Assembly: GCA_903911145.1 (NCBI GenBank)
Contig: CAIWCD010000039.1
Location: 181,576-245,575, forward strand
DNA from: an uncultured delta proteobacterium
GTDB lineage: Bacteria > Myxococcota > Myxococcia > Myxococcales > 40CM-4-68-19
Reading direction: 5' to 3'
Length of the DNA stretch: 64,000 nt
Shown: piece by piece, positions 1 to 64,000 of the stretch
Layout: every line of letters starts with the position of its first letter
Position numbering within the stretch: the first letter of the stretch is position 1
Program-made: the position numbers and the translations under genes
The notes under the pieces: model-generated
What the model was told of the DNA's origin: nothing
Seen by the model: the letters and a program-made list of their open reading frames with translations, nothing else
Database searches by the model: none

Positions 1-2
1 TC

Positions 3-584
3 TTCGACAAGATCCCGCCCAAGCGCGACCTCGCGAGCGCTGGGATCCGCGTCGTTCCTCCCGGCATCGTCCGCTACGGCGCGCACGTCGAGAAGGGCTG
101 CGTGGTGATGCCCGGCTACGTCAACATCGGAGCTCGCGTCGGCACCGGCAGCATGGTCGACACATGGGCCACGGTCGGCTCGTGCGCGCAGGTCGGGAAG
201 GGCGTGCATCTCTCGGGTGGCGTCGGCCTCGGCGGCGTGCTCGAGCCCGCTGGCGCGCGGCCCGTCATCATCGAAGACGGCGCGTTCATCGGCAGTCGCT
301 GCGTCGTCGTCGAGGGCGTGCTCGTCGAGGAAGAGGCAGTGCTCGGCGCGGGCGTGGTGCTCACCGCCTCGACTCCGATCATCGACGTCACGGGCGCGAA
401 CGAAGTCGTGCACAAGGGGCGCGTGCCAGCGCGCAGCGTGGTGGTCGCGGGCGTGCGTCCGCGCAGATTCCCCGCAGGCGAATATCTGCTTCCGTGCGCG
501 CTGATCATCGGACAGCGCAGCGAGAGCACCGACCGCAAAACCTCGCTCAACGCGGCGCTGCGCGATTTTTCGGTGAGCGCGTGA
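3..584 (+). CDS. dapD: Tetrahydrodipicolinate N-succinyltransferase (C-terminal part; 5' end outside window)
   Basis: Transfers succinyl from succinyl-CoA to tetrahydrodipicolinate in the succinylase branch of diaminopimelate/lysine synthesis, in the cytosol. The reading frame is open from base 3, so only the C-terminal 193 residues are present and the start lies upstream of the window. Seen: the left-handed beta-helix hexapeptide pattern (VVMPGYVNIGARVGTGSMVD, then GSCAQVGKGVHLSGGVGLGG and DGAFIGSRCVVVEGVLVEE), which is the DapD signature, followed by a C-terminal segment with RKTSLNAALRDF. It is followed after 58 nt by dapE, the enzyme two steps later in the pathway, which supports the assignment over other hexapeptide acyltransferases. 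Confidence 0.93.
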   Translation, partial: FDKIPPKRDLASAGIRVVPPGIVRYGAHVEKGCVVMPGYVNIGARVGTGSMVDTWATVGSCAQVGKGVHLSGGVGLGGVLEPAGARPVIIEDGAFIGSRCVVVEGVLVEEEAVLGAGVVLTASTPIIDVTGANEVVHKGRVPARSVVVAGVRPRRFPAGEYLLPCALIIGQRSESTDRKTSLNAALRDFSVSA

Positions 585-641
585 TCCGTTCTTGCCCGCT
601 CCCAGCGCGGTCGCGCGCGATCTCTTGCCGAGGCGGCGCGA

Positions 642-664
642 GATGATTGGTACTCAAAGCATCG
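642..664. repeat. Dyad-box repeat locus 1 (single box, at dapE start)
   Basis: One 12-mer box TTGGTACTCAAA (647-658) matching the window-wide consensus TTKGNRYNCMAA, flanked by GATGA and GCATCG. It forms the start codon and first six codons of dapE. It is the simplest member of the family described at 10042, 26534 and 32348. Confidence 0.6.
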
Positions 665-1770
665 ACGCGCAGATCCAGGAAGCGCTCTCCCTGCGGACGC
701 TGCGGCTGTGCGAATTCAAAAGCCCGATCGGCGAGGAGGATGCGCTCTGCTCCGCGCTGCAGCGCGACTGCGAGCAGGCGTGGGGGCGCGAGGTGCAGCG
801 GATCGGAAACTCGCTGGTGCTCGGCTCTGTCTCTGCGGACAAGCCCGCGATCGCGTTCTTCGGACACCTCGATACCGTGCCGCTGCAAGAGGGCGATTTC
901 CCGGCGCGGCGCGAGGGGGCACGGATCTTCGGGCGCGGCGCCTCGGACATGAAGGGCGGCATCGCGGTGCTGCTCGAGCTGTTCGAGCGGATGGGTCCGC
1001 AGCAGCGCGCGCAGCTCAAATGCGCACCGGTCGTGGTGCTCTACGATCGCGAAGAAGGTCCCTACGCCGAGAGCGGGCTGGGTCCCGTGCTCGAGGCGCG
1101 GCCCGATCTGCAGCGCGTGGCTCTCGCGCTCTGCCTCGAGCCGACTGACCTCGCAATCCAGCTCGGCTGCTGCGGAGCGATGCACGCGACCTTCACGTTT
1201 CACGGACGGGCCGCGCACAGCGCTCGACCGTGGCAGGGAGAGAACGCCGTGCACAAGGCCGGCGCTCTGCTCACGCAGCTGGGCTCGCTCGCGCCGAGAG
1301 AGATCTCGTTCGCGACCGGCATCGAGGGCACAGCGCCGCTGCTCTTTCGCGAAGTGCTCAGCTGCACGCGCATCGACGGCTTCACCGGCCGCAACGTCGT
1401 GCCCGCGCGCTGCACGCTCAATCTCAATTATCGATTCGCGCCCGGCAAGAGCGTCGAGAGCGCCGAGGCCGAGCTGCAGGCGCTCGCGAGAGAGTTCGGC
1501 GCCGAGTGCGTCGTCACTGATCGTGCGCCGTCGGGCCGTGTGGAGCTCGACAATCGCTGGCTGAGAAAGTTGCAGAAGACAACCAATTTGCCGTTCGAAG
1601 CGAAGCAGGCCTGGACCGACGTGGCGCGCCTTTCTGCTCTGGGAATTCCCGCCGCGAACTTCGGTCCGGGTGAGCAGGCGCAGGCGCACCAGCGGGGAGA
1701 GAGTTGCTCGGAAGCCGCTCTCTATGCGGCCTATCGCGCTCTACAGAGCCTGTTGGAGACCGCAGCGTGA
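643..1770 (+). CDS. dapE: Succinyl-diaminopimelate desuccinylase (M20 family)
   Basis: Zinc hydrolase that removes succinate from N-succinyl-LL-diaminopimelate, giving LL-DAP for lysine and peptidoglycan. The 375-residue protein has M20 metal-site motifs GHLDTVP (about residues 74-80), GRGASDMKGG (98-107) and the catalytic acidic pair in DREEGP (135-140), plus the dimerisation-domain region around GRAAHSARPWQGENA. The frame stays open upstream to a TTG at 592, but the ATG at 643 with GAGG about 10 nt ahead fits the family start better. That ATG lies inside a copy of the dyad repeat (GATGATTGGTACTCAAAGC), so the repeat supplies the first residues MIGTQSI. The stop overlaps folK. DapE is preferred over other M20 deacylases because dapD is directly upstream. 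Confidence 0.9.
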   Translation: MIGTQSIDAQIQEALSLRTLRLCEFKSPIGEEDALCSALQRDCEQAWGREVQRIGNSLVLGSVSADKPAIAFFGHLDTVPLQEGDFPARREGARIFGRGASDMKGGIAVLLELFERMGPQQRAQLKCAPVVVLYDREEGPYAESGLGPVLEARPDLQRVALALCLEPTDLAIQLGCCGAMHATFTFHGRAAHSARPWQGENAVHKAGALLTQLGSLAPREISFATGIEGTAPLLFREVLSCTRIDGFTGRNVVPARCTLNLNYRFAPGKSVESAEAELQALAREFGAECVVTDRAPSGRVELDNRWLRKLQKTTNLPFEAKQAWTDVARLSALGIPAANFGPGEQAQAHQRGESCSEAALYAAYRALQSLLETAA

Positions 1771-2339
1771 TCGACTGCTTCTTCGGCCTCGGCGCGAATC
1801 TGGGCGACCGGATGACGACGCTCGCGAAGGCGCTCGAGTTGGTCGCGCACACCGACGGCTTCTCTCTGCGCGGCGTCTCGCGCGTCTGGGAGACCGCGCC
1901 GGTCGGGCCTCCGCAGCCGCGCTATCTCAATGCCGTGGCGCGCGTTGGCTCGATGCTCTCGGCCCGTGCGACCTTGAAGCGGCTGCTCGACATCGAGGAG
2001 AAGCTCGGTCGGATCCGGCGCGAAAAGTGGGGCCCGCGCGAGATCGATCTCGATCTGCTCTTCTACGGAAATGCTGTCAGCCCAGGTCCGATCGAGTTGC
2101 CGCATCCCCGGTTGCACGAGCGCGCGTTTGTCCTCGCGCCTCTCTCCGAGCTCGCGCCGCAGCTGGTTCATCCTCTGCACGGAAAGTCGGTCGAATCGCT
2201 CCTGGCCGCTCTGGGCGCGGACGCGCGCGCGGGTGTGCAGGTGTTCGGGCCGTTGCGCAGGCGCCTCGATGGGCCAGAGAGCGATCTCGAAGCGCTCCCC
2301 GAAGGCGAAGGAGAGGCGGGCGCCGCACCGATCGTTTGA
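1767..2339 (+). CDS. folK: 2-amino-4-hydroxy-6-hydroxymethyldihydropteridine pyrophosphokinase (HPPK)
   Basis: Transfers pyrophosphate from ATP to 6-hydroxymethyl-dihydropterin in folate synthesis, in the cytosol. The 190-residue protein starts at GTG 1767, overlapping the dapE stop (GTGA), so translation is probably coupled. HPPK landmarks are clear: GLGANLGDR near the N-terminus, ETAPVGPPQPRYLNAV, and the signature GPREIDLDLLFYG (residues about 92-104). The C-terminus (about residues 150-190, after the HPPK fold) is a variable tail ending in APIV, whose last codons ATC GTT TGA are the left arm of a dyad repeat. The pairing with dapDE and the TPR lipoprotein appears to be positional only. 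Confidence 0.93.
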   Translation: MIDCFFGLGANLGDRMTTLAKALELVAHTDGFSLRGVSRVWETAPVGPPQPRYLNAVARVGSMLSARATLKRLLDIEEKLGRIRREKWGPREIDLDLLFYGNAVSPGPIELPHPRLHERAFVLAPLSELAPQLVHPLHGKSVESLLAALGADARAGVQVFGPLRRRLDGPESDLEALPEGEGEAGAAPIV

Positions 2340-2356
2340 ACACCAAGCATCTCGCG
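2330..2356. repeat. Dyad-box repeat locus 2 (at folK stop)
   Basis: Box TTTGAACACCAA at 2335-2346 with imperfect flanking arms GATCGTT and AAGCATC. The repeat contains the folK stop codon (ATC GTT TGA). The same GATCGTTTGAACACCAA string recurs at 62594 and, in reverse orientation, GATCGTTTGA closes the Nudix-MBL gene at 32391. Confidence 0.65.
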
Positions 2357-2429
2357 AAGCCCGCACTGGGCGCGGTCGAGCGCGCTCATGGGTGCACTCA
2401 GGGCGCGCCTGCGCTAAGCAACGCAGTCG

Positions 2430-3797
2430 ATGAATCCATCTTCGAATCGCTCCTGGTTTCGCGCCCTCCCTTCGCTGGCTGCGGCTCTCGCGCTCATCTC
2501 CTGCGAGAAGTCCGCGACGACTCCCGCGTCACCCGTGGCTGCCTCCGCGAACGCGCCCCGTGCGGCCGATTCCGCGACGGACGGTCTTGATCCGGCGGAT
2601 CAGAAGAAGCTGCTCGCCGCGGTGGATGCGCTCGCGGGCCCGCTGAAGGATCGCGCCAAGCCCTACGAGATCCTCTACGCGCTGGGAAATCTCTACTACG
2701 ACAACAACCGCTATCTCGAGGCGGTCGACTCGTTCCGCCAGGCGCTCGCGCTTGCGCAGCCGATCGAGGCCGAGGCCGATGCGCTGCGCGCGAAAGGCGT
2801 CAAGCCCGCGCCGGTGCTGCCCGCGGAGTGCAAGCTCAAGACGCCGGACGTCGCGCAGGCGCAGGTCGCGGCAGCGGCGAAAAGCTTCGCGGCGAGCGAT
2901 CCGGCGCGCGCGCTTCGCTGCGATCTCGAGGCGATCTCGACCCTCAACGATCTGCGCTCGCGCCACGCCGACGGGCTCTACCTCATTGGCCAACCGGAAG
3001 CCGCGCGCGAGGAGCATCTGCGCGTGCTCGCGCGCGTGAAGGATGCGCCCGAGTCGCTCTTCTTCGTCGGCGCGATCACGCTCGAGCAGAGCAACGGCGA
3101 CAAGATCCAGCTCGAGGAGGGCAAGCGCTACTGGAAGCGGCTGCTCGAGGTGGCGCCGAATCATCCGCGGGCCGCGCTGGTGAAGGAGAGTCTGCCCAAG
3201 GCCGACGTCATGTTTGCGCCGCGCACGGGCGACGCGCCGGCCGAGGAGCCCGCGCAAGCTGCTCCTTCCGCTGCGATGCCGTCGCAGCTCCCGCCCGGCC
3301 ATCCACCGCTGGGAGGCCAGGGGAGCGGTCCGGCGGCTCCTTCAGCTCCTGCCCCCGCGGTGACGGGAGGCCCGACTCCCGAGATGGTGCAGGCGGTCGC
3401 GCAGGCCGCGGCGCAGACGGAGCGCACGCCCGAACTCGAGAAGAGTCTCGACGCGCTCACCACGCAGGCCGAGGCCGATCTCGATGCGGGCCGCTACCAG
3501 CAAGCGCGCGACGAGATGGTGCGCGTGATGCCGATGCGTCCGAACGAGCCGCGCGTGGCGGCCGATCTGGGCGCGGCGATGGCCGGCCTGGGCAAACTCG
3601 AGATGGCAGAGCGCGTTCTCTCTCGCGCGCTGGCGGGCGATCCGCACCAGGCCAGAGCGCTCTACGAGATGGGCAAGCTGCTCGCGGCTCGCAAAGATGT
3701 CGCGGGTGCGCGGGAAAAGTTTCTCGCGGTGAAGTCCGCCGATGCGAAGTTTGCCACCGCGCACGGTGTCGACGCGGAGTTGGGCAAACTGAAGTAG
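2430..3797 (+). CDS. TPR-repeat lipoprotein
   Basis: Predicted lipoprotein of 455 residues: signal peptide with lipobox LISC (Cys25), then an Ala/Pro-rich linker. The first folded part (about residues 60-260) has helical tetratricopeptide-like stretches (YEILYALGNLYYDNNRYLEAVDSFRQAL written in part as GNLYYDNNRYLEAVDSF). A low-complexity Pro/Ala/Gly linker (about 270-320) leads to a second TPR-like block (about 340-455) with LDAGRYQQARDEMVRVMP and LGKLEMAERVLSRALAGDP. TPR proteins of this type scaffold envelope complexes; no partner is evident here. It follows folK by 90 nt, which contain repeat locus 2, and converges on the DUF4442 gene. Function unknown beyond protein-protein interaction. 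Confidence 0.75.
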   Translation: MNPSSNRSWFRALPSLAAALALISCEKSATTPASPVAASANAPRAADSATDGLDPADQKKLLAAVDALAGPLKDRAKPYEILYALGNLYYDNNRYLEAVDSFRQALALAQPIEAEADALRAKGVKPAPVLPAECKLKTPDVAQAQVAAAAKSFAASDPARALRCDLEAISTLNDLRSRHADGLYLIGQPEAAREEHLRVLARVKDAPESLFFVGAITLEQSNGDKIQLEEGKRYWKRLLEVAPNHPRAALVKESLPKADVMFAPRTGDAPAEEPAQAAPSAAMPSQLPPGHPPLGGQGSGPAAPSAPAPAVTGGPTPEMVQAVAQAAAQTERTPELEKSLDALTTQAEADLDAGRYQQARDEMVRVMPMRPNEPRVAADLGAAMAGLGKLEMAERVLSRALAGDPHQARALYEMGKLLAARKDVAGAREKFLAVKSADAKFATAHGVDAELGKLK

Positions 3798-3827
3798 CGG
3801 GGCTTTGGGGCGTCGAGATTCCTTGCC

Positions 3828-3861
3828 GTGAATCAGGATTCAAAAACTGAATCACGATTCA
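3828..3861. repeat. Two tandem 14-bp dyads between convergent genes
   Basis: TGAATCAGGATTCA and TGAATCACGATTCA, each a dyad TGAATC-NN-GATTCA, lie in tandem separated by AAAAC in the 109-bp gap between the TPR lipoprotein and the DUF4442 gene. The spacing of dyad centres is 19 bp. The sequence could be a double operator, a bidirectional terminator-like structure or a short repeat; its box differs from the TTKGNRYNCMAA family. Confidence 0.5.
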
Positions 3862-3906
3862 TCGGGCAGTGCCCAGCGCGTAGAAACCAACCCCCAGGGC
3901 CCACTT

Positions 3907-4410
3907 CTACTGCTTGCTCTTGAGCTTGAACGACCAGGTGATCTCGAACTCCGCGATCACCGTGCCGTCCTTCTGCGTGCCGATCGACTTCGCCGTGAAG
4001 AGCTGCGCCTCTCCTGTCGCGACCGCGCGCGCGATCGTCTCCTGCATCGCCGCTCCATCGACGAATGAGAAGAGCGCATCCTGCGTCGCCTTCTTGGTGA
4101 ACTTCGCGGTCAGCCCAGTCACAAGAGACGAGATCTTCTTGCCGCTCTTCTCGATGAAGAAGAGCGCGGGGGCGCCTGTCGACATCTCTGCCGCCATCGC
4201 TTGAGCGGCGAAGTAGGTCGAGCGAAACGGATTCTGTGTCTTCCATCCCGCGGGCAGATGGACATCGCAGCCGGCCTCTTCGAGACGCCGGATGCGCAGA
4301 CCCGCGAAGGCCGCGAGCGGCAACTGGCTCCAGAGCGCCACGCGAATCGCGAGCGGATTGCGCGCAAGCGACTGCATTCGGGCTGCGCGGTTCTTGACCA
4401 TCGAGGACAT
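3907..4410 (-). CDS. DUF4442 domain (hotdog-fold thioesterase-like) protein
   Basis: A 167-residue protein resembling the DUF4442 family, which has a hotdog fold and is related to PaaI-type acyl-CoA thioesterases. Family-like features are NPFRSTYFAAQAMAAEMSTG in the central helix and the C-terminal strands ending in GTVIAEFEITWSFKLK. The frame is open to 4536, but the ATG at 4410 begins directly before a typical N-terminus (MSSMVKNRAARM). It is the third gene of a minus-strand group after the class II aldolase and the lipoprotein hydrolase, 35 nt behind the latter. The substrate is unknown; catalytic activity is not assured because DUF4442 members often lack the classic hotdog acid residue. 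Confidence 0.7.
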   Translation of the reverse strand: MSSMVKNRAARMQSLARNPLAIRVALWSQLPLAAFAGLRIRRLEEAGCDVHLPAGWKTQNPFRSTYFAAQAMAAEMSTGAPALFFIEKSGKKISSLVTGLTAKFTKKATQDALFSFVDGAAMQETIARAVATGEAQLFTAKSIGTQKDGTVIAEFEITWSFKLKSKQ

Positions 4411-4445
4411 GCGGACTCCAGAGTGATGCAGCGGTACGCGAGCGG

Positions 4446-5369
4446 CTACTTCGCGGTCGGGCTCGAGGGCGGAAGCGGCGCGACGAAGCTGTCGAGTGCG
4501 CGGTTGAACGCGTCCGCGTCGTCGAGCATCAGCCAATGCGAGACGGACGGGATTCCCGCTCTGGGCGCGGTCGGGACGAGCGACGAGAAGCGCACCACGA
4601 ACAGATTGTCGGCCGCTTCAACAGAGAAGAGGGAGAGTGGGCTCTTCGCCAGATCCTGTGGGGGAATGAAGCGGGCCATGCTTGCGCGCAGCGGCGCGAA
4701 GGCTTTCGGATCGAGGTTCGCGAACGACTTGAGCACGCGCTCCTTCGTCTGCGCGCGGGCAGGCGGTCCCAGCATCTCTTCGAAGAGCGCCGACTCCTTC
4801 GCGAGATCGTTGCCGAGCGCGATGTCGCTCTTGATGAACTCGAGGATCTCCTCGGGCGTTCCGGCGCGACTGAAGTCGCCGATGGCGTCGACGAAAACGA
4901 GGCCCGCGAGCATGTCGCTGTGCTTGGCCGCGTAGGCCTGCAGCGCGCAGCCCGAGATGCTGTGGCCGACGAGAATGAAGCGCGTCAACTGCAGCGCGCG
5001 CGCGACAGCGTCGACGTCTTCGGCGAGACCTTCGATCGTGTAGCTGTCTGGGAGAGCGCGCGCAGACTGGCCGTGGCCGCGTGCATCGAAGGCGATCGCA
5101 CGGCGCGTCTCGCGCAGATGGTCGAGCTGCGCTCGCCAGATCTCGACGTCGCCGCCGAGGCCGTGCAGGAAGATCACGGGAGCGAGCGTGCTCGCCATGT
5201 CGCCGCCGTCGGAGACATGGAGCAGTCCGACGGGACCTTGAATGAACGAGCTGTGCTCCGCGCGAAGCACGTCGACAGTCGGCCGCTTCTGGCCGAACAC
5301 GCAGGAGGCGAGCAGCGCGCAAAGCAGCGCCCCGCCTGCTCGAGCGGTGATCGTGGAGTTTGTTTTCAT
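4446..5369 (-). CDS. Alpha/beta-fold hydrolase, predicted lipoprotein
   Basis: A 307-residue alpha/beta hydrolase with a signal peptide and lipobox LASC (Cys23), hence probably membrane-anchored. Motifs: oxyanion-hole HG in VIFLHGLGGD (about 65-74), DARGHGQSA, and nucleophile elbow GHSISG (Ser137). The catalytic acid is probably in the region FVVRF..., and a His lies in SVSHWLMLDD near the C-terminus. The ATG at 5369 has GGGAG just upstream and overlaps the aldolase stop by 4 nt, which implies translational coupling. The substrate cannot be read from the sequence; esterase or C-C hydrolase is likely. Confidence 0.8.
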   Translation of the reverse strand: MKTNSTITARAGGALLCALLASCVFGQKRPTVDVLRAEHSSFIQGPVGLLHVSDGGDMASTLAPVIFLHGLGGDVEIWRAQLDHLRETRRAIAFDARGHGQSARALPDSYTIEGLAEDVDAVARALQLTRFILVGHSISGCALQAYAAKHSDMLAGLVFVDAIGDFSRAGTPEEILEFIKSDIALGNDLAKESALFEEMLGPPARAQTKERVLKSFANLDPKAFAPLRASMARFIPPQDLAKSPLSLFSVEAADNLFVVRFSSLVPTAPRAGIPSVSHWLMLDDADAFNRALDSFVAPLPPSSPTAK

Positions 5370-6064
5370 TCGCTCTCCCAAGGCCTGCGCACGCGCTTGC
5401 TCATCCGCGCCAGATTGCGGATGCGCTGCCCTTCAAGTTCGCGAACTTCATTCGCCGGCAGCGGCGTCGGCGCACGCCGCAGGCTCGCGAGGAGCTGCAC
5501 GCGCGCGACACCTTCGAGCATCTCCATCTTGTCGCACGCGTCGAACATCGCATTCGCACCGCGGCCCATTGCGAGCGCGCCGTGGCGCTCCATCAGAACG
5601 CAGTCGTGCGCGGCGAGATGCGGCCGCACCGCCTCTGCAACCGCTGGCCCGCCCGGCGTCGCGTAGGCCGCCGTGGGAACCTCGCCGAGCGCCGTCACCG
5701 CTTCCGGCATGCACGCAATGAGCGTCTCGCCCGAGAGCGTGAGCGCCACGGCGTGCGCGGGATGCGCGTGCACCACGGCGAGACAATCGGGCCGCTCTTG
5801 ATAACAAGCGAGATGAAGCAGGAGCTCGCTCGAGGGACGCAGGAGCTCACTCTGCGGCGCGCCATCCATCTCGCAGACGACGAGCTGCTCCTCGCGCAGA
5901 AAGCCCTTGTTGATTCCCGCGGGCGTGCAGAGCAGACGGCGCGGTCCGAGTCGCGCGGAGAGATTTCCCTCGCCGCCGTTGATCAGGCCGCGCGCGTAGA
6001 GGCGCCGGCCGACCTCGACCATCTGCGCGCGCAGCGCTCGTTCGCTGGGGAGTTCGGGAAGCAT
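5366..6064 (-). CDS. Class II aldolase/adducin family protein
   Basis: A 232-residue zinc-dependent class II aldolase of the L-fuculose-1-phosphate/L-ribulose-5-phosphate epimerase group. Seen: GNLSAR phosphate-binding motif (33-38), catalytic PSSE with Glu80, zinc ligands in VHAHPAH (His99, His101) and a third His in ERHGALA (His161). All key residues are present, so the enzyme is probably active on a sugar phosphate or a related aldol such as a methylthioribulose-type substrate; the exact substrate is open. It is the first gene of the minus-strand group that continues into the lipoprotein hydrolase and DUF4442 genes, and it is divergent from kdsD. Confidence 0.85.
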   Translation of the reverse strand: MLPELPSERALRAQMVEVGRRLYARGLINGGEGNLSARLGPRRLLCTPAGINKGFLREEQLVVCEMDGAPQSELLRPSSELLLHLACYQERPDCLAVVHAHPAHAVALTLSGETLIACMPEAVTALGEVPTAAYATPGGPAVAEAVRPHLAAHDCVLMERHGALAMGRGANAMFDACDKMEMLEGVARVQLLASLRRAPTPLPANEVRELEGQRIRNLARMSKRVRRPWESE

Positions 6065-6203
6065 GAGGTGCGCCGCGTGTAGCGTGCTTTCGGCGAGAGA
6101 GGCAAGCGGCTGCGCGACGGGTTGTGCTGCATTTTCGGCATGGACGGCGCGCCCTCATGCCGCGTGCGTCGGGGCGCGGCTTTCGTGATAGAGCGCGCGC
6201 CCC

Positions 6204-7337
6204 ATGGCCAAGAAGAGTCCGGCGACTCGCGCCACAGCAAGCGTCGCGCTACCCGAATCCAGGCCCGCGACCCGATCGCGCAAAGCCTTGCTGGGCGCGG
6301 CTCTGCGCGTTGTGCATCGCGCGACCGCGATCCCGCGCGGGTCCGCGCACAGTGAGAGCCAGCTCGCGAAGGACGGCCTCGACTACGCCCGCTCGGTCGT
6401 GCGCAACGAGGCGCTCGCGATCGCCTCTCTCGAGGCCCGCCTCAACGGCGCCTTCTCGACCGCGGTGCAGCTCGTGCTCTCCTGCCGCGGCCGCGTCGTC
6501 GTCACCGGGATGGGCAAGCCCGGCTTCATCGCGCAGAAGCTCAGCGCGACGTTTGCCTCGACGGGAACTCCCTCGCTCTATCTGCATCCCGCGGAGGCCG
6601 TGCACGGCGATCTCGGCCGTCTCGTGCCGGGCGATCTGGTGCTCGCGCTCTCCAACAGCGGCGAGACCGACGAGGTCGTGCGGCTGCTCCCTTCCCTCAA
6701 GCGGATGGCGACGCCGATCATCGCGCTCACCGGTGATCCGAAGAGCCAGCTCGCGCGCGCGGCCGACGTCGTCCTCGAGATCGGTCCGACTCCCGAGGCC
6801 TGTCCGCTCGGCCTCGCCCCGACGACGAGCACCATCGCGCTGCTCGCGCTCGGCGATGCGCTGGCGATGACCGTGCTCAACCAGCGCGGCTTCTCCGCCG
6901 AGCAGTTCGCCGAGCTGCATCCGGCCGGACAGCTCGGGCGTCGCCTCCTGCGCGTGCGCGAGCTGATGCGTTCAGGCGATGCGAATCCGGTCGTGCGCGC
7001 CGATGCGCCGCTGCGCGAAGCGGTCGCCGTCATGACGCGCACCGAAGGCCGCCCGGGCGCCACCAGCGTGGTCGACGCGCGCGGGAAGCTCGTCGGCATC
7101 TTCACGGACGGCGATCTGCGGCGCCTCGTTGAGGCCGGAGATGTGAACTTCTCCCGGCCCGTCTCGAGCGCGATGGGCAAGGGTCCCTGCACGGTTTCGC
7201 CCGACGATCTGGCGTTCAGCGCGGCGGAGCTGCTGCGCGAGAAGCAGATCGATCAGGTGCCAGTGGTCGACGAGAAGGGCCGGCCTGTCGGACTTCTCGA
7301 CGTGCAGGATCTCCTCGCGGCGCAGCTGTTCACGTAG
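6204..7337 (+). CDS. kdsD: D-arabinose-5-phosphate isomerase (KdsD/KpsF type)
   Basis: Interconverts ribulose-5-phosphate and arabinose-5-phosphate, the first step to Kdo for lipopolysaccharide; its presence indicates a Gram-negative envelope. The 377-residue protein has an SIS domain (about 70-215: GKPGFIAQKLSATFASTGTP, HGDLGRL, SNSGETDE) and a pair of CBS domains (about 250-377: IFTDGDLRR, QVPVVDEKGRPVGLLDVQD). It carries about 45 extra N-terminal residues (Ala/Arg-rich) compared with the usual 325-residue family length, so the true start may lie further in. Its stop codon is followed after 3 nt by the covarying hairpin element. Confidence 0.9.
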   Translation: MAKKSPATRATASVALPESRPATRSRKALLGAALRVVHRATAIPRGSAHSESQLAKDGLDYARSVVRNEALAIASLEARLNGAFSTAVQLVLSCRGRVVVTGMGKPGFIAQKLSATFASTGTPSLYLHPAEAVHGDLGRLVPGDLVLALSNSGETDEVVRLLPSLKRMATPIIALTGDPKSQLARAADVVLEIGPTPEACPLGLAPTTSTIALLALGDALAMTVLNQRGFSAEQFAELHPAGQLGRRLLRVRELMRSGDANPVVRADAPLREAVAVMTRTEGRPGATSVVDARGKLVGIFTDGDLRRLVEAGDVNFSRPVSSAMGKGPCTVSPDDLAFSAAELLREKQIDQVPVVDEKGRPVGLLDVQDLLAAQLFT

Positions 7338-7340
7338 GGC

Positions 7341-7469
7341 GCGGCTGGGTGCCGATGGTGCCGGCCGTGCTCGGACATGCATCCGCGGCCGACGCAGAAT
7401 GTGCTCATCCAAAGCTTCGTAGGGCCGCTCCTGAACTGCGCGCGGCCGGCACCATCGGTGCCCAGCCGC
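7341..7469. ncRNA. Covarying hairpin element, copy 1 (candidate structured RNA or hairpin mobile element)
   Basis: A 26-bp stem (7341-7366 with 7444-7469, two G.U-type pairs and no mismatch) closes a 77-nt loop. The loop is nearly identical to that of copy 2 at 34729-34860: the first 40 nt differ by two transitions, a ~15-nt middle part is unrelated, and the last 22 nt (GGGCCGCTCCTGAACTGCGC...) are identical. The stem arms differ between copies at 12 of 26 positions, yet 10 of these are compensated on the other arm. Inside the loop both copies keep a small hairpin CGGA-CATGCA-TCCG and a GTGCTC direct repeat. It starts 3 nt after the kdsD stop. The expressed strand is unknown. Confidence 0.6.
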
Positions 7470-7517
7470 TATGACCGATCGAAAAGAGGCAAGAAGTCGC
7501 ATCGCGCGCATTCCGTC

Positions 7518-7546
7518 TTGACGCGACGCGCCTTCGCTCCTAGATG
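7518..7546 (+). promoter_or_regulatory. Candidate sigma70-type promoter of fadR-etfBA
   Basis: TTGACG (7518-7523) and TAGATG (7541-7546) are separated by 17 bp; the -35 box matches at 5 of 6 positions and the -10 box at 3 of 6. Transcription would start near 7553, just ahead of the palindrome at 7558, which is the right place for a repressor block. Confidence 0.5.
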
Positions 7547-7557
7547 TTCGCCGCGAA

Positions 7558-7579
7558 AATGAATGAGCGTTCATTCATT
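7558..7579. promoter_or_regulatory. FadR-type operator palindrome
   Basis: AATGAATGA, a 4-nt centre, then the exact complement TCATTCATT. This matches the half-site layout TGAATGA-N4-TCATTCA known for the TetR-family FadR repressor of Bacillus, which controls fatty acid degradation including etfB-etfA. It lies between the candidate promoter and the start of the TetR gene that is followed by etfB-etfA, so autoregulation by acyl-CoA-responsive FadR is the natural reading. Confidence 0.75.
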
Positions 7580-7636
7580 CCTGCGGTGTCACTCTCTCCA
7601 CGAGGGAGGCGCGCGCAAGTTTCTCGAGGAGAAGCG

Positions 7637-8284
7637 GTGGCCACCGGTGCGCGCGGCACGCAGAAGCAGGACAAGCGCGCGCGCATTCTCGATGCTGCCG
7701 TGAAGGTCTTTGCCGAGTGCGGATTTTTCAGTGCGACGATCGCGCAGGTCGCGCGTGAGGCGGGCATCGCGGACGGGACGATCTACCTCTACTTCAAGAG
7801 CAAGGATGAGCTGCTCACCGTTCTCTTCGACGAGAAGATGTCGGCGATCCTCGGCGAGGCGAAGGCGCAGATCGCGCGGGAGCCGGATGCGCCGTCGCGG
7901 CTGACGCGGTTCATCCATCACCATTTCTCGCTCGTGGAGAAGAGCCCGCAGCTCGCGTCGGTGCTGATCGTCGAGCTGCGCCAGAGCGCGCAGCTGCTCA
8001 AGCAGATCGAGAAGGCCAAGCTCGCCGCTTATCTCGATCTGATCGCGGAGATCGTGCGCGAGGGGCAGGGTGCAGGTGCATTCGTCGAGGGCGTTTCGCC
8101 CGGCACCGTCAAGCGCGCGCTCTTCGGCGCTCTCGACGAATCGGCGCTCGCGTGGCTCGTGACGGGCCGCAAAGGTTCACTGAAAAAAGCCGCCACCGAA
8201 GTGGCGACCCTGTTCGTCCGCGGGCTGCTCGTGCCGCGCTCCAAGTTTTCCAAGTTCGCACTGTCAACCGGAGGTGAAGCGTGA
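7637..8284 (+). CDS. fadR: TetR-family repressor, FadR-like (fatty acid degradation/ETF control)
   Basis: A 215-residue TetR regulator. The N-terminal helix-turn-helix is typical (ILDAAVKVFAECGFFSATIA, then AREAGIADGTIYLYFKSKDE), followed by a helical ligand domain. The frame is open from 7544, but that stretch contains the operator, so I take the GTG at 7637, which has GAGGAG 5 nt upstream. The stop overlaps the etfB GTG (GTGA). In Bacillus and several other bacteria a TetR-type FadR releases DNA on binding long-chain acyl-CoA and controls etfBA and beta-oxidation genes. The upstream palindrome and the downstream etfBA make that role likely here; the ligand is inferred. Confidence 0.85.
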   Translation: MATGARGTQKQDKRARILDAAVKVFAECGFFSATIAQVAREAGIADGTIYLYFKSKDELLTVLFDEKMSAILGEAKAQIAREPDAPSRLTRFIHHHFSLVEKSPQLASVLIVELRQSAQLLKQIEKAKLAAYLDLIAEIVREGQGAGAFVEGVSPGTVKRALFGALDESALAWLVTGRKGSLKKAATEVATLFVRGLLVPRSKFSKFALSTGGEA

Positions 8285-9081
8285 AGATCCTGGTCACCAT
8301 CAAGCGAGTCGAAGATTACGAGTCGAAGATCAAGGTCAAGCCGGACGGGACCTGGATCGTCACGGACGGCGTGAACTACCGCGCCAATCCGTTCGACGAG
8401 ATCGCGGTCGAGGAGGCGCTGCGCCTGCGCGACGCGAACATGCCGAGCGAGGTCATCGCCGTCAGCGTCGGCAGCGAGCTCTCGGTCAACGAGATCCGCT
8501 CGGCGCTCGCGATGGGCGCGGACAAGGGCATCCTCGTCAAGCAGGCCGGCTGGGTCGACAGCGACGCGGTCGCGCGCTGCCTGCAGAAGGTCATCGAGCG
8601 CGAGAAGCCGGACCTCGTCCTCATGGGCAAGCAGGCGGTCGACGTCGACGACAACGTCACGGGCCAGCTGCTTGCCGAGTATCTCGGCTGGGGCCAGGCG
8701 ACGTTCGCGAGCAAGCACGAGTCGCTCGAGAGCGCCGAGGAGAAGGCGAAGAAGCCGGGCGTGAAGCTCGCGGCGGACAAGGCGAGCGTCGAGGTGATCC
8801 GCGAGATCGACGGCGGCCTCGAGACGCTCTCGGTGAAGCTGCCCGCGATCGTGACGGTGGATCTGCGCCTGAACGTCCCGCGCTACGCCTCGCTGCCGAA
8901 CATCATGAAGGCGAAGAAGAAGCCGGTTGAGGAGCTCGATCCCAAGGCGCTCGGTGTCGATGTGACGCCCAAGGTGAAGGTGCTCAAGGTGGAGCCGCCT
9001 CCCGCGCGCGCCGCCGGCATCAAGGTTCCCGACGTTGCAGCACTGGTCCAGAAGCTTCACTCCGACGCGAAGGTGATCTGA
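8281..9081 (+). CDS. etfB: Electron transfer flavoprotein, beta subunit
   Basis: The 266-residue small subunit of ETF, which accepts electrons from acyl-CoA and other flavin dehydrogenases and passes them to the quinone pool through ETF:quinone oxidoreductase. The signature near the C-terminus is present (VDLRLNVPRYASLPNIMKAK), together with the N-terminal KRVEDYESKIKVKPDG and the AMP/FAD-contact region MGKQAVDVDDNVTGQLLAEYLGW. A GTG start with GGAGGTG 3-4 nt upstream overlaps the repressor stop. It is followed by etfA after 1 nt, so both subunits are co-translated. Confidence 0.95.
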   Translation: MKILVTIKRVEDYESKIKVKPDGTWIVTDGVNYRANPFDEIAVEEALRLRDANMPSEVIAVSVGSELSVNEIRSALAMGADKGILVKQAGWVDSDAVARCLQKVIEREKPDLVLMGKQAVDVDDNVTGQLLAEYLGWGQATFASKHESLESAEEKAKKPGVKLAADKASVEVIREIDGGLETLSVKLPAIVTVDLRLNVPRYASLPNIMKAKKKPVEELDPKALGVDVTPKVKVLKVEPPPARAAGIKVPDVAALVQKLHSDAKVI

Positions 9082-9082
9082 G

Positions 9083-10042
9083 ATGGCGACCGTTCTTGTC
9101 ATTGCGGAGCAGGTGAAGGGGCAGCTGAAGAAGGCGACGTTCCACGCGCTCGGTGCGGGTCGTGATCTCGCGAAGCGGCTCGGCGGCGCAGAGCTGCACG
9201 TGCTGGTCGCGGGTGCGAATCTCGGCGAGGCGGCCAAACAGCTCGCGGAGTACGCGGGCACCGTGCACGTGGTCGATGGCGCGGCCTTCGAGCATGCGGT
9301 CGCGGAGACGAACGCGCTCGCTGCGGTCGCGGCGGCGAAGGCCACCTCGGCCTCGCACGTCGTGCTCGCGGCGACGACGTGGGGCAAGGATCTCGCGCCC
9401 CGCATCGCGGCCCGTCTCGGCGCGGGCATCGCGTCCGATGTCCTCGCGCTGGTCGGCGAAGGCACGGTGCACTTCAAGCGCGCGATGTGGGCCGGCAACG
9501 CGGTGGCCACGGTCGAAGTGACGACGCCGATCAAGGTCGTCACGGTTCGCCCGACGGAGTTCGCTCCGGCAGAGAAGGCCGCGGCAGCAGGAGCCGTGCA
9601 GGCGTTCGCGGCTGACGCAGGCGCGGCGAAGACGAAGTTCGTCTCCTTCGCCGAGGTCAAGAGCGCGCGCCCCGAACTCGCCGACGCACGCGTGGTGATC
9701 GCGGGCGGCCGCGGCACCAAGGGCGACTTCAAGCCCATCGAAGCGCTCGCCGATACGCTCGGAGGCGCCGTCGGAGCCTCGCGCGCCGTCTGCGATGCGG
9801 GCTGGCAGCCGAACGATCTGCAAGTGGGCCAGACCGGCAAGGTCGTTGCGCCGCAGCTCTACGTTGCGGCCGGCATCTCCGGCGCCATCCAGCACCTCGC
9901 GGGCATGAAGGGCAGCAAGGTGATCGTCGCGATCAACAAGGATCCGGAGGCGCCGATCTTCCAGGTCGCCGACTACGGACTGGTCGCCGATCTCTTCAAG
10001 GCGCTGCCCGAGTTGACCGACGCAGCGGCGAAGCTGAAGTAG
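9083..10042 (+). CDS. etfA: Electron transfer flavoprotein, alpha subunit
   Basis: The 319-residue FAD-binding large subunit of ETF. The C-terminal FAD domain is clear: [20 protein letters not shown], then [20 protein letters not shown] and [20 protein letters not shown]. The N-terminal alpha/beta domain ([16 protein letters not shown]) is normal. It completes the fadR-etfB-etfA operon; no acyl-CoA dehydrogenase gene lies in this window. Its TAG stop is the first base-pairing nucleotide of a strong hairpin (repeat locus 3), which may act as the transcript's 3' structure. Confidence 0.95.
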
Positions 10043-10135
10043 TTTGTACTCAAAGCAAATTGATTGGTGTTCAAATCAATTTGCTTTGCACTCAAACGAT
10101 TCGCAGATCGCGCCTTGCGCCCGGTCTGCGAATCG
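10042..10135. repeat. Dyad-box repeat locus 3: two adjacent hairpins after etfA
   Basis: Three boxes (TTTGTACTCAAA, TTGGTGTTCAAA, TTTGCACTCAAA) alternate with AT-rich 13-nt spacers. The spacers are inverted copies: CAAAGCAAATTGATT (10051-10065) pairs perfectly with 10074-10088 across the 8-nt loop GGTGTTCA, and outer GTTTG/CAAAC arms extend the stem. A second perfect 11-bp hairpin follows (CGATTCGCAGA at 10097-10107 with 10125-10135). The loop GGTGTTCA is the exact complement of the loop TGAACACC at 62600. The unit starts on the last base of the etfA stop codon. Confidence 0.75.
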
Positions 10136-10159
10136 TTCCCCTCGAAAAGAAGTGAGCCG

Positions 10160-11185
10160 ATGGACCGTGAGCGCACGCCACCGCCCGTCGAACTGCTCGC
10201 CACGATGGGGGTCGTGCGCGTGCCGGTTCCGGTGCCGTTCATCGAGGCAGGCGGCCCGGCCAACGTCTATGTGATCGATGAGGAAGGCGGCGGGCTTGCG
10301 CTCTTCGACGCCGGCATCGGCACGCCCGAGGGCCGCGCAGCCCTCGAGGCGGGCTTCGCGGCGATGGGCCGCTCGCTCTCGGAGATCCGCCGGATCTTCG
10401 TCTCTCACGGCCACATCGATCACTACGGCTACGCGCGCGCCGCGCAGGACGCGAGCGGTGCGCCGGTCTTCTGCCACGTGCGCGATCACGACAAGCTGAC
10501 CTGGCGCGATCGCACCGACGAGCGGCTGCAGCAGTACCTCGAATGGCTCGTCCGCCTCGGCGCTGATCAGGCGCTCTGCGAGAGCGTGCGCGCGCACCAC
10601 GATCTGCTCGTCACGATGGCGCGCCCTGTCGAGCAGGTGCTGCCCCTGGCTCCCGGCGAGCGCTTACGGTTCGCGAACTTCTCGGCCGAGGTGCTCCATC
10701 TGCCCGGACACACGCCGGGTCTCTCCTGCCTCTGGGACGAAGAGCATCGCGTGCTCTTCAGCGACGACCACCTCCTCGAAGCGGTCAGCCCGAATCCGCT
10801 CATCGACCTCGAGGGGGAGAAAGTTCCCAGGCACCGCGCGCTGGTCGAGTACCTTCGCTCGGCGGTGCGCGTGCGTGCGCTTCCCGCGCAGCTCATCGCC
10901 CCCGGTCACGGCGCGCCGTTCGCGAATCACGTCCAGCTCATCGACCAGCTGCTTGGCTTCTACGCCCGCCGCCAGGCCCGCATCGTCGAGCTTCTCGGCG
11001 ACGGCCCGCTCACCCCGGCCGCACTCGCACCCCTGGTCTTCCCGCGCGCGAAGCGCAGCCAGCTCTTCCTCATCCTCAGCGAGGTGATCGGCAACCTCGA
11101 GCTCCTCGAGGAGCAGGGTCGGGTCGCCAGGCGTGAGGTGGCAGGTCAGTTCATCTTCGAACGAACCGGCGCACCCCCCGTCTGA
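10160..11185 (+). CDS. MBL-fold metallo-hydrolase
   Basis: A 341-residue metallo-beta-lactamase-fold hydrolase of the LACTB2/glyoxalase II type. The dinuclear metal motif SHGHIDH (83-88) is intact, with further ligands in HLPGHTPG and SDDHLLE, and a late His in APGHG. A C-terminal helical part (about 260-341) looks like the winged-helix region common in this subgroup. The start at ATG 10160 is chosen because the longer frame from 10064 would translate the dyad repeat. Possible substrates are thioesters (fitting the nearby ETF genes) or nucleic acids; the sequence does not decide. It may be co-transcribed with etfA only if the intervening hairpins allow read-through. Confidence 0.85.
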   Translation: MDRERTPPPVELLATMGVVRVPVPVPFIEAGGPANVYVIDEEGGGLALFDAGIGTPEGRAALEAGFAAMGRSLSEIRRIFVSHGHIDHYGYARAAQDASGAPVFCHVRDHDKLTWRDRTDERLQQYLEWLVRLGADQALCESVRAHHDLLVTMARPVEQVLPLAPGERLRFANFSAEVLHLPGHTPGLSCLWDEEHRVLFSDDHLLEAVSPNPLIDLEGEKVPRHRALVEYLRSAVRVRALPAQLIAPGHGAPFANHVQLIDQLLGFYARRQARIVELLGDGPLTPAALAPLVFPRAKRSQLFLILSEVIGNLELLEEQGRVARREVAGQFIFERTGAPPV

Positions 11186-11204
11186 CATTCTCGCGCGGTT
11201 CGGG

Positions 11205-11233
11205 TTGACCCAGCGGCTCTGACTGTCTTAGTG
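11205..11233 (+). promoter_or_regulatory. Candidate promoter of the PqqD/radical SAM operon
   Basis: TTGACC (11205-11210), a 17-bp spacer and a weak TTAGTG -10 box (11228-11233). If real, it places the transcript start near 11240, which argues against the GTG at 11231 as start of the PqqD-type gene and for the internal TTG/ATG starts. Confidence 0.35.
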
Positions 11234-11296
11234 CAAGGGGTCGCGCTCTTTCCGTACCGGAAGTCCCTCGCGGCGCTGCTCGCGAAAGGACACAGC

Positions 11297-11623
11297 TTGT
11301 TGCTCATGCCCCAAGGTCCCGAGCTTCTGCGCGCGCAGCCGCGGCGTCATCCCGACGTCGCCTGGCGCAACTGGGATGGCGAGGTGGTCATCCTCACCCC
11401 GAGCGGCCACGATCCTGACGCTCCGCCTGAGCAGCGAGATGGCGCCGAGCACGACTTGAATCCGGTCGCCAGCCGCGTCTGGGAGCTGTGCGATGGAGCA
11501 CGCACTGTCGCGGAGATCGCGCGCGCGCTCGTCGAAGAGTTTGACGTGGATGAAGAGACTGCCGGACGCGATGCCGCCGAGTTCGTTGCGTCGCTCTGGC
11601 AGCGAAAGCTCATTCAATTCTAG
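11297..11623 (+). CDS. PqqD-family RiPP recognition protein
   Basis: Small protein of the PqqD fold (RiPP recognition element), which binds the leader of a precursor peptide and presents it to a modifying enzyme. PqqD features are PRRHPDVAWRNWDGEVVIL, then LNPVASRVWELCDGARTVAE (the NPVAxxVWELCDGxRTVxEI helix) and LVEEFDVDEETAGRDAAEFV. The frame is open from GTG 11231, but that codon lies in the candidate promoter. TTG 11297 has AAAGGA 6 nt upstream and ATG 11306 is the next alternative, giving 105-108 residues, close to the usual length. It heads the run that ends in a radical SAM enzyme and an S26 peptidase, so it is probably the leader-binding subunit for the 53-aa peptide at 20779. Confidence 0.8.
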   Translation: MLLMPQGPELLRAQPRRHPDVAWRNWDGEVVILTPSGHDPDAPPEQRDGAEHDLNPVASRVWELCDGARTVAEIARALVEEFDVDEETAGRDAAEFVASLWQRKLIQF

Positions 11624-11688
11624 GTCGTCTGCACCAGGCCGCCCTGCAGTCGCCGCGGCAGCTGTTTGAAGAAGAGGAGAGTCATCCG

Positions 11689-14600
11689 ATGAATCGCATC
11701 TCTGGTCGTGCCCTGCTCGTCACCGCGCTCCTGCTTTCCGCCTGCTCCGGGGTGCCCGATATCGCCATCCTCTCACCGGCGCCCGGCTCAGCGCTCGGCC
11801 CTGCGGACGATCTCGATCCGGTCGCACCAGGCCTGCAGATCAACATCGATGCGACGACCAGCGCAGTCGACGACAGCGACGCCGTCGCGTCCGGCGGCGG
11901 TGCACCAGTCCACGCCACTGTGCACAGCGGACACCTCCACTTCGCCAACGTCACGCTCGTCGACGGGGCGACCTCGGTGACCGTCACGGTGGTCGACCGC
12001 AAGAGCGACAAGCGCGGGCGCTCCGTCGCCAACTACGCAGTTGACTCCTTCGATCACGGCTGCCGCATCACCACGCCGGCGAACGCGACGACGTTCAGCG
12101 GCGCGCCCGGCGACTCGTCGCTCGTCTCCGTGGTGGTGGAAGCAACCTGCCGCGGTCTCGCTCCGGGCGTGCAGGTCGGCCTGCTCGAGAACGACGATCA
12201 CGCCCGCACGCAGCTGCAGTATCCGGGCGCCGATGGTTCGGTGAGGTTCAGCGCTGCCCTCATCCCGGGTTCGAATCTTCTCGCGGTCGTCGCGCCGGGC
12301 GTGCCGTACGACGTGGTCGAGGTGACGCTCGCGTCGAGCCTCTGCCGCGTCGAGCTCGCTCCTCCCTCGGGCGCGACGTTCAATCTCGCGGGAAACGCAG
12401 GCGCGATCGCCGATCTCGACTCCGCGACGCCCGGCATCCAGGCCGATCTCTCGCTGCGCACCGACTGCGCCGACGGCTCGCCCGCCCAGCTCGTGCTCTC
12501 GCGCGACGCGACCACGCTCACGACCGCCTCTGGCACCGTCTCCGGAGGCGTCGCCTCGTTCGCCGTGACGCTCCCCGATGGCGCCTTCGATGCGCAGGGC
12601 GTCGTCGGTTCATCGTCGTCGGCGTCCAGCTCCCGCCAGGCGACCTACGCAAGCGACAGCCTCGAAGCGACAGCGCTGATCCTCTCGCCCCGCACGGGCG
12701 CGCTGCTCGGTGCGCAGGACAGTGTCGGCACTGGCTCGGCGTTCGTCGCGCTCGTGCGAGGCGAGGTCGACGTTCTTGGCGCCGGAGGGTTCGCGGCTCT
12801 CGAGATCGACCAGGGCACCGATCAGGCGCAGGAGGTTCTCGTCTCGCCCAACGCGACCTCCGGCTTCTTCGCCGCGGACGTCCCGCTCAATCCCGGCTTG
12901 CACAAGATGTTCCTCAAGGCGCAGCGTGCGAGCGGCAACACGACGATCGGCAGCACGATCAACTTCAACGTCGTGACCAACGCGACAGCGCTCGCGATCA
13001 GCTGGCCCGCCAACGGCGCGACGCTCGGATCTTCGCAGGTCACGTTCGCGCAGGGTTTGGCGCAGCTTTCGATTGGCATCGAGAGCACGGGTCTCGCAGG
13101 CGCGGATGTCTCGATCACCTGCGGGAGCGGTATCTCCGCGAGCGGAACCATCGGCGCGACGGGCGCGGCATCGCTCGCGATCTCGTTGCCGGTCATCTCG
13201 TGCGCGGGCGCGCTCTATATGTGCACCGCGAGTGCGAACAGTGGCGCGATCAGCTCTGCGCCGAGCACATTCACCATCGACCCGTTCGCACCGAAGGCGA
13301 CCATCACGGCTCCCCTCTCCGGCGAGACCGCGAGCAGCACGGTTGCGCTGCACGCGACCACCAACTGCTCGGGTGAGGCCCAGCTCTTCACGGTCGACAA
13401 TGGCGGCTCCATCGTCGGGTCCGGCTCGGTGCAGAACAACGCCGTCGATCTCTCCAGCGTGCCGCTCAACGTCGGGCTCAACGCGCTCCACGTGACGGTG
13501 CTCGACGCCGCGCAGAACAGCAGCACCACCGAGGTCGACGTCATCCGCCTCGACGGGGCGCCCGCCATCGTGATCACCTCGCCCGCACCGGGCACGCTCC
13601 AGAGCGCGACTACCGACGTCACCGTTCAGCTCGACAACCGGCCCGTCGGCAGCGCGGTGCAGCTCTTCGTCTCCAACGCAGCCGGGGCGCGCCAGCCGGT
13701 GACCGCCAACACGGTCGCGATTAGCGGGCACAACGTCGCGACCTTCGCGGGCGTGGTGCTGCCCGAGGGCGCGGACACGATCACCGCCTCGGTCACCGAC
13801 CCCGTTACGCCAGTGCAGCCCTCCGCGACCGCCTCGATCGATGTCACGGTCGACACCGGACACGCGCTCTGCGACGTGGTTACGCCCGCCGACGGAATCT
13901 CGTGGACCGGCGCCGATGACAGCAACGCCAGCATCCCGGGATTCCAGCACGGCATGAAGGTGTCGACCAACGCGACCGGCAAGGTTTCGCTGACGATCGC
14001 GCAGGCCGGAGGAGCCTCGATCACGCTCAACGACAACATCGGCGGCGACGGCAGCGCGCGTTCGGTGACGTTCGCCGACGTCACGCTCTCGAACGACGGC
14101 ACCTACAACATCTCGGCGACCTGCGCTGGCACGACGAGCGGCCAATCGCTCACCAACACGATCACCTACGCGGCCAACGGCCCGGCGGTCTCGTTCGTTT
14201 CCCCTCTCGACGGCGCGACGCTGGCGGTCAGCAACTTCGATGTCAACGGAAACACCACCGTGCAGCTCTCCGCGCCGGGCGCAGGAGCAGGTGGCGAGAT
14301 CACGCTCAGCGCCGACTGCGGCAGCGGCCCCACGACCTACGGCCCGACGACGATCGTCTCCGGTTCGGTGAGCTTCCAGATCCCGCTCCTCGCGGACGGG
14401 CAGGACGGCAGCTGCACACTCACCGCGCAGGCCCAGACCGCATCCGGTGACAAGGGCATCCTCGCCAGCATCAACGTCATTGTCGCTCGCCTCGCGCCCT
14501 CTCCCAGCTTCATCGCGCCGACCAGCGGCGAGTCGCTCCAGGCGAACTCCGCGCTGCTCGACTGCACGACGCCGAGCGCGCCGGCGCTGAAGCAAATCCA

Positions 14601-17600
14601 GGTCTCCCTGAGCGGCGACGTCGTCGATGCCTCGGGCCTCTCGATGGTGCTCAACGGCTCGCAGGCGATTTCGCAGACGCCGACCTTCGCCAGCGGCGCA
14701 TGGATCTGGGCGAGCGTGCCGATCGTGGTGGGGAGCAATACGCTTGCGCTCACGGCGACCGATCCCGCGGGAAACAGCGCGCAGGCAAGCGTGACCTTCT
14801 CCGCCACCTGCGCTCTCCCGACGATCGCCTTTGTCTCGCCGGTCGACGGCGCCACGCTTCCTGCGAGCGCCTTCGACAGTCACGGCAACACGTCTGTGCA
14901 GGTCTCATCCAACGCAGGGGCTGGCGGGACCATCTCGCTGAGCGCGACGTGCGGCGGCGCGACCGTCGACTACGGACCGAGTGCGATTGTCTCGGGGTCG
15001 GTCACCTTCCAGATTCCGCTGCTCGCGGCCAGCCAGAACGGGAGCTGCACGCTCTCGGCGCAGGCGCAGAACTCGTTCGGTGTGAGCAGCGCGACGAGCT
15101 TGATCACGGTGAACGTCGCCCGCCTCTTTCCCGCGCCCAGCTTCACTGCGCCGACGAGCGGGCAGACGCTGACGATCAACTCCTCGCAGCTCAACTGCGG
15201 CACCCCTTCGTCGCCCGTGCTCGGTCAGGTGCAGGCCTCGGTTGGTACCGACACGCTGCTCGCATCAGGGCTCGCGCTGGCGGTGAACAGCAGCGCCGTC
15301 TCCCAGACGCCGACGTTCGCGAATGGTCTCTGGACCTGGAGCAACGTGGCGATCGCGCCCGGCACCGATACACTCGCGCTCACAGCGACCGATCCTGCTG
15401 GCAACAGCGCGCAGACGAGCGTCACCTTCTCGGCCTCGTGCGCACGCCCATCGATCAGCTTTGTCTCGCCGGTCAACAGCGGCACGGTGCTCGCGAACGC
15501 CTTCGATTCGAATGGCAAGACGTCCATCCAGCTCTCAAGCGACGCCGGCTCTGGCGGCACGATCTCGCTGACCACCAACTGCGGCAACGGCACCAGCAGC
15601 TACGGCCCTGCCGTGATCTCGTCGGGCGGCGCGACGTTCCAGGTCGCGCTGGGCGTCGCATCACAGGATGTCAGTTGCTCGCTCTCCGCGCAGTCGAAGA
15701 ACTCGCTCGGAGTGACGAGCCTGACGAGCACCATCACGGTCAGCGTGGATCGTCTCGCGCCCGTGCCGGTCTTCACGTCGCCGACCAGTGGCGTGGCGCT
15801 TACGGCAGCATCTGCGACGCTCGACTGCACCACTCCCTCTGCGCCGGTGCTCAAGCAGGTTCAGGCCTCGGTGGGCGCCGACACGGTCGTCGCGGCCGGT
15901 CTCGCACTCACGCTCAACGGCACCACTGTCGCCAAGACTCCGACGGTTGCGAGTGGTGTCTGGAGCTGGACCAATCTGCCGCTCTCGACGAGCACCGACA
16001 GCAACACGCTTGCGCTCACGGCGACGGACGCGCCGGGAAACCAGGCCAGCACGAGCGTCACCTTCTCGGCCTCCTGCACACGACCCTCGATCACGTTCGT
16101 TTCGCCCACCACGGGCGCATCGATCGGCTCGAGCGCGTTCGATGGCAACGGCAACACCAGCATTCAACTCTCGAGCAACGCGGTGGGTGGCACGATCTCG
16201 CTGAGCGCGAACTGCGGCGGCGCGACCACGAATTACGGACCCACGTCGATCGTCTCGGGCGGCGTCACCTTCCAGATCCCGCTGGGAACCGCGTCGCAGA
16301 ACAGCACCTGCACTCTCAACGCGTTCTCCACGACGACAACCAGCGTCAACAGCAACAACGCCTCGATCACCATCTCGGTCGATCGACTCCCGCCCGCGCC
16401 CAGCTTCACCGCGCCAACGAGCGGGCAGGCGTTCACGCCAGCGTCTCCCCAGCTGAGCTGCACGGTTCCCTCCACGCCGACGCTCAGCCAGGTCCAGATC
16501 TCGACGGGGGCCGTCACTGTCCTCGCGTCCGGGCTCGCGCTGACCGTCAACGGTGCCGCTGTCTCCCAGACGCCGACGTTCGCGAACGGGGTCTGGACAT
16601 GGACCAACGTGGCACTCGCGGCGAACAGCAACACGCTCGGTGTCACTGCGACCGACGCGGCTGGAAACCAGGGTTCCTCGAGTGTGACGTTCACTGCGCG
16701 CTGTGCGTCGCTCAATGTCGCGCTCATTTTCAACGCGACCGGGAACCAGTTTGGCTACGACGACGACCAGGATCACTCGACAACCGGTGTGCAGGTTGGC
16801 GCCACTGTGCAGGCGACGGCACCGACGGGTTCGCCCGTGCGGATCTGCTCGACGATCGCAAGCGGCACTCCGGGTGGGTGCACAACCCCGGGAACTGGAG
16901 CACTCACCATCGTCTCGGGTTCAAACACCATCCAGGTGCCGAGCGGCACGACCGGCTTCGCCCAGTTCACGGTGACAATCCCCAACGGGCCGCAAACCGT
17001 CTATGCCGAAGTGACCAACGAAGGTGTTGACGCAACTCCAAGCCTGGCGCTTGTCGCCCGCGATACGCCGCCCACGGTGAAGTCGATCGCGCTCGCCGAG
17101 GACACCCAGGGCCAGACCCTTGTCAGTGGCTCCGATGGGGCGCTCAACCAGACGGAGATCGACGCTGCAAACGGCACCGTGAATTTCCGCGTCGTCTTCG
17201 GTACCAACTCCTATGTGACTGGCCAGACCGTCAAGATTCTCTCGACCGCTTCGTCGACCGTGCTCGGGTCGGCGACGGCGACCCAGAATGGGGACGGGAG
17301 CACGATCACCAACGTCCCGGTCGCGCTCGCCCAGCTCAATCCCGGCGGGTATCAGAGCTACGTCTTCTACGCGAGCGTTGTGGATGACGCGGCCAACCCC
17401 GTCTCGACACCCAACAAGACCGAGGCAGGCGTGGCGCCGACGACACTGGGAACGAGCGCGGTGCCGTTCGTCATCGCACCGACGCCGACGGTTGCGCTGA
17501 CTGCGCCTGTGCTGGGCACCACCAATCTCAACGCGTCCAACGACGTCCGATGCAGTGGAGGCGTCTGCCCGGGTACCGATCCGCTCTTCTACAATCTTGC

Positions 17601-20600
17601 CGCCACGACCAATGCGCCTGACCACTCGCTTGCGAATGTCAGCCTGACGAGCGCGATCACGTTCTTCGAATTTGGAAGCGCGATCACGCCGACGCCCGGA
17701 CTGGGCGAGAAGAACCCGACGACGACGAGCGGCGGCCTCGCCACCGTGGAACTGCCGATCGCCAATGCCATCTCGGCGACCCTCTCGGCGAAGATCGCCG
17801 ATCCCTACGGCAACGTCGCGACCTCGGCCGCATTGACTGCCCGCGTCGATACCGTGTCGCCCGCGCTCTCGATCACGCAGATCAACGGGACCTCGACCAG
17901 CAGCACCGTGACCATCTCAACGCTGAGCACGACCGCCCTGGTTTCGATCGCGGGAGCGGGCCCGCTCGAGAGCGGTCAGACGATTACGATCACCGACGTT
18001 GGAACGCAGGCGGTCGTCGGCAGCGCCGTCGCCGACGGCTCGACCTCAGCGAGCGTGACGATCGTGATTCCGTCCGGCGGCGCGCATACGCTTGTCGCCA
18101 CCGCGACGGACGTGGCCGGGAACAAGGGGACCTCCGCGACGGTGAGATTGACGCAGAACTACGCCGGCCCGTCGCTCGCGATATCATCCCCCCCCATCGT
18201 CGGAAGCACGCTCTGGTTCGGCTTCAACACGCCCGGCGACACCAACGCGAGCATCAGCTGCACGCCGACGTTGAGCTTCACCACCACCAACGTGCCCAAC
18301 GGGCGCAACGTCTCGGCGTGGACGGTCGCATCGAACGCGTCGTGCGGAGCTTCCATCCCGGGCGGAGCCGCGACGGGCGCGGTTGCGAGCCACAACGCGA
18401 CGATCACGCAGGCCTTCACTCTGGCCAATGGCAGCGCCGGTAAGCTCTGCGCCGAGGTCGATGATGGCGCGGGCAATGTCTCGCAGGTCGCGCAAGCATA
18501 CCAATGCGATCTGGCGACGCCGACGGTTGCCTGGGTTTCGCCGACGTTGAATCAACTCTTTGTTGCCAATGGCCAGACGCAGATCTCCAGCGCGACGCCG
18601 AGCACCACCTCGAGCACCACGCAGCTCGGCCTCTCCGCGGCGCGTCTCAGGGTCTACGCGCCGACGGGTGGCACACTGACGCTGAGCGTGAATCAGAACA
18701 GCAGCACCACGGCCCAGTTCGTCAGCTGCGCAGTCGCTGCGACCGGAGCTTCTGCAATCGACATCTACGCGACCGGTGCGGCCACCTGCTCGACCAGTTC
18801 GGCCGTCGGTCAGCTGCTCCTGCCTATCGACTACGCCCAGGCGCTCGCTCACACGCTCACGGCGAGCTTCAGTGCCGCGAGCGGAAACAGCGCGACGAAT
18901 GCCACGCAGAGCGTGAAGATCGATGTCGCCGAGCCTGCGGCTGCGACGGTCGCGGTGGGCAGCAGCCAGAGTGCGATCGGCGTCTTCAACGTCACCGTCG
19001 CGGCGACGCCCGACGACGACCAGGCGATTGCAGGGAGCGGAGGCGCGGCGAGCTGGCAGGTCTGCTACTCGACCACGACCTTGGACGCGACCCACTGGTG
19101 CACGTTTGGTGCGCCCGCAACCGGCACACTCGTGACCGCGAACCTCTCAGGATCTTTCCCCAGCGGAGTCCCGACGAGCTTCCAGGTCGTTCTCCCCGCG
19201 GGCAGCGCGAAGCTCTATCTCGGCGTGCGCGCCGTCGATCGGGTTGGCAACCTCGGAGATGTCGGTGGCTCGAGCGTCATCCAACTCAACACGCAGCCGA
19301 CCGGAAGCACGGTCAATGTGATCGACGACAGCAGCGGTTCGCCGTCGTCCTACGGCCCGGTGACCATGCGCGTGGCCGACGTCGATGGTGACGGTTACGA
19401 CGACATCATCCTCGCCTACCCCTTTGCGGCCTGCAGCTCGGGAACCAATTGCGATGGCCGGATCATCGTCTACTTCGGCGGTTCCGGAGGGGTCACGAAC
19501 GCGGCTGCGCCACTCGTGCTCCTGGGGAATACGGGGACGATTTCAGGCGGTCTGATGGGACTTGGACAGGCCTTCGATGTCGGCGACTTCGATGGCGATG
19601 GCAAAGCCGATATCGCCGCAGGGGAGACGGACTTCGTGAGTGCGTCAGACGTCGTGATCTGGACCGGCGCGGCGATCGCACAGCTCAAGTCGCACGGCGT
19701 TCATGTCGCCGGGCCGACCGTGACGCTCACGGACTCTTCTCCATCGCAGCTGATCGGCGGCACCGTTCGCGCGGTGGGGCAGATCACGGGAGGGAACGGG
19801 ATCGGCTCCGACCTGGCCATCAACAACTTCAACACGAACGATGGGTATAGCGGCACGCTCAAGGTCGCCATTCTCCAGCGCGGCGGGGCGTGGTCGGCAG
19901 CGGGCGCGGGCACCACGAAGCTCTTCTCCAACGGAAGCCCGGCGACTGCGATCATCACGCTGCCCGCGGTCGTGGCGGGAGTCGGCCCAGCCGCTACGGA
20001 CAACGCCACCGTTGAGTCAGCGCCGTTCACCTATGCGGGCGCGAGCGGGTCGCTGGCGGGAGTGGCCTTCGCGCTGCTCAACAACGGATCGACCCCTGCT
20101 GCGCACGAGACACGATTGTTCTCGACCACGCAGATCGCGAGCGGCGGCAACGTCGACTGGTCGACCGGCACGGTCTTGCCGGCGCCGACTGGCGTTGCGG
20201 GCATCAACTCCTACGGCGCGTACATGGCCGGTGGACAGAACGCAGTGGGTGATAGTCACCAGGACCTGCTCATCACGGACAGCAGCACCGGCATCCAGTA
20301 TCTCTACGACGGGACCTCCCTCCTGGGCCCCTCGGTTTCAAGCGAGCCTACGACGGCGACGTTTGCGTACGGCGCAGGCACTCCCCTCATCGCGACTGGC
20401 GCTACGCTGCTGCCTGACCTGAATGGCGACGGCTACGCGGAGATTGCGGGCGCCAACGATCCAGCCCAGAGCGCGAACATTCCCGCGTACGTCTGGTTCG
20501 GAGGCAACGCCGCGTTGCCCTCCCTGCCGTTCATCTCTCAAGCGAACGGCTGCCAGACCACGGCGACCAACTTCTGCTTCTCCCCTGGACGCGGACAGGA

Positions 20601-20760
20601 GCTCGGCGCGTCACCCGTGTCGTCGAGCGCCTACGTTGGCCAGGCCATCGGGAGCGGCCATGTGACGTCGCTGACCGGTCGAGACGTCGTGGTACTTTCC
20701 AAGAACCAGGACACGCCGGGCGGTGCAATCACGGCGAGCACGCTCATCATCATGCGCTGA
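11689..20760 (+). CDS. Giant Ig-like repeat and FG-GAP/VCBS surface lipoprotein (3,023 aa)
   Basis: Predicted outer-membrane or surface lipoprotein: signal peptide with lipobox LSAC (Cys19). Most of the chain is a series of Ig-like (Big/cadherin-like) beta-sandwich modules rich in Ser, Thr, Ala and Gly. Residues about 835-1675 consist of four ~210-residue tandem units, each with FVSP at its start, a Cys pair, a TYGPTTIVSG-type strand and a LALTATDPAGNSAQ-type closing strand. The C-terminal quarter holds FG-GAP/VCBS calcium-loop motifs such as DVDGDGYDDI (about 2564), DFDGDGKADI (about 2634) and DLNGDGYAEI (about 2910), typical of beta-propellers. GAGGAG precedes the ATG. It lies between the PqqD-type gene and the peptide gene, with only 18 nt to the latter, so it probably shares their transcript. 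An adhesin or stalk role is inferred; whether it is a substrate or carrier for the peptide system is unknown. Confidence 0.85.
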   Translation: MNRISGRALLVTALLLSACSGVPDIAILSPAPGSALGPADDLDPVAPGLQINIDATTSAVDDSDAVASGGGAPVHATVHSGHLHFANVTLVDGATSVTVTVVDRKSDKRGRSVANYAVDSFDHGCRITTPANATTFSGAPGDSSLVSVVVEATCRGLAPGVQVGLLENDDHARTQLQYPGADGSVRFSAALIPGSNLLAVVAPGVPYDVVEVTLASSLCRVELAPPSGATFNLAGNAGAIADLDSATPGIQADLSLRTDCADGSPAQLVLSRDATTLTTASGTVSGGVASFAVTLPDGAFDAQGVVGSSSSASSSRQATYASDSLEATALILSPRTGALLGAQDSVGTGSAFVALVRGEVDVLGAGGFAALEIDQGTDQAQEVLVSPNATSGFFAADVPLNPGLHKMFLKAQRASGNTTIGSTINFNVVTNATALAISWPANGATLGSSQVTFAQGLAQLSIGIESTGLAGADVSITCGSGISASGTIGATGAASLAISLPVISCAGALYMCTASANSGAISSAPSTFTIDPFAPKATITAPLSGETASSTVALHATTNCSGEAQLFTVDNGGSIVGSGSVQNNAVDLSSVPLNVGLNALHVTVLDAAQNSSTTEVDVIRLDGAPAIVITSPAPGTLQSATTDVTVQLDNRPVGSAVQLFVSNAAGARQPVTANTVAISGHNVATFAGVVLPEGADTITASVTDPVTPVQPSATASIDVTVDTGHALCDVVTPADGISWTGADDSNASIPGFQHGMKVSTNATGKVSLTIAQAGGASITLNDNIGGDGSARSVTFADVTLSNDGTYNISATCAGTTSGQSLTNTITYAANGPAVSFVSPLDGATLAVSNFDVNGNTTVQLSAPGAGAGGEITLSADCGSGPTTYGPTTIVSGSVSFQIPLLADGQDGSCTLTAQAQTASGDKGILASINVIVARLAPSPSFIAPTSGESLQANSALLDCTTPSAPALKQIQVSLSGDVVDASGLSMVLNGSQAISQTPTFASGAWIWASVPIVVGSNTLALTATDPAGNSAQASVTFSATCALPTIAFVSPVDGATLPASAFDSHGNTSVQVSSNAGAGGTISLSATCGGATVDYGPSAIVSGSVTFQIPLLAASQNGSCTLSAQAQNSFGVSSATSLITVNVARLFPAPSFTAPTSGQTLTINSSQLNCGTPSSPVLGQVQASVGTDTLLASGLALAVNSSAVSQTPTFANGLWTWSNVAIAPGTDTLALTATDPAGNSAQTSVTFSASCARPSISFVSPVNSGTVLANAFDSNGKTSIQLSSDAGSGGTISLTTNCGNGTSSYGPAVISSGGATFQVALGVASQDVSCSLSAQSKNSLGVTSLTSTITVSVDRLAPVPVFTSPTSGVALTAASATLDCTTPSAPVLKQVQASVGADTVVAAGLALTLNGTTVAKTPTVASGVWSWTNLPLSTSTDSNTLALTATDAPGNQASTSVTFSASCTRPSITFVSPTTGASIGSSAFDGNGNTSIQLSSNAVGGTISLSANCGGATTNYGPTSIVSGGVTFQIPLGTASQNSTCTLNAFSTTTTSVNSNNASITISVDRLPPAPSFTAPTSGQAFTPASPQLSCTVPSTPTLSQVQISTGAVTVLASGLALTVNGAAVSQTPTFANGVWTWTNVALAANSNTLGVTATDAAGNQGSSSVTFTARCASLNVALIFNATGNQFGYDDDQDHSTTGVQVGATVQATAPTGSPVRICSTIASGTPGGCTTPGTGALTIVSGSNTIQVPSGTTGFAQFTVTIPNGPQTVYAEVTNEGVDATPSLALVARDTPPTVKSIALAEDTQGQTLVSGSDGALNQTEIDAANGTVNFRVVFGTNSYVTGQTVKILSTASSTVLGSATATQNGDGSTITNVPVALAQLNPGGYQSYVFYASVVDDAANPVSTPNKTEAGVAPTTLGTSAVPFVIAPTPTVALTAPVLGTTNLNASNDVRCSGGVCPGTDPLFYNLAATTNAPDHSLANVSLTSAITFFEFGSAITPTPGLGEKNPTTTSGGLATVELPIANAISATLSAKIADPYGNVATSAALTARVDTVSPALSITQINGTSTSSTVTISTLSTTALVSIAGAGPLESGQTITITDVGTQAVVGSAVADGSTSASVTIVIPSGGAHTLVATATDVAGNKGTSATVRLTQNYAGPSLAISSPPIVGSTLWFGFNTPGDTNASISCTPTLSFTTTNVPNGRNVSAWTVASNASCGASIPGGAATGAVASHNATITQAFTLANGSAGKLCAEVDDGAGNVSQVAQAYQCDLATPTVAWVSPTLNQLFVANGQTQISSATPSTTSSTTQLGLSAARLRVYAPTGGTLTLSVNQNSSTTAQFVSCAVAATGASAIDIYATGAATCSTSSAVGQLLLPIDYAQALAHTLTASFSAASGNSATNATQSVKIDVAEPAAATVAVGSSQSAIGVFNVTVAATPDDDQAIAGSGGAASWQVCYSTTTLDATHWCTFGAPATGTLVTANLSGSFPSGVPTSFQVVLPAGSAKLYLGVRAVDRVGNLGDVGGSSVIQLNTQPTGSTVNVIDDSSGSPSSYGPVTMRVADVDGDGYDDIILAYPFAACSSGTNCDGRIIVYFGGSGGVTNAAAPLVLLGNTGTISGGLMGLGQAFDVGDFDGDGKADIAAGETDFVSASDVVIWTGAAIAQLKSHGVHVAGPTVTLTDSSPSQLIGGTVRAVGQITGGNGIGSDLAINNFNTNDGYSGTLKVAILQRGGAWSAAGAGTTKLFSNGSPATAIITLPAVVAGVGPAATDNATVESAPFTYAGASGSLAGVAFALLNNGSTPAAHETRLFSTTQIASGGNVDWSTGTVLPAPTGVAGINSYGAYMAGGQNAVGDSHQDLLITDSSTGIQYLYDGTSLLGPSVSSEPTTATFAYGAGTPLIATGATLLPDLNGDGYAEIAGANDPAQSANIPAYVWFGGNAALPSLPFISQANGCQTTATNFCFSPGRGQELGASPVSSSAYVGQAIGSGHVTSLTGRDVVVLSKNQDTPGGAITASTLIIMR
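14191..16712 (+). repeat. Four tandem ~630-bp coding repeats in the giant lipoprotein gene
   Basis: Units begin near 14191, 14827, 15457 and 16093 at the phrase FVSP..G and run to about 16712. Protein identity between units is high, with DNA blocks such as TCGCTGAGCGCGA and GCTCACGGCGACCGA recurring. They encode paired Ig-like modules and are likely sites of copy-number change by recombination and of short-read assembly collapse. Confidence 0.75.
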
Positions 20761-20778
20761 TCCGCGCGGAGGTTAGAC

Positions 20779-20940
20779 ATGCAAGACAAGCCAGCCAACG
20801 CTCGCCAGGGAAACAAAAGGCCGTATCGGAAGCCCGAGCTGGTTTCGTTCGAGCTGTTTGAGCGGCGCTCTTTGACCTGTACCACCCAGAAGACAAGCGC
20901 GAGTCCTCCGGCGCGTGGTTGCGTCTATACATCTTCATGA
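20779..20940 (+). CDS. Putative RiPP precursor peptide, 53 aa
   Basis: A short gene that automated calling would easily miss. ATG 20779 has GGAGG 7 nt upstream. It starts 18 nt after the giant lipoprotein gene and its stop overlaps the ATG of the kinase gene (ATGA at 20937-20940). The leader has Y16-R-K-P19-E-L21, the YxxPxL motif that PqqD-type domains recognise in lasso-peptide leaders, followed by SFELFERRSLTC. The C-terminal part (residues 34-53) holds Cys34 and Cys48, several Thr/Ser and a PPARGCVYTSS end: a plausible core for radical SAM or kinase modification. The role is inferred from motif, size and position between PqqD, kinase, radical SAM and peptidase genes; no modification can be read from the sequence. 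Confidence 0.75.
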   Translation: MQDKPANARQGNKRPYRKPELVSFELFERRSLTCTTQKTSASPPARGCVYTSS

Positions 20941-21752
20941 GGATGCAAGAAGTCGAGTTCTGCGGTCTGCGCATTTCTGTGTGCGTCGCAGAGGACGTGC
21001 ATGCAGACCAGAGCGCGATGTTCTTTGACCGCTTGCGGCCGTATTTGAGCGAGCGAGGTTCGCCAACCGGGCAGGAAGGTCCGGGCGGATCGCGAATCGC
21101 GCTGCTTGCAGATCCATCTTCGTCCGCTGCGCTTGTGGTGAGCCGGTCGATCCATATCGACGCAGAGAACAGCGGCTCGCTGGATCTGCTCCAGACTCTG
21201 CGCCGAGCCTGTGCGATGTGGCTCGTACAGAGCGGGGGCCTCCTGTTGCATGGCGCGAGCGTTGAGCTGAATGGTCGAGCGCTTGCGCTGGTTGGACCCT
21301 CGGGCGCAGGGAAGACGACCATCGCGCGGCGCCTGCGTGCTGCGGGCGCGCACGTGATCGGCGACGAGGTCGTCGCCTTGCGCGCAAGCAGACTGTTCGG
21401 TCATCCGCTGCAGCGCCGTCTCGGAGATGGAGTCGCTCCCGCCAGGGGAGTCGAGCTCTCCGGGATCGCGCTGATCGCGCAATCCGCCGTGGGTGCGCCC
21501 GTGAGTCTCAAGCAGCTTTCAGCACCGCAGGGCGCGCGGCAGCTGATTCGGCGCGTGTTCATGCCACCCGCCGAAGGTCCTCTCGTCGCTGCGGCCCTCG
21601 AGTCCTGCGAGCGATTGAGCGAGGCTGTCCCCGTCTACTCCCTGTCGCTGACCAACGATGAGCGTGCGACTGAAGCGGTTCTCTCTCTGTTCAGGCGCCC
21701 CTCGCCCGTTGTCTCGGCGGCGCAGCCTGCTCTGGCGGAGGTTCTCCAATGA
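20937..21752 (+). CDS. HPr kinase (HprK)-related P-loop kinase
   Basis: A 271-residue protein with an HPr-kinase/PEP-carboxykinase-like core: an N-terminal beta region, GLLLHGASVELNGRALALVG and Walker A GPSGAGKTT (about residues 119-127), then VIGDEVVALR. HprK-related kinases occur with PqqD proteins in several peptide-modification systems, and in some lasso-peptide loci they phosphorylate the product. The frame opens at TTG 20919, but ATG 20937, overlapping the peptide stop, is the natural coupled start. Its own stop overlaps the radical SAM ATG by 4 nt. The substrate may be the 53-aa peptide; a regulatory kinase is the alternative. Confidence 0.75.
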   Translation: MRMQEVEFCGLRISVCVAEDVHADQSAMFFDRLRPYLSERGSPTGQEGPGGSRIALLADPSSSAALVVSRSIHIDAENSGSLDLLQTLRRACAMWLVQSGGLLLHGASVELNGRALALVGPSGAGKTTIARRLRAAGAHVIGDEVVALRASRLFGHPLQRRLGDGVAPARGVELSGIALIAQSAVGAPVSLKQLSAPQGARQLIRRVFMPPAEGPLVAAALESCERLSEAVPVYSLSLTNDERATEAVLSLFRRPSPVVSAAQPALAEVLQ

Positions 21753-22918
21753 TGCGTGCCGTCGATCGCGCTCGACGCGCTCTCGTCCCGGCGGTCGTGA
21801 TGCTGACCGTGACGCACAAGTGCCAGCTCGCTTGCGCGCACTGTTACCAGGCCAACCACGACAGCGAGGATCTCTCCACCGAGGAGCTCATCGCGCTGAT
21901 GGACGAGTTGGTGCAGATGGGCACGCTCGATGTCGTCTTCACCGGCGGCGAAGCGCTTCTGCGCAAGGACATCTTCACGCTCATGGCCGAGGCGCGGAAG
22001 CGGGCGTTCGCGGTCACGCTCTTCTCGAACGGCGGGCCGATCAACGCGGCGACTGCACGCAAGCTTCGCGAACTGCGCGTGATGCGCGTGGAGATCTCGC
22101 TGCACGGCTCGCACGCGGCGACGCACGATGGCTTTGTCGGCCGCCAGGGCTCGTTCGATCGCGCCGTGCGCGCGATCGAGTTGCTCGATGACGAAGGTGT
22201 GCCAGTGCTCGTCAAGAGCAGCATCGTGCGGTGCAACATCCACGAGATCTTCGAGTTGCAGAAGCTCTTCGCGGCTCGGCCGCGCGTGCAGTTCGTGAGC
22301 GATCCGACGCTCTTCACGAAGGACGATGGAACGTCCGTGATGCACGAGCGAGCGACGCCCGAGATGATGGAGCAGCATCACGCCGAACGATTCTCGACGA
22401 TGTCGAGCGCCGATCTGGCCAATGCACGTACGCTGCTGTCCGAGCCACCCAGCGAGGCCGAGGTGGACCAACGCCATCCTTGCGGCGCAGGGCGGACGCT
22501 CGCCGCGGTGCAGCCGAACGGCGACGTGCTCGCGTGCATTCACATCCCGACGCGGCCGCTGGGAAATCTGCGCCAGACGCGGTTCTCCGAGATGTGGCTC
22601 GATAGCGAACCGGTGCGAGCGCTTCGGCAGTTGACGCTGCAGAAGTTCACCGAGTGCCAAGGCTGCGAGTATCGCCACGTCTGCGCGAAGTGCCCGGCGC
22701 TCTCGTTCGCCGAGAGTGGGAAGCTCGAGGGGCACTCGAAGCAGACATGCGAGACGACCAAGGCGTACTGGGGCGCCATCAAGAAGCGGCTCGCGGAGGA
22801 CGGCACCCGGGCAGCTCAGGGCGCTGAGGTCCGTACGCTCGATCGGGTGGCGCCGCGCGTGCCGGGTTGCGATGACACAACGCCTCGGCGGTTCGCTCTG
22901 CGGGTCGTGGGAGGCTAG
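21749..22918 (+). CDS. Radical SAM/SPASM peptide-modifying enzyme
   Basis: A 389-residue radical SAM enzyme. The 4Fe-4S motif CQLACAHC (Cys25, Cys29, Cys32) is intact and followed by TGGEALLRKDIF (the GGE SAM-binding motif) and later barrel strands. The C-terminal SPASM region has the expected Cys set: HPCGAGRTLAAVQPNGDVLAC, then ECQGCEYRHVCAKCP. SPASM members such as PqqE, AlbA and QhpD make thioether, C-C or oxidative changes on ribosomal peptides. It is coupled by ATGA overlap to the kinase gene. The best candidate substrate is the 53-aa peptide, with Cys34 or Cys48 as possible thioether donors; the chemistry is inferred. Confidence 0.88.
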   Translation: MMRAVDRARRALVPAVVMLTVTHKCQLACAHCYQANHDSEDLSTEELIALMDELVQMGTLDVVFTGGEALLRKDIFTLMAEARKRAFAVTLFSNGGPINAATARKLRELRVMRVEISLHGSHAATHDGFVGRQGSFDRAVRAIELLDDEGVPVLVKSSIVRCNIHEIFELQKLFAARPRVQFVSDPTLFTKDDGTSVMHERATPEMMEQHHAERFSTMSSADLANARTLLSEPPSEAEVDQRHPCGAGRTLAAVQPNGDVLACIHIPTRPLGNLRQTRFSEMWLDSEPVRALRQLTLQKFTECQGCEYRHVCAKCPALSFAESGKLEGHSKQTCETTKAYWGAIKKRLAEDGTRAAQGAEVRTLDRVAPRVPGCDDTTPRRFALRVVGG

Positions 22919-22923
22919 CGCCT

Positions 22924-23478
22924 GTGCGCGCCCGCGATCGAGAGGGCGACGTCGGTCCCGCGCTTGCCGCCGAGTTGCTCGAACAGGGGCGCCCCGTCAC
23001 GCTGCGCGCCCGCGGCATGAGCATGCGCCCGCTCATCCATGATGGCGATCTGCTCACGCTCGCTCCGCTCGGTTGGCCGGTGCGCGTTGGCGACGTGGTG
23101 GTCGCGCTCTGCATGGGGCGCCTGCTTGTGCACAGGGTTGTGCGCCTCGAGGAGGAAGGCGCGGGCGAGCGAGCAGGCATGGCGGCGCTGCTTCAAGGAG
23201 ACGCTCACTGGAGTCCGGATGGATCGTTTGTATACCAACAATTGGTATGCAAACCATCTGGAGCAGCACCGATCCAGGCGTCGCTGGCGGACTCTCCTGC
23301 CTCTCCGGATCGGATCGTCGGGCGTGCTGTCGCACAGCGCCGCGGAGCCCAAGTGCTCGGTGCCTGGCGCCTGGGTGGGCCACTCTCTCGAATCTGGCTC
23401 GTCGCGCTCCCTCTCGTGCGTGCGCTGCGCGGCCTCTGGCGTCGCGTCTCGAACCTCCGGGCAGCCCGCGCGAGTTGA
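22924..23478 (+). CDS. S24/S26-type peptidase (signal-peptidase-like), candidate leader protease
   Basis: A 184-residue protein with the signal peptidase I-like catalytic core: ARGMSMRPLIHDGDLL with Ser33, GDVVVALCMGRLLVHRVV with His70 in the place where archaeal and SipW-type enzymes have His instead of Lys. No clear N-terminal membrane segment; a hydrophobic stretch near the end (LSRIWLVALPLVRALRGLW) may anchor it. GTG 22924 has GGGAGG upstream and lies 5 nt after the radical SAM stop. It could remove the leader from the modified peptide. Unusual: a dyad repeat (23222-23258) lies inside the coding frame, adding residues SFVYQQLVCKPSG between the catalytic region and the C-terminal part without breaking the frame. 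Confidence 0.7.
   Translation: MRARDREGDVGPALAAELLEQGRPVTLRARGMSMRPLIHDGDLLTLAPLGWPVRVGDVVVALCMGRLLVHRVVRLEEEGAGERAGMAALLQGDAHWSPDGSFVYQQLVCKPSGAAPIQASLADSPASPDRIVGRAVAQRRGAQVLGAWRLGGPLSRIWLVALPLVRALRGLWRRVSNLRAARAS
23222..23258. repeat. Dyad-box repeat locus 4 (inside the S26 peptidase gene)
   Basis: Boxes TTTGTATACCAA and TTGGTATGCAAA share a 17-bp inverted repeat (23222-23238 with 23242-23258, 15 of 17 pairs) around a CAA loop. It is the only member lying well inside a coding sequence. Flanks match the family arms GATCGTT and AACCATC. Confidence 0.7.
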
Positions 23479-23547
23479 GCGCAAGCCTCGCCGCTGGAAA
23501 CATCGCTCCCCCGCGCGCGACGTCCGCGTGAGATTCTCCCGCTCCCG

Positions 23548-24465
23548 ATGGCGGACCTCGCACTTGCAATCTCGATGGCGGTCTGGGGCAGCTCGTTCGC
23601 CGTGCTGCGCTATTTCCTGCTCGGCGGCGGTGGCGATCCGGCGCTGGCGGCGTCCCCTCTCATCACGCTCGCGGTGCGAATGGGGCTCGCCTCGGCACTG
23701 CTCGGACTCTTCCTGCTCGCGCGCCGAATCGTTCGCGGCGCGCCGAAGGCCGCAGGGGGCGCGACGAGAGAGTTCCTCCGCGACGGCCTGCTCTGCGGCG
23801 TCCTGCTCGCGATCGGATTTCTCCTCCAGACCGAGGGACTCTCGCGCACCACCGCGTCGCGCAGCGGATTCCTCACGGGTCTGCTCGTCGTCTTCGTTCC
23901 GCTCCTTGAGTATTTGCTGTTCAGGAAGAAGCCCGCGCCGCCCGCACTGGTGGCGCTCGCGCTCGCGTTCACAGGGATGGCGCTGCTCGCCGGACCGCTC
24001 GATGGCGGCGGCACGCTCGTCGGCGATTGGCTCACGGTCGGCTGCGCGCTTGTCTTCGCCGGCCAGATCCTTGCGGTCGGACGCGCGGCGCAGCGGCATT
24101 CGATTCTCTCGCTGCTGTTCATCCAGTTGGTCTGCGTCGGTGTCGCCGCGGCCGTCGTCGGGCCGCTCGTCGAGACCACGCAGCTCCCGCGCGACCCCAG
24201 GCTCCTGGGCGCGATCCTCTATCTGGCGATCTTCGCCACGCTGATCGCCTTCTCCGTGCAGATCTGGGCGCAGCGCACGTTGCCGCCCGTGCGCATCGCG
24301 CTGCTCTCCTCGCTCGAGCCGGTCTTCGCAGCGATCTTCGCGGCGCTGCTCCTGCACGAGCGGCTCACGAAGCGGGAACTCGTCGGCGGTGCGCTCATCG
24401 TCGTCGGCGTGATCGTCGGTGAGCTCGGCGCGGCGCTGCGTTCGCATCGCGCAGCCAACGTATGA
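23548..24465 (+). CDS. EamA/DMT-family transporter
   Basis: A 305-residue integral membrane protein with ten hydrophobic segments in two EamA repeats (first near ALAISMAVWGSSFAVLRYFL, second from GDWLTVGCALVFAGQILAVG). Typical features are QTEGLSRTTASRSGFLTGLL and the C-terminal LLSSLEPVFAAIFAALLLHE. It is a drug/metabolite exporter-type carrier of unknown substrate. It follows the S26 peptidase by 69 nt on the same strand, so it may be the exporter of the peptide system; that is inference from position only, because EamA proteins are common and rarely carry peptides. It converges on the PRMT-like gene with an 8-nt gap. Confidence 0.85.
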   Translation: MADLALAISMAVWGSSFAVLRYFLLGGGGDPALAASPLITLAVRMGLASALLGLFLLARRIVRGAPKAAGGATREFLRDGLLCGVLLAIGFLLQTEGLSRTTASRSGFLTGLLVVFVPLLEYLLFRKKPAPPALVALALAFTGMALLAGPLDGGGTLVGDWLTVGCALVFAGQILAVGRAAQRHSILSLLFIQLVCVGVAAAVVGPLVETTQLPRDPRLLGAILYLAIFATLIAFSVQIWAQRTLPPVRIALLSSLEPVFAAIFAALLLHERLTKRELVGGALIVVGVIVGELGAALRSHRAANV

Positions 24466-24473
24466 GCGGCCGA

Positions 24474-25388
24474 TCAGATCAGATCGACGACGACCCGCTG
24501 CACGCCATCGACGGTCTGGACCTGCGCGCGCAGGCGCACCCGCTGTCCCTCCTCGACGGTGATCGCGCGCGCGAGGTCGTAGACGGTCCAACTCCAATGC
24601 GTTCGCGGCGCGTACGGAGAGGTTGAGATCGCCGTCATCTCGTCGAGGTGGGCACGGAAGAAGATCAGCACCCGCCCGAGCCGGCCATCCGTGCGCGCTT
24701 CGAGATCGAACTCATGGGCGTGTGCGATCTGCTCCGCAAGCGATCGACCGAGATCGAGATCGAAGAGCAATGCTTCGTCGGTGAGCAGGCCCTCGAGCTG
24801 CTCTTGCGCGTGTCGCCCGGAAGCCGAGAGCACAGACGGGCTGGTGTTCATCGCCATTTCGAAGGGCGAAAAATCGACGCCGTACATTGCAGAGAGCTGC
24901 GCTGCCTGCCGCGCCATTCGAGCGCCCGCGAGTGAAAGATTGCTGGCTTCAAGTCCGATGCAGAGCACCTCAACGCGTCCGGGTAGCAAGCGCCCGCCCG
25001 GCTTGAGCAGGCGCGTGCGCGCGTCGTCGATCGCGGGAACCAGGCCCTCGGCCAAAGGGTCGGTGCCGAAGATCTCGTGGATGATCAGATCGGCCTGCTC
25101 CGGCAGTTCGATGGTGCTGCTCTCCCCGCGCAGGAGAACCACCCGGTCAGAAACCGAGTTGGCCTTGAACATCATCCGCGCCAGCGAAGCGATCTGCGTG
25201 CGTTCGACCGCGTAGATCTTTCTCGCGCCGGCCTGTGCGGCGAAGATCGAGAGCACGCCGGAGCCGCAGCCGAGGTCGAGCACCACCCGGTCGCGCGCGT
25301 GCGCAAAGATCGCCGCGCGATACGCGAGCGTCCGCGCCGGATCGCGCAGAAGAGTGAGGTGCTCCGACGGGGTCGCGAAGGCAGGCAT
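24474..25388 (-). CDS. Protein arginine methyltransferase-like class I SAM methyltransferase
   Basis: A 304-residue protein with the PRMT layout, unusual in bacteria. The SAM site is VVLDLGCGSGVLSIFAAQAG (about 35-54) followed by acidic YAVE. The double-Glu-loop region is represented by HEIFGTDPLAEG (about 108-119), with one Glu where eukaryotic PRMTs have SEWMG-type pairs. Near the C-terminus RTHWSWTVYDL carries the THW loop of PRMTs. A beta-barrel-like C-terminal half is consistent with this. The target could be a protein arginine or a small molecule. It is convergent with the EamA gene and divergent from the degenerate MBL gene at 25502. Confidence 0.75.
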   Translation of the reverse strand: MPAFATPSEHLTLLRDPARTLAYRAAIFAHARDRVVLDLGCGSGVLSIFAAQAGARKIYAVERTQIASLARMMFKANSVSDRVVLLRGESSTIELPEQADLIIHEIFGTDPLAEGLVPAIDDARTRLLKPGGRLLPGRVEVLCIGLEASNLSLAGARMARQAAQLSAMYGVDFSPFEMAMNTSPSVLSASGRHAQEQLEGLLTDEALLFDLDLGRSLAEQIAHAHEFDLEARTDGRLGRVLIFFRAHLDEMTAISTSPYAPRTHWSWTVYDLARAITVEEGQRVRLRAQVQTVDGVQRVVVDLI

Positions 25389-25501
25389 GGCCGCGCAAGG
25401 TATCAGCTTGAACGCGGGGTGCGCGAACCGGAGCCGGCGAGTCTCGGAAGTTCGGCGGTCGTTTTCTTCACGGACTCAAGACGCGGGCATAAGCTCGAGA
25501 C

Positions 25502-26530
25502 GTGCCGACCCCTCCCCCCGTTTCGCTCGCGCCGCTCGAGGTGGAGCGCACGCCGTTCGGTCTCTCCGTTCGCGGAACGAACCTCGTGCTCGACCCGCGC
25601 GGGCGACCGCCGCTTGGCTTTCTTGCGCACGCCCGCGTCGCGCGCACGCTGCTTCCCGAGCGGATCATCGCGACCGCCGGCACGCTCGCTCTGCTCGAGT
25701 CCGCGAATCCGGGTGCGCTCGCGGAGACAGCGGCGCTGCCCGCGACGTATTCCAGCCCGTTCACGCTCGGTGCGCTCAAGCTCACCTTGCTGCCCGCGGG
25801 GCACGTGCGCGGCTCGGCGTTCCTGCGCATCGAGCAGGACGGCAAGGTCGTCATCTACTCGGGCGATCTCGGTGGCTCCGGCGCGCGTGCGGCGCGCACT
25901 GCCGAGCCGCGCGCGCGCATCGAGGGCGACGTGCTCATCCTCCGCGCCACCTACGGGCACCCGCGCTACGTCTTCCCGCCGCGTGCCGAGGTGCTCGCGC
26001 TCCTCGCGAAGTTCGTGCGCTCGACGCTCGACGATGGATTGACTCCGGTGGTGATGGCCGCAGCTCTCGGCGGCGGGCAGGAGGCCGCGCTCCACCTCGG
26101 CGAGCTCGGGCACAAGCTGCGCCTGCATCCGGCGATTCATCGCGCGGCGCGCATCTTCGAGAAGCAGGGCGTGGCGTTTCAGGACATGGAGATCTTCGAG
26201 GGGCCGGCCGCTCCGGGTGAGGTCGTGATCATTCCGTATGGCGCGCGCGTGGGGCGGCGTGGACCGATCGGGGCCCATCGCGCGGTGCTGCTCTCGGGGC
26301 GCGCGGTCGAGGAGCATGCGGCCGATCGCGCGGCGGTTGATCTGGTGCTGCCGCTGTCGGATCACGCCGGCTTCGATGAGCTCGTTTCGCTCTGCGAGAG
26401 CGCCGGCACCGCGCGGATTCTCACCGTGCACGGCTACGCGGCGGAGCTGGCGGCCGAGCTACGCAAGCGGGGACTCGAGGCCGCGGCGCTCTTCAGCGAG
26501 AAGCAGCTCGACCTTCCGGGCCTCGGCTGA
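25502..26530 (+). CDS. Degenerate MBL/beta-CASP exonuclease-like protein
   Basis: A 342-residue protein resembling the ligase-associated/CPSF73-like MBL nucleases, but with the main metal motif lost. The position expected to read HAHxDH here is LGFLAHARVARTL. Later family landmarks remain: LPAGHVRGSAFLRIEQDGK (the AGHxxGS motif), VIYSGDLGGSG, and PLSDHAGFDEL near the C-terminus (the SDHAD motif), then TVHGYAAELAAELRKRG. Nuclease activity is therefore doubtful and a structural or nucleic-acid-binding role is possible. It starts at GTG 25502, and its stop is followed directly by repeat locus 5. No DNA ligase gene lies beside it. Confidence 0.7.
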   Translation: MPTPPPVSLAPLEVERTPFGLSVRGTNLVLDPRGRPPLGFLAHARVARTLLPERIIATAGTLALLESANPGALAETAALPATYSSPFTLGALKLTLLPAGHVRGSAFLRIEQDGKVVIYSGDLGGSGARAARTAEPRARIEGDVLILRATYGHPRYVFPPRAEVLALLAKFVRSTLDDGLTPVVMAAALGGGQEAALHLGELGHKLRLHPAIHRAARIFEKQGVAFQDMEIFEGPAAPGEVVIIPYGARVGRRGPIGAHRAVLLSGRAVEEHAADRAAVDLVLPLSDHAGFDELVSLCESAGTARILTVHGYAAELAAELRKRGLEAAALFSEKQLDLPGLG

Positions 26531-26533
26531 AGA

Positions 26534-26603
26534 TGCTTTGAGTACAACAGAATTTAGTTTGCACTCAAAGCAATATGCTTGGCACTCAAACGATCTGCGC
26601 GTG
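26534..26603. repeat. Dyad-box repeat locus 5
   Basis: Three boxes (TTTGAGTACAAC, TTTGCACTCAAA, TTGGCACTCAAA) at 21-nt steps with AT-rich spacers ACAGAATTTAGTT-like and AAGCAATATGCTT. GCTTTGAGT (26534-26542) pairs perfectly with ACTCAAAGC (26563-26571). It fills most of the 97-bp gap between the degenerate MBL gene and the convergent arginase-family gene. Confidence 0.7.
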
Positions 26604-26627
26604 GCGAAGTTCGCGGCGCGACTGGAG

Positions 26628-27647
26628 CTAGGCTTCGCAGGCGGCGGCGAGGAAATTCCAGATCGCGGCGGCGCCGAGGCGGGCGGTGCGGCCACCTTCG
26701 TCGAGCGGCGGCGCGCACTCCATCACGTCGAGCAGGCGGACCTTGCGATCGCTCCCGGCCGCGCGGGCAAAGGAGAAGAGCTCGTGCGGCGAAAAGCCGT
26801 CGGGGCAGGGCGCGGAGACGCCGGGAGCGCTCGCTGCCTCGACCGCGTCGAGATCGAGACTGACCGCGACCGCGCTCGCTGCCTCGGTCGCGTGCACGAG
26901 TTGGCGCGCGAAGCGCACCGTCACGCCGTCTTCGCGCAGCCGGCGCAGCTCGAGAACGGGCCATCCTTGCGCGCGCGCCCAGTCGACCTGCGCACGCGCG
27001 TTGTGCTGCATCTGGATGCCAAATTCGACCAGCGAGTAGCGCTCCGCGAAACGCTCCTTGACGCGTCGAAACGGAGTCCCGCTGGTGATGATCGAGCCGT
27101 CGCGCAGCGGCCGGACATCGCAGTGCGCATCGACGTTGATCGCGCAGAGAGTCTCCTCGGGCGCGAGCGATTGCAGAAGTCCCGCGTGGCTCGCGTAGGC
27201 GCCGTCGTGTCCGCCGCCGAGGAGCACGACGCGCGCGCCCGCGCCCAGTGCGGTCCGGACCGCCTCTTCCGCGATCGCGTGCACCTCTTCGATGCTCCGC
27301 GCTCCATCGCCGCTCGCAGCTTGTGTCATCTCGCCCGCGCTGCGCGTGATCGTCACGTCGCCGAGATCGAAGAGGCGCAAGCGCTGCATCTCGCCACCTC
27401 CGCCGGTCGTCATCTTGTAGAGCCAGCGCCGCAGCTCGCGCGGACCGAGAGCTGCGCCCGCTCGTCCACCGCCGTTGGTCACGCCGCGATCGTCGGCGAT
27501 GCCGATGATCGCGACCGTGGCCCGCGCGCGCTCCTCGTCTGTTTCCGCCGCCCGCACCGGACCCACCTGCACCAGCTCACCCAATCGCGGATCGCCGCTG
27601 CTTCCGCGCGACAACAGGATCGGATCAACGCTCTCGAGTTCGCCCAC
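26628..27647 (-). CDS. Arginase/agmatinase/formimidoylglutamase-family ureohydrolase
   Basis: A 339-residue member of the ureohydrolase family, which cleaves guanidino or formimino groups at a dinuclear manganese centre. Metal motifs are GGGHDGAY (about 144-151), NVDAHCDVRP (about 171-180) and SLDLDAVEAASAPG, the usual SxDxDxxDPxxAPG in altered form with AVEAAS in place of DPxxA. The pattern TSGTPFRRV is closest to formimidoylglutamase (HutG-like), but no other hut gene is nearby. Start: GTG 27647 with GGAGG 6 nt upstream is preferred to the TTG at 27662. It is divergent from the VolA-like gene. Confidence 0.82.
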   Translation of the reverse strand: MGELESVDPILLSRGSSGDPRLGELVQVGPVRAAETDEERARATVAIIGIADDRGVTNGGGRAGAALGPRELRRWLYKMTTGGGGEMQRLRLFDLGDVTITRSAGEMTQAASGDGARSIEEVHAIAEEAVRTALGAGARVVLLGGGHDGAYASHAGLLQSLAPEETLCAINVDAHCDVRPLRDGSIITSGTPFRRVKERFAERYSLVEFGIQMQHNARAQVDWARAQGWPVLELRRLREDGVTVRFARQLVHATEAASAVAVSLDLDAVEAASAPGVSAPCPDGFSPHELFSFARAAGSDRKVRLLDVMECAPPLDEGGRTARLGAAAIWNFLAAACEA

Positions 27648-27728
27648 CGCGCACCTCCGCAACGAGCGCGCATCCTGACACGTCTTGCCCTCCCGGCGAT
27701 TTGTCTGCCGTTGATGCCGCGTCGCGTC

Positions 27729-27757
27729 TTGACGGCACTGATCCGTTGGTCTCTATG
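27729..27757 (+). promoter_or_regulatory. Candidate promoter for the volA-fadL pair
   Basis: TTGACG (27729-27734) and a weak TCTATG -10 box (27752-27757) with a 17-bp spacer in the 162-bp divergent region, 53 bp before the lipase ATG. No operator-like palindrome of the FadR type is visible here. Confidence 0.35.
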
Positions 27758-27809
27758 CGCACTCTCGTTGCAGTTTCCTTCCGTTCCCCTCTCGCTTCAG
27801 GAGGCAGTC

Positions 27810-30800
27810 ATGCTGCTTCGCCGCCAACTTCCGCTCGCCGCTGCCGCCGCCCTGGCGCTCGCTTGCGCGCCCTCGGTGCCGCAGACGCCGCCACCCGCGA
27901 GCGTCACGTACGCCGTCTTTGATCCCACGCACGCGCAGCTCCCGCTGCCGAACGATCTGGCGATCCTCTCGAGCTCGATCGCGAACTTCCCGCCCTCGGC
28001 GCAGAAGGATCTGCTGACCGCGTGGGCGCTGCAGGGCGGCTTCCCGAATGACCAGGAGGTCGACATCACCATCGACTTCCAGACGCAGAACATCGATCCG
28101 AAGACGGGCGCGATCACCGCCGTCCCGGCCGACATCGACCTCGCGACCGTCACGGCAGACACCGTGAAGATCATCCAGCTGCCGGGCGCGTCGGTTCCGT
28201 TCGCGCCGATCACGTCGGCGAACTACGTCAAGTCTGCGGACCTGACGCATCCCTTCGGCACGCTCACGCTCAAGAGCGCGTTCGACTACACGCAGACTCC
28301 GGCGGCAGCGCTCGTCGGCGGTCCGTGGGCGGCGGGTGTGCACTACGCCGTCGCGGTGCGCGGCGGCCCGAACGGCGTCAAGACCAAGGACGGCGTCGGC
28401 ATCAACCCGACCCCGACCTTCTTCCTCCTTACGCGCGGCGTCTCGCTGGCGCTGCCCGCGAACCAGACGCTCCTGCCGGGAACGGCTGAGGAGAAGGCCG
28501 CCGCGGGCGCACAGCTCGAGCAGCTGCGCCTCTCGTACATCACGCCGTTCGTCGAGGTTTCGAACTACTTCCCCTCGACCGATCTCGCGGTCATGAGCAC
28601 GTTCCAGATCGCGCCGAACGGCTCGGCCTACGTGCAGGCCGATCCGACGCGCGGGCTCATCCCGCTGCCGAGCGACTTCCTCCTCGATCCCGCGACGGGC
28701 GGCGCCACGGTGGCGAACCAGGCGGCCTTCGGTCCTCTCGCGGGAGGCCTCGCGACGCTCGATGGTTTCTCGACGACCGGCATGGTCCTCTCGACGACGA
28801 GCGCGCCGATCCTCGGCGGCACGGTCACCAACAAGACTGTCTTCGTCTATGACCTGAGCAACCCGGCGGCGCCCGTGCGCGTGCCGGATGCGACGGAAGC
28901 GGGCGGCGTCTACCAGAGCGAGCCTTCGGCGATCGAGCAGTCAATCTCGGTCGGCGGACACCAGGTTGCTGTCTCGACGGCAATCGGTCTGCAGCCGGCG
29001 ATCCCGACGGCCTCGGGCGCGATGCTCCCGCCGCTCAAGGAGAACACCGAATACGCCGTGCTCATCAGCAATGGCGTCAAGGATCTCAACCAGGCGGGCC
29101 TCTCGCGCAGCACGCTCGCACAGCTCCTGCTCTTCGCGCCCGATCACCCGGTCGCCGCGGGTGGCAAGTCGCTGCTCCAGGGCGTGCCGGACGGGCAGGC
29201 CGCGCAGGTTGAGGCGATCCGCCAGAAGCTGCACCCCGCGATCGCGCAGCTCGCGACGGACAAGAACATCCCACGCAGCGATCTCGCGATGGCCTACACG
29301 TTCCGCACGCAGAGCATCAGTGGCACGGGTAACTTCATCGACACCATCTCGGGTGTGCCGGCGGCCAGCCGGCGCCCGGTCGGCCTCATCCAGCTCGCGG
29401 CGCTGCCGTACGGCTCGCCCGCGCTCTCGCAAGCGATGGTGGTCGATCCGATCTTCACGTCGTACACGCCGGCCGAGGCCTGGTCGAAGTACGGCATCGA
29501 TGCGGAAGCGGTCCCGAACAATGCGATTGCCGAAGTGATCGACGCGAAGATCACCGTCCCCGAGATCCTCTCGAGCACGACCGGTGCGTTCGATCCGGCG
29601 CTCGCGGGCAACCCGAACCTCAAGCAGGTCAAGGCGCTGATCGCGGTGCCGAAGTTCGCAAACCTCCAGGCCTGCCCGCAGGCCTATGGCGACACGCACG
29701 GAGCCAAGTGCGCGCCGCTCGTCGTCTTCCACCACGGACTCGGCGGCTCGCGCTCCGACATGCTGCCCGTCGCCAACGCGCTCGTGCAGCAGGGCTTCAT
29801 CGTCGCTGCCATCGACATGGCCAAGCACGGCTCGCGCAGCTGGTGCAGCGCGGACAACCAGTGCGCGCTCAACGCCGACGGCTCGGCCGGAACGTGCGTC
29901 GCGATCACTGGCGCTGCGGCGCAGGGTGACACCAAGGCGCCCGGCGTCTGCAGCAACGGCCCGGCCACCGCCCCGACCCTCTGCGCCTCGCTGGGCTGCC
30001 TCGCCGCCTGGGAGCAGTGGACGGTGCATCACCCGACCGATCCGGCCGACGGCCTCTCGCTCACCTCGTCGAACTACTTCGTGAGCGCGAACTTCTTCCG
30101 CACCCGCGACACCATCCGTGAAGACGTGATCGACCAGTCGGCGCTCATCCTCGCGCTCGCCCGGCCGCCCACGTCGGCAGCGCTCCCGGCCGTGCCCAGC
30201 GCGAACCTTGCGCTCTATGGGCACCTCGCAAGCGGCGGCCTGATCGTCGACCCCGCGCAGGTCTACTGGGAGGGCCAGTCGCTCGGCGCCATCCTCGGCA
30301 CGCTCAACACGGCGGCGAACCCGCGCATCTCCCGCGCGGCGCTCAACGTCGGCGGCGGCACGCTCGTCGACATCATCACCAACGCGCCGGCGTTCGCGGC
30401 CAGCATTGGTGGCCTGCTCCACAGCGTCGGGATCGATCCCGCGACGAACCCGGCCGGCTATCTGAAGTTCCTCATTCTCGCGAAGTGGATCCTCGACCCG
30501 GCCGATCCGATCAACGCCGCGGGGCACATCCTCGGCGACACGAAGCACCCGACCTATCCCGACATCTTCGCGTCGGAGGCTTCGGGCTCGCTCAAGCTGC
30601 AGGCCGGCAAGAACGTCGTCGGCCAGATGGCCGCGTGCGATGCGACGGTCCCGAATCCGTTCAACCTGCTTCTCTACGGTGACATCGGAATTCTCGACAT
30701 GACCAAGTTCCTCAACCCGAGCGACCCGAAGGGCAACGTGACGCTCTTCGAGGACGTGGCCTCGGCGGGGTCCTGCGCATTTGGGCCGGCGACGCTGGGT

Positions 30801-31001
30801 GCCTTGCCGCACGGCTTCATCACGAATTGGGGCATCAATATGTGCACCGAGACTTCGTGTGGTGGCAGCCCGAACGCGCCGTCGTTCTCGCAGGACGAGA
30901 ACATCGCGACGCTGACCGGCATCGCGCAGCAAGAGGCGGCCGCATTCCTCTTCAATCCGACCAACCTGCCGCCCTCTGTGGTGGCCGCTCCGTTGCCGTA
31001 G
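27810..31001 (+). CDS. VolA-like extracellular lipase/lysophospholipase lipoprotein
   Basis: A 1,063-residue lipoprotein (lipobox LALAC, Cys19) matching bacterial virulence-factor lipases. The N-terminal domain starts YAVFDPTHAQLPLPNDLAIL, typical of PF12262. An alpha/beta hydrolase core follows: oxyanion VVFHHGLGGSRSDM (about 640), then AIDMAKHG and the nucleophile elbow WEGQSLGAILG (Ser near 822). A long Cys-containing insert (CSADNQCALNADGSAGTC) sits between them. ATG 27810 has AGGAGG upstream. The gene is followed after 15 nt by a FadL-type porin. In Vibrio cholerae VolA is a surface lysophospholipase linked to fadL, which imports the released fatty acid; the same pairing here supports a lipid-scavenging role. 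Confidence 0.83.
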   Translation: MLLRRQLPLAAAAALALACAPSVPQTPPPASVTYAVFDPTHAQLPLPNDLAILSSSIANFPPSAQKDLLTAWALQGGFPNDQEVDITIDFQTQNIDPKTGAITAVPADIDLATVTADTVKIIQLPGASVPFAPITSANYVKSADLTHPFGTLTLKSAFDYTQTPAAALVGGPWAAGVHYAVAVRGGPNGVKTKDGVGINPTPTFFLLTRGVSLALPANQTLLPGTAEEKAAAGAQLEQLRLSYITPFVEVSNYFPSTDLAVMSTFQIAPNGSAYVQADPTRGLIPLPSDFLLDPATGGATVANQAAFGPLAGGLATLDGFSTTGMVLSTTSAPILGGTVTNKTVFVYDLSNPAAPVRVPDATEAGGVYQSEPSAIEQSISVGGHQVAVSTAIGLQPAIPTASGAMLPPLKENTEYAVLISNGVKDLNQAGLSRSTLAQLLLFAPDHPVAAGGKSLLQGVPDGQAAQVEAIRQKLHPAIAQLATDKNIPRSDLAMAYTFRTQSISGTGNFIDTISGVPAASRRPVGLIQLAALPYGSPALSQAMVVDPIFTSYTPAEAWSKYGIDAEAVPNNAIAEVIDAKITVPEILSSTTGAFDPALAGNPNLKQVKALIAVPKFANLQACPQAYGDTHGAKCAPLVVFHHGLGGSRSDMLPVANALVQQGFIVAAIDMAKHGSRSWCSADNQCALNADGSAGTCVAITGAAAQGDTKAPGVCSNGPATAPTLCASLGCLAAWEQWTVHHPTDPADGLSLTSSNYFVSANFFRTRDTIREDVIDQSALILALARPPTSAALPAVPSANLALYGHLASGGLIVDPAQVYWEGQSLGAILGTLNTAANPRISRAALNVGGGTLVDIITNAPAFAASIGGLLHSVGIDPATNPAGYLKFLILAKWILDPADPINAAGHILGDTKHPTYPDIFASEASGSLKLQAGKNVVGQMAACDATVPNPFNLLLYGDIGILDMTKFLNPSDPKGNVTLFEDVASAGSCAFGPATLGALPHGFITNWGINMCTETSCGGSPNAPSFSQDENIATLTGIAQQEAAAFLFNPTNLPPSVVAAPLP

Positions 31002-31016
31002 AGCGAGGACACCAAC

Positions 31017-32252
31017 ATGCGCTCCAATATTCTCGCAGCAGCAGCGATCCTCCTCCCCGCGGCAGCTTTCGCAGGTGGCTACGCGGTTCCCAACACCAAC
31101 GCTCGCGACGAGGGCATGGCCGGGTCGGCCGTCGCCAACCAGACCGGGCCGGAAGCGGCGTTCTCCAACGGCGCAGCACTCGCGGGCCAGGATGGCCTCG
31201 GGATCTCGGCGTCGGGTGCGCTCATCGACTTCGGCTCGACCTGGACCAACCTCAGTGGCAGCACGGGCCAGGGCGCGTCGCAGGACATGATCGCGAAGGT
31301 CGCGACGCCGGTGAACCTCAACATCGCGTACGGGCTCAAGCTGGCCGACATGCCGATGGCCGTCGGCTTCGCGATGGGCGTTCCCTACGGCGGCCTGATC
31401 TACTGGCCCTACACCTGGGCCGGCAGCGCGAACGTCATCCACGTTGATCGGCGCGTCTACAGCTACGATCTCGTCGGGGCCGTTCAGCCGATCAAGCAGG
31501 TGAAGGTCTCGCTCGGCGGCACGATCTACTACGCGACGGAGAACCTGCAGCAGGGGCTCAACTTCGGCACCAGCGAAGGCAACGTCTTCCTCGGCACGTC
31601 GGGGACGGGGCTCGGCTGGAACATCTCAGGCGAGTTCACGCCGGTCGAGAGCCTGCCGCTGCGCATCGGCGTTCAGTATCGCCACCAGTCGGTGCTCAAC
31701 CTCTCCGGCAACGCGCACTTCGAGGGCGTGCCGACCGCGTTCCAGACGCAGGGCCTGATCGACCAATCGGCCAAGCACACTCTGGTGCTGCCGAACGAGC
31801 TCAAGGCCGGCGTCTCCTACGACGTGATGCCGGGGCTGACGGTGAATGCCGCCGTCACGTTCTGGCGCTTCATCGTCTACGCCAACGACAAGTTTGTTGG
31901 CAGCGAGGGCCTCTCGGTGACGGTGCCGCGCAACTACACCAACGCGATGACCTACCGGCTCGGTGGCGAGTACAAGTTGCCCTTCTTCGACGCGCTCACC
32001 GTTCGCACGGGCGCGCTGCGGGACGTGACGCCGCAGCCGACGACGACGCTCGATCCGTCGCTGCCTGAGTCGTCGCGCTGGGCCTGGTCGGTCGGAGCGA
32101 CGTACCAGATCATCCCGGCGCTCTCGGTGTCGGCTGCGTTCGAGCACGCCTGGTTTGACCAGGTCACCACGACGGGGACCGAGGCGTTCCCGGGCACGTA
32201 CAACACGTTCGCGGACGTCTTCGCGCTCGGGTTGACGTACCGGATGAAGTAG
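31017..32252 (+). CDS. fadL: FadL/OmpP1-family outer-membrane fatty acid porin
   Basis: A 411-residue outer-membrane beta-barrel of the FadL/TodX family. A signal peptide (cleavage near AAFAGG) is followed by the typical N-terminal hatch GYAVPNTNARDEGMAGSAVA with the Asn-Ala-Arg and GMAGS elements. Amphipathic strands run to the C-terminal ALGLTYRMK with an aromatic third from the end region. It lies 15 nt behind the VolA-like lipase and ends before a strong terminator, so the two genes form a bicistron. It would import long-chain fatty acids released by the lipase, feeding the ETF-dependent degradation encoded at 7.6-10 kb. Confidence 0.88.
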   Translation: MRSNILAAAAILLPAAAFAGGYAVPNTNARDEGMAGSAVANQTGPEAAFSNGAALAGQDGLGISASGALIDFGSTWTNLSGSTGQGASQDMIAKVATPVNLNIAYGLKLADMPMAVGFAMGVPYGGLIYWPYTWAGSANVIHVDRRVYSYDLVGAVQPIKQVKVSLGGTIYYATENLQQGLNFGTSEGNVFLGTSGTGLGWNISGEFTPVESLPLRIGVQYRHQSVLNLSGNAHFEGVPTAFQTQGLIDQSAKHTLVLPNELKAGVSYDVMPGLTVNAAVTFWRFIVYANDKFVGSEGLSVTVPRNYTNAMTYRLGGEYKLPFFDALTVRTGALRDVTPQPTTTLDPSLPESSRWAWSVGATYQIIPALSVSAAFEHAWFDQVTTTGTEAFPGTYNTFADVFALGLTYRMK

Positions 32253-32300
32253 TCGAAAGACCGCTCCTGGCGCCGGTTTGGCGCGCTGGTGGTCTTCATG

Positions 32301-32336
32301 GCGGGCGTCTCGCGAAAGCGGGGCGCCCGTTTCATT
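32301..32336 (+). terminator. Rho-independent terminator after fadL
   Basis: An 11-bp GC-rich stem (32301-32311 with 32316-32326, two G.U pairs) around a GAAA tetraloop is followed by GTTTCATTT. It lies 49 nt after the fadL stop and closes the volA-fadL transcript. Confidence 0.75.
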
Positions 32337-32347
32337 TCCGGCGCCGC

Positions 32348-32404
32348 AAATGGTTGGAATGCCAATCATTGGTACACCAATCATTGGCACTCAAACGATC
32401 TGGA
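32348..32404. repeat. Dyad-box repeat locus 6 (15-bp array)
   Basis: The clearest 15-bp-period member: boxes TTGGAATGCCAA, TTGGTACACCAA and TTGGCACTCAAA alternate with the spacer AATCATT and end in AACGATCTGG. It lies between the fadL terminator and the Nudix-MBL gene, and its last box supplies the QIV and stop codon of that minus-strand gene. Confidence 0.75.
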
Positions 32405-33974
32405 ATCGCCCCTCGGCGTCCTGCGCGGCGCGCCCCTCCTCCACCAGCTTGAGCAGATGCGCGAGCAGGCTTCGCTCGGCGAGCGGATGGAGCGCGGGCG
32501 AAATCTCAGCGTAGGCGGCGGGCACGAGCTGCGAGGGCAGCGACGGCTCGCCCGCGCCCATCAAGGCCGCGAGCACCTTCGCCTCCCGCTCTAGACGATG
32601 CGCGATGGTGCCGCGCAGCAGCGTCTCGCCGCCCGCAAGCACCTGGCCGTGCGCGGGGTAGAGCGTCTGCGGGGCCTGATCGATCAGGCGGGCGAGCGAG
32701 CGCAGGTAGTCGCCCATGTGGCCGTCGGGCGGATCGATCACCACCGTGCTCCCTCCCGCGACGAGGTCTCCCGCGATCACCGCGCCGCTCTCGTTCTCGA
32801 CGAGGCAGAGATCTCCCTGCGTGTGCCCCGGCAGGTGCAGCGCGCGAAAGCCGCGCGGGCCATAGGGCAGCTCGTCGCCATCCTCGATCAGCCGATCGAT
32901 GCGCACGTCTCTTTCGAGGCGCGTCGCGGTCTCGCGATGCGCAAGGATCGGCAGGCCGCGTGCGTGCGAGAGCGCCATCGCGCCGGCGACGTGATCGAAG
33001 TGATGGTGCGTGAGGAGAATTCCGCGGGCACGCCGGCCCACGGCCTCGAGGCGATCGAGCGCGCGCGCAAGCAGCGCCTGCTCGCCAGCCCACGGAGAGC
33101 CCGGATCGACGATGAGCAGCTCATCGTCACCGAGCAGAAGACAGTTGGTGTGCGTCGCGGGTGGCAGCGTCGGGGTCAAGAGCGGCACCATCATTACGCC
33201 GCGCTGGAACTCCACCTGCTCGACGACGAAATCGCAGATCGGCAGCGCCCAGCCTGCACGAGATGGATTCTGCAGGAGCGGCAAGGCCGCGAGCGGATCG
33301 GTCGAGCGCTCTGCAGTGTGCGCGAGCGACCTGAGGGTGTGCCACGCAGGAGGATGGAGCAGCGCCGTTGCCTTGTCCCAGCGGGCGAGAGCGCGCGCGG
33401 GCGCAATCCATTCTCCGTCGGCGAGCTCGCCCGGCCAGACTTCGGCACGTTCTCCCTCGGGCAGCTCGAGCAGATAGAAGCGCGTGTCGAAGCGGGTCGT
33501 CGCAGAAGGCGGTGTGATCCAGCGGCCGGCCGGGTGGAAAAGCGAAGCATCGACGCGGAGATCGTGCGCGGCGAGCAGCTGCGCAAATAGAGGCGCGCTC
33601 GATTCCTTCTTTCCCTCGGAGGGCCGCGCGGTGAGCTGCGTGCGTACGCTCTCGCGCTCGGTGAGCGGCACTCGCGCCGCATTCGGAACGGCGAGCACGC
33701 CGGTCTCCTCGAACAGCTCGCGCGCGGCGGCTGCAAGGCTGGCAGATTCATCTGGAGCAAGCTGGGCGCGGCCTTGCGGCATCGTGAGCGGAAGTGCGTG
33801 ATCTGCCTCGTCGACGCGTCCACCGGCGAATGCATAGAAGCCGCCCGCGAATTTCAGGGCCGCCCCGCGCCGCACCCAGAAGACCTCGGGGCCAGTGGTG
33901 CCGCGTCGCACGAGCACCACGGACGCCGCCAATCGCGGCTGCGCGGGAACGAATTGCGGCTCATCCAAAGGCAC
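32391..33974 (-). CDS. Nudix hydrolase - MBL hydrolase - winged-helix fusion protein
   Basis: A 527-residue fusion. Residues about 10-240 are a Nudix domain whose box is split by an insert: GGRVDEAD, about 24 residues, then ARELFEETGVL, as in NUDT19-like coenzyme A diphosphatases. Residues about 255-460 are an MBL hydrolase with intact THHHFDHVAGA, HLPGHTQGD, GDLVAGG and PAHG motifs. The last 65 residues resemble the LACTB2-type winged helix (EREAKVLAALMGAG...). The combination suggests clearing of acyl-CoA or nucleotide metabolites, or RNA work by the LACTB2 part; substrate unknown. The C-terminal IV and stop come from the GATCGTTTGA of repeat locus 6. Confidence 0.82.
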   Translation of the reverse strand: MPLDEPQFVPAQPRLAASVVLVRRGTTGPEVFWVRRGAALKFAGGFYAFAGGRVDEADHALPLTMPQGRAQLAPDESASLAAAARELFEETGVLAVPNAARVPLTERESVRTQLTARPSEGKKESSAPLFAQLLAAHDLRVDASLFHPAGRWITPPSATTRFDTRFYLLELPEGERAEVWPGELADGEWIAPARALARWDKATALLHPPAWHTLRSLAHTAERSTDPLAALPLLQNPSRAGWALPICDFVVEQVEFQRGVMMVPLLTPTLPPATHTNCLLLGDDELLIVDPGSPWAGEQALLARALDRLEAVGRRARGILLTHHHFDHVAGAMALSHARGLPILAHRETATRLERDVRIDRLIEDGDELPYGPRGFRALHLPGHTQGDLCLVENESGAVIAGDLVAGGSTVVIDPPDGHMGDYLRSLARLIDQAPQTLYPAHGQVLAGGETLLRGTIAHRLEREAKVLAALMGAGEPSLPSQLVPAAYAEISPALHPLAERSLLAHLLKLVEEGRAAQDAEGRFQIV

Positions 33975-34037
33975 GTTCCCTCGCTTGCTTCACTGCGGCC
34001 AATCCGTTAGACGAGGCGCGCTCGCCAAGGAGACACC

Positions 34038-34727
34038 ATGTTCTACCTCGCTCCGCATCCGAAGCTCGATCGCCCGCGCCGCGGCAGCCCGCGCATGTTC
34101 ACGATCGACTGGGTCGAGAAATATTTCTCGCGCGTCAAGCCGACGCACGTGATTGCGATCTGGGTTCCGATCGCGATCCTCTGCCTGGTGCGTGGCGTGC
34201 GCGATCCCGCCACCACGGCCGTCGGGATGGTTTCTCTCTTCGCGCTCGGCCTCGCCTCGTGGACGCTGCTGGAGTATGTGCTGCACCGCTATCTCTTCCA
34301 CTTCGAGCCCAATCCGCAGAGTGAAGTTCAGGTCGATGTCAGCTGGCTCATCCACGGCATCCACCACGACTTCCCGTGGGACGGCGATCGCCTGGTGATG
34401 CCGCCGACGGCCACCGCGGTGATCATCGCGGCGCTCTGGATCCCGATGCGGCTCGCGTTCGGCGTGCACTACAACGTCGTCTTCTTTGCCGGCATCCTCG
34501 TCGGCTACGTCATCTACGATCTGCTTCACTACTGGTGCCACCACTCGGCCCCCAAGAGCCGCCTCGGGAAATGGCTGCGCCGCTACCACATGGTTCATCA
34601 CTTCTCGACGCCGCACGAGCGGTACGGGATCACCACGCCCATCTGGGATCACGTCTTCGGGACTTATCCGAACGACAAGTATTCGGCGCTCGATCAGCGG
34701 GCGGACGAGCTCGAAGCGAAGGCGTAG
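34038..34727 (+). CDS. Fatty acid hydroxylase/sterol desaturase family protein
   Basis: A 229-residue di-iron membrane enzyme resembling fatty acid 2-hydroxylase. His-box motifs are all present: HRYLFH, HGIHHDFPWD, HYWCHH and HMVHHF. Four hydrophobic segments lie between them (e.g. AIWVPIAILCLVRG and VIIAALWIPM). It hydroxylates acyl chains, such as those of sphingolipids or lipid A-type lipids, using oxygen and an electron donor. It is a single gene divergent from the Nudix-MBL gene, and copy 2 of the covarying hairpin element begins 2 nt after its stop codon. Confidence 0.88.
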   Translation: MFYLAPHPKLDRPRRGSPRMFTIDWVEKYFSRVKPTHVIAIWVPIAILCLVRGVRDPATTAVGMVSLFALGLASWTLLEYVLHRYLFHFEPNPQSEVQVDVSWLIHGIHHDFPWDGDRLVMPPTATAVIIAALWIPMRLAFGVHYNVVFFAGILVGYVIYDLLHYWCHHSAPKSRLGKWLRRYHMVHHFSTPHERYGITTPIWDHVFGTYPNDKYSALDQRADELEAKA

Positions 34728-34728
34728 C

Positions 34729-34860
34729 GCCGCGGTATTGCCGGTGCGGTTGGCCGTGCTCGGACATGCATCCGCGGCTGACGCAGAACGTGCTCGCTGC
34801 GGGGGGGTGTGGGGCCGCTCCTGAACTGCGCGCGGCCAGCCGCACCGGCAACACCGCGGC
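34729..34860. ncRNA. Covarying hairpin element, copy 2 (candidate structured RNA or hairpin mobile element)
   Basis: A 27-bp stem (34729-34755 with 34834-34860, one A-C mismatch and one G.U-type pair) around a 78-nt loop whose 5' 40 nt and 3' 22 nt match copy 1 at 7341. The stem sequence differs from copy 1 at about half its positions but pairing is retained. As in copy 1 it sits directly after the stop codon of an upstream plus-strand gene. The loop's ATGCATCCGCGG begins a tiny open frame (MHPR.TQNVL) kept in both copies, but it lacks a clear ribosome-binding site. Confidence 0.6.
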
Positions 34861-34948
34861 TTGGTCCGGACGGGGGGCGAGCGTCGTGATCTTCACGCGA
34901 ATTGAGTCGGTCGCTTTTCGAGGCGTCGAGGTAGTTTCCTCGGTGCGC

Positions 34949-36100
34949 ATGATGATTCAGCGAACTCCAATCATTGCCTCGATCGTTTTCTGTCTCGCAT
35001 TTCCAATCGCGCGCGCGCAGGCGGAGACGCATGCGGGCGAGGCGGTGGCCGATGGCGGGGGCACGATCGAAGCAGAGCGGGCTGCGTCTGCGCAGCCGCC
35101 TGCTGGCGTGCTCTCATCGGTGGATGCGGGGAGTGCTCAAGCGATCGAGTCGAGCGCTCCGCAGATCGCTCCGGGCCGCGCCCATCTTGAACTTCCGCAC
35201 GTTCGGCTCACGGCTGCCGAGCCGCCGACGCAGGCCGAACTCGATGCGCTCGAATCGATTCGGAACGAAGAGTGCGATCTGCGTTGGGGCCTGCTGTTCC
35301 CCGGCGTCGGGTCGTACTGCGCGGGTCGCACGCGCGAAGGACAGGTGCTTCTCAATGCCGGTGCGCTCGAATTGGGAACGGGCCTCGCGATGGGCTTGAA
35401 CAACGGATTCTCCTCGGCGAGCGCGACTGTGCCGCTGCTTGGATTTGCCGATCTCTGGACAGCCGCGGCACTCGACGACGGCCTGCGCATTGCCCGCGCG
35501 CGACGGCTGCCCTATACGCCGACCGAATCGCTCGCCGAGGATTTCTCCGCGCCGTTCCGTCCCGACGTCCTTCGCCAACCGGAGGTCTGGGCCGGCATCA
35601 TCGGCACCGTCGGTCTCGGCATTGCCTACGAGCAGTTTCTCGACGGCGGACTTGCGACGCAGAGCGCAGGCCAGCGCCCGCGCCTCTTTGGAAAGAACGT
35701 CAATTCCGCCATTGCCTACCCTTCTGCAACGCTGATTGGCGTCGGCCTCTTCAGCCAGGTTGCGGTCGCCGAGGAGTTGGCCTTCCGCGGGACGTTGCAA
35801 TCGGCGCTGGCGCGCAAATATGGAGAGATCCCCGGTTGGATCGCGGGCTCGCTCATCTTCGGCCTCTTCCACGCCACCAATGCGCTCTTTCTCGCGCCCA
35901 ACCAGCGGGTCGATTACATCACCAGAGGGGTGCCGTTTATTACCCTCGTCGGCAGCTATCTCGGTTGGACATATATGGATAGCCATTACTCGCTGGCGCC
36001 GTCGATCGCTGTCCACTTCTGGTACGACTTCCTCATCGAGGCGACGGCCTTTGTGCTCGACCCGAAGAACTCGCCGCTCGCCTTCTCTTATGCGTTTTAA
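34949..36100 (+). CDS. CPBP-family intramembrane glutamic protease
   Basis: A 383-residue membrane protein with a signal-like N-terminus (MMIQRTPIIASIVFCLAF), an Ala/Gly-rich exported linker and a C-terminal CPBP/Abi domain. Catalytic motifs are EELAFRG (EExxxR motif 1), FGLFHATNA (motif 2) and HFWYD (motif 3). CPBP proteins include CAAX-processing enzymes and bacteriocin-immunity-like proteins; the long periplasmic N-terminal part is unusual. The start codons of this gene lie in a degenerate dyad-repeat-like sequence (CTCCAATCATTGCC), which encodes RTPIIAS. It opens the TTAA-rich block described in the findings. Confidence 0.8.
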   Translation: MMIQRTPIIASIVFCLAFPIARAQAETHAGEAVADGGGTIEAERAASAQPPAGVLSSVDAGSAQAIESSAPQIAPGRAHLELPHVRLTAAEPPTQAELDALESIRNEECDLRWGLLFPGVGSYCAGRTREGQVLLNAGALELGTGLAMGLNNGFSSASATVPLLGFADLWTAAALDDGLRIARARRLPYTPTESLAEDFSAPFRPDVLRQPEVWAGIIGTVGLGIAYEQFLDGGLATQSAGQRPRLFGKNVNSAIAYPSATLIGVGLFSQVAVAEELAFRGTLQSALARKYGEIPGWIAGSLIFGLFHATNALFLAPNQRVDYITRGVPFITLVGSYLGWTYMDSHYSLAPSIAVHFWYDFLIEATAFVLDPKNSPLAFSYAF

Positions 36101-36148
36101 TGACGCCCTTTAATCGCCGCCGCGCGATGGTTGCTGAACAAGGAACTT

Positions 36149-37441
36149 ATGCATATCCGCGATCCAATCCACGGCGTCATCGAGGTCAGCTCCGATGAGC
36201 GCGCGCTGATTGATAGCCCGCAATACCAGCGGCTGCGCAACGTCAAGCAGCTTGGATTCGCCGATCTGGCTTTTCCGGGCGCGACGCATACCCGTTATTC
36301 GCACGGCCTCGGCGCGATGGCCGTGGCGACGCGCGTATTCGATGCGCTGGCGAGCAAAGTCTCGCTGGACGCGGACGATCGCGCGCGCTTCCGCCAGACG
36401 CTGCGGCTTGCCGTGCTCTTTCACGACCTCGGCCATCCGCCGCTCTCGCACGCGACCGAGCGGATCATGCCGCGTGCTTCGGCGCTCAAGCTGCCCGATT
36501 GGGTGCAGTCGCCGTCGCGCGCCAACGAGGAGCGGCAGGCCGACCACGAGGATTACACGCTCAAGTTACTGCTCGATTCGGGATTAACCGCTGAGATTGA
36601 GCGCCGGATGGGACCTCGCGGGATCTCTCCTTCGCACATCGCCGCGCTCGTTGCGGGCCGCGCCCCGCCTGGACCAGCGCCATTCATGAGCGCAGGCCGC
36701 GATCTCCTGCCCATCCTGCGCCAGGTGGTCAGCGGCGAACTCGATGCCGATCGAATGGATTACCTGCAGCGCGATTCCTTTTTTACCGGAGTCAGCTACG
36801 GAAAATTCGATGCGCCCTGGATCATCGAGAATCTCACGGCGATTGAACGCGAAGGCAGCATCCATCTCGCGCTCCTGCCGCGCGCGGTCTTCGCCTTCGA
36901 GGATTTCCTCCTCTCGCGCTACCATATGTTCATGAGCGTCTATTACCACCAGGCCTCCGTGGGATATGAGCAGCTCCTGCAGCGGTTCTGCGAGACGAGC
37001 GGCGATGAATATTCATTGCCATCTGATATCGACGCATATCTCGAGCATGACGACATCACGTTGATTGCAGCCTTGCGCAGGAGCAGCAATCCCTGGGCAA
37101 AGCGAGTGGTCCGGCGGCAGGGATTCAAGCTGCTCGTCGAGGAGGGACCGTTCGAGACGGCGCACGGGTCGGAGGCGGGCCATCTGCCGGCGATGGCTGC
37201 GCGACTCGAGGAAGAGGGCATCGACTGTTTCACCACTGCCTCGCGCGGTGTGCTCTCGACCTATGGCCGCGCGGCCACGCTGCTGGTGAAGAGTCCGCAC
37301 GGGGATATCCCGATCGCTGATTACACCCCTTTGTATCGACGATATGCCGAACCCTCGACGCTGGCGCGGCTGTATGTCGTCCCCGAGCGCGCCGAAGACG
37401 CCCGCACGCTGCTCGGCATCGCGGCACCGCCGAAGGGCTGA
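36149..37441 (+). CDS. HD-domain phosphohydrolase (SAMHD1/dGTPase-like)
   Basis: A 430-residue HD-superfamily hydrolase close to the bacterial YdhJ/SAMHD1-like group, which cleaves (d)NTPs or related nucleotides. Motifs: THTRYSHGLG with the first His (52), VLFHDLGHPPLSH with the HD pair (92-93), and later LDADRMDYLQRDS, the conserved Asp segment. ATG 36149 with AAGGAA upstream is chosen over TTG 36131. The C-terminal 150 residues are less conserved. It is 51 nt ahead of the GAF-HD-GYP gene and may be co-transcribed. The exact nucleotide substrate is unknown. Confidence 0.85.
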   Translation: MHIRDPIHGVIEVSSDERALIDSPQYQRLRNVKQLGFADLAFPGATHTRYSHGLGAMAVATRVFDALASKVSLDADDRARFRQTLRLAVLFHDLGHPPLSHATERIMPRASALKLPDWVQSPSRANEERQADHEDYTLKLLLDSGLTAEIERRMGPRGISPSHIAALVAGRAPPGPAPFMSAGRDLLPILRQVVSGELDADRMDYLQRDSFFTGVSYGKFDAPWIIENLTAIEREGSIHLALLPRAVFAFEDFLLSRYHMFMSVYYHQASVGYEQLLQRFCETSGDEYSLPSDIDAYLEHDDITLIAALRRSSNPWAKRVVRRQGFKLLVEEGPFETAHGSEAGHLPAMAARLEEEGIDCFTTASRGVLSTYGRAATLLVKSPHGDIPIADYTPLYRRYAEPSTLARLYVVPERAEDARTLLGIAAPPKG

Positions 37442-37492
37442 TCGTCGAATGGGGGACTGCACCGTGAACCGCTGCGCAGGACGCACTCTGCT

Positions 37493-39001
37493 ATGGTCGT
37501 GCGCGTGAATCACCTCGAGCAGCGAATCCAGAAGCTGAATGGAATTCTCGTCGCGGCGCGCGCGCTGGTGGCGGAGCGCGATCTCAATCGGCTGCTGCCG
37601 CTCATCGTCAATACTGCGCGCCGCGTGGTCGAGGCCGATCGCTGCTCCCTCTTTCTCGTCGATCGCGAGCACAACCAGCTCTGGAGCAAAGTCGTGCAGG
37701 GCGCGGGGATGCAGGAGATTCGCGTCCCGCTTGATAAGGGGATTGCAGGCGCCGTTGCGATGACGGGCGCCGTGGTGAATATCCCCGATGCATACCAGGA
37801 CGGTCGATTTAATCGCGAGGTCGACGCGCGCACCGGATATCGAACGCTCTCGATTCTCTGCGTTCCCATGCTCTCGCTCGAGGGCGACGTCGTGGGCGTG
37901 CTGCAGGCGCTCAACAAGGCCGGTAACCAGCCGTTCAGCGCTGATGATGAAGATCTGCTCGGCGCGCTCGGCGGGCAGGCGGCTGCGGCGGTGAATAATG
38001 CGCTGCTGCACCAGGAGATCGAGCAGCTCTTCGAGGGCTTCGTGCGGGCGAGCGTGGTGGCGATTGAAGCGCGCGATCCGACCACGGCTGGTCATTCGGA
38101 GAGGGTCGCTTCATTAAGCATCGGGCTCGCTGATTTCCTACCGCGCGCGGAGAGCAGCGCGGGCCGCTGGCGTGGACTTTCGCTCAACCAGCAGGCGCGC
38201 CAGGAGCTGCGTTATGCGGCGCTCCTGCACGACTTCGGCAAGGTTGGCGTGCGCGAGAATGTATTGATTAAAGCGAATAAGCTGGAGCCGCACGAGTTCG
38301 AGGCGCTGCAGAGCCGTTTCGACGCGATTCTCCTCGAGGCGCAGCTTGAAGCGGAGCGAAAGAAGGTCCGTTTGTTGGGCGAGCGACCGGGCGATCACGC
38401 GGCGGTCATTGGCGAGGTTGATGCGGAGCTCACCGCTCGCGTTGCCGAACTGCGTGCGACCTTCGAATTCATTCTCACCTGCAATCGTCCGACGGTTCTT
38501 GCGGAGGGCTCGTTTGAGCGGCTCGGTGTGATCGCGCAGGGGTCCTATTCGAGCCCCATGCTCGGCGTGCGCAAGCCGTTCCTCGCGGGCAATGAGGTGC
38601 TCAAGCTCTCGGTGCGTAAAGGCTCGCTGACGGAGGACGAGCGGCACGAGATTGAAAGTCACGTCACGCATACCTATCGCTTCCTCTCGCAGATCCCCTG
38701 GACGCGGACGCTCAAGCGCGTGCCGCAGCTTGCTTATGGGCACCACGAGAAGCTCTCGGGGCGCGGTTATCCGCGCAGCGTCGGTGAAGTGGAGATTGCG
38801 CCGGAGACGCGGATGATGACGATCGCGGACATCTACGACGCATTAACCGCCAGCGACCGGCCTTATAAGAAGGCGGTCCCGAAGGATAAGGCGTTCGATA
38901 TCCTCAATGACGAGGCGAAGCGCGGCGACGTCGATGCGGATCTGCTGCGCGTCTTTATCGAGGCCGATATCCCCACGAAGTCACGCGCCGGCTCCAGTTA
39001 G
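37493..39001 (+). CDS. GAF domain - HD-GYP domain protein (c-di-GMP phosphodiesterase type)
   Basis: A 502-residue sensor-effector. A GAF domain (about 25-170) has RCSLFLVDREHNQLWSKVVQ and KGIAGAVAMTG, which are typical. The HD-GYP domain starts near 190 (TTAGHSERVASLS) with LLHDFGKVGVRE, then is interrupted by about 110 residues of charged, coiled-coil-like sequence (LEAERKKVRLLGERPGDHAA) before resuming at ESHVTHTYRF, YGHHEKLSGRGYP and IADIYDALTASDRPYK. All HD-GYP catalytic residues are present, so c-di-GMP hydrolysis is likely, controlled by a small ligand on the GAF domain. The long insert is unusual. Confidence 0.87.
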   Translation: MVVRVNHLEQRIQKLNGILVAARALVAERDLNRLLPLIVNTARRVVEADRCSLFLVDREHNQLWSKVVQGAGMQEIRVPLDKGIAGAVAMTGAVVNIPDAYQDGRFNREVDARTGYRTLSILCVPMLSLEGDVVGVLQALNKAGNQPFSADDEDLLGALGGQAAAAVNNALLHQEIEQLFEGFVRASVVAIEARDPTTAGHSERVASLSIGLADFLPRAESSAGRWRGLSLNQQARQELRYAALLHDFGKVGVRENVLIKANKLEPHEFEALQSRFDAILLEAQLEAERKKVRLLGERPGDHAAVIGEVDAELTARVAELRATFEFILTCNRPTVLAEGSFERLGVIAQGSYSSPMLGVRKPFLAGNEVLKLSVRKGSLTEDERHEIESHVTHTYRFLSQIPWTRTLKRVPQLAYGHHEKLSGRGYPRSVGEVEIAPETRMMTIADIYDALTASDRPYKKAVPKDKAFDILNDEAKRGDVDADLLRVFIEADIPTKSRAGSS

Positions 39002-39027
39002 CCAACGCACGCCCAGCGCAACTCGAT

Positions 39028-40371
39028 ATGCCTGAACGAACGCCAGAGTGGGAGCGGGTAGAGCGCGAAGCGTTGGCGCTCTTTCAGGACCTGCTGCGCA
39101 TCGATACTTCCAATCCGCCGGGCAATGAAACGGCCGCGGCCAGACTCTGCGCGCAGGCGCTTGGCGAGGATGGAATCGAGTCGCAGTTGCTTGGCCGCGA
39201 GCCTTCGCGCGCCAATGTGATCGCGCGAATCAAGGGAGACGGCTCGCTGCCGCCTCTCCTGCTGAATGCGCATCTTGACGTTGTGCCGTGCGAGCCGGAG
39301 CTCTGGTCCGTGCCGCCGTTCGCGGGGCAGATTAAAGACGGCTGGCTCTATGGTCGCGGCGCGGTTGATATGAAGAATATGGCCGCGCTCTGCATCGCGG
39401 TCATGCGCGCGATCAAACGCGCGGGCGTGCGGCTCAAGCGGGACATCATCTTCTGCGGCTCGGCCGACGAAGAGGCGGGCTCGTCGGTCGGCGCGCTCTG
39501 GCTGGTTGAACATCATCCGGAGTTAATCCGTGCCCAGTATGGCCTCGGCGAAGTCGGCGGCTTCTCGCTGCATCTCGGCGGGCGCACGTTCTATCCCGTC
39601 ATGGTGGCGCAGAAGGGTGTCTGCTGGTTCACCATGCGGGCGCGCGGCGTGCCGGGTCACGGCTCGATCCCCCGTCGCGATGGTGCCGTTCCCCGCCTTG
39701 CGCAGGCGGTGGCCAAGCTCGGCTCCACTCGTTTGCCTCCGCATCCAACCGCGGCGCTCGAGGGAATGATGCGCGGCCTCTCTCGCGGCGCGCACGGGCC
39801 GATGAAGGCTGCCTTATCCCTCTTTGCCAACGCCTTGGTTGGCCCGCGCCTGCTGGAGCTTGCGGGAGACAATCCCAATACCCGCACCATTGCCGCCTTA
39901 TTAAGCAATACCGCGTCGCCGACGATGCTGAGCGCGGGAGTGAAAGCGAATGTGCATCCGTCGTCCGCGGAGTGTGTGGTCGATGGGCGGATGCTTCCGG
40001 GGCAGACGCGCGAGGAATTTCTCTCGGAGATCCGCGCGGTGGTTGGTGAGGAGATCGAACTCGACGTCTTCCAGGAGCAGCCGGCGGTAGAAATGCCCTC
40101 GGATACGCCGCTCTTCACGGCGATTGCCGAGACGATTGCGCAGATCGAACCGGAGGCGCGCGTCGTGCCCTATATGATTACCGGCTTTACCGACGCTTAT
40201 GCCTTTCAACAGCTCGGCTGCACGTTCTATGGCTTCGTTCCGCTGCGGCTTCCCGCCTCTGGGCCCGCCTTTACCGAGCTGTTTCATGGCAACGATGAGC
40301 GGGTCCCGGTGGATGGATTTCTCTGGGGTGTGAACGTGCTATATGAGTTGGTCTTGCGGATCTGCGCGTGA
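39028..40371 (+). CDS. M20-family metallopeptidase
   Basis: A 447-residue M20 zinc peptidase/deacylase, likely cytosolic. Motifs: LNAHLDVVP, GRGAVDMKNM and the catalytic ADEEAG, then RGVPGHGSIPRRDGA of the dimerisation domain and HGNDERVPVDGF near the end. It resembles carboxypeptidase-type M20 members of about 450 residues rather than DapE, and is clearly different from the dapE at 643. It follows the GAF-HD-GYP gene by 26 nt. The peptide or acyl-amino-acid substrate is unknown. Confidence 0.87.
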   Translation: MPERTPEWERVEREALALFQDLLRIDTSNPPGNETAAARLCAQALGEDGIESQLLGREPSRANVIARIKGDGSLPPLLLNAHLDVVPCEPELWSVPPFAGQIKDGWLYGRGAVDMKNMAALCIAVMRAIKRAGVRLKRDIIFCGSADEEAGSSVGALWLVEHHPELIRAQYGLGEVGGFSLHLGGRTFYPVMVAQKGVCWFTMRARGVPGHGSIPRRDGAVPRLAQAVAKLGSTRLPPHPTAALEGMMRGLSRGAHGPMKAALSLFANALVGPRLLELAGDNPNTRTIAALLSNTASPTMLSAGVKANVHPSSAECVVDGRMLPGQTREEFLSEIRAVVGEEIELDVFQEQPAVEMPSDTPLFTAIAETIAQIEPEARVVPYMITGFTDAYAFQQLGCTFYGFVPLRLPASGPAFTELFHGNDERVPVDGFLWGVNVLYELVLRICA

Positions 40372-40397
40372 TCGACGCGCCGAGGGGACTGCGAACT

Positions 40398-40919
40398 GTG
40401 AGGCGATCCATCTACCGTCTCCCTTCTGCTCCTTCACTGGTCCGCGGCGCGCTCCTCGCCGGCTCGATTGCGATCGCACTCTCCGCCTGTACCCCCGGAA
40501 TCGATGCGGCCTGTACCTCGACCGCTCAATGCCGCAGCGACGAGGAGTGCGCCGACGGCCTCTGCATCAGATCCGTGCTGCTCCATCCGGACGCAGGCGG
40601 TGACGCCGGCACGTCGGACGCGGGCTCAAGCGATGCCGGCCAGAGCGACGCCGGTTCGAGCGACGCGGGAGTTAGCGACGGTGGTTCGAGCGACGCGGGC
40701 GCAGGTGACGGTGGCTCGCAGGATGGCGGGGCTGGCGATGGCGGCACGCATCCATTGACCGGCCATCGCCTCGAGAGCGGCGCCTTCGGCACCGGTGCCG
40801 CGATGAAATCCAGCAACTATCAGCTGATCGGCTCGATGGGTCCACTCGAAGGAACGGCCCACTCTGCCAACCACAAGCTCGATGCGGCCCGGTCCGTGCG
40901 CACCGGCCAGGCGAGGTAA
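40398..40919 (+). CDS. Lipoprotein with Asp-Ala-Gly-Ser linker
   Basis: A 173-residue lipoprotein (lipobox LSAC, Cys31). A short Cys-rich part (ACTSTAQCRSDEECADGLC), typical of myxobacterial surface proteins, is followed by a low-complexity linker of DAGSSDAG and DGGS repeats (about residues 55-115) and a C-terminal globular end (LESGAFGTGAAMKSSNYQLI). GTG 40398 has GAGGGGA 9 nt upstream; GTG 40368, overlapping the M20 stop, is the alternative. It is followed after 7 nt by the fibre-like gene, so the two are probably one operon and may form one surface structure. Function unknown. Confidence 0.75.
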   Translation: MRRSIYRLPSAPSLVRGALLAGSIAIALSACTPGIDAACTSTAQCRSDEECADGLCIRSVLLHPDAGGDAGTSDAGSSDAGQSDAGSSDAGVSDGGSSDAGAGDGGSQDGGAGDGGTHPLTGHRLESGAFGTGAAMKSSNYQLIGSMGPLEGTAHSANHKLDAARSVRTGQAR

Positions 40920-40926
40920 TATCAAG

Positions 40927-42576
40927 ATGCGTCCGATCTGGAGAGTGGGTTTCATTGCTGTTGTGGCTTGCCTCGCTGCCGGCGCAATCGCGCAGTCGAA
41001 GGCGCAGCGCACGCCGCACGCACAGCCGGCGCTGCAGGAGCAGGCGACCGCGCTGAATGCGCGCACGCCGATTCCATTTCATGGACGGCTCACCGATTCC
41101 AATGGTGCCGGGATCACCGCGCAGACCAGTTTGACTTTCGCGCTCTATCGCTCGAGCAATTCGCAATCGGTCTATTGGACAGAGCAGCAGAGCGTGACGC
41201 CGCAAGACGGCTGGTTCTCGGTCGTGCTTGGGGATGTCTCGACTGGAGGAATTGCGTTTCCGGCCGATTGGGACGGCAGTCCGCTCTGGCTGGGAGTCAC
41301 GGTCCAGGGCGACGCGGAGATGACGCCGCGCACGCCGCTGCTGCCTGTGCCCTACGCGGCGATCGCCAATCCGACGCAGCATGGATATACGCACGAATAT
41401 GGAGGCACCGATGAGATCGGTTCGACTCTCTCCGCGAACAACGAGCTGGTCCGCGGAAACGATGCCGGCACGATCGACCCGGGTTGGTTGCCGATGGCGA
41501 CGAGCTCGTTGCCCGGCGTGGTGACGCTGAATACCCCGGGTAATGGAACGAGCGGCGTCATCAGCGGGAACGATCCGCGATTAAGCGACAGCCGCAATCC
41601 GCTTGCGCACGCGAACACGCACAAGGCCGGCGGGAGCGATGCGCTGGCGAGCAGCTCCGCGGCTGCCAATGGAATTCCGCAGGCGGGATCCAATGGAACG
41701 CTCGACCCGGCGTGGTTTCCCGCAGCGACGAACGCGACGGCGGGCGTCGTCACGCTGAATCCCGGCAGCGGCACGAGCGGTGTGGTGACGGGAAGCGACG
41801 CGCGATTAAGCGATAACCGCAGTCCACTCGCACACGCGAATACGCATAAGGCCAACGGGACCGATCCGATCGGCACTGCAACTCCGGGTGCCAATGCCAT
41901 CCCGATGGCAGGGCAAGGTGGACAGCTCGATATCGGCTGGTTCCCGACCGCGACCACGGCCGCTGCGAACAAACTCCCGCTGGTCAGTGGCTCGACTGGC
42001 AAGCTCGATCCAAGCTGGCTGCCCGGCGAGACCACCAGCGGTAACGGTGCGGTTCAATACACGCCGACTCCCCATGCAAATACGCACCAGTCTGGAGGGG
42101 CCGACGCCGTCGGCACCGCGACGCCCACGCCGAATGCCATTCCCTATGCGAACGCCAGTGGATATCTCGATGGGTGGATTAACCAGCTCGCGATTGCGCA
42201 TGGCGGCACCGGTACGGCTTCTCCGAAGATCACGCGGAACCTCTGCTTCTTCCTCGCGGGGCCGAGCAGCAACAACAATCTGCCGACGCTGATGGTCCCG
42301 CCCGGCGCGAATGCCTGCTATGCGACGACGCTCTTCGCCTCTGCGGCCGCCGCGCCTTCGAGTGCGCTCGTCTATACGGTCGCCCGATTGACCTCGCCGG
42401 CAGGTAATCTCTTCACCAATACGACCTGGTCGACTGGCCTCTCGAATAGCTTCGCGCCTGGCGGCGTCCCGACCCTCGTCAATGCGAACGACGTGCTCCA
42501 GCCGGTCGTTGTTTCTGGTGCGGTGAATAACGCCACAGTCTGCGTGCAGCTCACCTGCACGTATGCCTTTCAATAA
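40927..42576 (+). CDS. Secreted phage tail-fibre-like protein
   Basis: A 549-residue exported protein (signal peptide to about residue 24, then a disordered linker). After an N-terminal beta domain (TPIPFHGRLTDSNGAGITAQ; PLLPVPYAAIANP) it contains repeats of the type ARLSDNRSPLAHANTHKANG and HANTHQSGGADAVG, alternating with GTSGVVTGSD-like turns. Such HANTH..GG.D repeats are familiar from phage tail fibres. Here they lie on a protein with a Sec signal beside other secreted proteins and no phage genes, so a cell-surface fibre or adhesin is likelier than a prophage remnant. The C-terminal ~130 residues form a separate beta domain with one Cys pair. Start: ATG 40927. Confidence 0.75.
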   Translation: MRPIWRVGFIAVVACLAAGAIAQSKAQRTPHAQPALQEQATALNARTPIPFHGRLTDSNGAGITAQTSLTFALYRSSNSQSVYWTEQQSVTPQDGWFSVVLGDVSTGGIAFPADWDGSPLWLGVTVQGDAEMTPRTPLLPVPYAAIANPTQHGYTHEYGGTDEIGSTLSANNELVRGNDAGTIDPGWLPMATSSLPGVVTLNTPGNGTSGVISGNDPRLSDSRNPLAHANTHKAGGSDALASSSAAANGIPQAGSNGTLDPAWFPAATNATAGVVTLNPGSGTSGVVTGSDARLSDNRSPLAHANTHKANGTDPIGTATPGANAIPMAGQGGQLDIGWFPTATTAAANKLPLVSGSTGKLDPSWLPGETTSGNGAVQYTPTPHANTHQSGGADAVGTATPTPNAIPYANASGYLDGWINQLAIAHGGTGTASPKITRNLCFFLAGPSSNNNLPTLMVPPGANACYATTLFASAAAAPSSALVYTVARLTSPAGNLFTNTTWSTGLSNSFAPGGVPTLVNANDVLQPVVVSGAVNNATVCVQLTCTYAFQ

Positions 42577-42585
42577 GGCCCGCTC

Positions 42586-43410
42586 GTGACGACGCCAGAT
42601 CGATTCAAGCGTTCCGGGTTGGCGGTCGGCCTCGGCCTCGCGTTGCTTGCGGGCGTAGCGTTCGCGCTGGCGTCATCTTCGCGAGGGACACCGTCGTCCT
42701 CGCACCCGAATATTCTTCCAGCCGGAGGAAGCGGCGGAGGAAGCGCAGGCGGCTCAGGCGGAGGCGGAAGCGTCGGCTCGTGCCAGAACACGCTCTGTGC
42801 AACGACGATTGCATCGTGCGGGTGGGATCAATCGCTGGTCATCACCGGCGCGAAACCGACGGGAGCAAACCAGGCCGCGCAGGCAATGGCGCCGACGGGG
42901 CCGATCTGTCCACAGGCCCCCGCCTGCCCGACGGACGCCAACGGGACCTATGCCTGCGTAGGAACGTCGACGGTGACGTGCGATTACAAGTGCGTATTGA
43001 CCTGCAACGCTGGTTACAACAACTGCGCCGGCGGCGCCTGCGTCCCGGATACCGCCAGCGCCTGCGGTTCGAGCTGCAGCAACTGCAACTCCAGCGCACC
43101 GACGAATTCGACAGCGAGCTGCACAGCCGGGAGCTGCGCATATGCCTGCAATGCCGGGTATCACAATTGCGGTGGAGCCTCCGTGAGCTGCGCGGCTCTC
43201 GGCACAACCTCGTGCGGCAACGCGTGCACCAACTGCGCCGCGGCGCCTTATCCAGCACCGAACAGCACGACCACGTCCTGTTCGGTTACGTCGGGGAGCG
43301 GTGCCGGCGGTGTCTGCGAGTGCACGTGCAATCCAGGGTACTGGCCAGCCGGTGCTGCGGCCTGCTCGTCGCTGAATTGCGCATCGCAATCGTTCAGCAC
43401 CATCTATTAA
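42586..43410 (+). CDS. Cys-rich EGF-like secreted protein
   Basis: A 274-residue protein with an N-terminal membrane or signal segment (LAVGLGLALLAGVAFALA), a Gly/Ser-rich linker and a body with about 30 Cys. The cysteines recur in EGF-like motifs: CNAGYNNCAGGACV, CNAGYHNCGGASVSC and CTCNPGYWPAGAAAC. Such proteins are disulfide-stabilised and extracellular. It lies 9 nt after the tail-fibre-like gene (GTG start 42586). The three consecutive secreted proteins (40398-43410) may act together at the surface; there is no direct evidence of function. Confidence 0.72.
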   Translation: MTTPDRFKRSGLAVGLGLALLAGVAFALASSSRGTPSSSHPNILPAGGSGGGSAGGSGGGGSVGSCQNTLCATTIASCGWDQSLVITGAKPTGANQAAQAMAPTGPICPQAPACPTDANGTYACVGTSTVTCDYKCVLTCNAGYNNCAGGACVPDTASACGSSCSNCNSSAPTNSTASCTAGSCAYACNAGYHNCGGASVSCAALGTTSCGNACTNCAAAPYPAPNSTTTSCSVTSGSGAGGVCECTCNPGYWPAGAAACSSLNCASQSFSTIY

Positions 43411-43436
43411 CCGCGCTTGTTCATTGAATCGAGCTG

Positions 43437-45167
43437 CTATCGCGGCGCGAGCTCGCGTGCGGCCTCGAACTCATCGCCCGGCGTCCATCGCTGCAGTTCG
43501 GGCGCATTGGCCGCGCGCAGACCGACAACCAGCTGCAGTTGCGCGTCCTCGACAGCGCCCGACAAGTCCCAATCGGCGCGATACTCGTCGGATACCTGGT
43601 GATAGTTCGTCGATATCCACGCATCGAGCTGCGTCTGGCCCCAGCCCGCGGGGCGATCTTGATATTCGGGGCCGCCGACGAGGGCCGCAACGGGCACTCC
43701 GACGGAGGCGAGCGCGAACTGATCGCTGCGATAGAACTGCCCCAGGTCGGGCGAGTGATCCGCGTGAATGGTCCGGTGCTGGGCCTGCGCGACGGCGCGT
43801 ACGATATCGTCGACCGAGGATTTGCCGAGACCGAGCACCGTGACGTCCTTGGTGCGGCCCCAGACATTAATCACGTCGAGGTTGATATCCGCGCTCATGC
43901 GACCGACCGGAAACGTCGGGTGGGCCGCGAACCAGCGAGCGCCGAGCAGGCCTTGCTCCTCGCCGGTGGTAAAGACGAATAGCATCGAGCGACGCGGAAC
44001 ATTCGCCGACGTGGCCGCGCGCGCGATTGATAACAGCGCGGCACAACCCGACGCATTATCGAGCGCGCCATTAAAAATTCCGTCGGTGGCCGGGGGAACA
44101 GGCGCGACCATTCCCAGATGGTCGTGGTGCGCCGTATAGACGACCGCCTCTCTGCGCAGCTTGGGATCATTGCCGGAAATCAGGCCGATCACATTGGTGC
44201 CCTGGATCTTCCGCCGCGCGATCGGCAGGACAAAGCTGGTATTCAACCCGAGTGCGGTCGCATGAAAGGTCTTTAATTGCGCCGCAGCCGTCAGCTTCTC
44301 GAGGCTCTGCCCACCGCGCGCAACCAATCGAGCCGCTGCGTCTGATTGAAGCCAACCGCGAAACTGCAGGCGCGCCTCATTGGTCTCCGGCGGCAGGTCG
44401 AGGCGCTGTGCGGTCGGGCCGGCGTTTCTCGCAAGCACGCGCCAGGGATATCCCGCCGATTCATCGGTATGGACGACCAGCGCTCCGAGTGCGCCGTGCG
44501 AGGCGGCATTGGAATACTTGTAATCCCACCGGCCATACCAGAGTCGGACGGTCTTGCCCGAGACTGCGCCCGCGAAGGGGGGATTAAAATTCAAGATGAC
44601 GACGATCTTCCCCTTCACGTCGACGTCCTTGTAATCGTCCCAATCGTATTGAGGCGCGGTAATGCCATAGCCGACGAAGACCAGTTCGGCCTTGTCGGCG
44701 GTGGCCCGATCGACATGGGCATCCGGGAAGAGAACGAGCTCGGCCTTCTCGCCATTCCTCGTCGAGAGAGAGAGCGGCGTGCTGGCGGCACTGCTCGGGA
44801 CCGCGCCCAGATTGAACGAGATCGATTCCGGCACCTGCGCGGTCAGCTCGACGATCGGCACGGGCTGGAAATAGGAGCGGCCTTCGGGCTTGTCTGCTGG
44901 AGCGCCCGGCTCGATGCCGAGCGCCTCAAGCTCCGAGGCGAGATACTTCGCGGCCATTGCATCACCGCGCGTGCCGGTCTCGCGCCCCTCAAAGAGATCG
45001 TCGGAGAGAAAGCGCAGGCGTGCCGCGATGGAGCCTGTGGTGATGCGCGCAGCAGTGACCTGCTCGGCGTGCGTGAGCGTCGGCGCGGTGGCGTCGCTCG
45101 CCGAGGGGGAACTGTCGGCGGCAAGCAGGGCCGCGACGAGCGCGCGGGCGCAGAGGAGAGCGAGCAT
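43437..45167 (-). CDS. M28-family zinc peptidase, secreted
   Basis: A 576-residue exported peptidase with a signal peptide (MLALLCARALVAALLAADSS). A PA-like insert (about 130-260) precedes the M28 aminopeptidase core: zinc ligands in AHHDHLG, NGALDNASGC, TTGEEQGLLG (catalytic Glu) and DINLDVINVWG, with a later His in ISTNYHQVSDEY. All expected ligands are visible, so it should be active. It lies 2 nt behind the sulfurtransferase gene; ATG 45167 is chosen. It belongs to the TTAA-rich block by codon use, unlike the neighbour upstream. Confidence 0.87.
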   Translation of the reverse strand: MLALLCARALVAALLAADSSPSASDATAPTLTHAEQVTAARITTGSIAARLRFLSDDLFEGRETGTRGDAMAAKYLASELEALGIEPGAPADKPEGRSYFQPVPIVELTAQVPESISFNLGAVPSSAASTPLSLSTRNGEKAELVLFPDAHVDRATADKAELVFVGYGITAPQYDWDDYKDVDVKGKIVVILNFNPPFAGAVSGKTVRLWYGRWDYKYSNAASHGALGALVVHTDESAGYPWRVLARNAGPTAQRLDLPPETNEARLQFRGWLQSDAAARLVARGGQSLEKLTAAAQLKTFHATALGLNTSFVLPIARRKIQGTNVIGLISGNDPKLRREAVVYTAHHDHLGMVAPVPPATDGIFNGALDNASGCAALLSIARAATSANVPRRSMLFVFTTGEEQGLLGARWFAAHPTFPVGRMSADINLDVINVWGRTKDVTVLGLGKSSVDDIVRAVAQAQHRTIHADHSPDLGQFYRSDQFALASVGVPVAALVGGPEYQDRPAGWGQTQLDAWISTNYHQVSDEYRADWDLSGAVEDAQLQLVVGLRAANAPELQRWTPGDEFEAARELAPR

Positions 45168-45169
45168 GT

Positions 45170-46063
45170 TCAAGCAGTCCGTTCGACGGGTGCGTCTGGC
45201 GTGCTGACCCAGTCGCTATAGGAGCCGGCGTAGAGGCGGGCGGGTGGGGCGTTGGCGAGAGTGAGCGCGACGAGAAGATGGCAGGCGGTGACGCCGCTGC
45301 CGCACGAGGCAATCACGTCACGCCCGCGCAGGCCGAGCCCGTCGAGGATCTCGCGAATCTCTCCCGCCGGCTTCCAGCGCGGGTCTGCGGCGCTTCGCAG
45401 AAATCTCGCGAAGGGAAGATTCACTGCTCCCGGGATGTGTCCCGCGACAGGATCGAGCGGCTCGACCTCACCGCGGTAACGCTCAGGGGCGCGAGCGTCG
45501 AGGAGGATCGGCGCACTCGATGGGGCTTGGTGTCGATTCGACACGAAGTCGGCGATGAAGGCGCGATCGACGAGCAGCGACGAATCGCGCACGAGCGCAC
45601 GGGGCGCGGTCGGGCGCACGCTCGGCGCGACGGTCTCGAGCGCAAGACCCGCTGCCGTCCAGGCCGCGAGGCCGCCGTCGAGGAGCGAGACGCGCGCGTG
45701 TCCGTGCAGGCGCAGCTGGAACCAGCCGCGCGCCGCGATCGCGCCGGAGCCGTCGTCGTAGATCACCACGTGCGTCTCTTCGTCGATGCCCAGGCGCGCG
45801 AGCGTCTGCGACAGGGCCTCGGGCGAGACCATCGGATGGCGTCCTCCGGGACCGCGCGGCTGCGCGTCGGAGAGATCGCGATCGAGTTCGAGCAGCAGCG
45901 CGCCGGGAATGTGGCCCGCGTCGTAGCGCTGCTGCGCGCTCATTCCGCTCGGCGACCAGCGCAGGTCGAGCAGCCGCAAACCCTTGCCCAGCGCGCCTTC
46001 CCGCGCGAGCCGCGACTGCAACGAAGGGACGTCGATGAGCGTCTGGGCTTCTGTGTTGTTCAA
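45170..46063 (-). CDS. sseA: 3-mercaptopyruvate/thiosulfate sulfurtransferase (double rhodanese)
   Basis: A 297-residue double-rhodanese enzyme that moves sulfane sulfur from 3-mercaptopyruvate to acceptors such as thioredoxin or cyanide. The N-terminal rhodanese has LLDLRWSPSG and DAGHIPGALLLELDRDLS; the C-terminal catalytic rhodanese has GHIPGAVNLPF and CGSGVTA, the loop typical of mercaptopyruvate sulfurtransferase. The frame is open far upstream, but TTG 46063 with GGAG 8 nt ahead gives the standard length. It is divergent from the receiver-HD-GYP gene with a 69-nt gap. Confidence 0.88.
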   Translation of the reverse strand: MNNTEAQTLIDVPSLQSRLAREGALGKGLRLLDLRWSPSGMSAQQRYDAGHIPGALLLELDRDLSDAQPRGPGGRHPMVSPEALSQTLARLGIDEETHVVIYDDGSGAIAARGWFQLRLHGHARVSLLDGGLAAWTAAGLALETVAPSVRPTAPRALVRDSSLLVDRAFIADFVSNRHQAPSSAPILLDARAPERYRGEVEPLDPVAGHIPGAVNLPFARFLRSAADPRWKPAGEIREILDGLGLRGRDVIASCGSGVTACHLLVALTLANAPPARLYAGSYSDWVSTPDAPVERTA

Positions 46064-46132
46064 GACAATCGCTCCGTCGAGCTTGCGCGAACCCACTGGG
46101 AGGGCAACAGTAGTCGAACTTTGGGTGAGACC

Positions 46133-47344
46133 TTGCCACTGGAGATTGAGCGCCTGCTCGTCGTTGACGACGAGGTGCCCATTCTGCACGCGCTGCAGCG
46201 CACGTTCGAGGCGGCCGGATTTGCCGTCACGGCCTGCAGCGATCCACACGAAGCACTCGAGACTCTCTCGAAGCAGGCGTTCAACGTCATCTCCGTCGAC
46301 TACTCGATGCCGGGCATGACGGGCGCGGAGTTTCTCTCGAGGGCGAAGCAGATCCAGCCGGACAGCGTGCGCATCCTGATCACGGCCGCGAACGACTTCA
46401 GCGCTGCGGTCGATGCGGTGAACAAGGGCGAGATCTTCCGCATCCTCGCCAAGCCGTGGAATCGCAGCGAGCTGCTCTCGTGCGTGCGGCAAGCGTTCGA
46501 TACGTTTGCGCTCAAGCTGCGCAATCGGCAGCTCGCGCAGCTCGTCCACAAGCAGAACAGCGAGCTCGCTGAGCTCAACCGCGGCCTCGAGCGGCAGGTG
46601 CAGGAGCGCACCTCGAACCTCCTCGATGGAATGGTCGCAGTGCTCGACTATCGCGACACCGAGACGCAGTGGCACTCGCGGCGCGTCTCGCGCTTCACCT
46701 GCCGCATCGCGCACGAGCTCGGCGTGACGGATCCGCGCGAGCTGCGCACGATCGAGATGGGCTCGCTGCTCCACGACATCGGCAAGATCGGTGTGCGCGA
46801 CGCGGTGCTGCTCAAGCCGGGCCCGCTCAATCCCGAGGAGTGGGTCGAGATGCGCGAGCATCCGCGCCTCGGCTGGGCGCTCCTGCAGCGCATCGAGTTT
46901 CTGCGCGACGCGAGCCAGATCGTGCTGCAGCACCAGGAGCGATTCGACGGCGGCGGATATCCCGCGAAGCTGTCGGGTGAGCAGATCGTCCTTGGCGCGC
47001 GCCTCTTCGCGGTCGCCGACACCTACGACGCCATCACCAGCGATCGCCCCTATCGCAAGGCGCAGCCGCACGAGGCCGCTGTGGCCGAGATCCGCCGCGT
47101 CGCTGGCACGCAGCTCGATCCCAACGTCGTCGAAGCATTCTGCCGACTGCCCGAGAGCGAGTGGATCGCGATCCGCGGAGAGGTCGAGCAGATCTCTCTG
47201 CTCGAGGCGCAGTGGGGCTGGACGCCGCCGTCGCGCGTCTTTGATGCGTTTCGCGAGGCGGCGATCAAGCAGCGCGCGGAGAAGAAGATCCCCTCGTCTC
47301 CCGCGGCGCCGACCGCGCACGACAGCGGGGCGCCGCAGGGCTAG
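46133..47344 (+). CDS. Two-component response regulator with HD-GYP output
   Basis: A 403-residue receiver-HD-GYP protein. The receiver has acidic DDE (12-14), phospho-acceptor Asp56 in SVDYSMPG, Thr84 in ITAAND and Lys107 in LAKPWN. A coiled-coil linker (LVHKQNSELAELNRGLERQV) leads to the HD-GYP domain with LLHDIGKIGVRD, LQHQERFDGGGYP and AVADTYDAITSDRPYR, all catalytic residues present. It should degrade c-di-GMP when phosphorylated by an unseen sensor kinase. TTG 46133, preceded by GGTGAG, fits the usual receiver start; another TTG lies at 46121. Confidence 0.87.
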   Translation: MPLEIERLLVVDDEVPILHALQRTFEAAGFAVTACSDPHEALETLSKQAFNVISVDYSMPGMTGAEFLSRAKQIQPDSVRILITAANDFSAAVDAVNKGEIFRILAKPWNRSELLSCVRQAFDTFALKLRNRQLAQLVHKQNSELAELNRGLERQVQERTSNLLDGMVAVLDYRDTETQWHSRRVSRFTCRIAHELGVTDPRELRTIEMGSLLHDIGKIGVRDAVLLKPGPLNPEEWVEMREHPRLGWALLQRIEFLRDASQIVLQHQERFDGGGYPAKLSGEQIVLGARLFAVADTYDAITSDRPYRKAQPHEAAVAEIRRVAGTQLDPNVVEAFCRLPESEWIAIRGEVEQISLLEAQWGWTPPSRVFDAFREAAIKQRAEKKIPSSPAAPTAHDSGAPQG

Positions 47345-47364
47345 CGGTTTTCTTCGCCCAGGCG

Positions 47365-49482
47365 TTGCATCCGTATGGCGCGTGCGCAACTGCGTTGCCA
47401 TACCCTCTCGCCTTGCGCACCCAGACCGCTGCCGCCGCTGATGCTGACGCGCGGTGGAAGCACGCCCGACAACTCGAGGCAGAGGTCGAGTTGCTGCTCG
47501 AGGCGCCGCTCCACGATGAAGAGAAGTGCGACTGGCTCCAGCCGATCACCGCGTGGCTCGCGAAGCGCAGCCGGGTGCTGCTTCCTGCTGAGTCGCAGCT
47601 CGAAGCGCGGTCCCCGGCCGCGCGGCTCTGGCTCTTCGTGCGGGTGCTCGAGCGCAACCCACACGCCGCCGCCCGGCTCGGCGCACTCGTTCGAATTCTC
47701 CTCGCGGAGACGAGCGCGCTGCATCTCTTCTGCGATGCGGGAATGGGCGGGCAGCAGTCGTTCGCCGGGGAGGTGATGGCTCGGATCTCCTCGCGCATCG
47801 TGCCCACAGCGTCAGACGACGCGCAGCTCGATGAGGTCGTGTCGCAGCTCTTCCCAGACAAGCGCACCGCTCACTGGCTGGTCATGCTGCCGGACGCGCT
47901 GCTGCACGAGCTCTGGCGGCTTCTCTTCGCGACCGGTCCGCACACGTCGAGCACGCCAGCCTGCGAGCCGTGGCACCTCTTGCGCGACGATCTGGTGGAT
48001 GCCGTCATCATCCTCGGCGGCCGGGTTTCGGCGCACGCGCTCGAGAACGACGTTCGCCTCCGCACCGGTCCGGCCGTGCTGCGCGAGTCTCCATTCTTCA
48101 CGCTCTCCCGCTCCTGCCGCGAGGCCGCTGAACTCTTTCGCTGCGGCGCGGATCTCTCGCTGCACGCGGAGAAACTGGCGCACGTGCAGAGCTCCCTCGT
48201 GCAAGCGCGCGCGCTGCTGGTGTGCGCGATGGAGCACCAGGAGGCGAATGGAGTCAGCGTCGATCTCGTGCACCGCCTCGAGAGAATGGGTCGCCAGCTC
48301 ACGCGCATCCAGCAGCTCCTGCAGCTGCTCGACGCGCCACCGCTCGAATCCGCCGCGCTCTCCCGCCGCCTCTTCGCGACACTCACCTCGCAGATGAGCG
48401 ACGATCGGAGCCTGCGCCACCTCGTGCAGTCGAGCGTCCAGCAGCTTGCGCGCAAGATCGTCGAGAGCGCCGGCGCGACCGGCGAGCACTACATCGCGGC
48501 GACGCCTCGAGAGTATCGAGCGATGCTGCGCTCGGCCGCCTGCGCGGGCCTGCTGACGAGCGTGACGACGCTGATCAAGTACAGCCTCGCCGACCTCCCC
48601 CTCCCTCCGTTCATTCTCGGCACGCTTAGCTCGCTGAACTATGCGGTGAGCTTTCTCTTCCTCTATTTTCTCGGCTGGACGCTCGCGACGAAGCAGCCCG
48701 CAGCCACGGCCGCGACGTTGGCGCGCGCGATGCGCCAACTCGACACCGATGAAGATCTTTCGCGCGTGGTCGAGCAGATCGCCTGCACGACGCGCTCGCA
48801 GATCGCGGCGATCGCCGGCAACCTCTGCACAGTCATTCCGGGCTGCGTTGCGCTCGACCTGCTCTGGAGCGCGCTGGCCGGGCACCACTTCTTCTCGTTG
48901 CCGCAAGCGGAGCACGCATTGCGCTCGCTGCATCCTGTTCGCTCGGGCCTCGTGATCTACGCGGCGCTGACGGGCGTGCTGCTCTGGGCCTCGAGCATCG
49001 CCGCGGGATGGTGCACCAACTGGGCGAACTATCGACGCGTCCCCGAGACCATCGCGCGCAGCCGCACGCTCCTGCGAATCTTCGGGCCCGCGCGGCGTGC
49101 GCGCCTCGCTGCCGCGTTCACGCGCAATCTCTCCGGCGTCAGCGGCAACATCGCGCTCGGCTTTCTGCTTGGCATGGCTCCATTCGTCGGCGCCTTCTTC
49201 GGCCTTCCCACGGAGATCCGCCACGTCACGCTCTCGACCGGTCTGGTGGCGCTCGCCGCGAGCGCGTTCGGCACACCGGGTGTCGCGCAGGCCGCGTTCT
49301 TCTGGGCGCTCCTCGGGATCGCCATCATCGGTGCGCTCAACTTCTTCGTCAGCTTCCGACTCGCGCTCTGGCTCGCGAGCCGCGCCTGTGCACTCGAGAG
49401 CGGTGCCATTTCAAGGCTGCGCCGCGCAGTCGCGGAGGCCTTCTGGAAATCTCCGCGTCGCTTCCTGCTGCCGCCCGCGTAG
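47365..49482 (+). CDS. PF10136-family membrane protein (annotated as site-specific recombinase)
   Basis: A 705-residue protein of the PF10136 family. Its first 450 residues are soluble and helical, followed by six or more membrane segments (e.g. LNYAVSFLFLYFLGWTLA, GLVIYAALTGVLLWASSIAA). The signature SGNIALGFLLGMAPFVGAFF, GLPTEIRHVTLSTG is present. The recombinase name goes back to an early Neisseria annotation; the multiple membrane segments argue against a soluble DNA recombinase. The start is uncertain: TTG 47365 gives the longest form, and TTG 47413 is a possible later start. No other mobile-element genes are near it. Confidence 0.75.
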   Translation: MHPYGACATALPYPLALRTQTAAAADADARWKHARQLEAEVELLLEAPLHDEEKCDWLQPITAWLAKRSRVLLPAESQLEARSPAARLWLFVRVLERNPHAAARLGALVRILLAETSALHLFCDAGMGGQQSFAGEVMARISSRIVPTASDDAQLDEVVSQLFPDKRTAHWLVMLPDALLHELWRLLFATGPHTSSTPACEPWHLLRDDLVDAVIILGGRVSAHALENDVRLRTGPAVLRESPFFTLSRSCREAAELFRCGADLSLHAEKLAHVQSSLVQARALLVCAMEHQEANGVSVDLVHRLERMGRQLTRIQQLLQLLDAPPLESAALSRRLFATLTSQMSDDRSLRHLVQSSVQQLARKIVESAGATGEHYIAATPREYRAMLRSAACAGLLTSVTTLIKYSLADLPLPPFILGTLSSLNYAVSFLFLYFLGWTLATKQPAATAATLARAMRQLDTDEDLSRVVEQIACTTRSQIAAIAGNLCTVIPGCVALDLLWSALAGHHFFSLPQAEHALRSLHPVRSGLVIYAALTGVLLWASSIAAGWCTNWANYRRVPETIARSRTLLRIFGPARRARLAAAFTRNLSGVSGNIALGFLLGMAPFVGAFFGLPTEIRHVTLSTGLVALAASAFGTPGVAQAAFFWALLGIAIIGALNFFVSFRLALWLASRACALESGAISRLRRAVAEAFWKSPRRFLLPPA

Positions 49483-49491
49483 CGACTCGGT

Positions 49492-50670
49492 CTACGGCGC
49501 GCGCAGGAAGTACGTCTTCAGATATTCCGTCTCGGGCACGCCGACGAGCGACGGGTGATCCGGCGAAGCGCCGCGTCTCTCGAGCAGCTGCAGCGGCCGC
49601 TTCGCTTCCTGCGCAGCCCAGCCGATGATCTCGTCGAAGATCTCGGGCGTGACCTTTCCGCTGCACGAGCAGGTGATGAAGAGACCGCCGGGCGAGAGCA
49701 GTCGCGCGCCGCGGTAGTTGATCTCCTTGTAGGCGCGCAGCGCGGCCTCGAGGCCATCGCGCCGCTTGGCGAACGCGGGCGGATCGAGCACCACCACGTC
49801 GAACCGCTGGCCCTCCTTATCGAGAGCGCGCAGCTGCTCGACAGCGTTGGCCGCGCGCGCTTCCACATTCGTGAGGCCATTGCGCTTGGCGTTCTCGCGG
49901 ATGCGCTCGACGGCAGATGCATCCTGATCGATCGCCAGCACCGACGTGCACTGCTTGGCGAGCTGCAGCGCGAAACCGCCGTGGTAGCTGAACGCATCGA
50001 GCGCGCGACCGCGCCCCAGGCGGCCCGCAAGCAGATGATTCTCGCGCTGGTCGAGATATCCGCCCGTCTTGTGATCGGCGAGCAGATCGACGGTCAGGTC
50101 GATCGCGCCCTCGTGATAGCGGACCTCGCCCGGCTCCTTGCCGACGAGCATTCCCTTCTTGCGCGGCAGACGCTCCCACTCGCGCGCAGAGCCGTCGTCG
50201 CGAAAGACGACGCTCTCGGCTCCGGTGATCTCGACGAGCATCTTCGCCAGCAGCGGCGCGCGCACGTCGGCCCACTCGGAGAGGTGCTGCACCGAGGCGA
50301 CCTTGCCGTAGAGATCGACGAAATATCCGGGGAGCAGATCGGCTTCGCCGTTGCAGACGCGCATCGCGTCCGCGCCAGGCATGGCGAAGCGGCGACGCTC
50401 ATAGGCAGCAGCGAGGCGCGAGCGCAGGAGCGCATCATCGAGCGGCTCGTCCTTGCGCGAGAGCACGCGCAGAGCGATCGGCGACTGCACGGCGAAGAAT
50501 CCCCGCGCGATGAAGTTGCCCCGCGCGTCGCAGATGCGGACCTCGTCGCCGGACTGCAGCGCGGGCGGCGACGAGACGAGATCGGCGCGGAAGATCCAGG
50601 GATGGCCAGTGCGGGCGCGGTTGGCACCTTGCGGGGAGACGGTCACGGATGGAGTGGTCACGGGCGGCAC
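49492..50670 (-). CDS. rlmI: Class I rRNA methyltransferase (RlmI/RlmK-like)
   Basis: A 392-residue enzyme of the RlmI family, which makes 5-methylcytosine in 23S rRNA. An N-terminal PUA domain (about 1-95: RTGHPWIFRADLVSSPP, RGFFAVQSPIALRVL) and a central EEHEE-like part precede the SAM domain with DLLADHKTGGYLDQRENHLL, LDAFSYHGGFALQLAK and VVLDPPAFAKRRDG. The Cys-containing FITCSCSGKVTPEIF matches the catalytic segment. It ends 10 nt from the PF10136 gene (convergent) and is divergent from the MoxR gene across a 248-nt gap in which I see no gene. Confidence 0.88.
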   Translation of the reverse strand: MPPVTTPSVTVSPQGANRARTGHPWIFRADLVSSPPALQSGDEVRICDARGNFIARGFFAVQSPIALRVLSRKDEPLDDALLRSRLAAAYERRRFAMPGADAMRVCNGEADLLPGYFVDLYGKVASVQHLSEWADVRAPLLAKMLVEITGAESVVFRDDGSAREWERLPRKKGMLVGKEPGEVRYHEGAIDLTVDLLADHKTGGYLDQRENHLLAGRLGRGRALDAFSYHGGFALQLAKQCTSVLAIDQDASAVERIRENAKRNGLTNVEARAANAVEQLRALDKEGQRFDVVVLDPPAFAKRRDGLEAALRAYKEINYRGARLLSPGGLFITCSCSGKVTPEIFDEIIGWAAQEAKRPLQLLERRGASPDHPSLVGVPETEYLKTYFLRAP

Positions 50671-50918
50671 AATCGCACGATGCGTCGGCGCGGCGGGATC
50701 GATCCTCGCTGCCGTGCTCGCTCCGAATTTCCCGCGAGGGGAAATCCTCCGCTGCGCGCGGCATCGAGGATCGCACTCCCGCCGCGCCTATGTGCCTCTG
50801 CGCGACGGTGCCTCCACAGAGCTGGACAAGAGGGGCGGGTGAATCGCGTAGGAGACAAGGCAACAGCACGAGTGCAGCTCTGCGAGCGATCTGGCGGAAT
50901 GCGCTTAGACTCGCCTTC

Positions 50919-51923
<1,005 letters not shown>

Positions 51924-51932
51924 CGTGCAGAG

Positions 51933-53030
51933 ATGGCGACGGAGTTGATCACAGAATCGCGCCAGCCCGCGCCCAGCAAGGTCGTGCGCGATCGACCGTG
52001 GCCGCGCTGGCCCGTCTTTGATCTCGCGAGGAGTCGTGAATCGGGGAAGACACCGTCGTGGCGCCGCAAGCTGACCTTCACGCGTCTGGGCCGCTGGTAT
52101 TGCGGCCTCACGGTCGGCATCGGCTTCGCGGCGGTCAACACAGGCAACAATCTTCTCTTCCTCGTGCTCGGCCTCCTGCTCGCGAGCATCGTCGTCTCGG
52201 GCGTGCTCTCGGAGAATGCAGTGCGGGACGTGCGCGTGACGCGCGTGCTTCCGCTCGCGGCTGCGGTGGGCGAGCCGGCGCTGATCGGTCTCTCCGTGGT
52301 GAACGGCAAGAAGCGGGCGCCGAGTTTCTCGCTCTCTGTGCGCGAGGCGAACGGCGAGGTGAGCGGCGAGGCGTTCCTGATCATGCTCGCGCCCGGAGCG
52401 CGCGAGGAGCTCTCGTACCGCTTCATGCCTGAGCGCAGAGGACGCCATCTCTTCGCGCGTCTCGAGGTGGCGACGCGCTCTCCGTTTGGTCTCTTCGAGA
52501 AGGCGCGCCCCTTCGATGCACCTGGCGAGTTGATCGTCTTTCCGCGCGCGGTCGAGCCACCCGAGTTGCCGGCGCGCGCACAGGGCAGCGAGGGCGAAGA
52601 GCCGCTCGCCCGCGCTGGGCTTGGGTTTGAGCTGCATGGCCTTCGCGAATACCGGCCCGGAGAAGATGCGCGCGCAATCCATTGGCGCTCGAGTGCGCGC
52701 GCGGGAAGGCTCCTCTCGATCGAGCGCGAAGAGGAGCGCAGGCGGCGGCTTTGCATCGTCTGCGATGCGCGCGGGGTCACGGGGATTGCGCTCGAGACGA
52801 TGCTCGAGAACGCCGCGGCGCTCTTCCAGCGCGCGCTCGATGAGGGCGCGCAGGTGTCGCTCGCGCTGCCCGGCGCAACGCTCCCGCCCGCCACAGGAGC
52901 CATCGCGCGGCGCTCGGGTCTGACGATGCTCGCGCTCTTCGAGGCGGCGCAGGGCCTGCCCGCGCCGGAGATCGGGCCGGGTCTGGAAATGATTGCTGTA
53001 CCAATGATTGCTGTACCAATCATCTCATGA
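51933..53030 (+). CDS. DUF58 domain membrane protein
   Basis: A 365-residue protein with two N-terminal membrane segments (GLTVGIGFAAVNTGNNLLFL, VLGLLLASIVVSGVL) and the DUF58 signature LREYRPGEDARAIHWRSSAR. It partners the MoxR ATPase directly upstream (9-nt gap). Odd: its last residues (EMIAVPMIAVPIIS) are encoded by two 15-bp dyad-repeat units, so the repeat forms the C-terminus and the stop, which overlaps the next gene (ATGA). Confidence 0.85.
   Translation: MATELITESRQPAPSKVVRDRPWPRWPVFDLARSRESGKTPSWRRKLTFTRLGRWYCGLTVGIGFAAVNTGNNLLFLVLGLLLASIVVSGVLSENAVRDVRVTRVLPLAAAVGEPALIGLSVVNGKKRAPSFSLSVREANGEVSGEAFLIMLAPGAREELSYRFMPERRGRHLFARLEVATRSPFGLFEKARPFDAPGELIVFPRAVEPPELPARAQGSEGEEPLARAGLGFELHGLREYRPGEDARAIHWRSSARAGRLLSIEREEERRRRLCIVCDARGVTGIALETMLENAAALFQRALDEGAQVSLALPGATLPPATGAIARRSGLTMLALFEAAQGLPAPEIGPGLEMIAVPMIAVPIIS
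52987..53028. repeat. Dyad-box repeat locus 7 (15-bp direct units in DUF58 3' end)
   Basis: Two identical 15-bp units ATGATTGCTGTACCA (52989-53003 and 53004-53018) are followed by ATCATCTCA. The box GCTGTACC replaces KGNRYNCM with the same 7+8 spacing, so it is a diverged member. It codes for IAVPM repeats at the end of the DUF58 protein. Confidence 0.65.
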
Positions 53031-55189
53031 GCGCCACCGAACGAACCCGCTGGCGCTCTCCGACGCTGCTGCAGGCGCAGGGCTTCGCCGGCACACTGAC
53101 GGTGCTCGCGGCATTTCTCTCCGCGGCCGTCTCGGGGGAGCTCGGCGCTGTCTATTGCGCGCTCTTTCTCGGCGCGCTCTCGCTCGCCACCTGGGCGCGC
53201 GGCCGCTACGCGCACCAGCATCCCGCCATCTGGACGGCGCTGCTCTTCGGCGCGCTCGTCGTGCTCGCGGTGCAGGTCTCCACCGGCGCGCTCGATGTCG
53301 TGCTCGGCGCGGCCCGCTTCGCTCTGCTCCTCTGCGCGCACCGTCTCTGGAATCGGCAGAGTGAGCGCGATGAACTGCTGCTGCTGCTGCTCTCTCTCTT
53401 GCTCGTCTGCGTCGGCGCGGCGCTCTCGGCGGAGCTGCTCTTTGGCGTCGCGTTCATCGCCTACGCGATCGCGGGAACCTGGGCGCTCGCGCTGACCCAT
53501 CTGCGCTGGCAGATCGAGGGAAGCCGCGCCCTGGGCGGTCCGGCGCTGTTGCAGAGCCGGCGGCTGATCTCGCCGCAGCTGCTTGCTTCGCTCGCCGGGT
53601 TGTCGCTGCTCGCGCTCGCAGGAGCAGCGGCTCTCTTCTTCGTCTTCCCGCGAGTCACGCTCGGCGGCATGCACCGACTCGCGCATCCGCAGGCCGTCGC
53701 GGGGCTGACCGATTCGATCGAACTCGGTGGACACGGCGTGATCGCCGATGATCCCCGCATCGCGTTGCGCGCCCGGATTCTGCCTCGCGCAGGAGAGGTC
53801 GTGGCTCCCTCGCTGCACTGGCGCGCGCGGGCTCTCGAGGTCTGGACCGGGCGCGGTTGGCGTGCGCGTCCGGGGCCGATCACCGACGATCCCTCGCACC
53901 GCCCCGATCTGCCGAGACGCGCTCCGGGCTCGGCCGCGAAGGTCTCCTGGCAGACGACCGAGATCGAGCTGCTCGCGCCGTTCAACGAGGGAGTTCTGCT
54001 CGCGCCCGAGGGCCTGGCCGCATCCGTGCGATTCCCCGAGCCGCTGTCGGCGCGCGCGTCGACGAGGCAGGCGATGCTCTCGGCGGACGGCGCACTCCTC
54101 GTGCAGCCGGTCGAGACGGGCGATCTGACCTATCTGGTGACGAGCGCGCGCGTTGCGATCCCCGAGGAGGAGCGGGTGGTTTCGGCGCGCTCGCAGACGC
54201 CGCTGCCGCGCAGGGTTGCGCTCGACGCAGAGGCGCCGCTCGACCTCGACCCGCGCGTGCGTGCGCTCGGCGAGAAGCTTGTCAAAGACAAGGATCCGCG
54301 CGCAGCCGCGCAGGCCGTGCTGGACTATCTCGGCGACGGCTTTCGCTACACGCGCGAACTCGACGATACGAGCGCGGATCCGATTGCCGACTTCCTCTTC
54401 CGCCGCCGCGCCGGCCACTGTGAACTCTTCTCGTCGGCCATGGTCCTGCTCCTGCGCGCCGGCGGCGTTCCTGCGCGCAACGTGACGGGCTTCTACGGCG
54501 GAGTGGCGACGGCCTCGGGCTATCTCGCCGTGCGTGCCGGAGACGCGCACAGCTGGGTCGAGGTCTGGGAGCGCGGCGCCGGCTGGACTCTCTGGGATCC
54601 GACGCCCGAGGCTGAGCGCGGCAGCCACCAGGAGGGCCTCTGGGCGCGCATGGTTCTCCTCTGGGACGGGCTCGAATCGAAGTGGCGCACGACGATCGTC
54701 GAGTTCGATCTGCTCACGCAGGCCCGCGCGCTCTCCGCGGCGCTGCATGCGCTGCAGGAGGCAGGCCAGCAACTCGCCGGTCGAGGCGGGAGCGCGACCT
54801 CGCGCAAGGCTGCGCCGGTCCTGCTCGGGCTCGCTGCGCTGGTCGGCGCTGTTGTCCTTGCGGTCCGCTCCTGGCGCAGACGCGAGCGCGGGCAGGCTCG
54901 CGCGATTCGAGCCCTGGCGGTGGACGAGCTGCGGGCCAGAAACCTCTGGCGCGGTGCGCGAGCGCTGCTCGAGAAGTCCGGCATCGCGGTCTCCGCGTCG
55001 CTTCCGCCCCGCGAGGCAGCCCGGCAGGTCCGCACGCAGCTTCCCGACGCGGGCCCGGCGCTCGACCGTCTGGTGGCCCATCACGGGGCGGCCCGCTGGG
55101 GCGGCGCTGCGCTCTCCCCGAATCACGCGCGAGCGCTCCTGGCCTCGCTCCGCCGTGCTTTGCGGGCTTCGCGACGGGCCGCTGAATGA
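53027..55189 (+). CDS. TgpA-type transglutaminase-like membrane protein (DUF3488)
   Basis: A 720-residue membrane protein: about six N-terminal segments (residues 15-200, e.g. LLLLLLSLLLVCVGAALSAE), a periplasmic transglutaminase core and a C-terminal membrane segment (APVLLGLAALVGAVVLAVRS) with a DUF4129-like cytosolic end. The catalytic triad is intact: Cys in RAGHCELFSSAMVLLLRAGG, His in AGDAHSWVEVW and Asp in WDPTPEAE. It overlaps the DUF58 stop and completes the MoxR-DUF58-TgpA operon. TgpA in Pseudomonas is essential and envelope-linked; the target is not known. Confidence 0.87.
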   Translation: MSATERTRWRSPTLLQAQGFAGTLTVLAAFLSAAVSGELGAVYCALFLGALSLATWARGRYAHQHPAIWTALLFGALVVLAVQVSTGALDVVLGAARFALLLCAHRLWNRQSERDELLLLLLSLLLVCVGAALSAELLFGVAFIAYAIAGTWALALTHLRWQIEGSRALGGPALLQSRRLISPQLLASLAGLSLLALAGAAALFFVFPRVTLGGMHRLAHPQAVAGLTDSIELGGHGVIADDPRIALRARILPRAGEVVAPSLHWRARALEVWTGRGWRARPGPITDDPSHRPDLPRRAPGSAAKVSWQTTEIELLAPFNEGVLLAPEGLAASVRFPEPLSARASTRQAMLSADGALLVQPVETGDLTYLVTSARVAIPEEERVVSARSQTPLPRRVALDAEAPLDLDPRVRALGEKLVKDKDPRAAAQAVLDYLGDGFRYTRELDDTSADPIADFLFRRRAGHCELFSSAMVLLLRAGGVPARNVTGFYGGVATASGYLAVRAGDAHSWVEVWERGAGWTLWDPTPEAERGSHQEGLWARMVLLWDGLESKWRTTIVEFDLLTQARALSAALHALQEAGQQLAGRGGSATSRKAAPVLLGLAALVGAVVLAVRSWRRRERGQARAIRALAVDELRARNLWRGARALLEKSGIAVSASLPPREAARQVRTQLPDAGPALDRLVAHHGAARWGGAALSPNHARALLASLRRALRASRRAAE

Positions 55190-55261
55190 GCGCTTTCTGC
55201 GCACGAATCGTCGCCGAACCGGCGGTCGGGCCGGGTGGGGTGACGAAAAAAAGAATGGGCA

Positions 55262-55312
55262 ATCTGCAAATTGCAAAATTTGTGAATTCACAAATTTGCT
55301 AAAACGGTTCAT
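55262..55312. promoter_or_regulatory. AT-rich palindromic region upstream of mutM
   Basis: The core is a perfect 22-bp palindrome (55276-55297) of half-site AAATTTGTGAA, extended by GC to near GCAAAATTTG/CAAATTTGC arms. It is strikingly AT-rich for this genome and lies in the 151-bp gap between the TgpA-type gene and mutM, 44 bp before the mutM start. A dimeric repressor operator or an extreme dyad-repeat member are both possible; it lacks the TTKGNRYNCMAA box. Confidence 0.5.
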
Positions 55313-55340
55313 CACATCGCACGCAGAGGAGGACGAACAG

Positions 55341-56309
55341 TTGCCTGAACTTCCCGAAGTCGAGACCGCTGCGCGCCAGCTTCGCGAGTGGGTGCAGGGG
55401 CGCCGTGTCACCGCTGCGCGTGCGGAGAAGACGCGCGTGGTGCGCGGGCAGGACCCGCAGGCGCTCGCGTCGATCGTGGGCCACCGGCTGCTCTCGATCG
55501 AGCGGCTCGGCAAGTGGATGCTGCTCTCGTTCGATCGCGGCGCGGGTCTGCTCTCCCACCTCGGCATGACGGGCAAGTGGCTGCGCCGTTCGCGCGGCGA
55601 GGCGAGCGGTCCGCACGTGCGCGCGAGCCTTGAGTTCGAGGGCGGCGTGCTGCTCGACTATCGCGATCCGCGCCTCTTCGGTCGCCTGCTCGCCGGTCCG
55701 CCCGAGGAGCTGCGCCGCCAGCCCGCGCTCGCGTCGCTCGGTCCCGATCCGCTCAGCGGCGTCGATGCGCGCACGCTCACGGCCGCTCTCTCCGGTACGC
55801 GCCGCTCCATCAAAGAGGCGCTGATGGATCAGCACACGCTCGCCGGCCTGGGGAACATCCAGGTTTCGGAGAGCCTCTTCCGCGCGCAGCTGCATCCGGA
55901 GAAGTCGGCCGAGACGCTCACGCGCGTCGAGGTGGAGCGGCTCTCCCGCGCCATCGAGGCGTCGCTGCGCTTCACGCTCGAGCACGAGCGCGGCGAAGAG
56001 CCGATCGACTACATCGAAGAGGGCGGCGCGAACTTCTTCCTCGTATACGGCCGTGCGGGCGAGCCGTGCCCGACCTGCAAGACGCCGCTCGAGAGAATCG
56101 TGCAGGGAGGCCGCAGCACCTTTTTCTGCCCGACCTGCCAGCCCGGCCCTACTCCGCGTCGGAAGAAGAGCCCGGCAAAGGTTCCTGCGCCTGCGAAGTC
56201 CCGGACTGCGAAGGCCCGTCCAGCGAAAGCGAAGCAGCCGGCGAAGACGAAATCGCCTGCGAAGCCGAAGACGAAGGCAACGGCGCGATCGTTCGGTAGA
56301 GGTAAGTGA
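55341..56309 (+). CDS. mutM: Formamidopyrimidine-DNA glycosylase with histone-H1-like tail
   Basis: Base-excision glycosylase/AP lyase that removes 8-oxoguanine and formamidopyrimidines. The start is TTG 55341 with GGAGGA 7 nt upstream; it is fixed by the catalytic N-terminal Pro2 in PELPEVETA. Other residues: Glu3, Lys58 in LGKWM, the GNIQVSESLF helix-two-turn-helix and a C-terminal zinc finger with CPTC pairs (about 237-265). After the finger, where the enzyme normally ends, it continues for about 58 residues of Lys/Ala/Pro repeats (SPAKVPAPAKSRTAKARPAK), like a histone H1 tail. The last 161 bp overlap the convergent gene at 56149. Confidence 0.92.
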   Translation: MPELPEVETAARQLREWVQGRRVTAARAEKTRVVRGQDPQALASIVGHRLLSIERLGKWMLLSFDRGAGLLSHLGMTGKWLRRSRGEASGPHVRASLEFEGGVLLDYRDPRLFGRLLAGPPEELRRQPALASLGPDPLSGVDARTLTAALSGTRRSIKEALMDQHTLAGLGNIQVSESLFRAQLHPEKSAETLTRVEVERLSRAIEASLRFTLEHERGEEPIDYIEEGGANFFLVYGRAGEPCPTCKTPLERIVQGGRSTFFCPTCQPGPTPRRKKSPAKVPAPAKSRTAKARPAKAKQPAKTKSPAKPKTKATARSFGRGK

Positions 56310-56829
56310 GCTGCAGCTCGCCCGCGATCGCGCGCGCGTGGGCATCTGGAGCGGCCCGCATGAATTTCACGCTCGTCGCCGGAAGCTCGTGGGTCAGCCA
56401 GCGCAGCGTCTGGTTGGCCCAGAGCGCGAACGGTGCCCGCTTGCGCAGCTTGTCTCCTGCGCGCCAGTAGCTCGTGTGCGCGTAGAGCCTCGCCGGCTCG
56501 AGAACAGTGCCCTTTGCGGTCGGCATGCGCAGCACCAGACAGTCGCTGCGCTCCTCGTCGATCTGCGACCAGCCGACGAATGGACCCATCGGCTGCTCAT
56601 GCGCAAGCACGTCCTGGCTGTGCGCTCGGTGGAACAGATAGATGCGCCGCTCGTTCGGGAGCGCCTCTCGCCGTTCGAGCGTTGCTGCGTCGCCGAGGAG
56701 CGCGCGTGCATCTCCGCGCAGGTAACGTCCCTCCGACGCGACGAGCCCATCCTCTCGCTGTGCGATGCGAGCGAGCAGCGGCGAGATGTCCTGCGCAGAG
56801 AGAAAGAGCCAGAGTTGCCGAGCCGCCAT
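56149..56829 (-). CDS. Hypothetical protein, 226 aa
   Basis: No recognised family. The first ~180 residues look like a real globular protein (MAARQLWLFLSAQDISPLLA, LPNERRIYLFHRAHSQDVLA, RMPTAKGTVLEPARLYAHTS); the last ~45 are Ser/Ala/Pro-rich (SSSASQAISSSPAASLSLDG). That tail is the antisense of the mutM Lys/Ala/Pro tail, so both genes use the same 161 bp in opposite directions. ATG 56829 is chosen over a codon at 56862. It follows the subtilisin-like gene by 42 nt on the minus strand. Possibly the real stop region is over-extended by low-complexity sequence. Confidence 0.6.
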   Translation of the reverse strand: MAARQLWLFLSAQDISPLLARIAQREDGLVASEGRYLRGDARALLGDAATLERREALPNERRIYLFHRAHSQDVLAHEQPMGPFVGWSQIDEERSDCLVLRMPTAKGTVLEPARLYAHTSYWRAGDKLRKRAPFALWANQTLRWLTHELPATSVKFMRAAPDAHARAIAGELQLTYLYRTIAPLPSSSASQAISSSPAASLSLDGPSQSGTSQAQEPLPGSSSDAE

Positions 56830-56871
56830 GGGCGTGCACCATCGCACGCGTTGCGGAGACAAGGGGAGCGA

Positions 56872-58704
56872 CTACTCGACGATGACCCGGATCGTGGCGG
56901 TGTCGTTCATGTCGCTCAAGCCGAGAGAGAACTCTCCGACATGGGGAAACAGTGCTGTCAGGCGCGTGCTCGCGATCGGCGCACGCCCCGGAACTGTCCA
57001 TCGCAACTGCGGCACGCTTGCGCCTTCGGCAAGACCGGGCGGGACCAGAGTGCAAAGGGCCCCGCGCTCGACGTGCAGCGCACCGTCTCGCTGGAAGCCG
57101 CAGTGCGTGCCGACCGCGCCGGGAGCGGGCGTGCTGCCGACGTGAAGCGCGACCTCGAGATCGACGCCGGCGCCTGCGTCGGTGATGAACGAGAGCGTCG
57201 CGTGGTGATCGCCCGGTGGCAGGCCGGTCGGGTCGACGCGGATCGAGACGCGCGACGGCGTCGTGTAGTGCGTGCGCGCGGGTGTCGCCCAGACCGCGCT
57301 GCTCGTGGCCGAGAGCGCGAGAACCTCGCCGGTCTGGCTGCGGATCGAGATGCTCTGTGCGTGCGAACCGCTGCCCGCAGCGAGATTGAACTCCAGCGAC
57401 GAGCGGGAGAGGACGATGCCGCCGGTGGGCTCGCTGCCTGACAGCGCGGCGAGTGCGCGCGCGGCGTCGATGCGGCCATTCTGCGTGAAGTCGGTGGCGA
57501 TGGCCGACGAGAGGAGCGCGTCGCGAACCTGCGCCACGGTGGCGCCGGGATGGGCAGCAAAGAGCAGCGCCGCGAGGCCGGAGACGAATCCCGTCGCCAT
57601 GCTGGTGCCGTCGTAGCGCTCGTAGCTACCAGGTGCGGTAGTCGAGAGAATTCCCACGCCAGGTGCAGCGAGGAGCGCGCCGCGGTTCGAGAACGATGCG
57701 AGGTGGCCGTCGACGTCGAGCGCGCCGACCGAGAGCAGGTTGCTCGCGGAGAGGCTCGCGGGAAAGCGGGGAGTGGCTGCGCCGTCGTTGCCCGCGCCGC
57801 CGACGAAGAGCGCACCGCGCGTGCCCGCTCGCGCGATGGCCTGGGCGATCGCCGCGCTGGGGCGATCGGTGCCCCAACTCGCGTTGATCACGCGAGCGCC
57901 ATGGGCAGAGGCGTAGTCGATCGCCTGCGCGAGATCGTCGCTGCGTCCACCGTTCGGCGTGAGCGCCCGGACCGCCATCAGCGCGCTCTTCCAGTTGACG
58001 CCGACGACTCCGGCGCGATTTTCGCCGACAGCGCCGATGATTCCGGCGACATGCGTCCCGTGCCAGCGGGAGCCGGCCTGCGCGACAGGATTCGGATCTC
58101 CGCTCGCGCCGCCGTTGATGAAGCTTGCGCCGTGGACGTCGTCGACGATCCCGTCGCCATCGTCGTCGAGACCGTTGCCCGCGAGTTCGTCGCGGTTGGT
58201 CCAGAGGTTGTCTCGCAGATCGGGATGGTCGAGCGCGACGCCGTCGTCGATCACGGCGACAACCACGGAGCGATCGCCGACGCTCTCTGCCCAGGCGGTT
58301 GGCGCGTTGATTTCGGCCATGCCCCAGAGGTCCTTGAAGCGGGGATCGTTGGGAACGCGCACTCCTGCGAAAGGCTGCGCGATCGTGATCGGCTCGGCGA
58401 AGGCCACGGCCGGATCGCGCGCGAGGGCCGCGGCGAACGAGACCGCCTCATTGTCCGCCGGGACGGGGATTCTCAAGAGCGGCGCCTCGTCGTCGGGGCC
58501 GATCGCGGCGATCGGCACAATGGCTGCCGCTCCCTCCTCGGGCGCGCTCCATTCAGGGAGCGCTGCGTTGCTGCGCAACTGCACCAGCACGGCGTCTGGC
58601 GCGACGGGTCCGATCGGCTCCTTCCCGCAGGCGAGAGCGAGTGTGCTGCATGCGAGCAGGAGCAGCAGTGCCGACGCGTCCGAAAACTGCCTGCGTCTGG
58701 GCAA
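56872..58704 (-). CDS. Subtilisin-like serine protease, predicted lipoprotein
   Basis: A 610-residue S8 peptidase with an N-terminal lipoprotein-type signal (LLLLLACSTLALACG; lipobox Cys near 19 or 26), an I9-like prodomain (about 35-115) and the catalytic domain. The triad is intact: Asp153 in VVAVIDDGVA, His215 in RWHGTHVAGIIG, Ser368 in YDGTSMATGFVSG, with oxyanion Asn306. It has a calcium-like DDDGDGIVDD loop. The last ~190 residues are a beta-sandwich domain. Start: TTG 58704; the frame is open to 59013, but the signal peptide starts here. Confidence 0.85.
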   Translation of the reverse strand: MPRRRQFSDASALLLLLACSTLALACGKEPIGPVAPDAVLVQLRSNAALPEWSAPEEGAAAIVPIAAIGPDDEAPLLRIPVPADNEAVSFAAALARDPAVAFAEPITIAQPFAGVRVPNDPRFKDLWGMAEINAPTAWAESVGDRSVVVAVIDDGVALDHPDLRDNLWTNRDELAGNGLDDDGDGIVDDVHGASFINGGASGDPNPVAQAGSRWHGTHVAGIIGAVGENRAGVVGVNWKSALMAVRALTPNGGRSDDLAQAIDYASAHGARVINASWGTDRPSAAIAQAIARAGTRGALFVGGAGNDGAATPRFPASLSASNLLSVGALDVDGHLASFSNRGALLAAPGVGILSTTAPGSYERYDGTSMATGFVSGLAALLFAAHPGATVAQVRDALLSSAIATDFTQNGRIDAARALAALSGSEPTGGIVLSRSSLEFNLAAGSGSHAQSISIRSQTGEVLALSATSSAVWATPARTHYTTPSRVSIRVDPTGLPPGDHHATLSFITDAGAGVDLEVALHVGSTPAPGAVGTHCGFQRDGALHVERGALCTLVPPGLAEGASVPQLRWTVPGRAPIASTRLTALFPHVGEFSLGLSDMNDTATIRVIVE

Positions 58705-59137
58705 GCCCCGCGCAGGAAAGCCGCACTGGGAGCGGTCTTGCGCATCGCGGCTGCGTGGCTCGCGCGATCGTTGAGCACGTCCTCCGCGCGCTGGCGAGAG
58801 AGCCGATGGGCGCTGCGGCGGCTCGCTGGCGAAGGCATCGAAGAGCGGATCGGGAGAATCGAGGAGCGAGAAGCGGGCGGTGAATTCACGCGGAAGCGAT
58901 GAGAAGAGATCGAGGTCGAGCACGGCGTTCTCCGAGCAAGCGAGGAGCCGCGAAAGCGCGGCATCGTCCTGCCCGGGAGAGCAGCGGTCGTGCCAAACCG
59001 AAAACGCGCGCAATCGCTCTGGGAGCGGCCTTGCGCGATGTCGGGTGCGGACCAGATCGAGACCCGATCGACGCGATTCGACACCCGTCTGGTCTCGAAT
59101 TGAAACCCGCGCCTGCGACTGCCGCTATGATCGAAGC
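58705..59137. other. 433-bp gap without a convincing gene
   Basis: Divergent region between the protease gene and the DUF167 gene. The minus frame of the protease stays open to 59013 and contains LDLDLFSSLPREFTARFSLL, which looks partly protein-like but is out of keeping with the signal peptide that follows. A short sequence CTGGGAGCGG-CTTGCGC occurs twice (near 58725 and 59020). I see no clear promoter or RNA. Confidence 0.4.
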
Positions 59138-59440
59138 ATGTCCGCCGCGCGCTGGGAGAAGAGCGATCTCGTCCTGACCATCCACGCGCAGCCGGGTGCG
59201 AAGCGGAGCGAATCGGCTGGGCTGCACGGCGACGCGCTCAAGCTGCGGCTCGCGGCCAGGCCCGTCGAGGGTGCCGCGAACGAGGAGCTGATCGCGTTTC
59301 TCGCGAAGGAGTTCGGCGTCGCCAAGCGCGCGGTCGAGCTGCTCGCGGGAGGGCAGAGCCGGCACAAGCGCGTGCGCGTGCAGAGTCCCGAGCGCGTACA
59401 AGCCGAGGCGCTGCTGCGCGCGTGGGGAGTCGAGAGCTAG
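59138..59440 (+). CDS. DUF167/YggU family protein (UPF0235)
   Basis: A 100-residue member of the DUF167 family: LTIHAQPGAKRSESAGLHGD, LKLRLAARPVEGAANEELIA and ELLAGGQSRHKRVRV are the typical core. Function is unknown across the family. Start ATG 59138; a much longer open frame upstream from 58880 is rejected. It is followed after 65 nt by the DUF4336-like gene on the same strand. Confidence 0.88.
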   Translation: MSAARWEKSDLVLTIHAQPGAKRSESAGLHGDALKLRLAARPVEGAANEELIAFLAKEFGVAKRAVELLAGGQSRHKRVRVQSPERVQAEALLRAWGVES

Positions 59441-59505
59441 CGCGGGCGGGAGTGCGAGCGACGTCCGCCGGGTCCGTGATAGCGGTCGTCTCGAGGAGAA
59501 CGAAC

Positions 59506-60228
59506 ATGGCCAAGCCGCCTCGTCCCTGGATCGTGACCCGACATGATCCGCTTGAGCGCATCGACGAGAATCTGTGGGCCGTGAACGGTGACGTTCCCGG
59601 CTTCCCGCCGAGCGCAGGCTTCCACCGCCGGATGTCGATCGTGCGGCGCAGCGATGGGAAGCTGCTCTTCTTCAACGCGGTTCCACTCGACGAATCGACC
59701 CTCGCCGCAGTTCGCGCGCTCGGCGAGCCCGCGCTGCTCCTCATCCCGCACCACCTCCACTGCATGGACGGGAGGGCCTTCGCCGAGAAGCTCGGGCTGT
59801 CCGTGTACACCGCGGCCATCTCTCTCGAGCGAGTGCGGAGCATCGTGCCGATCGCTGGGCCGCTCGAGGCGCTGCCGCCCGACCCGACCATCACCATCGA
59901 GCCGATTGCCTCGAGCAAGTTTGGAGAGGCGGGCGTGGTGGTTCACACCGGCGGCCGCGCCTCGCTGCTGCTGTGCGACCTCGTGGTGAACGTCCCACAC
60001 GGGCCGGGCCTGGCCGGCTTCATCTTCCGCCTCCTCGGCTTCACCGGACCTGCGCCGAAGCTTCCCCCTCCGGTGCGGATGCGGGCCTTCCCGGACAAGC
60101 GCCTTGCGCGCGCCGACCTCGAGCGCCTCGCGATGCTGCCGGGCCTCTGCCGGATCGTGCCCAGCCACGGAGCCATCGTCGACGCGGATCCTGCGGGTTC
60201 GCTCCGTCGGGCGGCCGCGTTGATCTGA
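59506..60228 (+). CDS. DUF4336-like (MBL-related) protein
   Basis: A 240-residue protein resembling DUF4336, a branch of the metallo-beta-lactamase fold. Similar parts are LERIDENLWAVNGDVPGFPP, RRMSIVRRSDGKLLFFNAVP and ALLLIPHHLHCMDGRAFAEK. The canonical HxHxDH motif is replaced by HHLHCMD, so metal binding is uncertain. Near the end VPSHGAIV could supply a late metal His. ATG 59506 with GAGGAG upstream is chosen. Confidence 0.7.
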   Translation: MAKPPRPWIVTRHDPLERIDENLWAVNGDVPGFPPSAGFHRRMSIVRRSDGKLLFFNAVPLDESTLAAVRALGEPALLLIPHHLHCMDGRAFAEKLGLSVYTAAISLERVRSIVPIAGPLEALPPDPTITIEPIASSKFGEAGVVVHTGGRASLLLCDLVVNVPHGPGLAGFIFRLLGFTGPAPKLPPPVRMRAFPDKRLARADLERLAMLPGLCRIVPSHGAIVDADPAGSLRRAAALI

Positions 60229-60309
60229 ACGGCCTTTGCGATCAACGAACACGGCCCAGCGCGTGAAGCGCCACTCGCCGCCCACGATCACGTCGACGTG
60301 AAACCGCTT

Positions 60310-60825
60310 CTAGTGGCCAATCGTGGCCGCGTTTTCGCGCAGGTATCGCTCGAGGTTCGCGAACATCCCGTCGAACCCGCCGGCCATGCCCGCGCGCGCT
60401 GCGTCGAAGGTGGCCTCGCCGGCTGCGTCGGACTCGTAGGGACACCAGCTCACGGTGATCGTCGTCATTCCTCCAGGCGCGTCCTCGAAGGTGACTGTCG
60501 AGAGCAGCTGCAGCGGCCACGTCGCCGCCATCGGGTGCCGCGTGAGACCGCGCTGCGGATTGGAGAACGCCTGCACGTAGACGAGCCGCTCGTTGTGCAC
60601 CACTTCCTTGAAGGTCTGCAGACCCCACATCTCGGTGCCATCGGCCGTGCGAAGTCCGTAGTGGTGCACGCCGCCGGGACGCAGGTCCATCTCGGCCTTG
60701 AGCACGGTGGCGCCGCCGGGCCCGTACCAGCGCGCGATGTGCACCGGATCGACGTGGACCAGATAGACGAGAGGGCGGGGCGCATCGACGACGCGGGAGA
60801 CGGTGAAGGGGCTCACGGGAGTCAT
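60310..60825 (-). CDS. SRPBCC/AHSA1-family protein
   Basis: A 171-residue START-like protein of the AHSA1 type: VSRVVDAPRPLVYLVHVDPV, WYGPGGATVLKAEMDLRPGG and VTFEDAPGGMTTITVSW are typical of this fold. Such proteins bind small hydrophobic ligands in a pocket. The ATG at 60825 (AGGAAG upstream) overlaps the stop of the ArsR-type gene by 4 nt. ArsR-SRPBCC pairs are a common, poorly characterised module; the SRPBCC protein may sense the inducer or act on it. Confidence 0.83.
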   Translation of the reverse strand: MTPVSPFTVSRVVDAPRPLVYLVHVDPVHIARWYGPGGATVLKAEMDLRPGGVHHYGLRTADGTEMWGLQTFKEVVHNERLVYVQAFSNPQRGLTRHPMAATWPLQLLSTVTFEDAPGGMTTITVSWCPYESDAAGEATFDAARAGMAGGFDGMFANLERYLRENAATIGH

Positions 60826-61175
60826 GACTTCCTTCCTTTCTTCGGTGCCTGAGGCTGTTGGATTTTCTTTAAGTACGACTCGAGCCGGTCGAAGCGGTCC
60901 TCCCACTCCTGGCGGTAGAGTTCGATCCAGTCGGCAGCGGCCTTGAGCGGCGCGGCCTCCATGCGGCAAGGCCTGAACTGCGCGCGGCGCGTGCGGCTGA
61001 TGAGGCCGCTCTTCTCGAGCACCTTGAGGTGCTTGGTCATCGCGGGGCCGCTCAGCTTGAAGGGGCGGGCGAGCTGCTGCACCGAGGCCTCGCCCTTGTG
61101 CAGGCGCGCGAGGATGGCCCGACGCGTGGGGTGGGCGAGGGCCGCAAAGGTCCGACTGAGTTTGTCTGCGGACAC
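60822..61175 (-). CDS. ArsR-family transcriptional repressor
   Basis: A 117-residue winged-helix regulator: LAHPTRRAILARLHKGEASV, then SGPAMTKHLKVLEKSGLISR as recognition helix and wing. It has no CxC or His-rich metal site, as expected for the subgroup paired with SRPBCC proteins. Starts at GTG 61175 and probably controls its own operon through the AT-rich dyad just upstream. Confidence 0.87.
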   Translation of the reverse strand: MSADKLSRTFAALAHPTRRAILARLHKGEASVQQLARPFKLSGPAMTKHLKVLEKSGLISRTRRAQFRPCRMEAAPLKAAADWIELYRQEWEDRFDRLESYLKKIQQPQAPKKGRKS

Positions 61176-61188
61176 TGTTTCACCAGTT

Positions 61189-61216
61189 TGTTAATTATCC
61201 AATCGGTTAAATAATC
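61189..61216 (-). promoter_or_regulatory. Candidate ArsR operator/promoter
   Basis: An AT-rich imperfect dyad (TTAATTATCC, spacer AATC, GGTTAAATAA; about 7 of 10 arm positions pair) lies 15-40 bp before the GTG start of the ArsR gene. On the minus strand it includes GATAAT, a good -10 box. Its position suits autorepression. Confidence 0.5.
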
Positions 61217-61269
61217 TGCTTGCGGAGTGGGCGTCAAGCGGGCTTCGGGCCTGCTCCGCAGACAGGAGC

Positions 61270-61815
61270 TCAGAGCCCGCGCTTCTTGAGTTCGTCCATC
61301 TCGAAATCCGCGTCGTCCATCAAACGCTCATATGGCTTCAAGTCGACGCTCTGGCTTCTCGCCAGCGAGAGCAGGATGCTCTGGCCGGTCACACTCGACA
61401 CAGGCGGCTGCTGATAGACCGGATCGGAGAGGGCCGCGTCGGGATCCGCGAACGCCCAGCCCATCCTCTTGAACTGGTCGAGGACGTCTCCGAGAAACAG
61501 CGCATTGAGCAGGCTGTGATGAATCAACAGGAGCTGCGGGATATCTCGACCGAGCAGCTTTCGGGAGAGCTCTCGATAAGCCTCCGCGCGCTGTTTGATA
61601 TGCGCGAGATATGCATCGCGATAGGGCACAAGATCGAGTTTCGGATTGGCCGCGAGCTTCTCTGCGAGCCGCTGATCGAATCGCCAATCGGAACTATCGA
61701 GCGAGACATAGGCATTCCGATAATCCTGCTTCCGCAGGAAGGCGCGAAAGCCTTCGACCTTCGCGGGGGTGGCAGCGAGGAGAATCGCGAGTAGGGAGAG
61801 CATGGGTGAAAGCAT
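61270..61815 (-). CDS. Internally deleted polysaccharide deacetylase
   Basis: A 181-residue protein: a signal peptide (MLSLLAILLAATPA) joined directly to the C-terminal half of a NodB-type deacetylase. Recognisable family sequence starts at KVEGFRAFLRKQDYRNAYVS and continues through SLDSSDWRFDQRLAEKLAAN and LLGRDIPQLLLIHHSLLNAL to the end. The N-terminal catalytic half (TFDD and HxxxH metal motifs, about 120 residues) is missing, so it cannot deacetylate by the known mechanism. It could be a decayed gene or a non-catalytic binding remnant. ATG 61815 or 61803 may start it. Confidence 0.75.
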   Translation of the reverse strand: MLSPMLSLLAILLAATPAKVEGFRAFLRKQDYRNAYVSLDSSDWRFDQRLAEKLAANPKLDLVPYRDAYLAHIKQRAEAYRELSRKLLGRDIPQLLLIHHSLLNALFLGDVLDQFKRMGWAFADPDAALSDPVYQQPPVSSVTGQSILLSLARSQSVDLKPYERLMDDADFEMDELKKRGL

Positions 61816-61928
61816 CGCCCGAAACTCTCTTGCGGGTACCTTCGTGCATCCGGACCGCGCGGGGAGAGGCTTTGCGCGCTTCTCGCAGATGACGCCTGCG
61901 CGCGCCTGAGCTGCGATATGAACGGGCG

Positions 61929-62525
61929 ATGGACGCAAGCTTCTGGGAAGATGTCTACCAGTCGGGCCGCACGCGATTCGATCTCGGCGGGCCGACGATT
62001 CCGCTCACCGACTTCCTCGACCGCACGACGCTTACGCCCGGTCGCGCGATCGTTCCCGGCTGCGGGCGCGGCTACGACGTGCTCGAGCTGGCGCGCCGCG
62101 GCTGGGACGCGCTGGGCATCGACTTCGCGCCGAGTGCGATCCACGACGCCGAGGCGGCAGCGCGCAAATCCTCTCTGGATGCGCACGCGCGCTTCGCGCA
62201 GATCGATCTCTTCGAGTTGAAGGCGGAGCCGTTCGATCTCTGGTGGGAGAACACTTGCTACTGCGCGATCGAGCCCAAGCGCCGCGACGACTATGCGCGC
62301 GCTGCCTCAAGCCTGGTGCGGCCGGGAGGATTGCTCGTCTTCTGCGTCTTCCCCATCGATGGTCGCGAAGGAGGGCCGCCGTTCGCGGTGGATCCAAAGG
62401 AGATCGCGCCGCGATTTGAGCGCTGGTTCTCGCTCGAGGAGGTGGCGCCACCGCCGCGCCATTCGACAGCAGCGCGAGAAGGGAAGGAGCTGCTCGCGAT
62501 CCTGCGGCGCAACGACGTGAAGTGA
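61929..62525 (+). CDS. TPMT-family (thiopurine S-methyltransferase-like) methyltransferase
   Basis: A 198-residue class I methyltransferase of the TPMT family. SAM motif VPGCGRGYDVLELARRGWDA (motif I), FAPSAIHDAEAA, then FDLWWENTCYCAI and FCVFPIDGREGGPPFAVDP, all typical. Family members methylate thiols, selenium, tellurium or halides. No metal-resistance gene is adjacent. ATG 61929 is used. It is divergent from the deleted deacetylase and 3' of it lies repeat locus 8. Confidence 0.85.
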   Translation: MDASFWEDVYQSGRTRFDLGGPTIPLTDFLDRTTLTPGRAIVPGCGRGYDVLELARRGWDALGIDFAPSAIHDAEAAARKSSLDAHARFAQIDLFELKAEPFDLWWENTCYCAIEPKRRDDYARAASSLVRPGGLLVFCVFPIDGREGGPPFAVDPKEIAPRFERWFSLEEVAPPPRHSTAAREGKELLAILRRNDVK

Positions 62526-62585
62526 CTTCTGCTGCGCCGCGCGGTCGGCCTCGATGCAACGGCCCGTTCAGTAGCCGCGCGGGTT

Positions 62586-62621
62586 CGCGCGAGATCGTTT
62601 GAACACCAACGATCTCGCGCG
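62586..62621. repeat. Dyad-box repeat locus 8 (perfect hairpin)
   Basis: Box TTTGAACACCAA (62598-62609) sits in a perfect 14-bp stem (62586-62599 with 62608-62621) around the 8-nt loop TGAACACC. The arms are GC-extended here, unlike the AT-rich arms of locus 3, while the loop is the exact complement of the locus 3 loop. It lies between the convergent TPMT-like and lipoprotein genes. Confidence 0.7.
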
Positions 62622-62648
62622 CGTCGCATCTGCGGTGCCGCGACGAAG

Positions 62649-63281
62649 CTAGTGCGCGGCGGCGCTGTGCTCGAGACGCCCGATCGAATCGTGCGCCTTG
62701 TGCGTCCACTCGTCATCCAGACCGAGTTCGCTCGCGAGCTGCAGCGCCTTCTTGAACGCGTCGATCGCGCGGGCGTTGAGCGGGCCGGCCGTCTGCGCGA
62801 GCGCGAGCCGATATTGATCGGCGTACGTCGGCCCCATCGCGGCCAGCATCGGAGGCACCGGTGCGACGGCGAGCGCCGCGGCGAAGAGCTCGTCGAGATA
62901 GCCGATTCGATAGTAGGTCGCGACTGTCCAGGCCGACTTCTCGTGCTGCGATAGGCCTTCCTGGTATTGCGCGAGGAGCTTCTCCCTCGCTGCCGCCATC
63001 GAGGCGAGCGAGGCGTGGAGCGACTTCTCGAACTCCGCGCCGTTTCCTTCTGCGGCGAGCTTCATGCGCTCGTAGTCGGCGAGGCTCAGCTCTGCGCGCT
63101 GGAACGAGGCCTGCGCTGGCGTCGCACCGCTCGGCGCGCTTGCTTGCGCGTCCGCGGTGGGTGCGGGCTGCGCGGTGCGGCAGCCCGTCGTGGTGACGAG
63201 CGAGAGAGTGATCGCGGCGATCGATCCGGCGCCGAGAATGGAAAGATCGCAGAGACGATTCAGGAGGCGAAGTTTGGACAT
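62649..63281 (-). CDS. Hypothetical lipoprotein, 210 aa
   Basis: Signal peptide with lipobox TTGC (Cys34), an Ala/Pro/Ser-rich linker, then an all-helical body (LSLADYERMKLAAEGNGAEF, EKSLHASLASMAAAREKLLA, IDAFKKALQLASELGLDDEW) reminiscent of TPR-like helical hairpins. ATG 63281 is chosen over a codon at 63422. No family recognised. It is divergent from the collagen-like lipoprotein gene, sharing the ~140-bp region between them. Confidence 0.7.
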   Translation of the reverse strand: MSKLRLLNRLCDLSILGAGSIAAITLSLVTTTGCRTAQPAPTADAQASAPSGATPAQASFQRAELSLADYERMKLAAEGNGAEFEKSLHASLASMAAAREKLLAQYQEGLSQHEKSAWTVATYYRIGYLDELFAAALAVAPVPPMLAAMGPTYADQYRLALAQTAGPLNARAIDAFKKALQLASELGLDDEWTHKAHDSIGRLEHSAAAH

Positions 63282-63295
63282 GGCGTCGACGGTAG

Positions 63296-64000
<705 letters not shown>

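Follow-up and report, generated by a model that had tools for sequence, protein, structure and literature searches.

Within the window, the whole stretch of 64,000 nucleotides analysed here, genes for a PqqD-type protein, a 3,023-aa lipoprotein, a 53-aa peptide, an HprK-like kinase, a radical SAM/SPASM enzyme and an S26-type peptidase follow one another (Table 1). This run had been proposed in a first-pass annotation, and frame and family checks confirmed it together with its junctions, which from the giant gene onward consist of 18 nt, two successive ATGA overlaps and 5 nt; the gap between the PqqD-type gene and the giant gene measures 65 nt. The start of the PqqD-type gene is unsure, with GTG at 11231, TTG at 11297 (the earlier choice) and ATG at 11306 as candidates. 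The peptide was likewise confirmed to carry the Y16-P19-L21 motif, Cys34 and Cys48, and the kinase, at 271 aa, has the same length as database entry P0001.

Table 1. Coordinates of the genes and sequence features at the locus
Feature	Position	Strand	Basis
etfB-etfA, flanking genes marking the ancestral site	8281..10042	+	Family matches and comparison with relatives
PqqD-type RiPP recognition element (RRE)	11231..11623	+	PF05402, 66.1 bits (cut-off 23.4)
Giant lipoprotein, 3,023 aa, Ig-like (Big_13) and FG-GAP repeats	11689..20760	+	Frame and domain matches
Lipobox LLLSAC of the giant, Cys19	11743-11745 (Cys19 codon)	+	Sequence
C-terminal FG-GAP part of the giant, predicted integrin-alpha-like beta-propeller	19006..20757	+	Alignment A5, low-confidence model, Foldseek
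GGAGG, likely ribosome-binding site of the peptide gene	20768..20772	+	6 nt ahead of the peptide ATG
53-aa precursor-like peptide MQDKPANARQGNKRPYRKPELVSFELFERRSLTCTTQKTSASPPARGCVYTSS	20779..20940	+	Frame, conservation, homologue search
Leader motif YRKPEL (Y16, P19, L21)	20824..20841	+	Y16 and P19 invariant in alignments A4 and A8
Peptide block FERRSLTC with invariant Cys34	20857..20880	+	22-row alignment
Peptide Ser52, predicted kinase target	20932..20934	+	At least 90% conserved; analogy with lasso kinases
Predicted HprK-like peptide kinase, 271 aa, ATG 20937	20937..21752	+	Invariant residues and fold matches
Radical SAM/SPASM enzyme	21749..22918	+	Radical_SAM 79.6 bits, SPASM 37.5 bits
S24/S26-type peptidase, Ser/His pair, predicted leader peptidase	22924..23478	+	PF00717
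EamA transporter, flanking gene	23548..24465	+	PF00892

The peptide and its predicted modifying proteins

Comparison of related loci reveals a core module made up of a PqqD-type protein, the peptide, the HprK-like kinase and, usually, an S26 peptidase with a Ser/His pair, with a radical SAM enzyme as an optional member. This module is often accompanied by one of three secreted partners, namely a giant Ig/FG-GAP lipoprotein as in the window (layout I), a PQQ_2-propeller protein (layout II) or a C25 peptidase, a member of the gingipain family (layout III).

Conservation of the 53-aa frame in homologous loci, on which the first-pass annotation had staked its reading beforehand, holds in a same-genus orthologue, a 22-row family and a broader set of 74 loci. 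In the same-genus genome G001, a 55-aa orthologue occupies the same place, 9 nt past the giant gene and 3 nt ahead of the kinase frame, and has ELFERRxLxC in common with the window peptide. The search for this FER-type family returned 21 homologues, of which P0077 and P0087 are the peptides of G001 and locus L031, already in the profile, and 19 are further database homologues of the window peptide, with up to 67% identity. Across the 22-row alignment (A8), whose rows were found with a profile that includes the motif, Y16, P19, L26, F27, E28, R29, L32 and C34 are invariant and S52 is kept in at least 90%. The rows of alignments A2 and A4 were picked by motif, and their invariant Tyr and Pro are therefore partly by construction.

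This observation is further strengthened by a test on 74 loci picked by kinase and PqqD alone, in which 640 nt around the kinase start were scanned: a small ORF with Y..P.[LIV] was present in 61 of the 74, compared with 13 of 1,836 equal-sized control windows elsewhere on the same strand of the same loci, and in 43 of 54 when each genus and layout was counted once. A further 17 loci with a kinase but without PqqD on its strand, several of them near contig ends, were left out of this set. Among the 13 misses, a Y-motif ORF lies beyond the 640-nt window in L118, L069, L129, L139 and L149 (those of L118 and L069 being candidates only), a Trp variant of the motif stands in the expected place in L041 and L155, and no Y-motif ORF was seen in L142; the remaining misses are L059, L064, L065, L141 and L156. 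Six pairs of layout-I peptides gave dN of 0.010-0.040 against dS of 0.13-0.25, and one layout-II pair gave dN about equal to dS (0.043 and 0.048). The codon-position GC bias of the window peptide itself is weak (0.51/0.57/0.64), so that its reality rests on conservation; this weak bias speaks for a chance open reading frame, a reading whose probability is next to nil, ruled out as it is by the conservation in G001, in the further homologues and across the 74 loci. A known precursor family was also considered and dropped, since none of 32 peptides matched NCBIfam at E 0.1 and the Pfam search of the peptides gave one chance-level match (E 0.065).

The proteins encoded around the peptide are predicted to bind, modify and trim it. 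A conserved short precursor gene lies beside a gene for an RRE protein, and the Y..P.[LIV] leader motif is present in the sequence, as in RRE-dependent RiPPs. The PqqD-type protein has an orthologue in G001 with 66% identity, and its family profile found as best PDB matches TbiB1 and TfuB1, which we take to be lasso RREs. The kinase, whose homologues carry the precomputed label PF27840.1, keeps H105, G125, K126, T128 and D143 invariant in an 18-row alignment, and its predicted model adopts the HprK/PEPCK fold, with PEPCK first and HprK/P also at the head of the fold-match list; both the fold, as modelled, and the catalytic residues thus place it among HprK/PEPCK-type kinases. The spacing of these residues is that of the motif reported for the lasso kinase BsfK, and excerpts of the same source state that other lasso kinases target a C-terminal Ser (PMC10368454). 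A Ser or Thr occurs in the tail of every peptide, which at that tail length is weak evidence; peptides ending in Ser are the rule in layout III (11/13) and rare in layout I (1/31).

For the S24/S26-type protein, the best solved relatives are SEC11A and SEC11C (weak, E 2e-4). Among 57 S26 domains, Ser is present in 88% and His in 100%, in keeping with S26 signal-peptidase-like proteases, whose catalytic pair is Ser/His or Ser/Lys, and with a predicted leader peptidase; an S26 match is absent from 8 of 65 loci with a peptide. Neither S26 nor S24 occurs in the text of a review of RiPP proteases. The radical SAM/SPASM enzyme has SkfB and PqqE as its best solved relatives. The radical step is not general, because 23 of 31 layout-I loci and all 12 layout-II loci yielded no radical SAM gene. 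A defence system is little supported by the PADLOC models, which gave weak general matches only: mad3 at 20.8 bits and, over the radical SAM core, pVip at 49.6 and 44.8 bits.

The peptide might instead give rise to a cofactor or prosthetic group used by the partner, in the manner of PqqA, which usually serves as precursor of a cofactor for quinoprotein propellers. PqqD and a SPASM enzyme beside propeller-type partners in layouts I and II would suit this, as would the fact that PqqE is one of the enzyme's closest solved relatives. We nevertheless regard it as quite improbable given the many layout-I and all layout-II loci in which no radical SAM gene was found, the C25 partner, which is no propeller, and tails that are long and conserved in the 22-row family.

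Secreted partners and the spread of the module

The giant lipoprotein has a 2,328-aa orthologue in G001, and the giants of all 31 layout-I loci fall into one single-linkage blastp cluster, a clustering that is lenient for repeat proteins. FG-GAP repeats were found in 9 of 9 layout-I giants scanned out of the 31. The C-terminal part was modelled with low confidence (pLDDT 57), and in a Foldseek search of the model integrin alpha heads came out on top (E 7e-7). Since layout-I loci are by definition those in which a large gene adjoins the peptide gene, the presence of such a gene in 31 of 31 loci is by construction. More telling are the 69 loci whose PqqD gene precedes the kinase gene on the same strand: in 53 of them a gene of more than 700 aa separates the two, which supports the earlier proposal that the giant belongs to the RiPP-type locus. 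This count and that of the 74-locus peptide test are fairer evidence than the motif-picked alignments or the layout definition.

That count also weighs against the giant being a bystander of a peptide-modification operon, as does the fact that the giants of G001 and L139 abut the peptide gene. The bystander reading, to which we assign a low probability, draws on L139, where EamA-like and metallo-hydrolase-like genes intervene and put the kinase at a distance of 3 kb, and on layout III, where the partner is often on the other strand or kilobases off.

In a sample of 195 genomes from the phylum, the kinase profile matches 132; the named relatives of the locus are myxobacteria, and the bacteria carrying related loci are probably myxobacteria. 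Of 65 loci with a peptide, 16 are without a profile-assigned partner, 4 of which proved to be FG-GAP giants. On the kinase tree, where a partner could be assigned to 51 of 71 kinases, the partner class changes three times among these 51, and the window row is weakly placed among C25-linked kinases. A profile scan of genome contigs yielding at least six loci, the source of L161 and L164, revealed in L161, an Anaerolineales record, a C25 partner again with PqqD, radical SAM, peptide and kinase; Anaerolineales belongs to Chloroflexota.

Closer to the window, the cassette is dispensable, because in 10 of 11 family relatives etfA and EamA lie 1.1-2.5 kb apart and the cassette is absent. In these ten genomes no kinase exceeded the profile threshold; single-sequence searches gave weak kinase hits on other contigs of two of them, G004 (E 3.4e-4) and G009 (E 1.8e-4). 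The G001 cassette is split over two contig ends, which is why the kinase search missed it. The optional radical SAM enzyme, the two other secreted partners and the absence of the cassette from most close relatives all lie beyond the view of the first-pass annotation. An EamA-like cluster, judged by eye, occurs in 11 of 31 layout-I neighbourhoods, and EamA is also kept in relatives without the cassette; the transporter is a possible exporter, and no other recurrent exporter was seen.

Another reading has the mature peptide secreted in free form, as an antimicrobial or a signal, with the giant as its receptor, immunity or uptake protein rather than its carrier. This is unlikely in our judgement, even with operon linkage, Cys-containing tails and YxxP leaders resembling those of secreted RiPPs, and named relatives that are myxobacteria, which are predators, on its side: by eye, no ABC exporter or immunity gene stands among the top recurring clusters of the 31 layout-I neighbourhoods, and the partner may be a C25 peptidase, which would be odd as a receptor.

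Interpretation and comparison with known systems

Taken together, the probable explanation is an operon-like run in which a conserved 53-aa peptide would be bound, modified and trimmed in RiPP-like fashion by the PqqD-type protein, the kinase, the SPASM enzyme and the S26 protein, with the giant lipoprotein as its likely partner outside the cell. The first suggestion made from this DNA, a candidate RiPP-type system that combines a giant lipoprotein with a precursor left unannotated, is supported by the conservation of the frame and by the recurrence of the cassette across the phylum, and we read it as a widespread RiPP-type system. The PqqD-type protein would bind the YRKPEL motif and present the peptide, whereupon the kinase would phosphorylate a tail Ser or Thr, with Ser52 as the likeliest target in the window type. 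The SPASM enzyme may act around FERRSLTC and Cys34, and the S26 protein would cut off the leader by means of its Ser/His pair. The mature tail would then leave the cell by some route and dock on, or be displayed by, the co-encoded lipoprotein. It is a prediction that Ser52 is phosphorylated, that a radical reaction takes place near Cys34 and that the peptide acts jointly with the giant.

A bolder and more tentative possibility is that these are phylum-wide protein-bound RiPPs, all made by a single conserved set of proteins (PqqD, HprK-like kinase, S26 peptidase and, optionally, radical SAM), in which a phosphorylated and sometimes cross-linked tail forms a built-in ligand or prosthetic group of the co-encoded secreted protein. 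Over evolution the partner would have been exchanged among giant integrin-like Ig/FG-GAP lipoproteins, PQQ_2-type propellers and gingipain-like C25 proteases. With its tail tied to an exchanged secreted partner, the peptide would therefore arm or switch a surface protein rather than serve as a free antibiotic.

If the RiPP-type reading is true, modified peptides of this class are common in Myxococcota; their precursors are without an NCBIfam match (0/32) and, where named in databases, are called hypothetical or uncharacterised proteins. It would also mean a kinase-plus-RRE pathway outside lasso peptides, an S26-type leader peptidase for RiPPs, and a testable link between peptide modification and the giant adhesin-like lipoproteins, gingipain-like proteases and propellers of unknown use in these bacteria. 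No paper on this gene combination was found among the papers listed by searches of the open-access literature, a scope outside which most subscription papers fall.

The YxxPxL leader and a B1-type RRE, both present here, invite comparison with a lasso-peptide cluster, or a remnant of one, with a tailoring kinase. According to excerpts of PMC10368454, such a leader, a B1-like RRE and an HprK-like kinase are all known in lasso clusters. It is not a lasso system, because no match to Transglut_core3 (leader peptidase B2) was found in the genome (98.96% completeness) and no Asn_synthase (lasso cyclase) is near, its 8 matches all lying outside the window and the nearest on contig C39, about 65 kb from the cassette. 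The tails, moreover, vary widely across loci (alignment A4). The lasso reading is thus ruled out on these grounds and retains only a very slight probability. Phosphorylated lasso peptides (paeninodin type; BsfA/BsfK of Bradymonas) have in common with the present loci, again as far as excerpts describe them, the YxxPxL leader, a discrete PqqD-like RRE and an HprK-like kinase, the H...GxxGxGK[ST]...D motif being the same and equally spaced in BsfK and the window-type kinase (PMC10368454). The present system differs in that no Transglut_core3 protease and no nearby lasso cyclase were found, that an S26-type peptidase is present instead, and that there is a giant secreted partner.

PQQ biosynthesis (PqqA/PqqD/PqqE) likewise combines a small peptide, a PqqD-type protein and a SPASM enzyme, whereas here a kinase and an S26 protein are added and the radical enzyme is optional; the NCBIfam equivalogs scored below their cut-offs (PqqD 36.8 of 46, PqqE 97.2 of 381). 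An HprK-related kinase is common to SynChlorMet (Scm) and to HprK-related kinase A of NCBIfam, and Scm also has a PqqD-family protein. The corresponding matches to ScmC, ScmD and HprK_rel_A are weak, the kinase scoring 27.6 and 28.2 bits where the ScmC and HprK_rel_A models require 125 and 200. With sactipeptides and ranthipeptides the locus has in common a SPASM enzyme closest to SkfB among solved structures and a Cys in the tail, here the invariant Cys34; a thioether made by the enzyme is conceivable. Unlike them, it brings together a kinase, an S26 protein and a giant partner, and the tails are Cys-free in 6 of the 8 layout-I loci with a radical SAM enzyme.

Cassette genes and conservation of the peptide frame

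All six frames that the first-pass annotation had placed in a run (PqqD-type protein, 3,023-aa lipoprotein, 53-aa peptide, HprK-like kinase, radical SAM/SPASM enzyme and S26-type peptidase) were confirmed in the window, as were the junctions it had reported from the giant gene onward (18 nt, an ATGA overlap twice, and 5 nt); the PqqD and giant genes are separated by 65 nt. The PqqD-type protein matches Pfam PqqD at 66.1 bits, the giant carries Big_13 and FG-GAP domains, the radical enzyme Radical_SAM and SPASM domains, and the S26-type peptidase a Peptidase_S24 match, while the kinase gives weak matches only, to AAA models in Pfam and HprK-related models in NCBIfam.

The 53-aa frame, for which conservation in homologous loci had been proposed as the check, is kept. 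In a genome of the same genus (G001), the orthologous giant spans 2,328 aa with 35–38% identity to the window giant across two segments, and a 55-aa frame carrying YERPAI, ELFERRALAC and a second Cys starts 9 nt after it; the kinase start lies 3 nt past this frame, where the contig end is reached. A second G001 contig begins within the radical SAM gene (56% identity to that of the window), followed by S26 (39.5%), one more called ORF and EamA. Using a profile built from four window-type peptides, 21 database proteins were matched at no more than 67% identity to the window peptide, two of which (P0077 and P0087, the peptides of G001 and of fetched locus L031) were already profile members. Across a 22-row peptide alignment, Y16, P19, L26, F27, E28, R29, L32 and C34 are invariant, S23, E25, R30, Q37, G47 and S52 are at least 90% conserved, and a second tail Cys is present in 21 rows, in a column that is not constant. 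A broader peptide profile matched 59 database proteins, several of which were among the rows used to build it. Where a source is named, the protein is annotated as hypothetical or uncharacterised, and the genera include Myxococcus, Corallococcus, Pyxidicoccus and Archangium. The precursor peptides matched no known precursor family in NCBIfam or, above chance level, in Pfam.

Spread across the phylum, layouts and secreted partners

The kinase profile matched 132 of 195 sampled phylum genomes at E 1e-10, the window's genome counted. We examined 100 fetched loci around kinase matches together with the window, and a kinase match was retained in 97 of these 101. Among the 74 loci with a kinase (E < 1e-15) and PqqD on the same strand, a small ORF with Y..P.[LIV] was found within 640 nt around the kinase start in 61, against 13 of 1,836 equal-size windows elsewhere on the same strand. 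These 74 loci represent 42 genera (33 with a peptide match), and with one count per genus and layout the peptide ORF is present in 43 of 54. PqqD lies upstream of the kinase in 69 of the 74, with a gene of >700 aa between them on the same strand in 53.

Layouts were sorted from 65 peptide-bearing loci, 63 of which belong to the 74-locus set; nine were left unsorted. Layout I, defined by its large gene, reads PqqD - giant - peptide - kinase - (radical SAM) - S26 (31 loci, window included); layout II, S26 - PqqD - ~1,030-aa protein - peptide - kinase (12 loci); and layout III, PqqD - radical SAM - peptide - kinase (13 loci, S26 present in 11). Substitution in six layout-I peptide pairs gave dN of 0.010–0.040 versus dS of 0.13–0.25, and dN was below dS in all 13 layout-II pairs, in one barely (0.043 versus 0.048).

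The layout-I giants form one single-linkage blastp cluster. Their profile detects the partner in 23 of the 31 loci, and FG-GAP and Big_13 were found by Pfam in all nine giants scanned (Big_13 below cut-off in L036), four of which belong to the eight loci that the profile missed. In the giants of L048, L113, L139 and L143 the lipobox Cys is followed at the second position by another Cys (CxC), a feature not present in the window giant. The layout-II large protein contains a PQQ_2 propeller (Pfam, one protein scanned), and its homologues occur in all 12 layout-II loci and two unsorted loci. In layout III, a C25 peptidase, of the gingipain family, lies within the fetched stretch of 9 of the 13 loci; Pfam confirmed C25 in nine of ten large proteins scanned, the exception being L153. 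One of these nine is encoded at L161, an Anaerolineales record that carries nearly the whole layout-III set in a phylum other than Myxococcota. Because the partner class changes three times among the 51 of 71 kinase-tree rows with an assigned partner, cassettes tend to be inherited together with their partner; the window's own row is poorly placed in this tree.

Coordinates of the likely ribosome-binding site in the window and of individual loci
Sequence	Positions	Strand	Content
Window	20768-20772	+	GGAGG, 6 nt upstream of the peptide ATG (from sequence)
L161	7859-14076		PqqD - radical SAM - YQKPEL peptide - kinase - C25 peptidase, which also has a C25 propeptide; no S26 gene seen in the run
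L149	5040-15099		Layout-I-like; peptide and kinase separated by two radical SAM genes; AFERFALSC in tail
L047	3250-10155		PqqD - YEPPRI peptide - kinase, downstream of a gene matching MglA (gliding-motility GTPase), two called genes between
L065	2291-7839		Related locus, as is L064: kinase, PqqD, S26 (L065), radical SAM genes (three at most); strict 640-nt test showed no YxxP peptide at either
L164	8949-10872		Marmoricola (actinobacterium) record: YSAPKL peptide adjoining HprK-like kinase and PqqD; possibly a lasso-type cluster

Peptide tails and the site of the cassette

Within layout I, radical SAM and tail Cys are inversely linked (Fisher p 2.5e-4, a guide only, the rows being related): loci with the enzyme have a tail Cys in two cases and a Cys-free tail in six, and loci lacking it in 22 and one, respectively. 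Both radical SAM loci with a tail Cys (the window and L031) have the FER...C block, common also to G001 and L149. The radical SAM loci L036, L038, L124, L131 and L148 share tails that lack Cys and have a YG[AGP][FY][RQK] block close to their end; these likely constitute a separate product family. Tails end in Ser in 11 of 13 layout-III loci versus 1 of 31 in layout I, the window.

An etfB-like cluster flanks the cassette in 16 of the 31 layout-I loci, and etfA and EamA lie 1.1–2.5 kb apart on one contig in 10 of 11 other genomes of the window's family, compared with 13.5 kb in the window. Given this recurrent flank and the close spacing in relatives, the cassette is old, but missing from many members of the family.

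Proposed pathway and relation to known systems

We interpret the cassette as an RRE-guided RiPP-type pathway and infer every step from family, residues and linkage. The PqqD-type protein would bind the peptide leader, the kinase would phosphorylate the tail, the SPASM enzyme may act near Cys34 (in the window), the S26 protein would cut the peptide, and the tail would work together with the co-encoded secreted protein. The two weakest steps are export, for which EamA-like genes (11 of 31 layout-I loci) are the sole recurrent candidate seen, and the nature of the tail-partner partnership.

A lasso-peptide cluster was rejected on its two defining enzymes, as the genome has no Transglut_core3 match and no Asn_synthase lies near the cassette; matches to the PQQ, SynChlorMet and HprK_rel_A models all score under the models' own cut-offs. 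Full-text literature searches found no paper on this gene combination among the matches listed.

The radical SAM enzyme has SkfB and PqqE as nearest solved relatives, and the S26 protein, weakly, SEC11 (E 2e-4); His is present in 100% and Ser in 88% of 57 S26 domains. The closest solved relatives of the cassette PqqD are TbiB1 and TfuB1, ranking before PqqD itself. For paeninodin, binding of the leader by a PqqD-like B1 protein is reported at ~5 nM (PMC5067487), and W/Y/LxxP/L/I motifs are described for many RREs (PMC12710340). The kinase keeps H105, G125, K126, T128 and D143 invariant in 18 aligned rows, and its AlphaFold model (pLDDT 82) matches the folds of PEPCK and HprK/P. The lasso kinase BsfK, reported to phosphorylate its own precursor aided by its RRE, carries H148-G163-G166-G168-K169-S170-D186-D187 (PMC10368454), and the window kinase has H105-G120-G123-G125-K126-T127-D143-E144 at identical spacing. 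Overall, we regard this as a probable case of RiPP-type peptide maturation, itself known, here with unusual partners.
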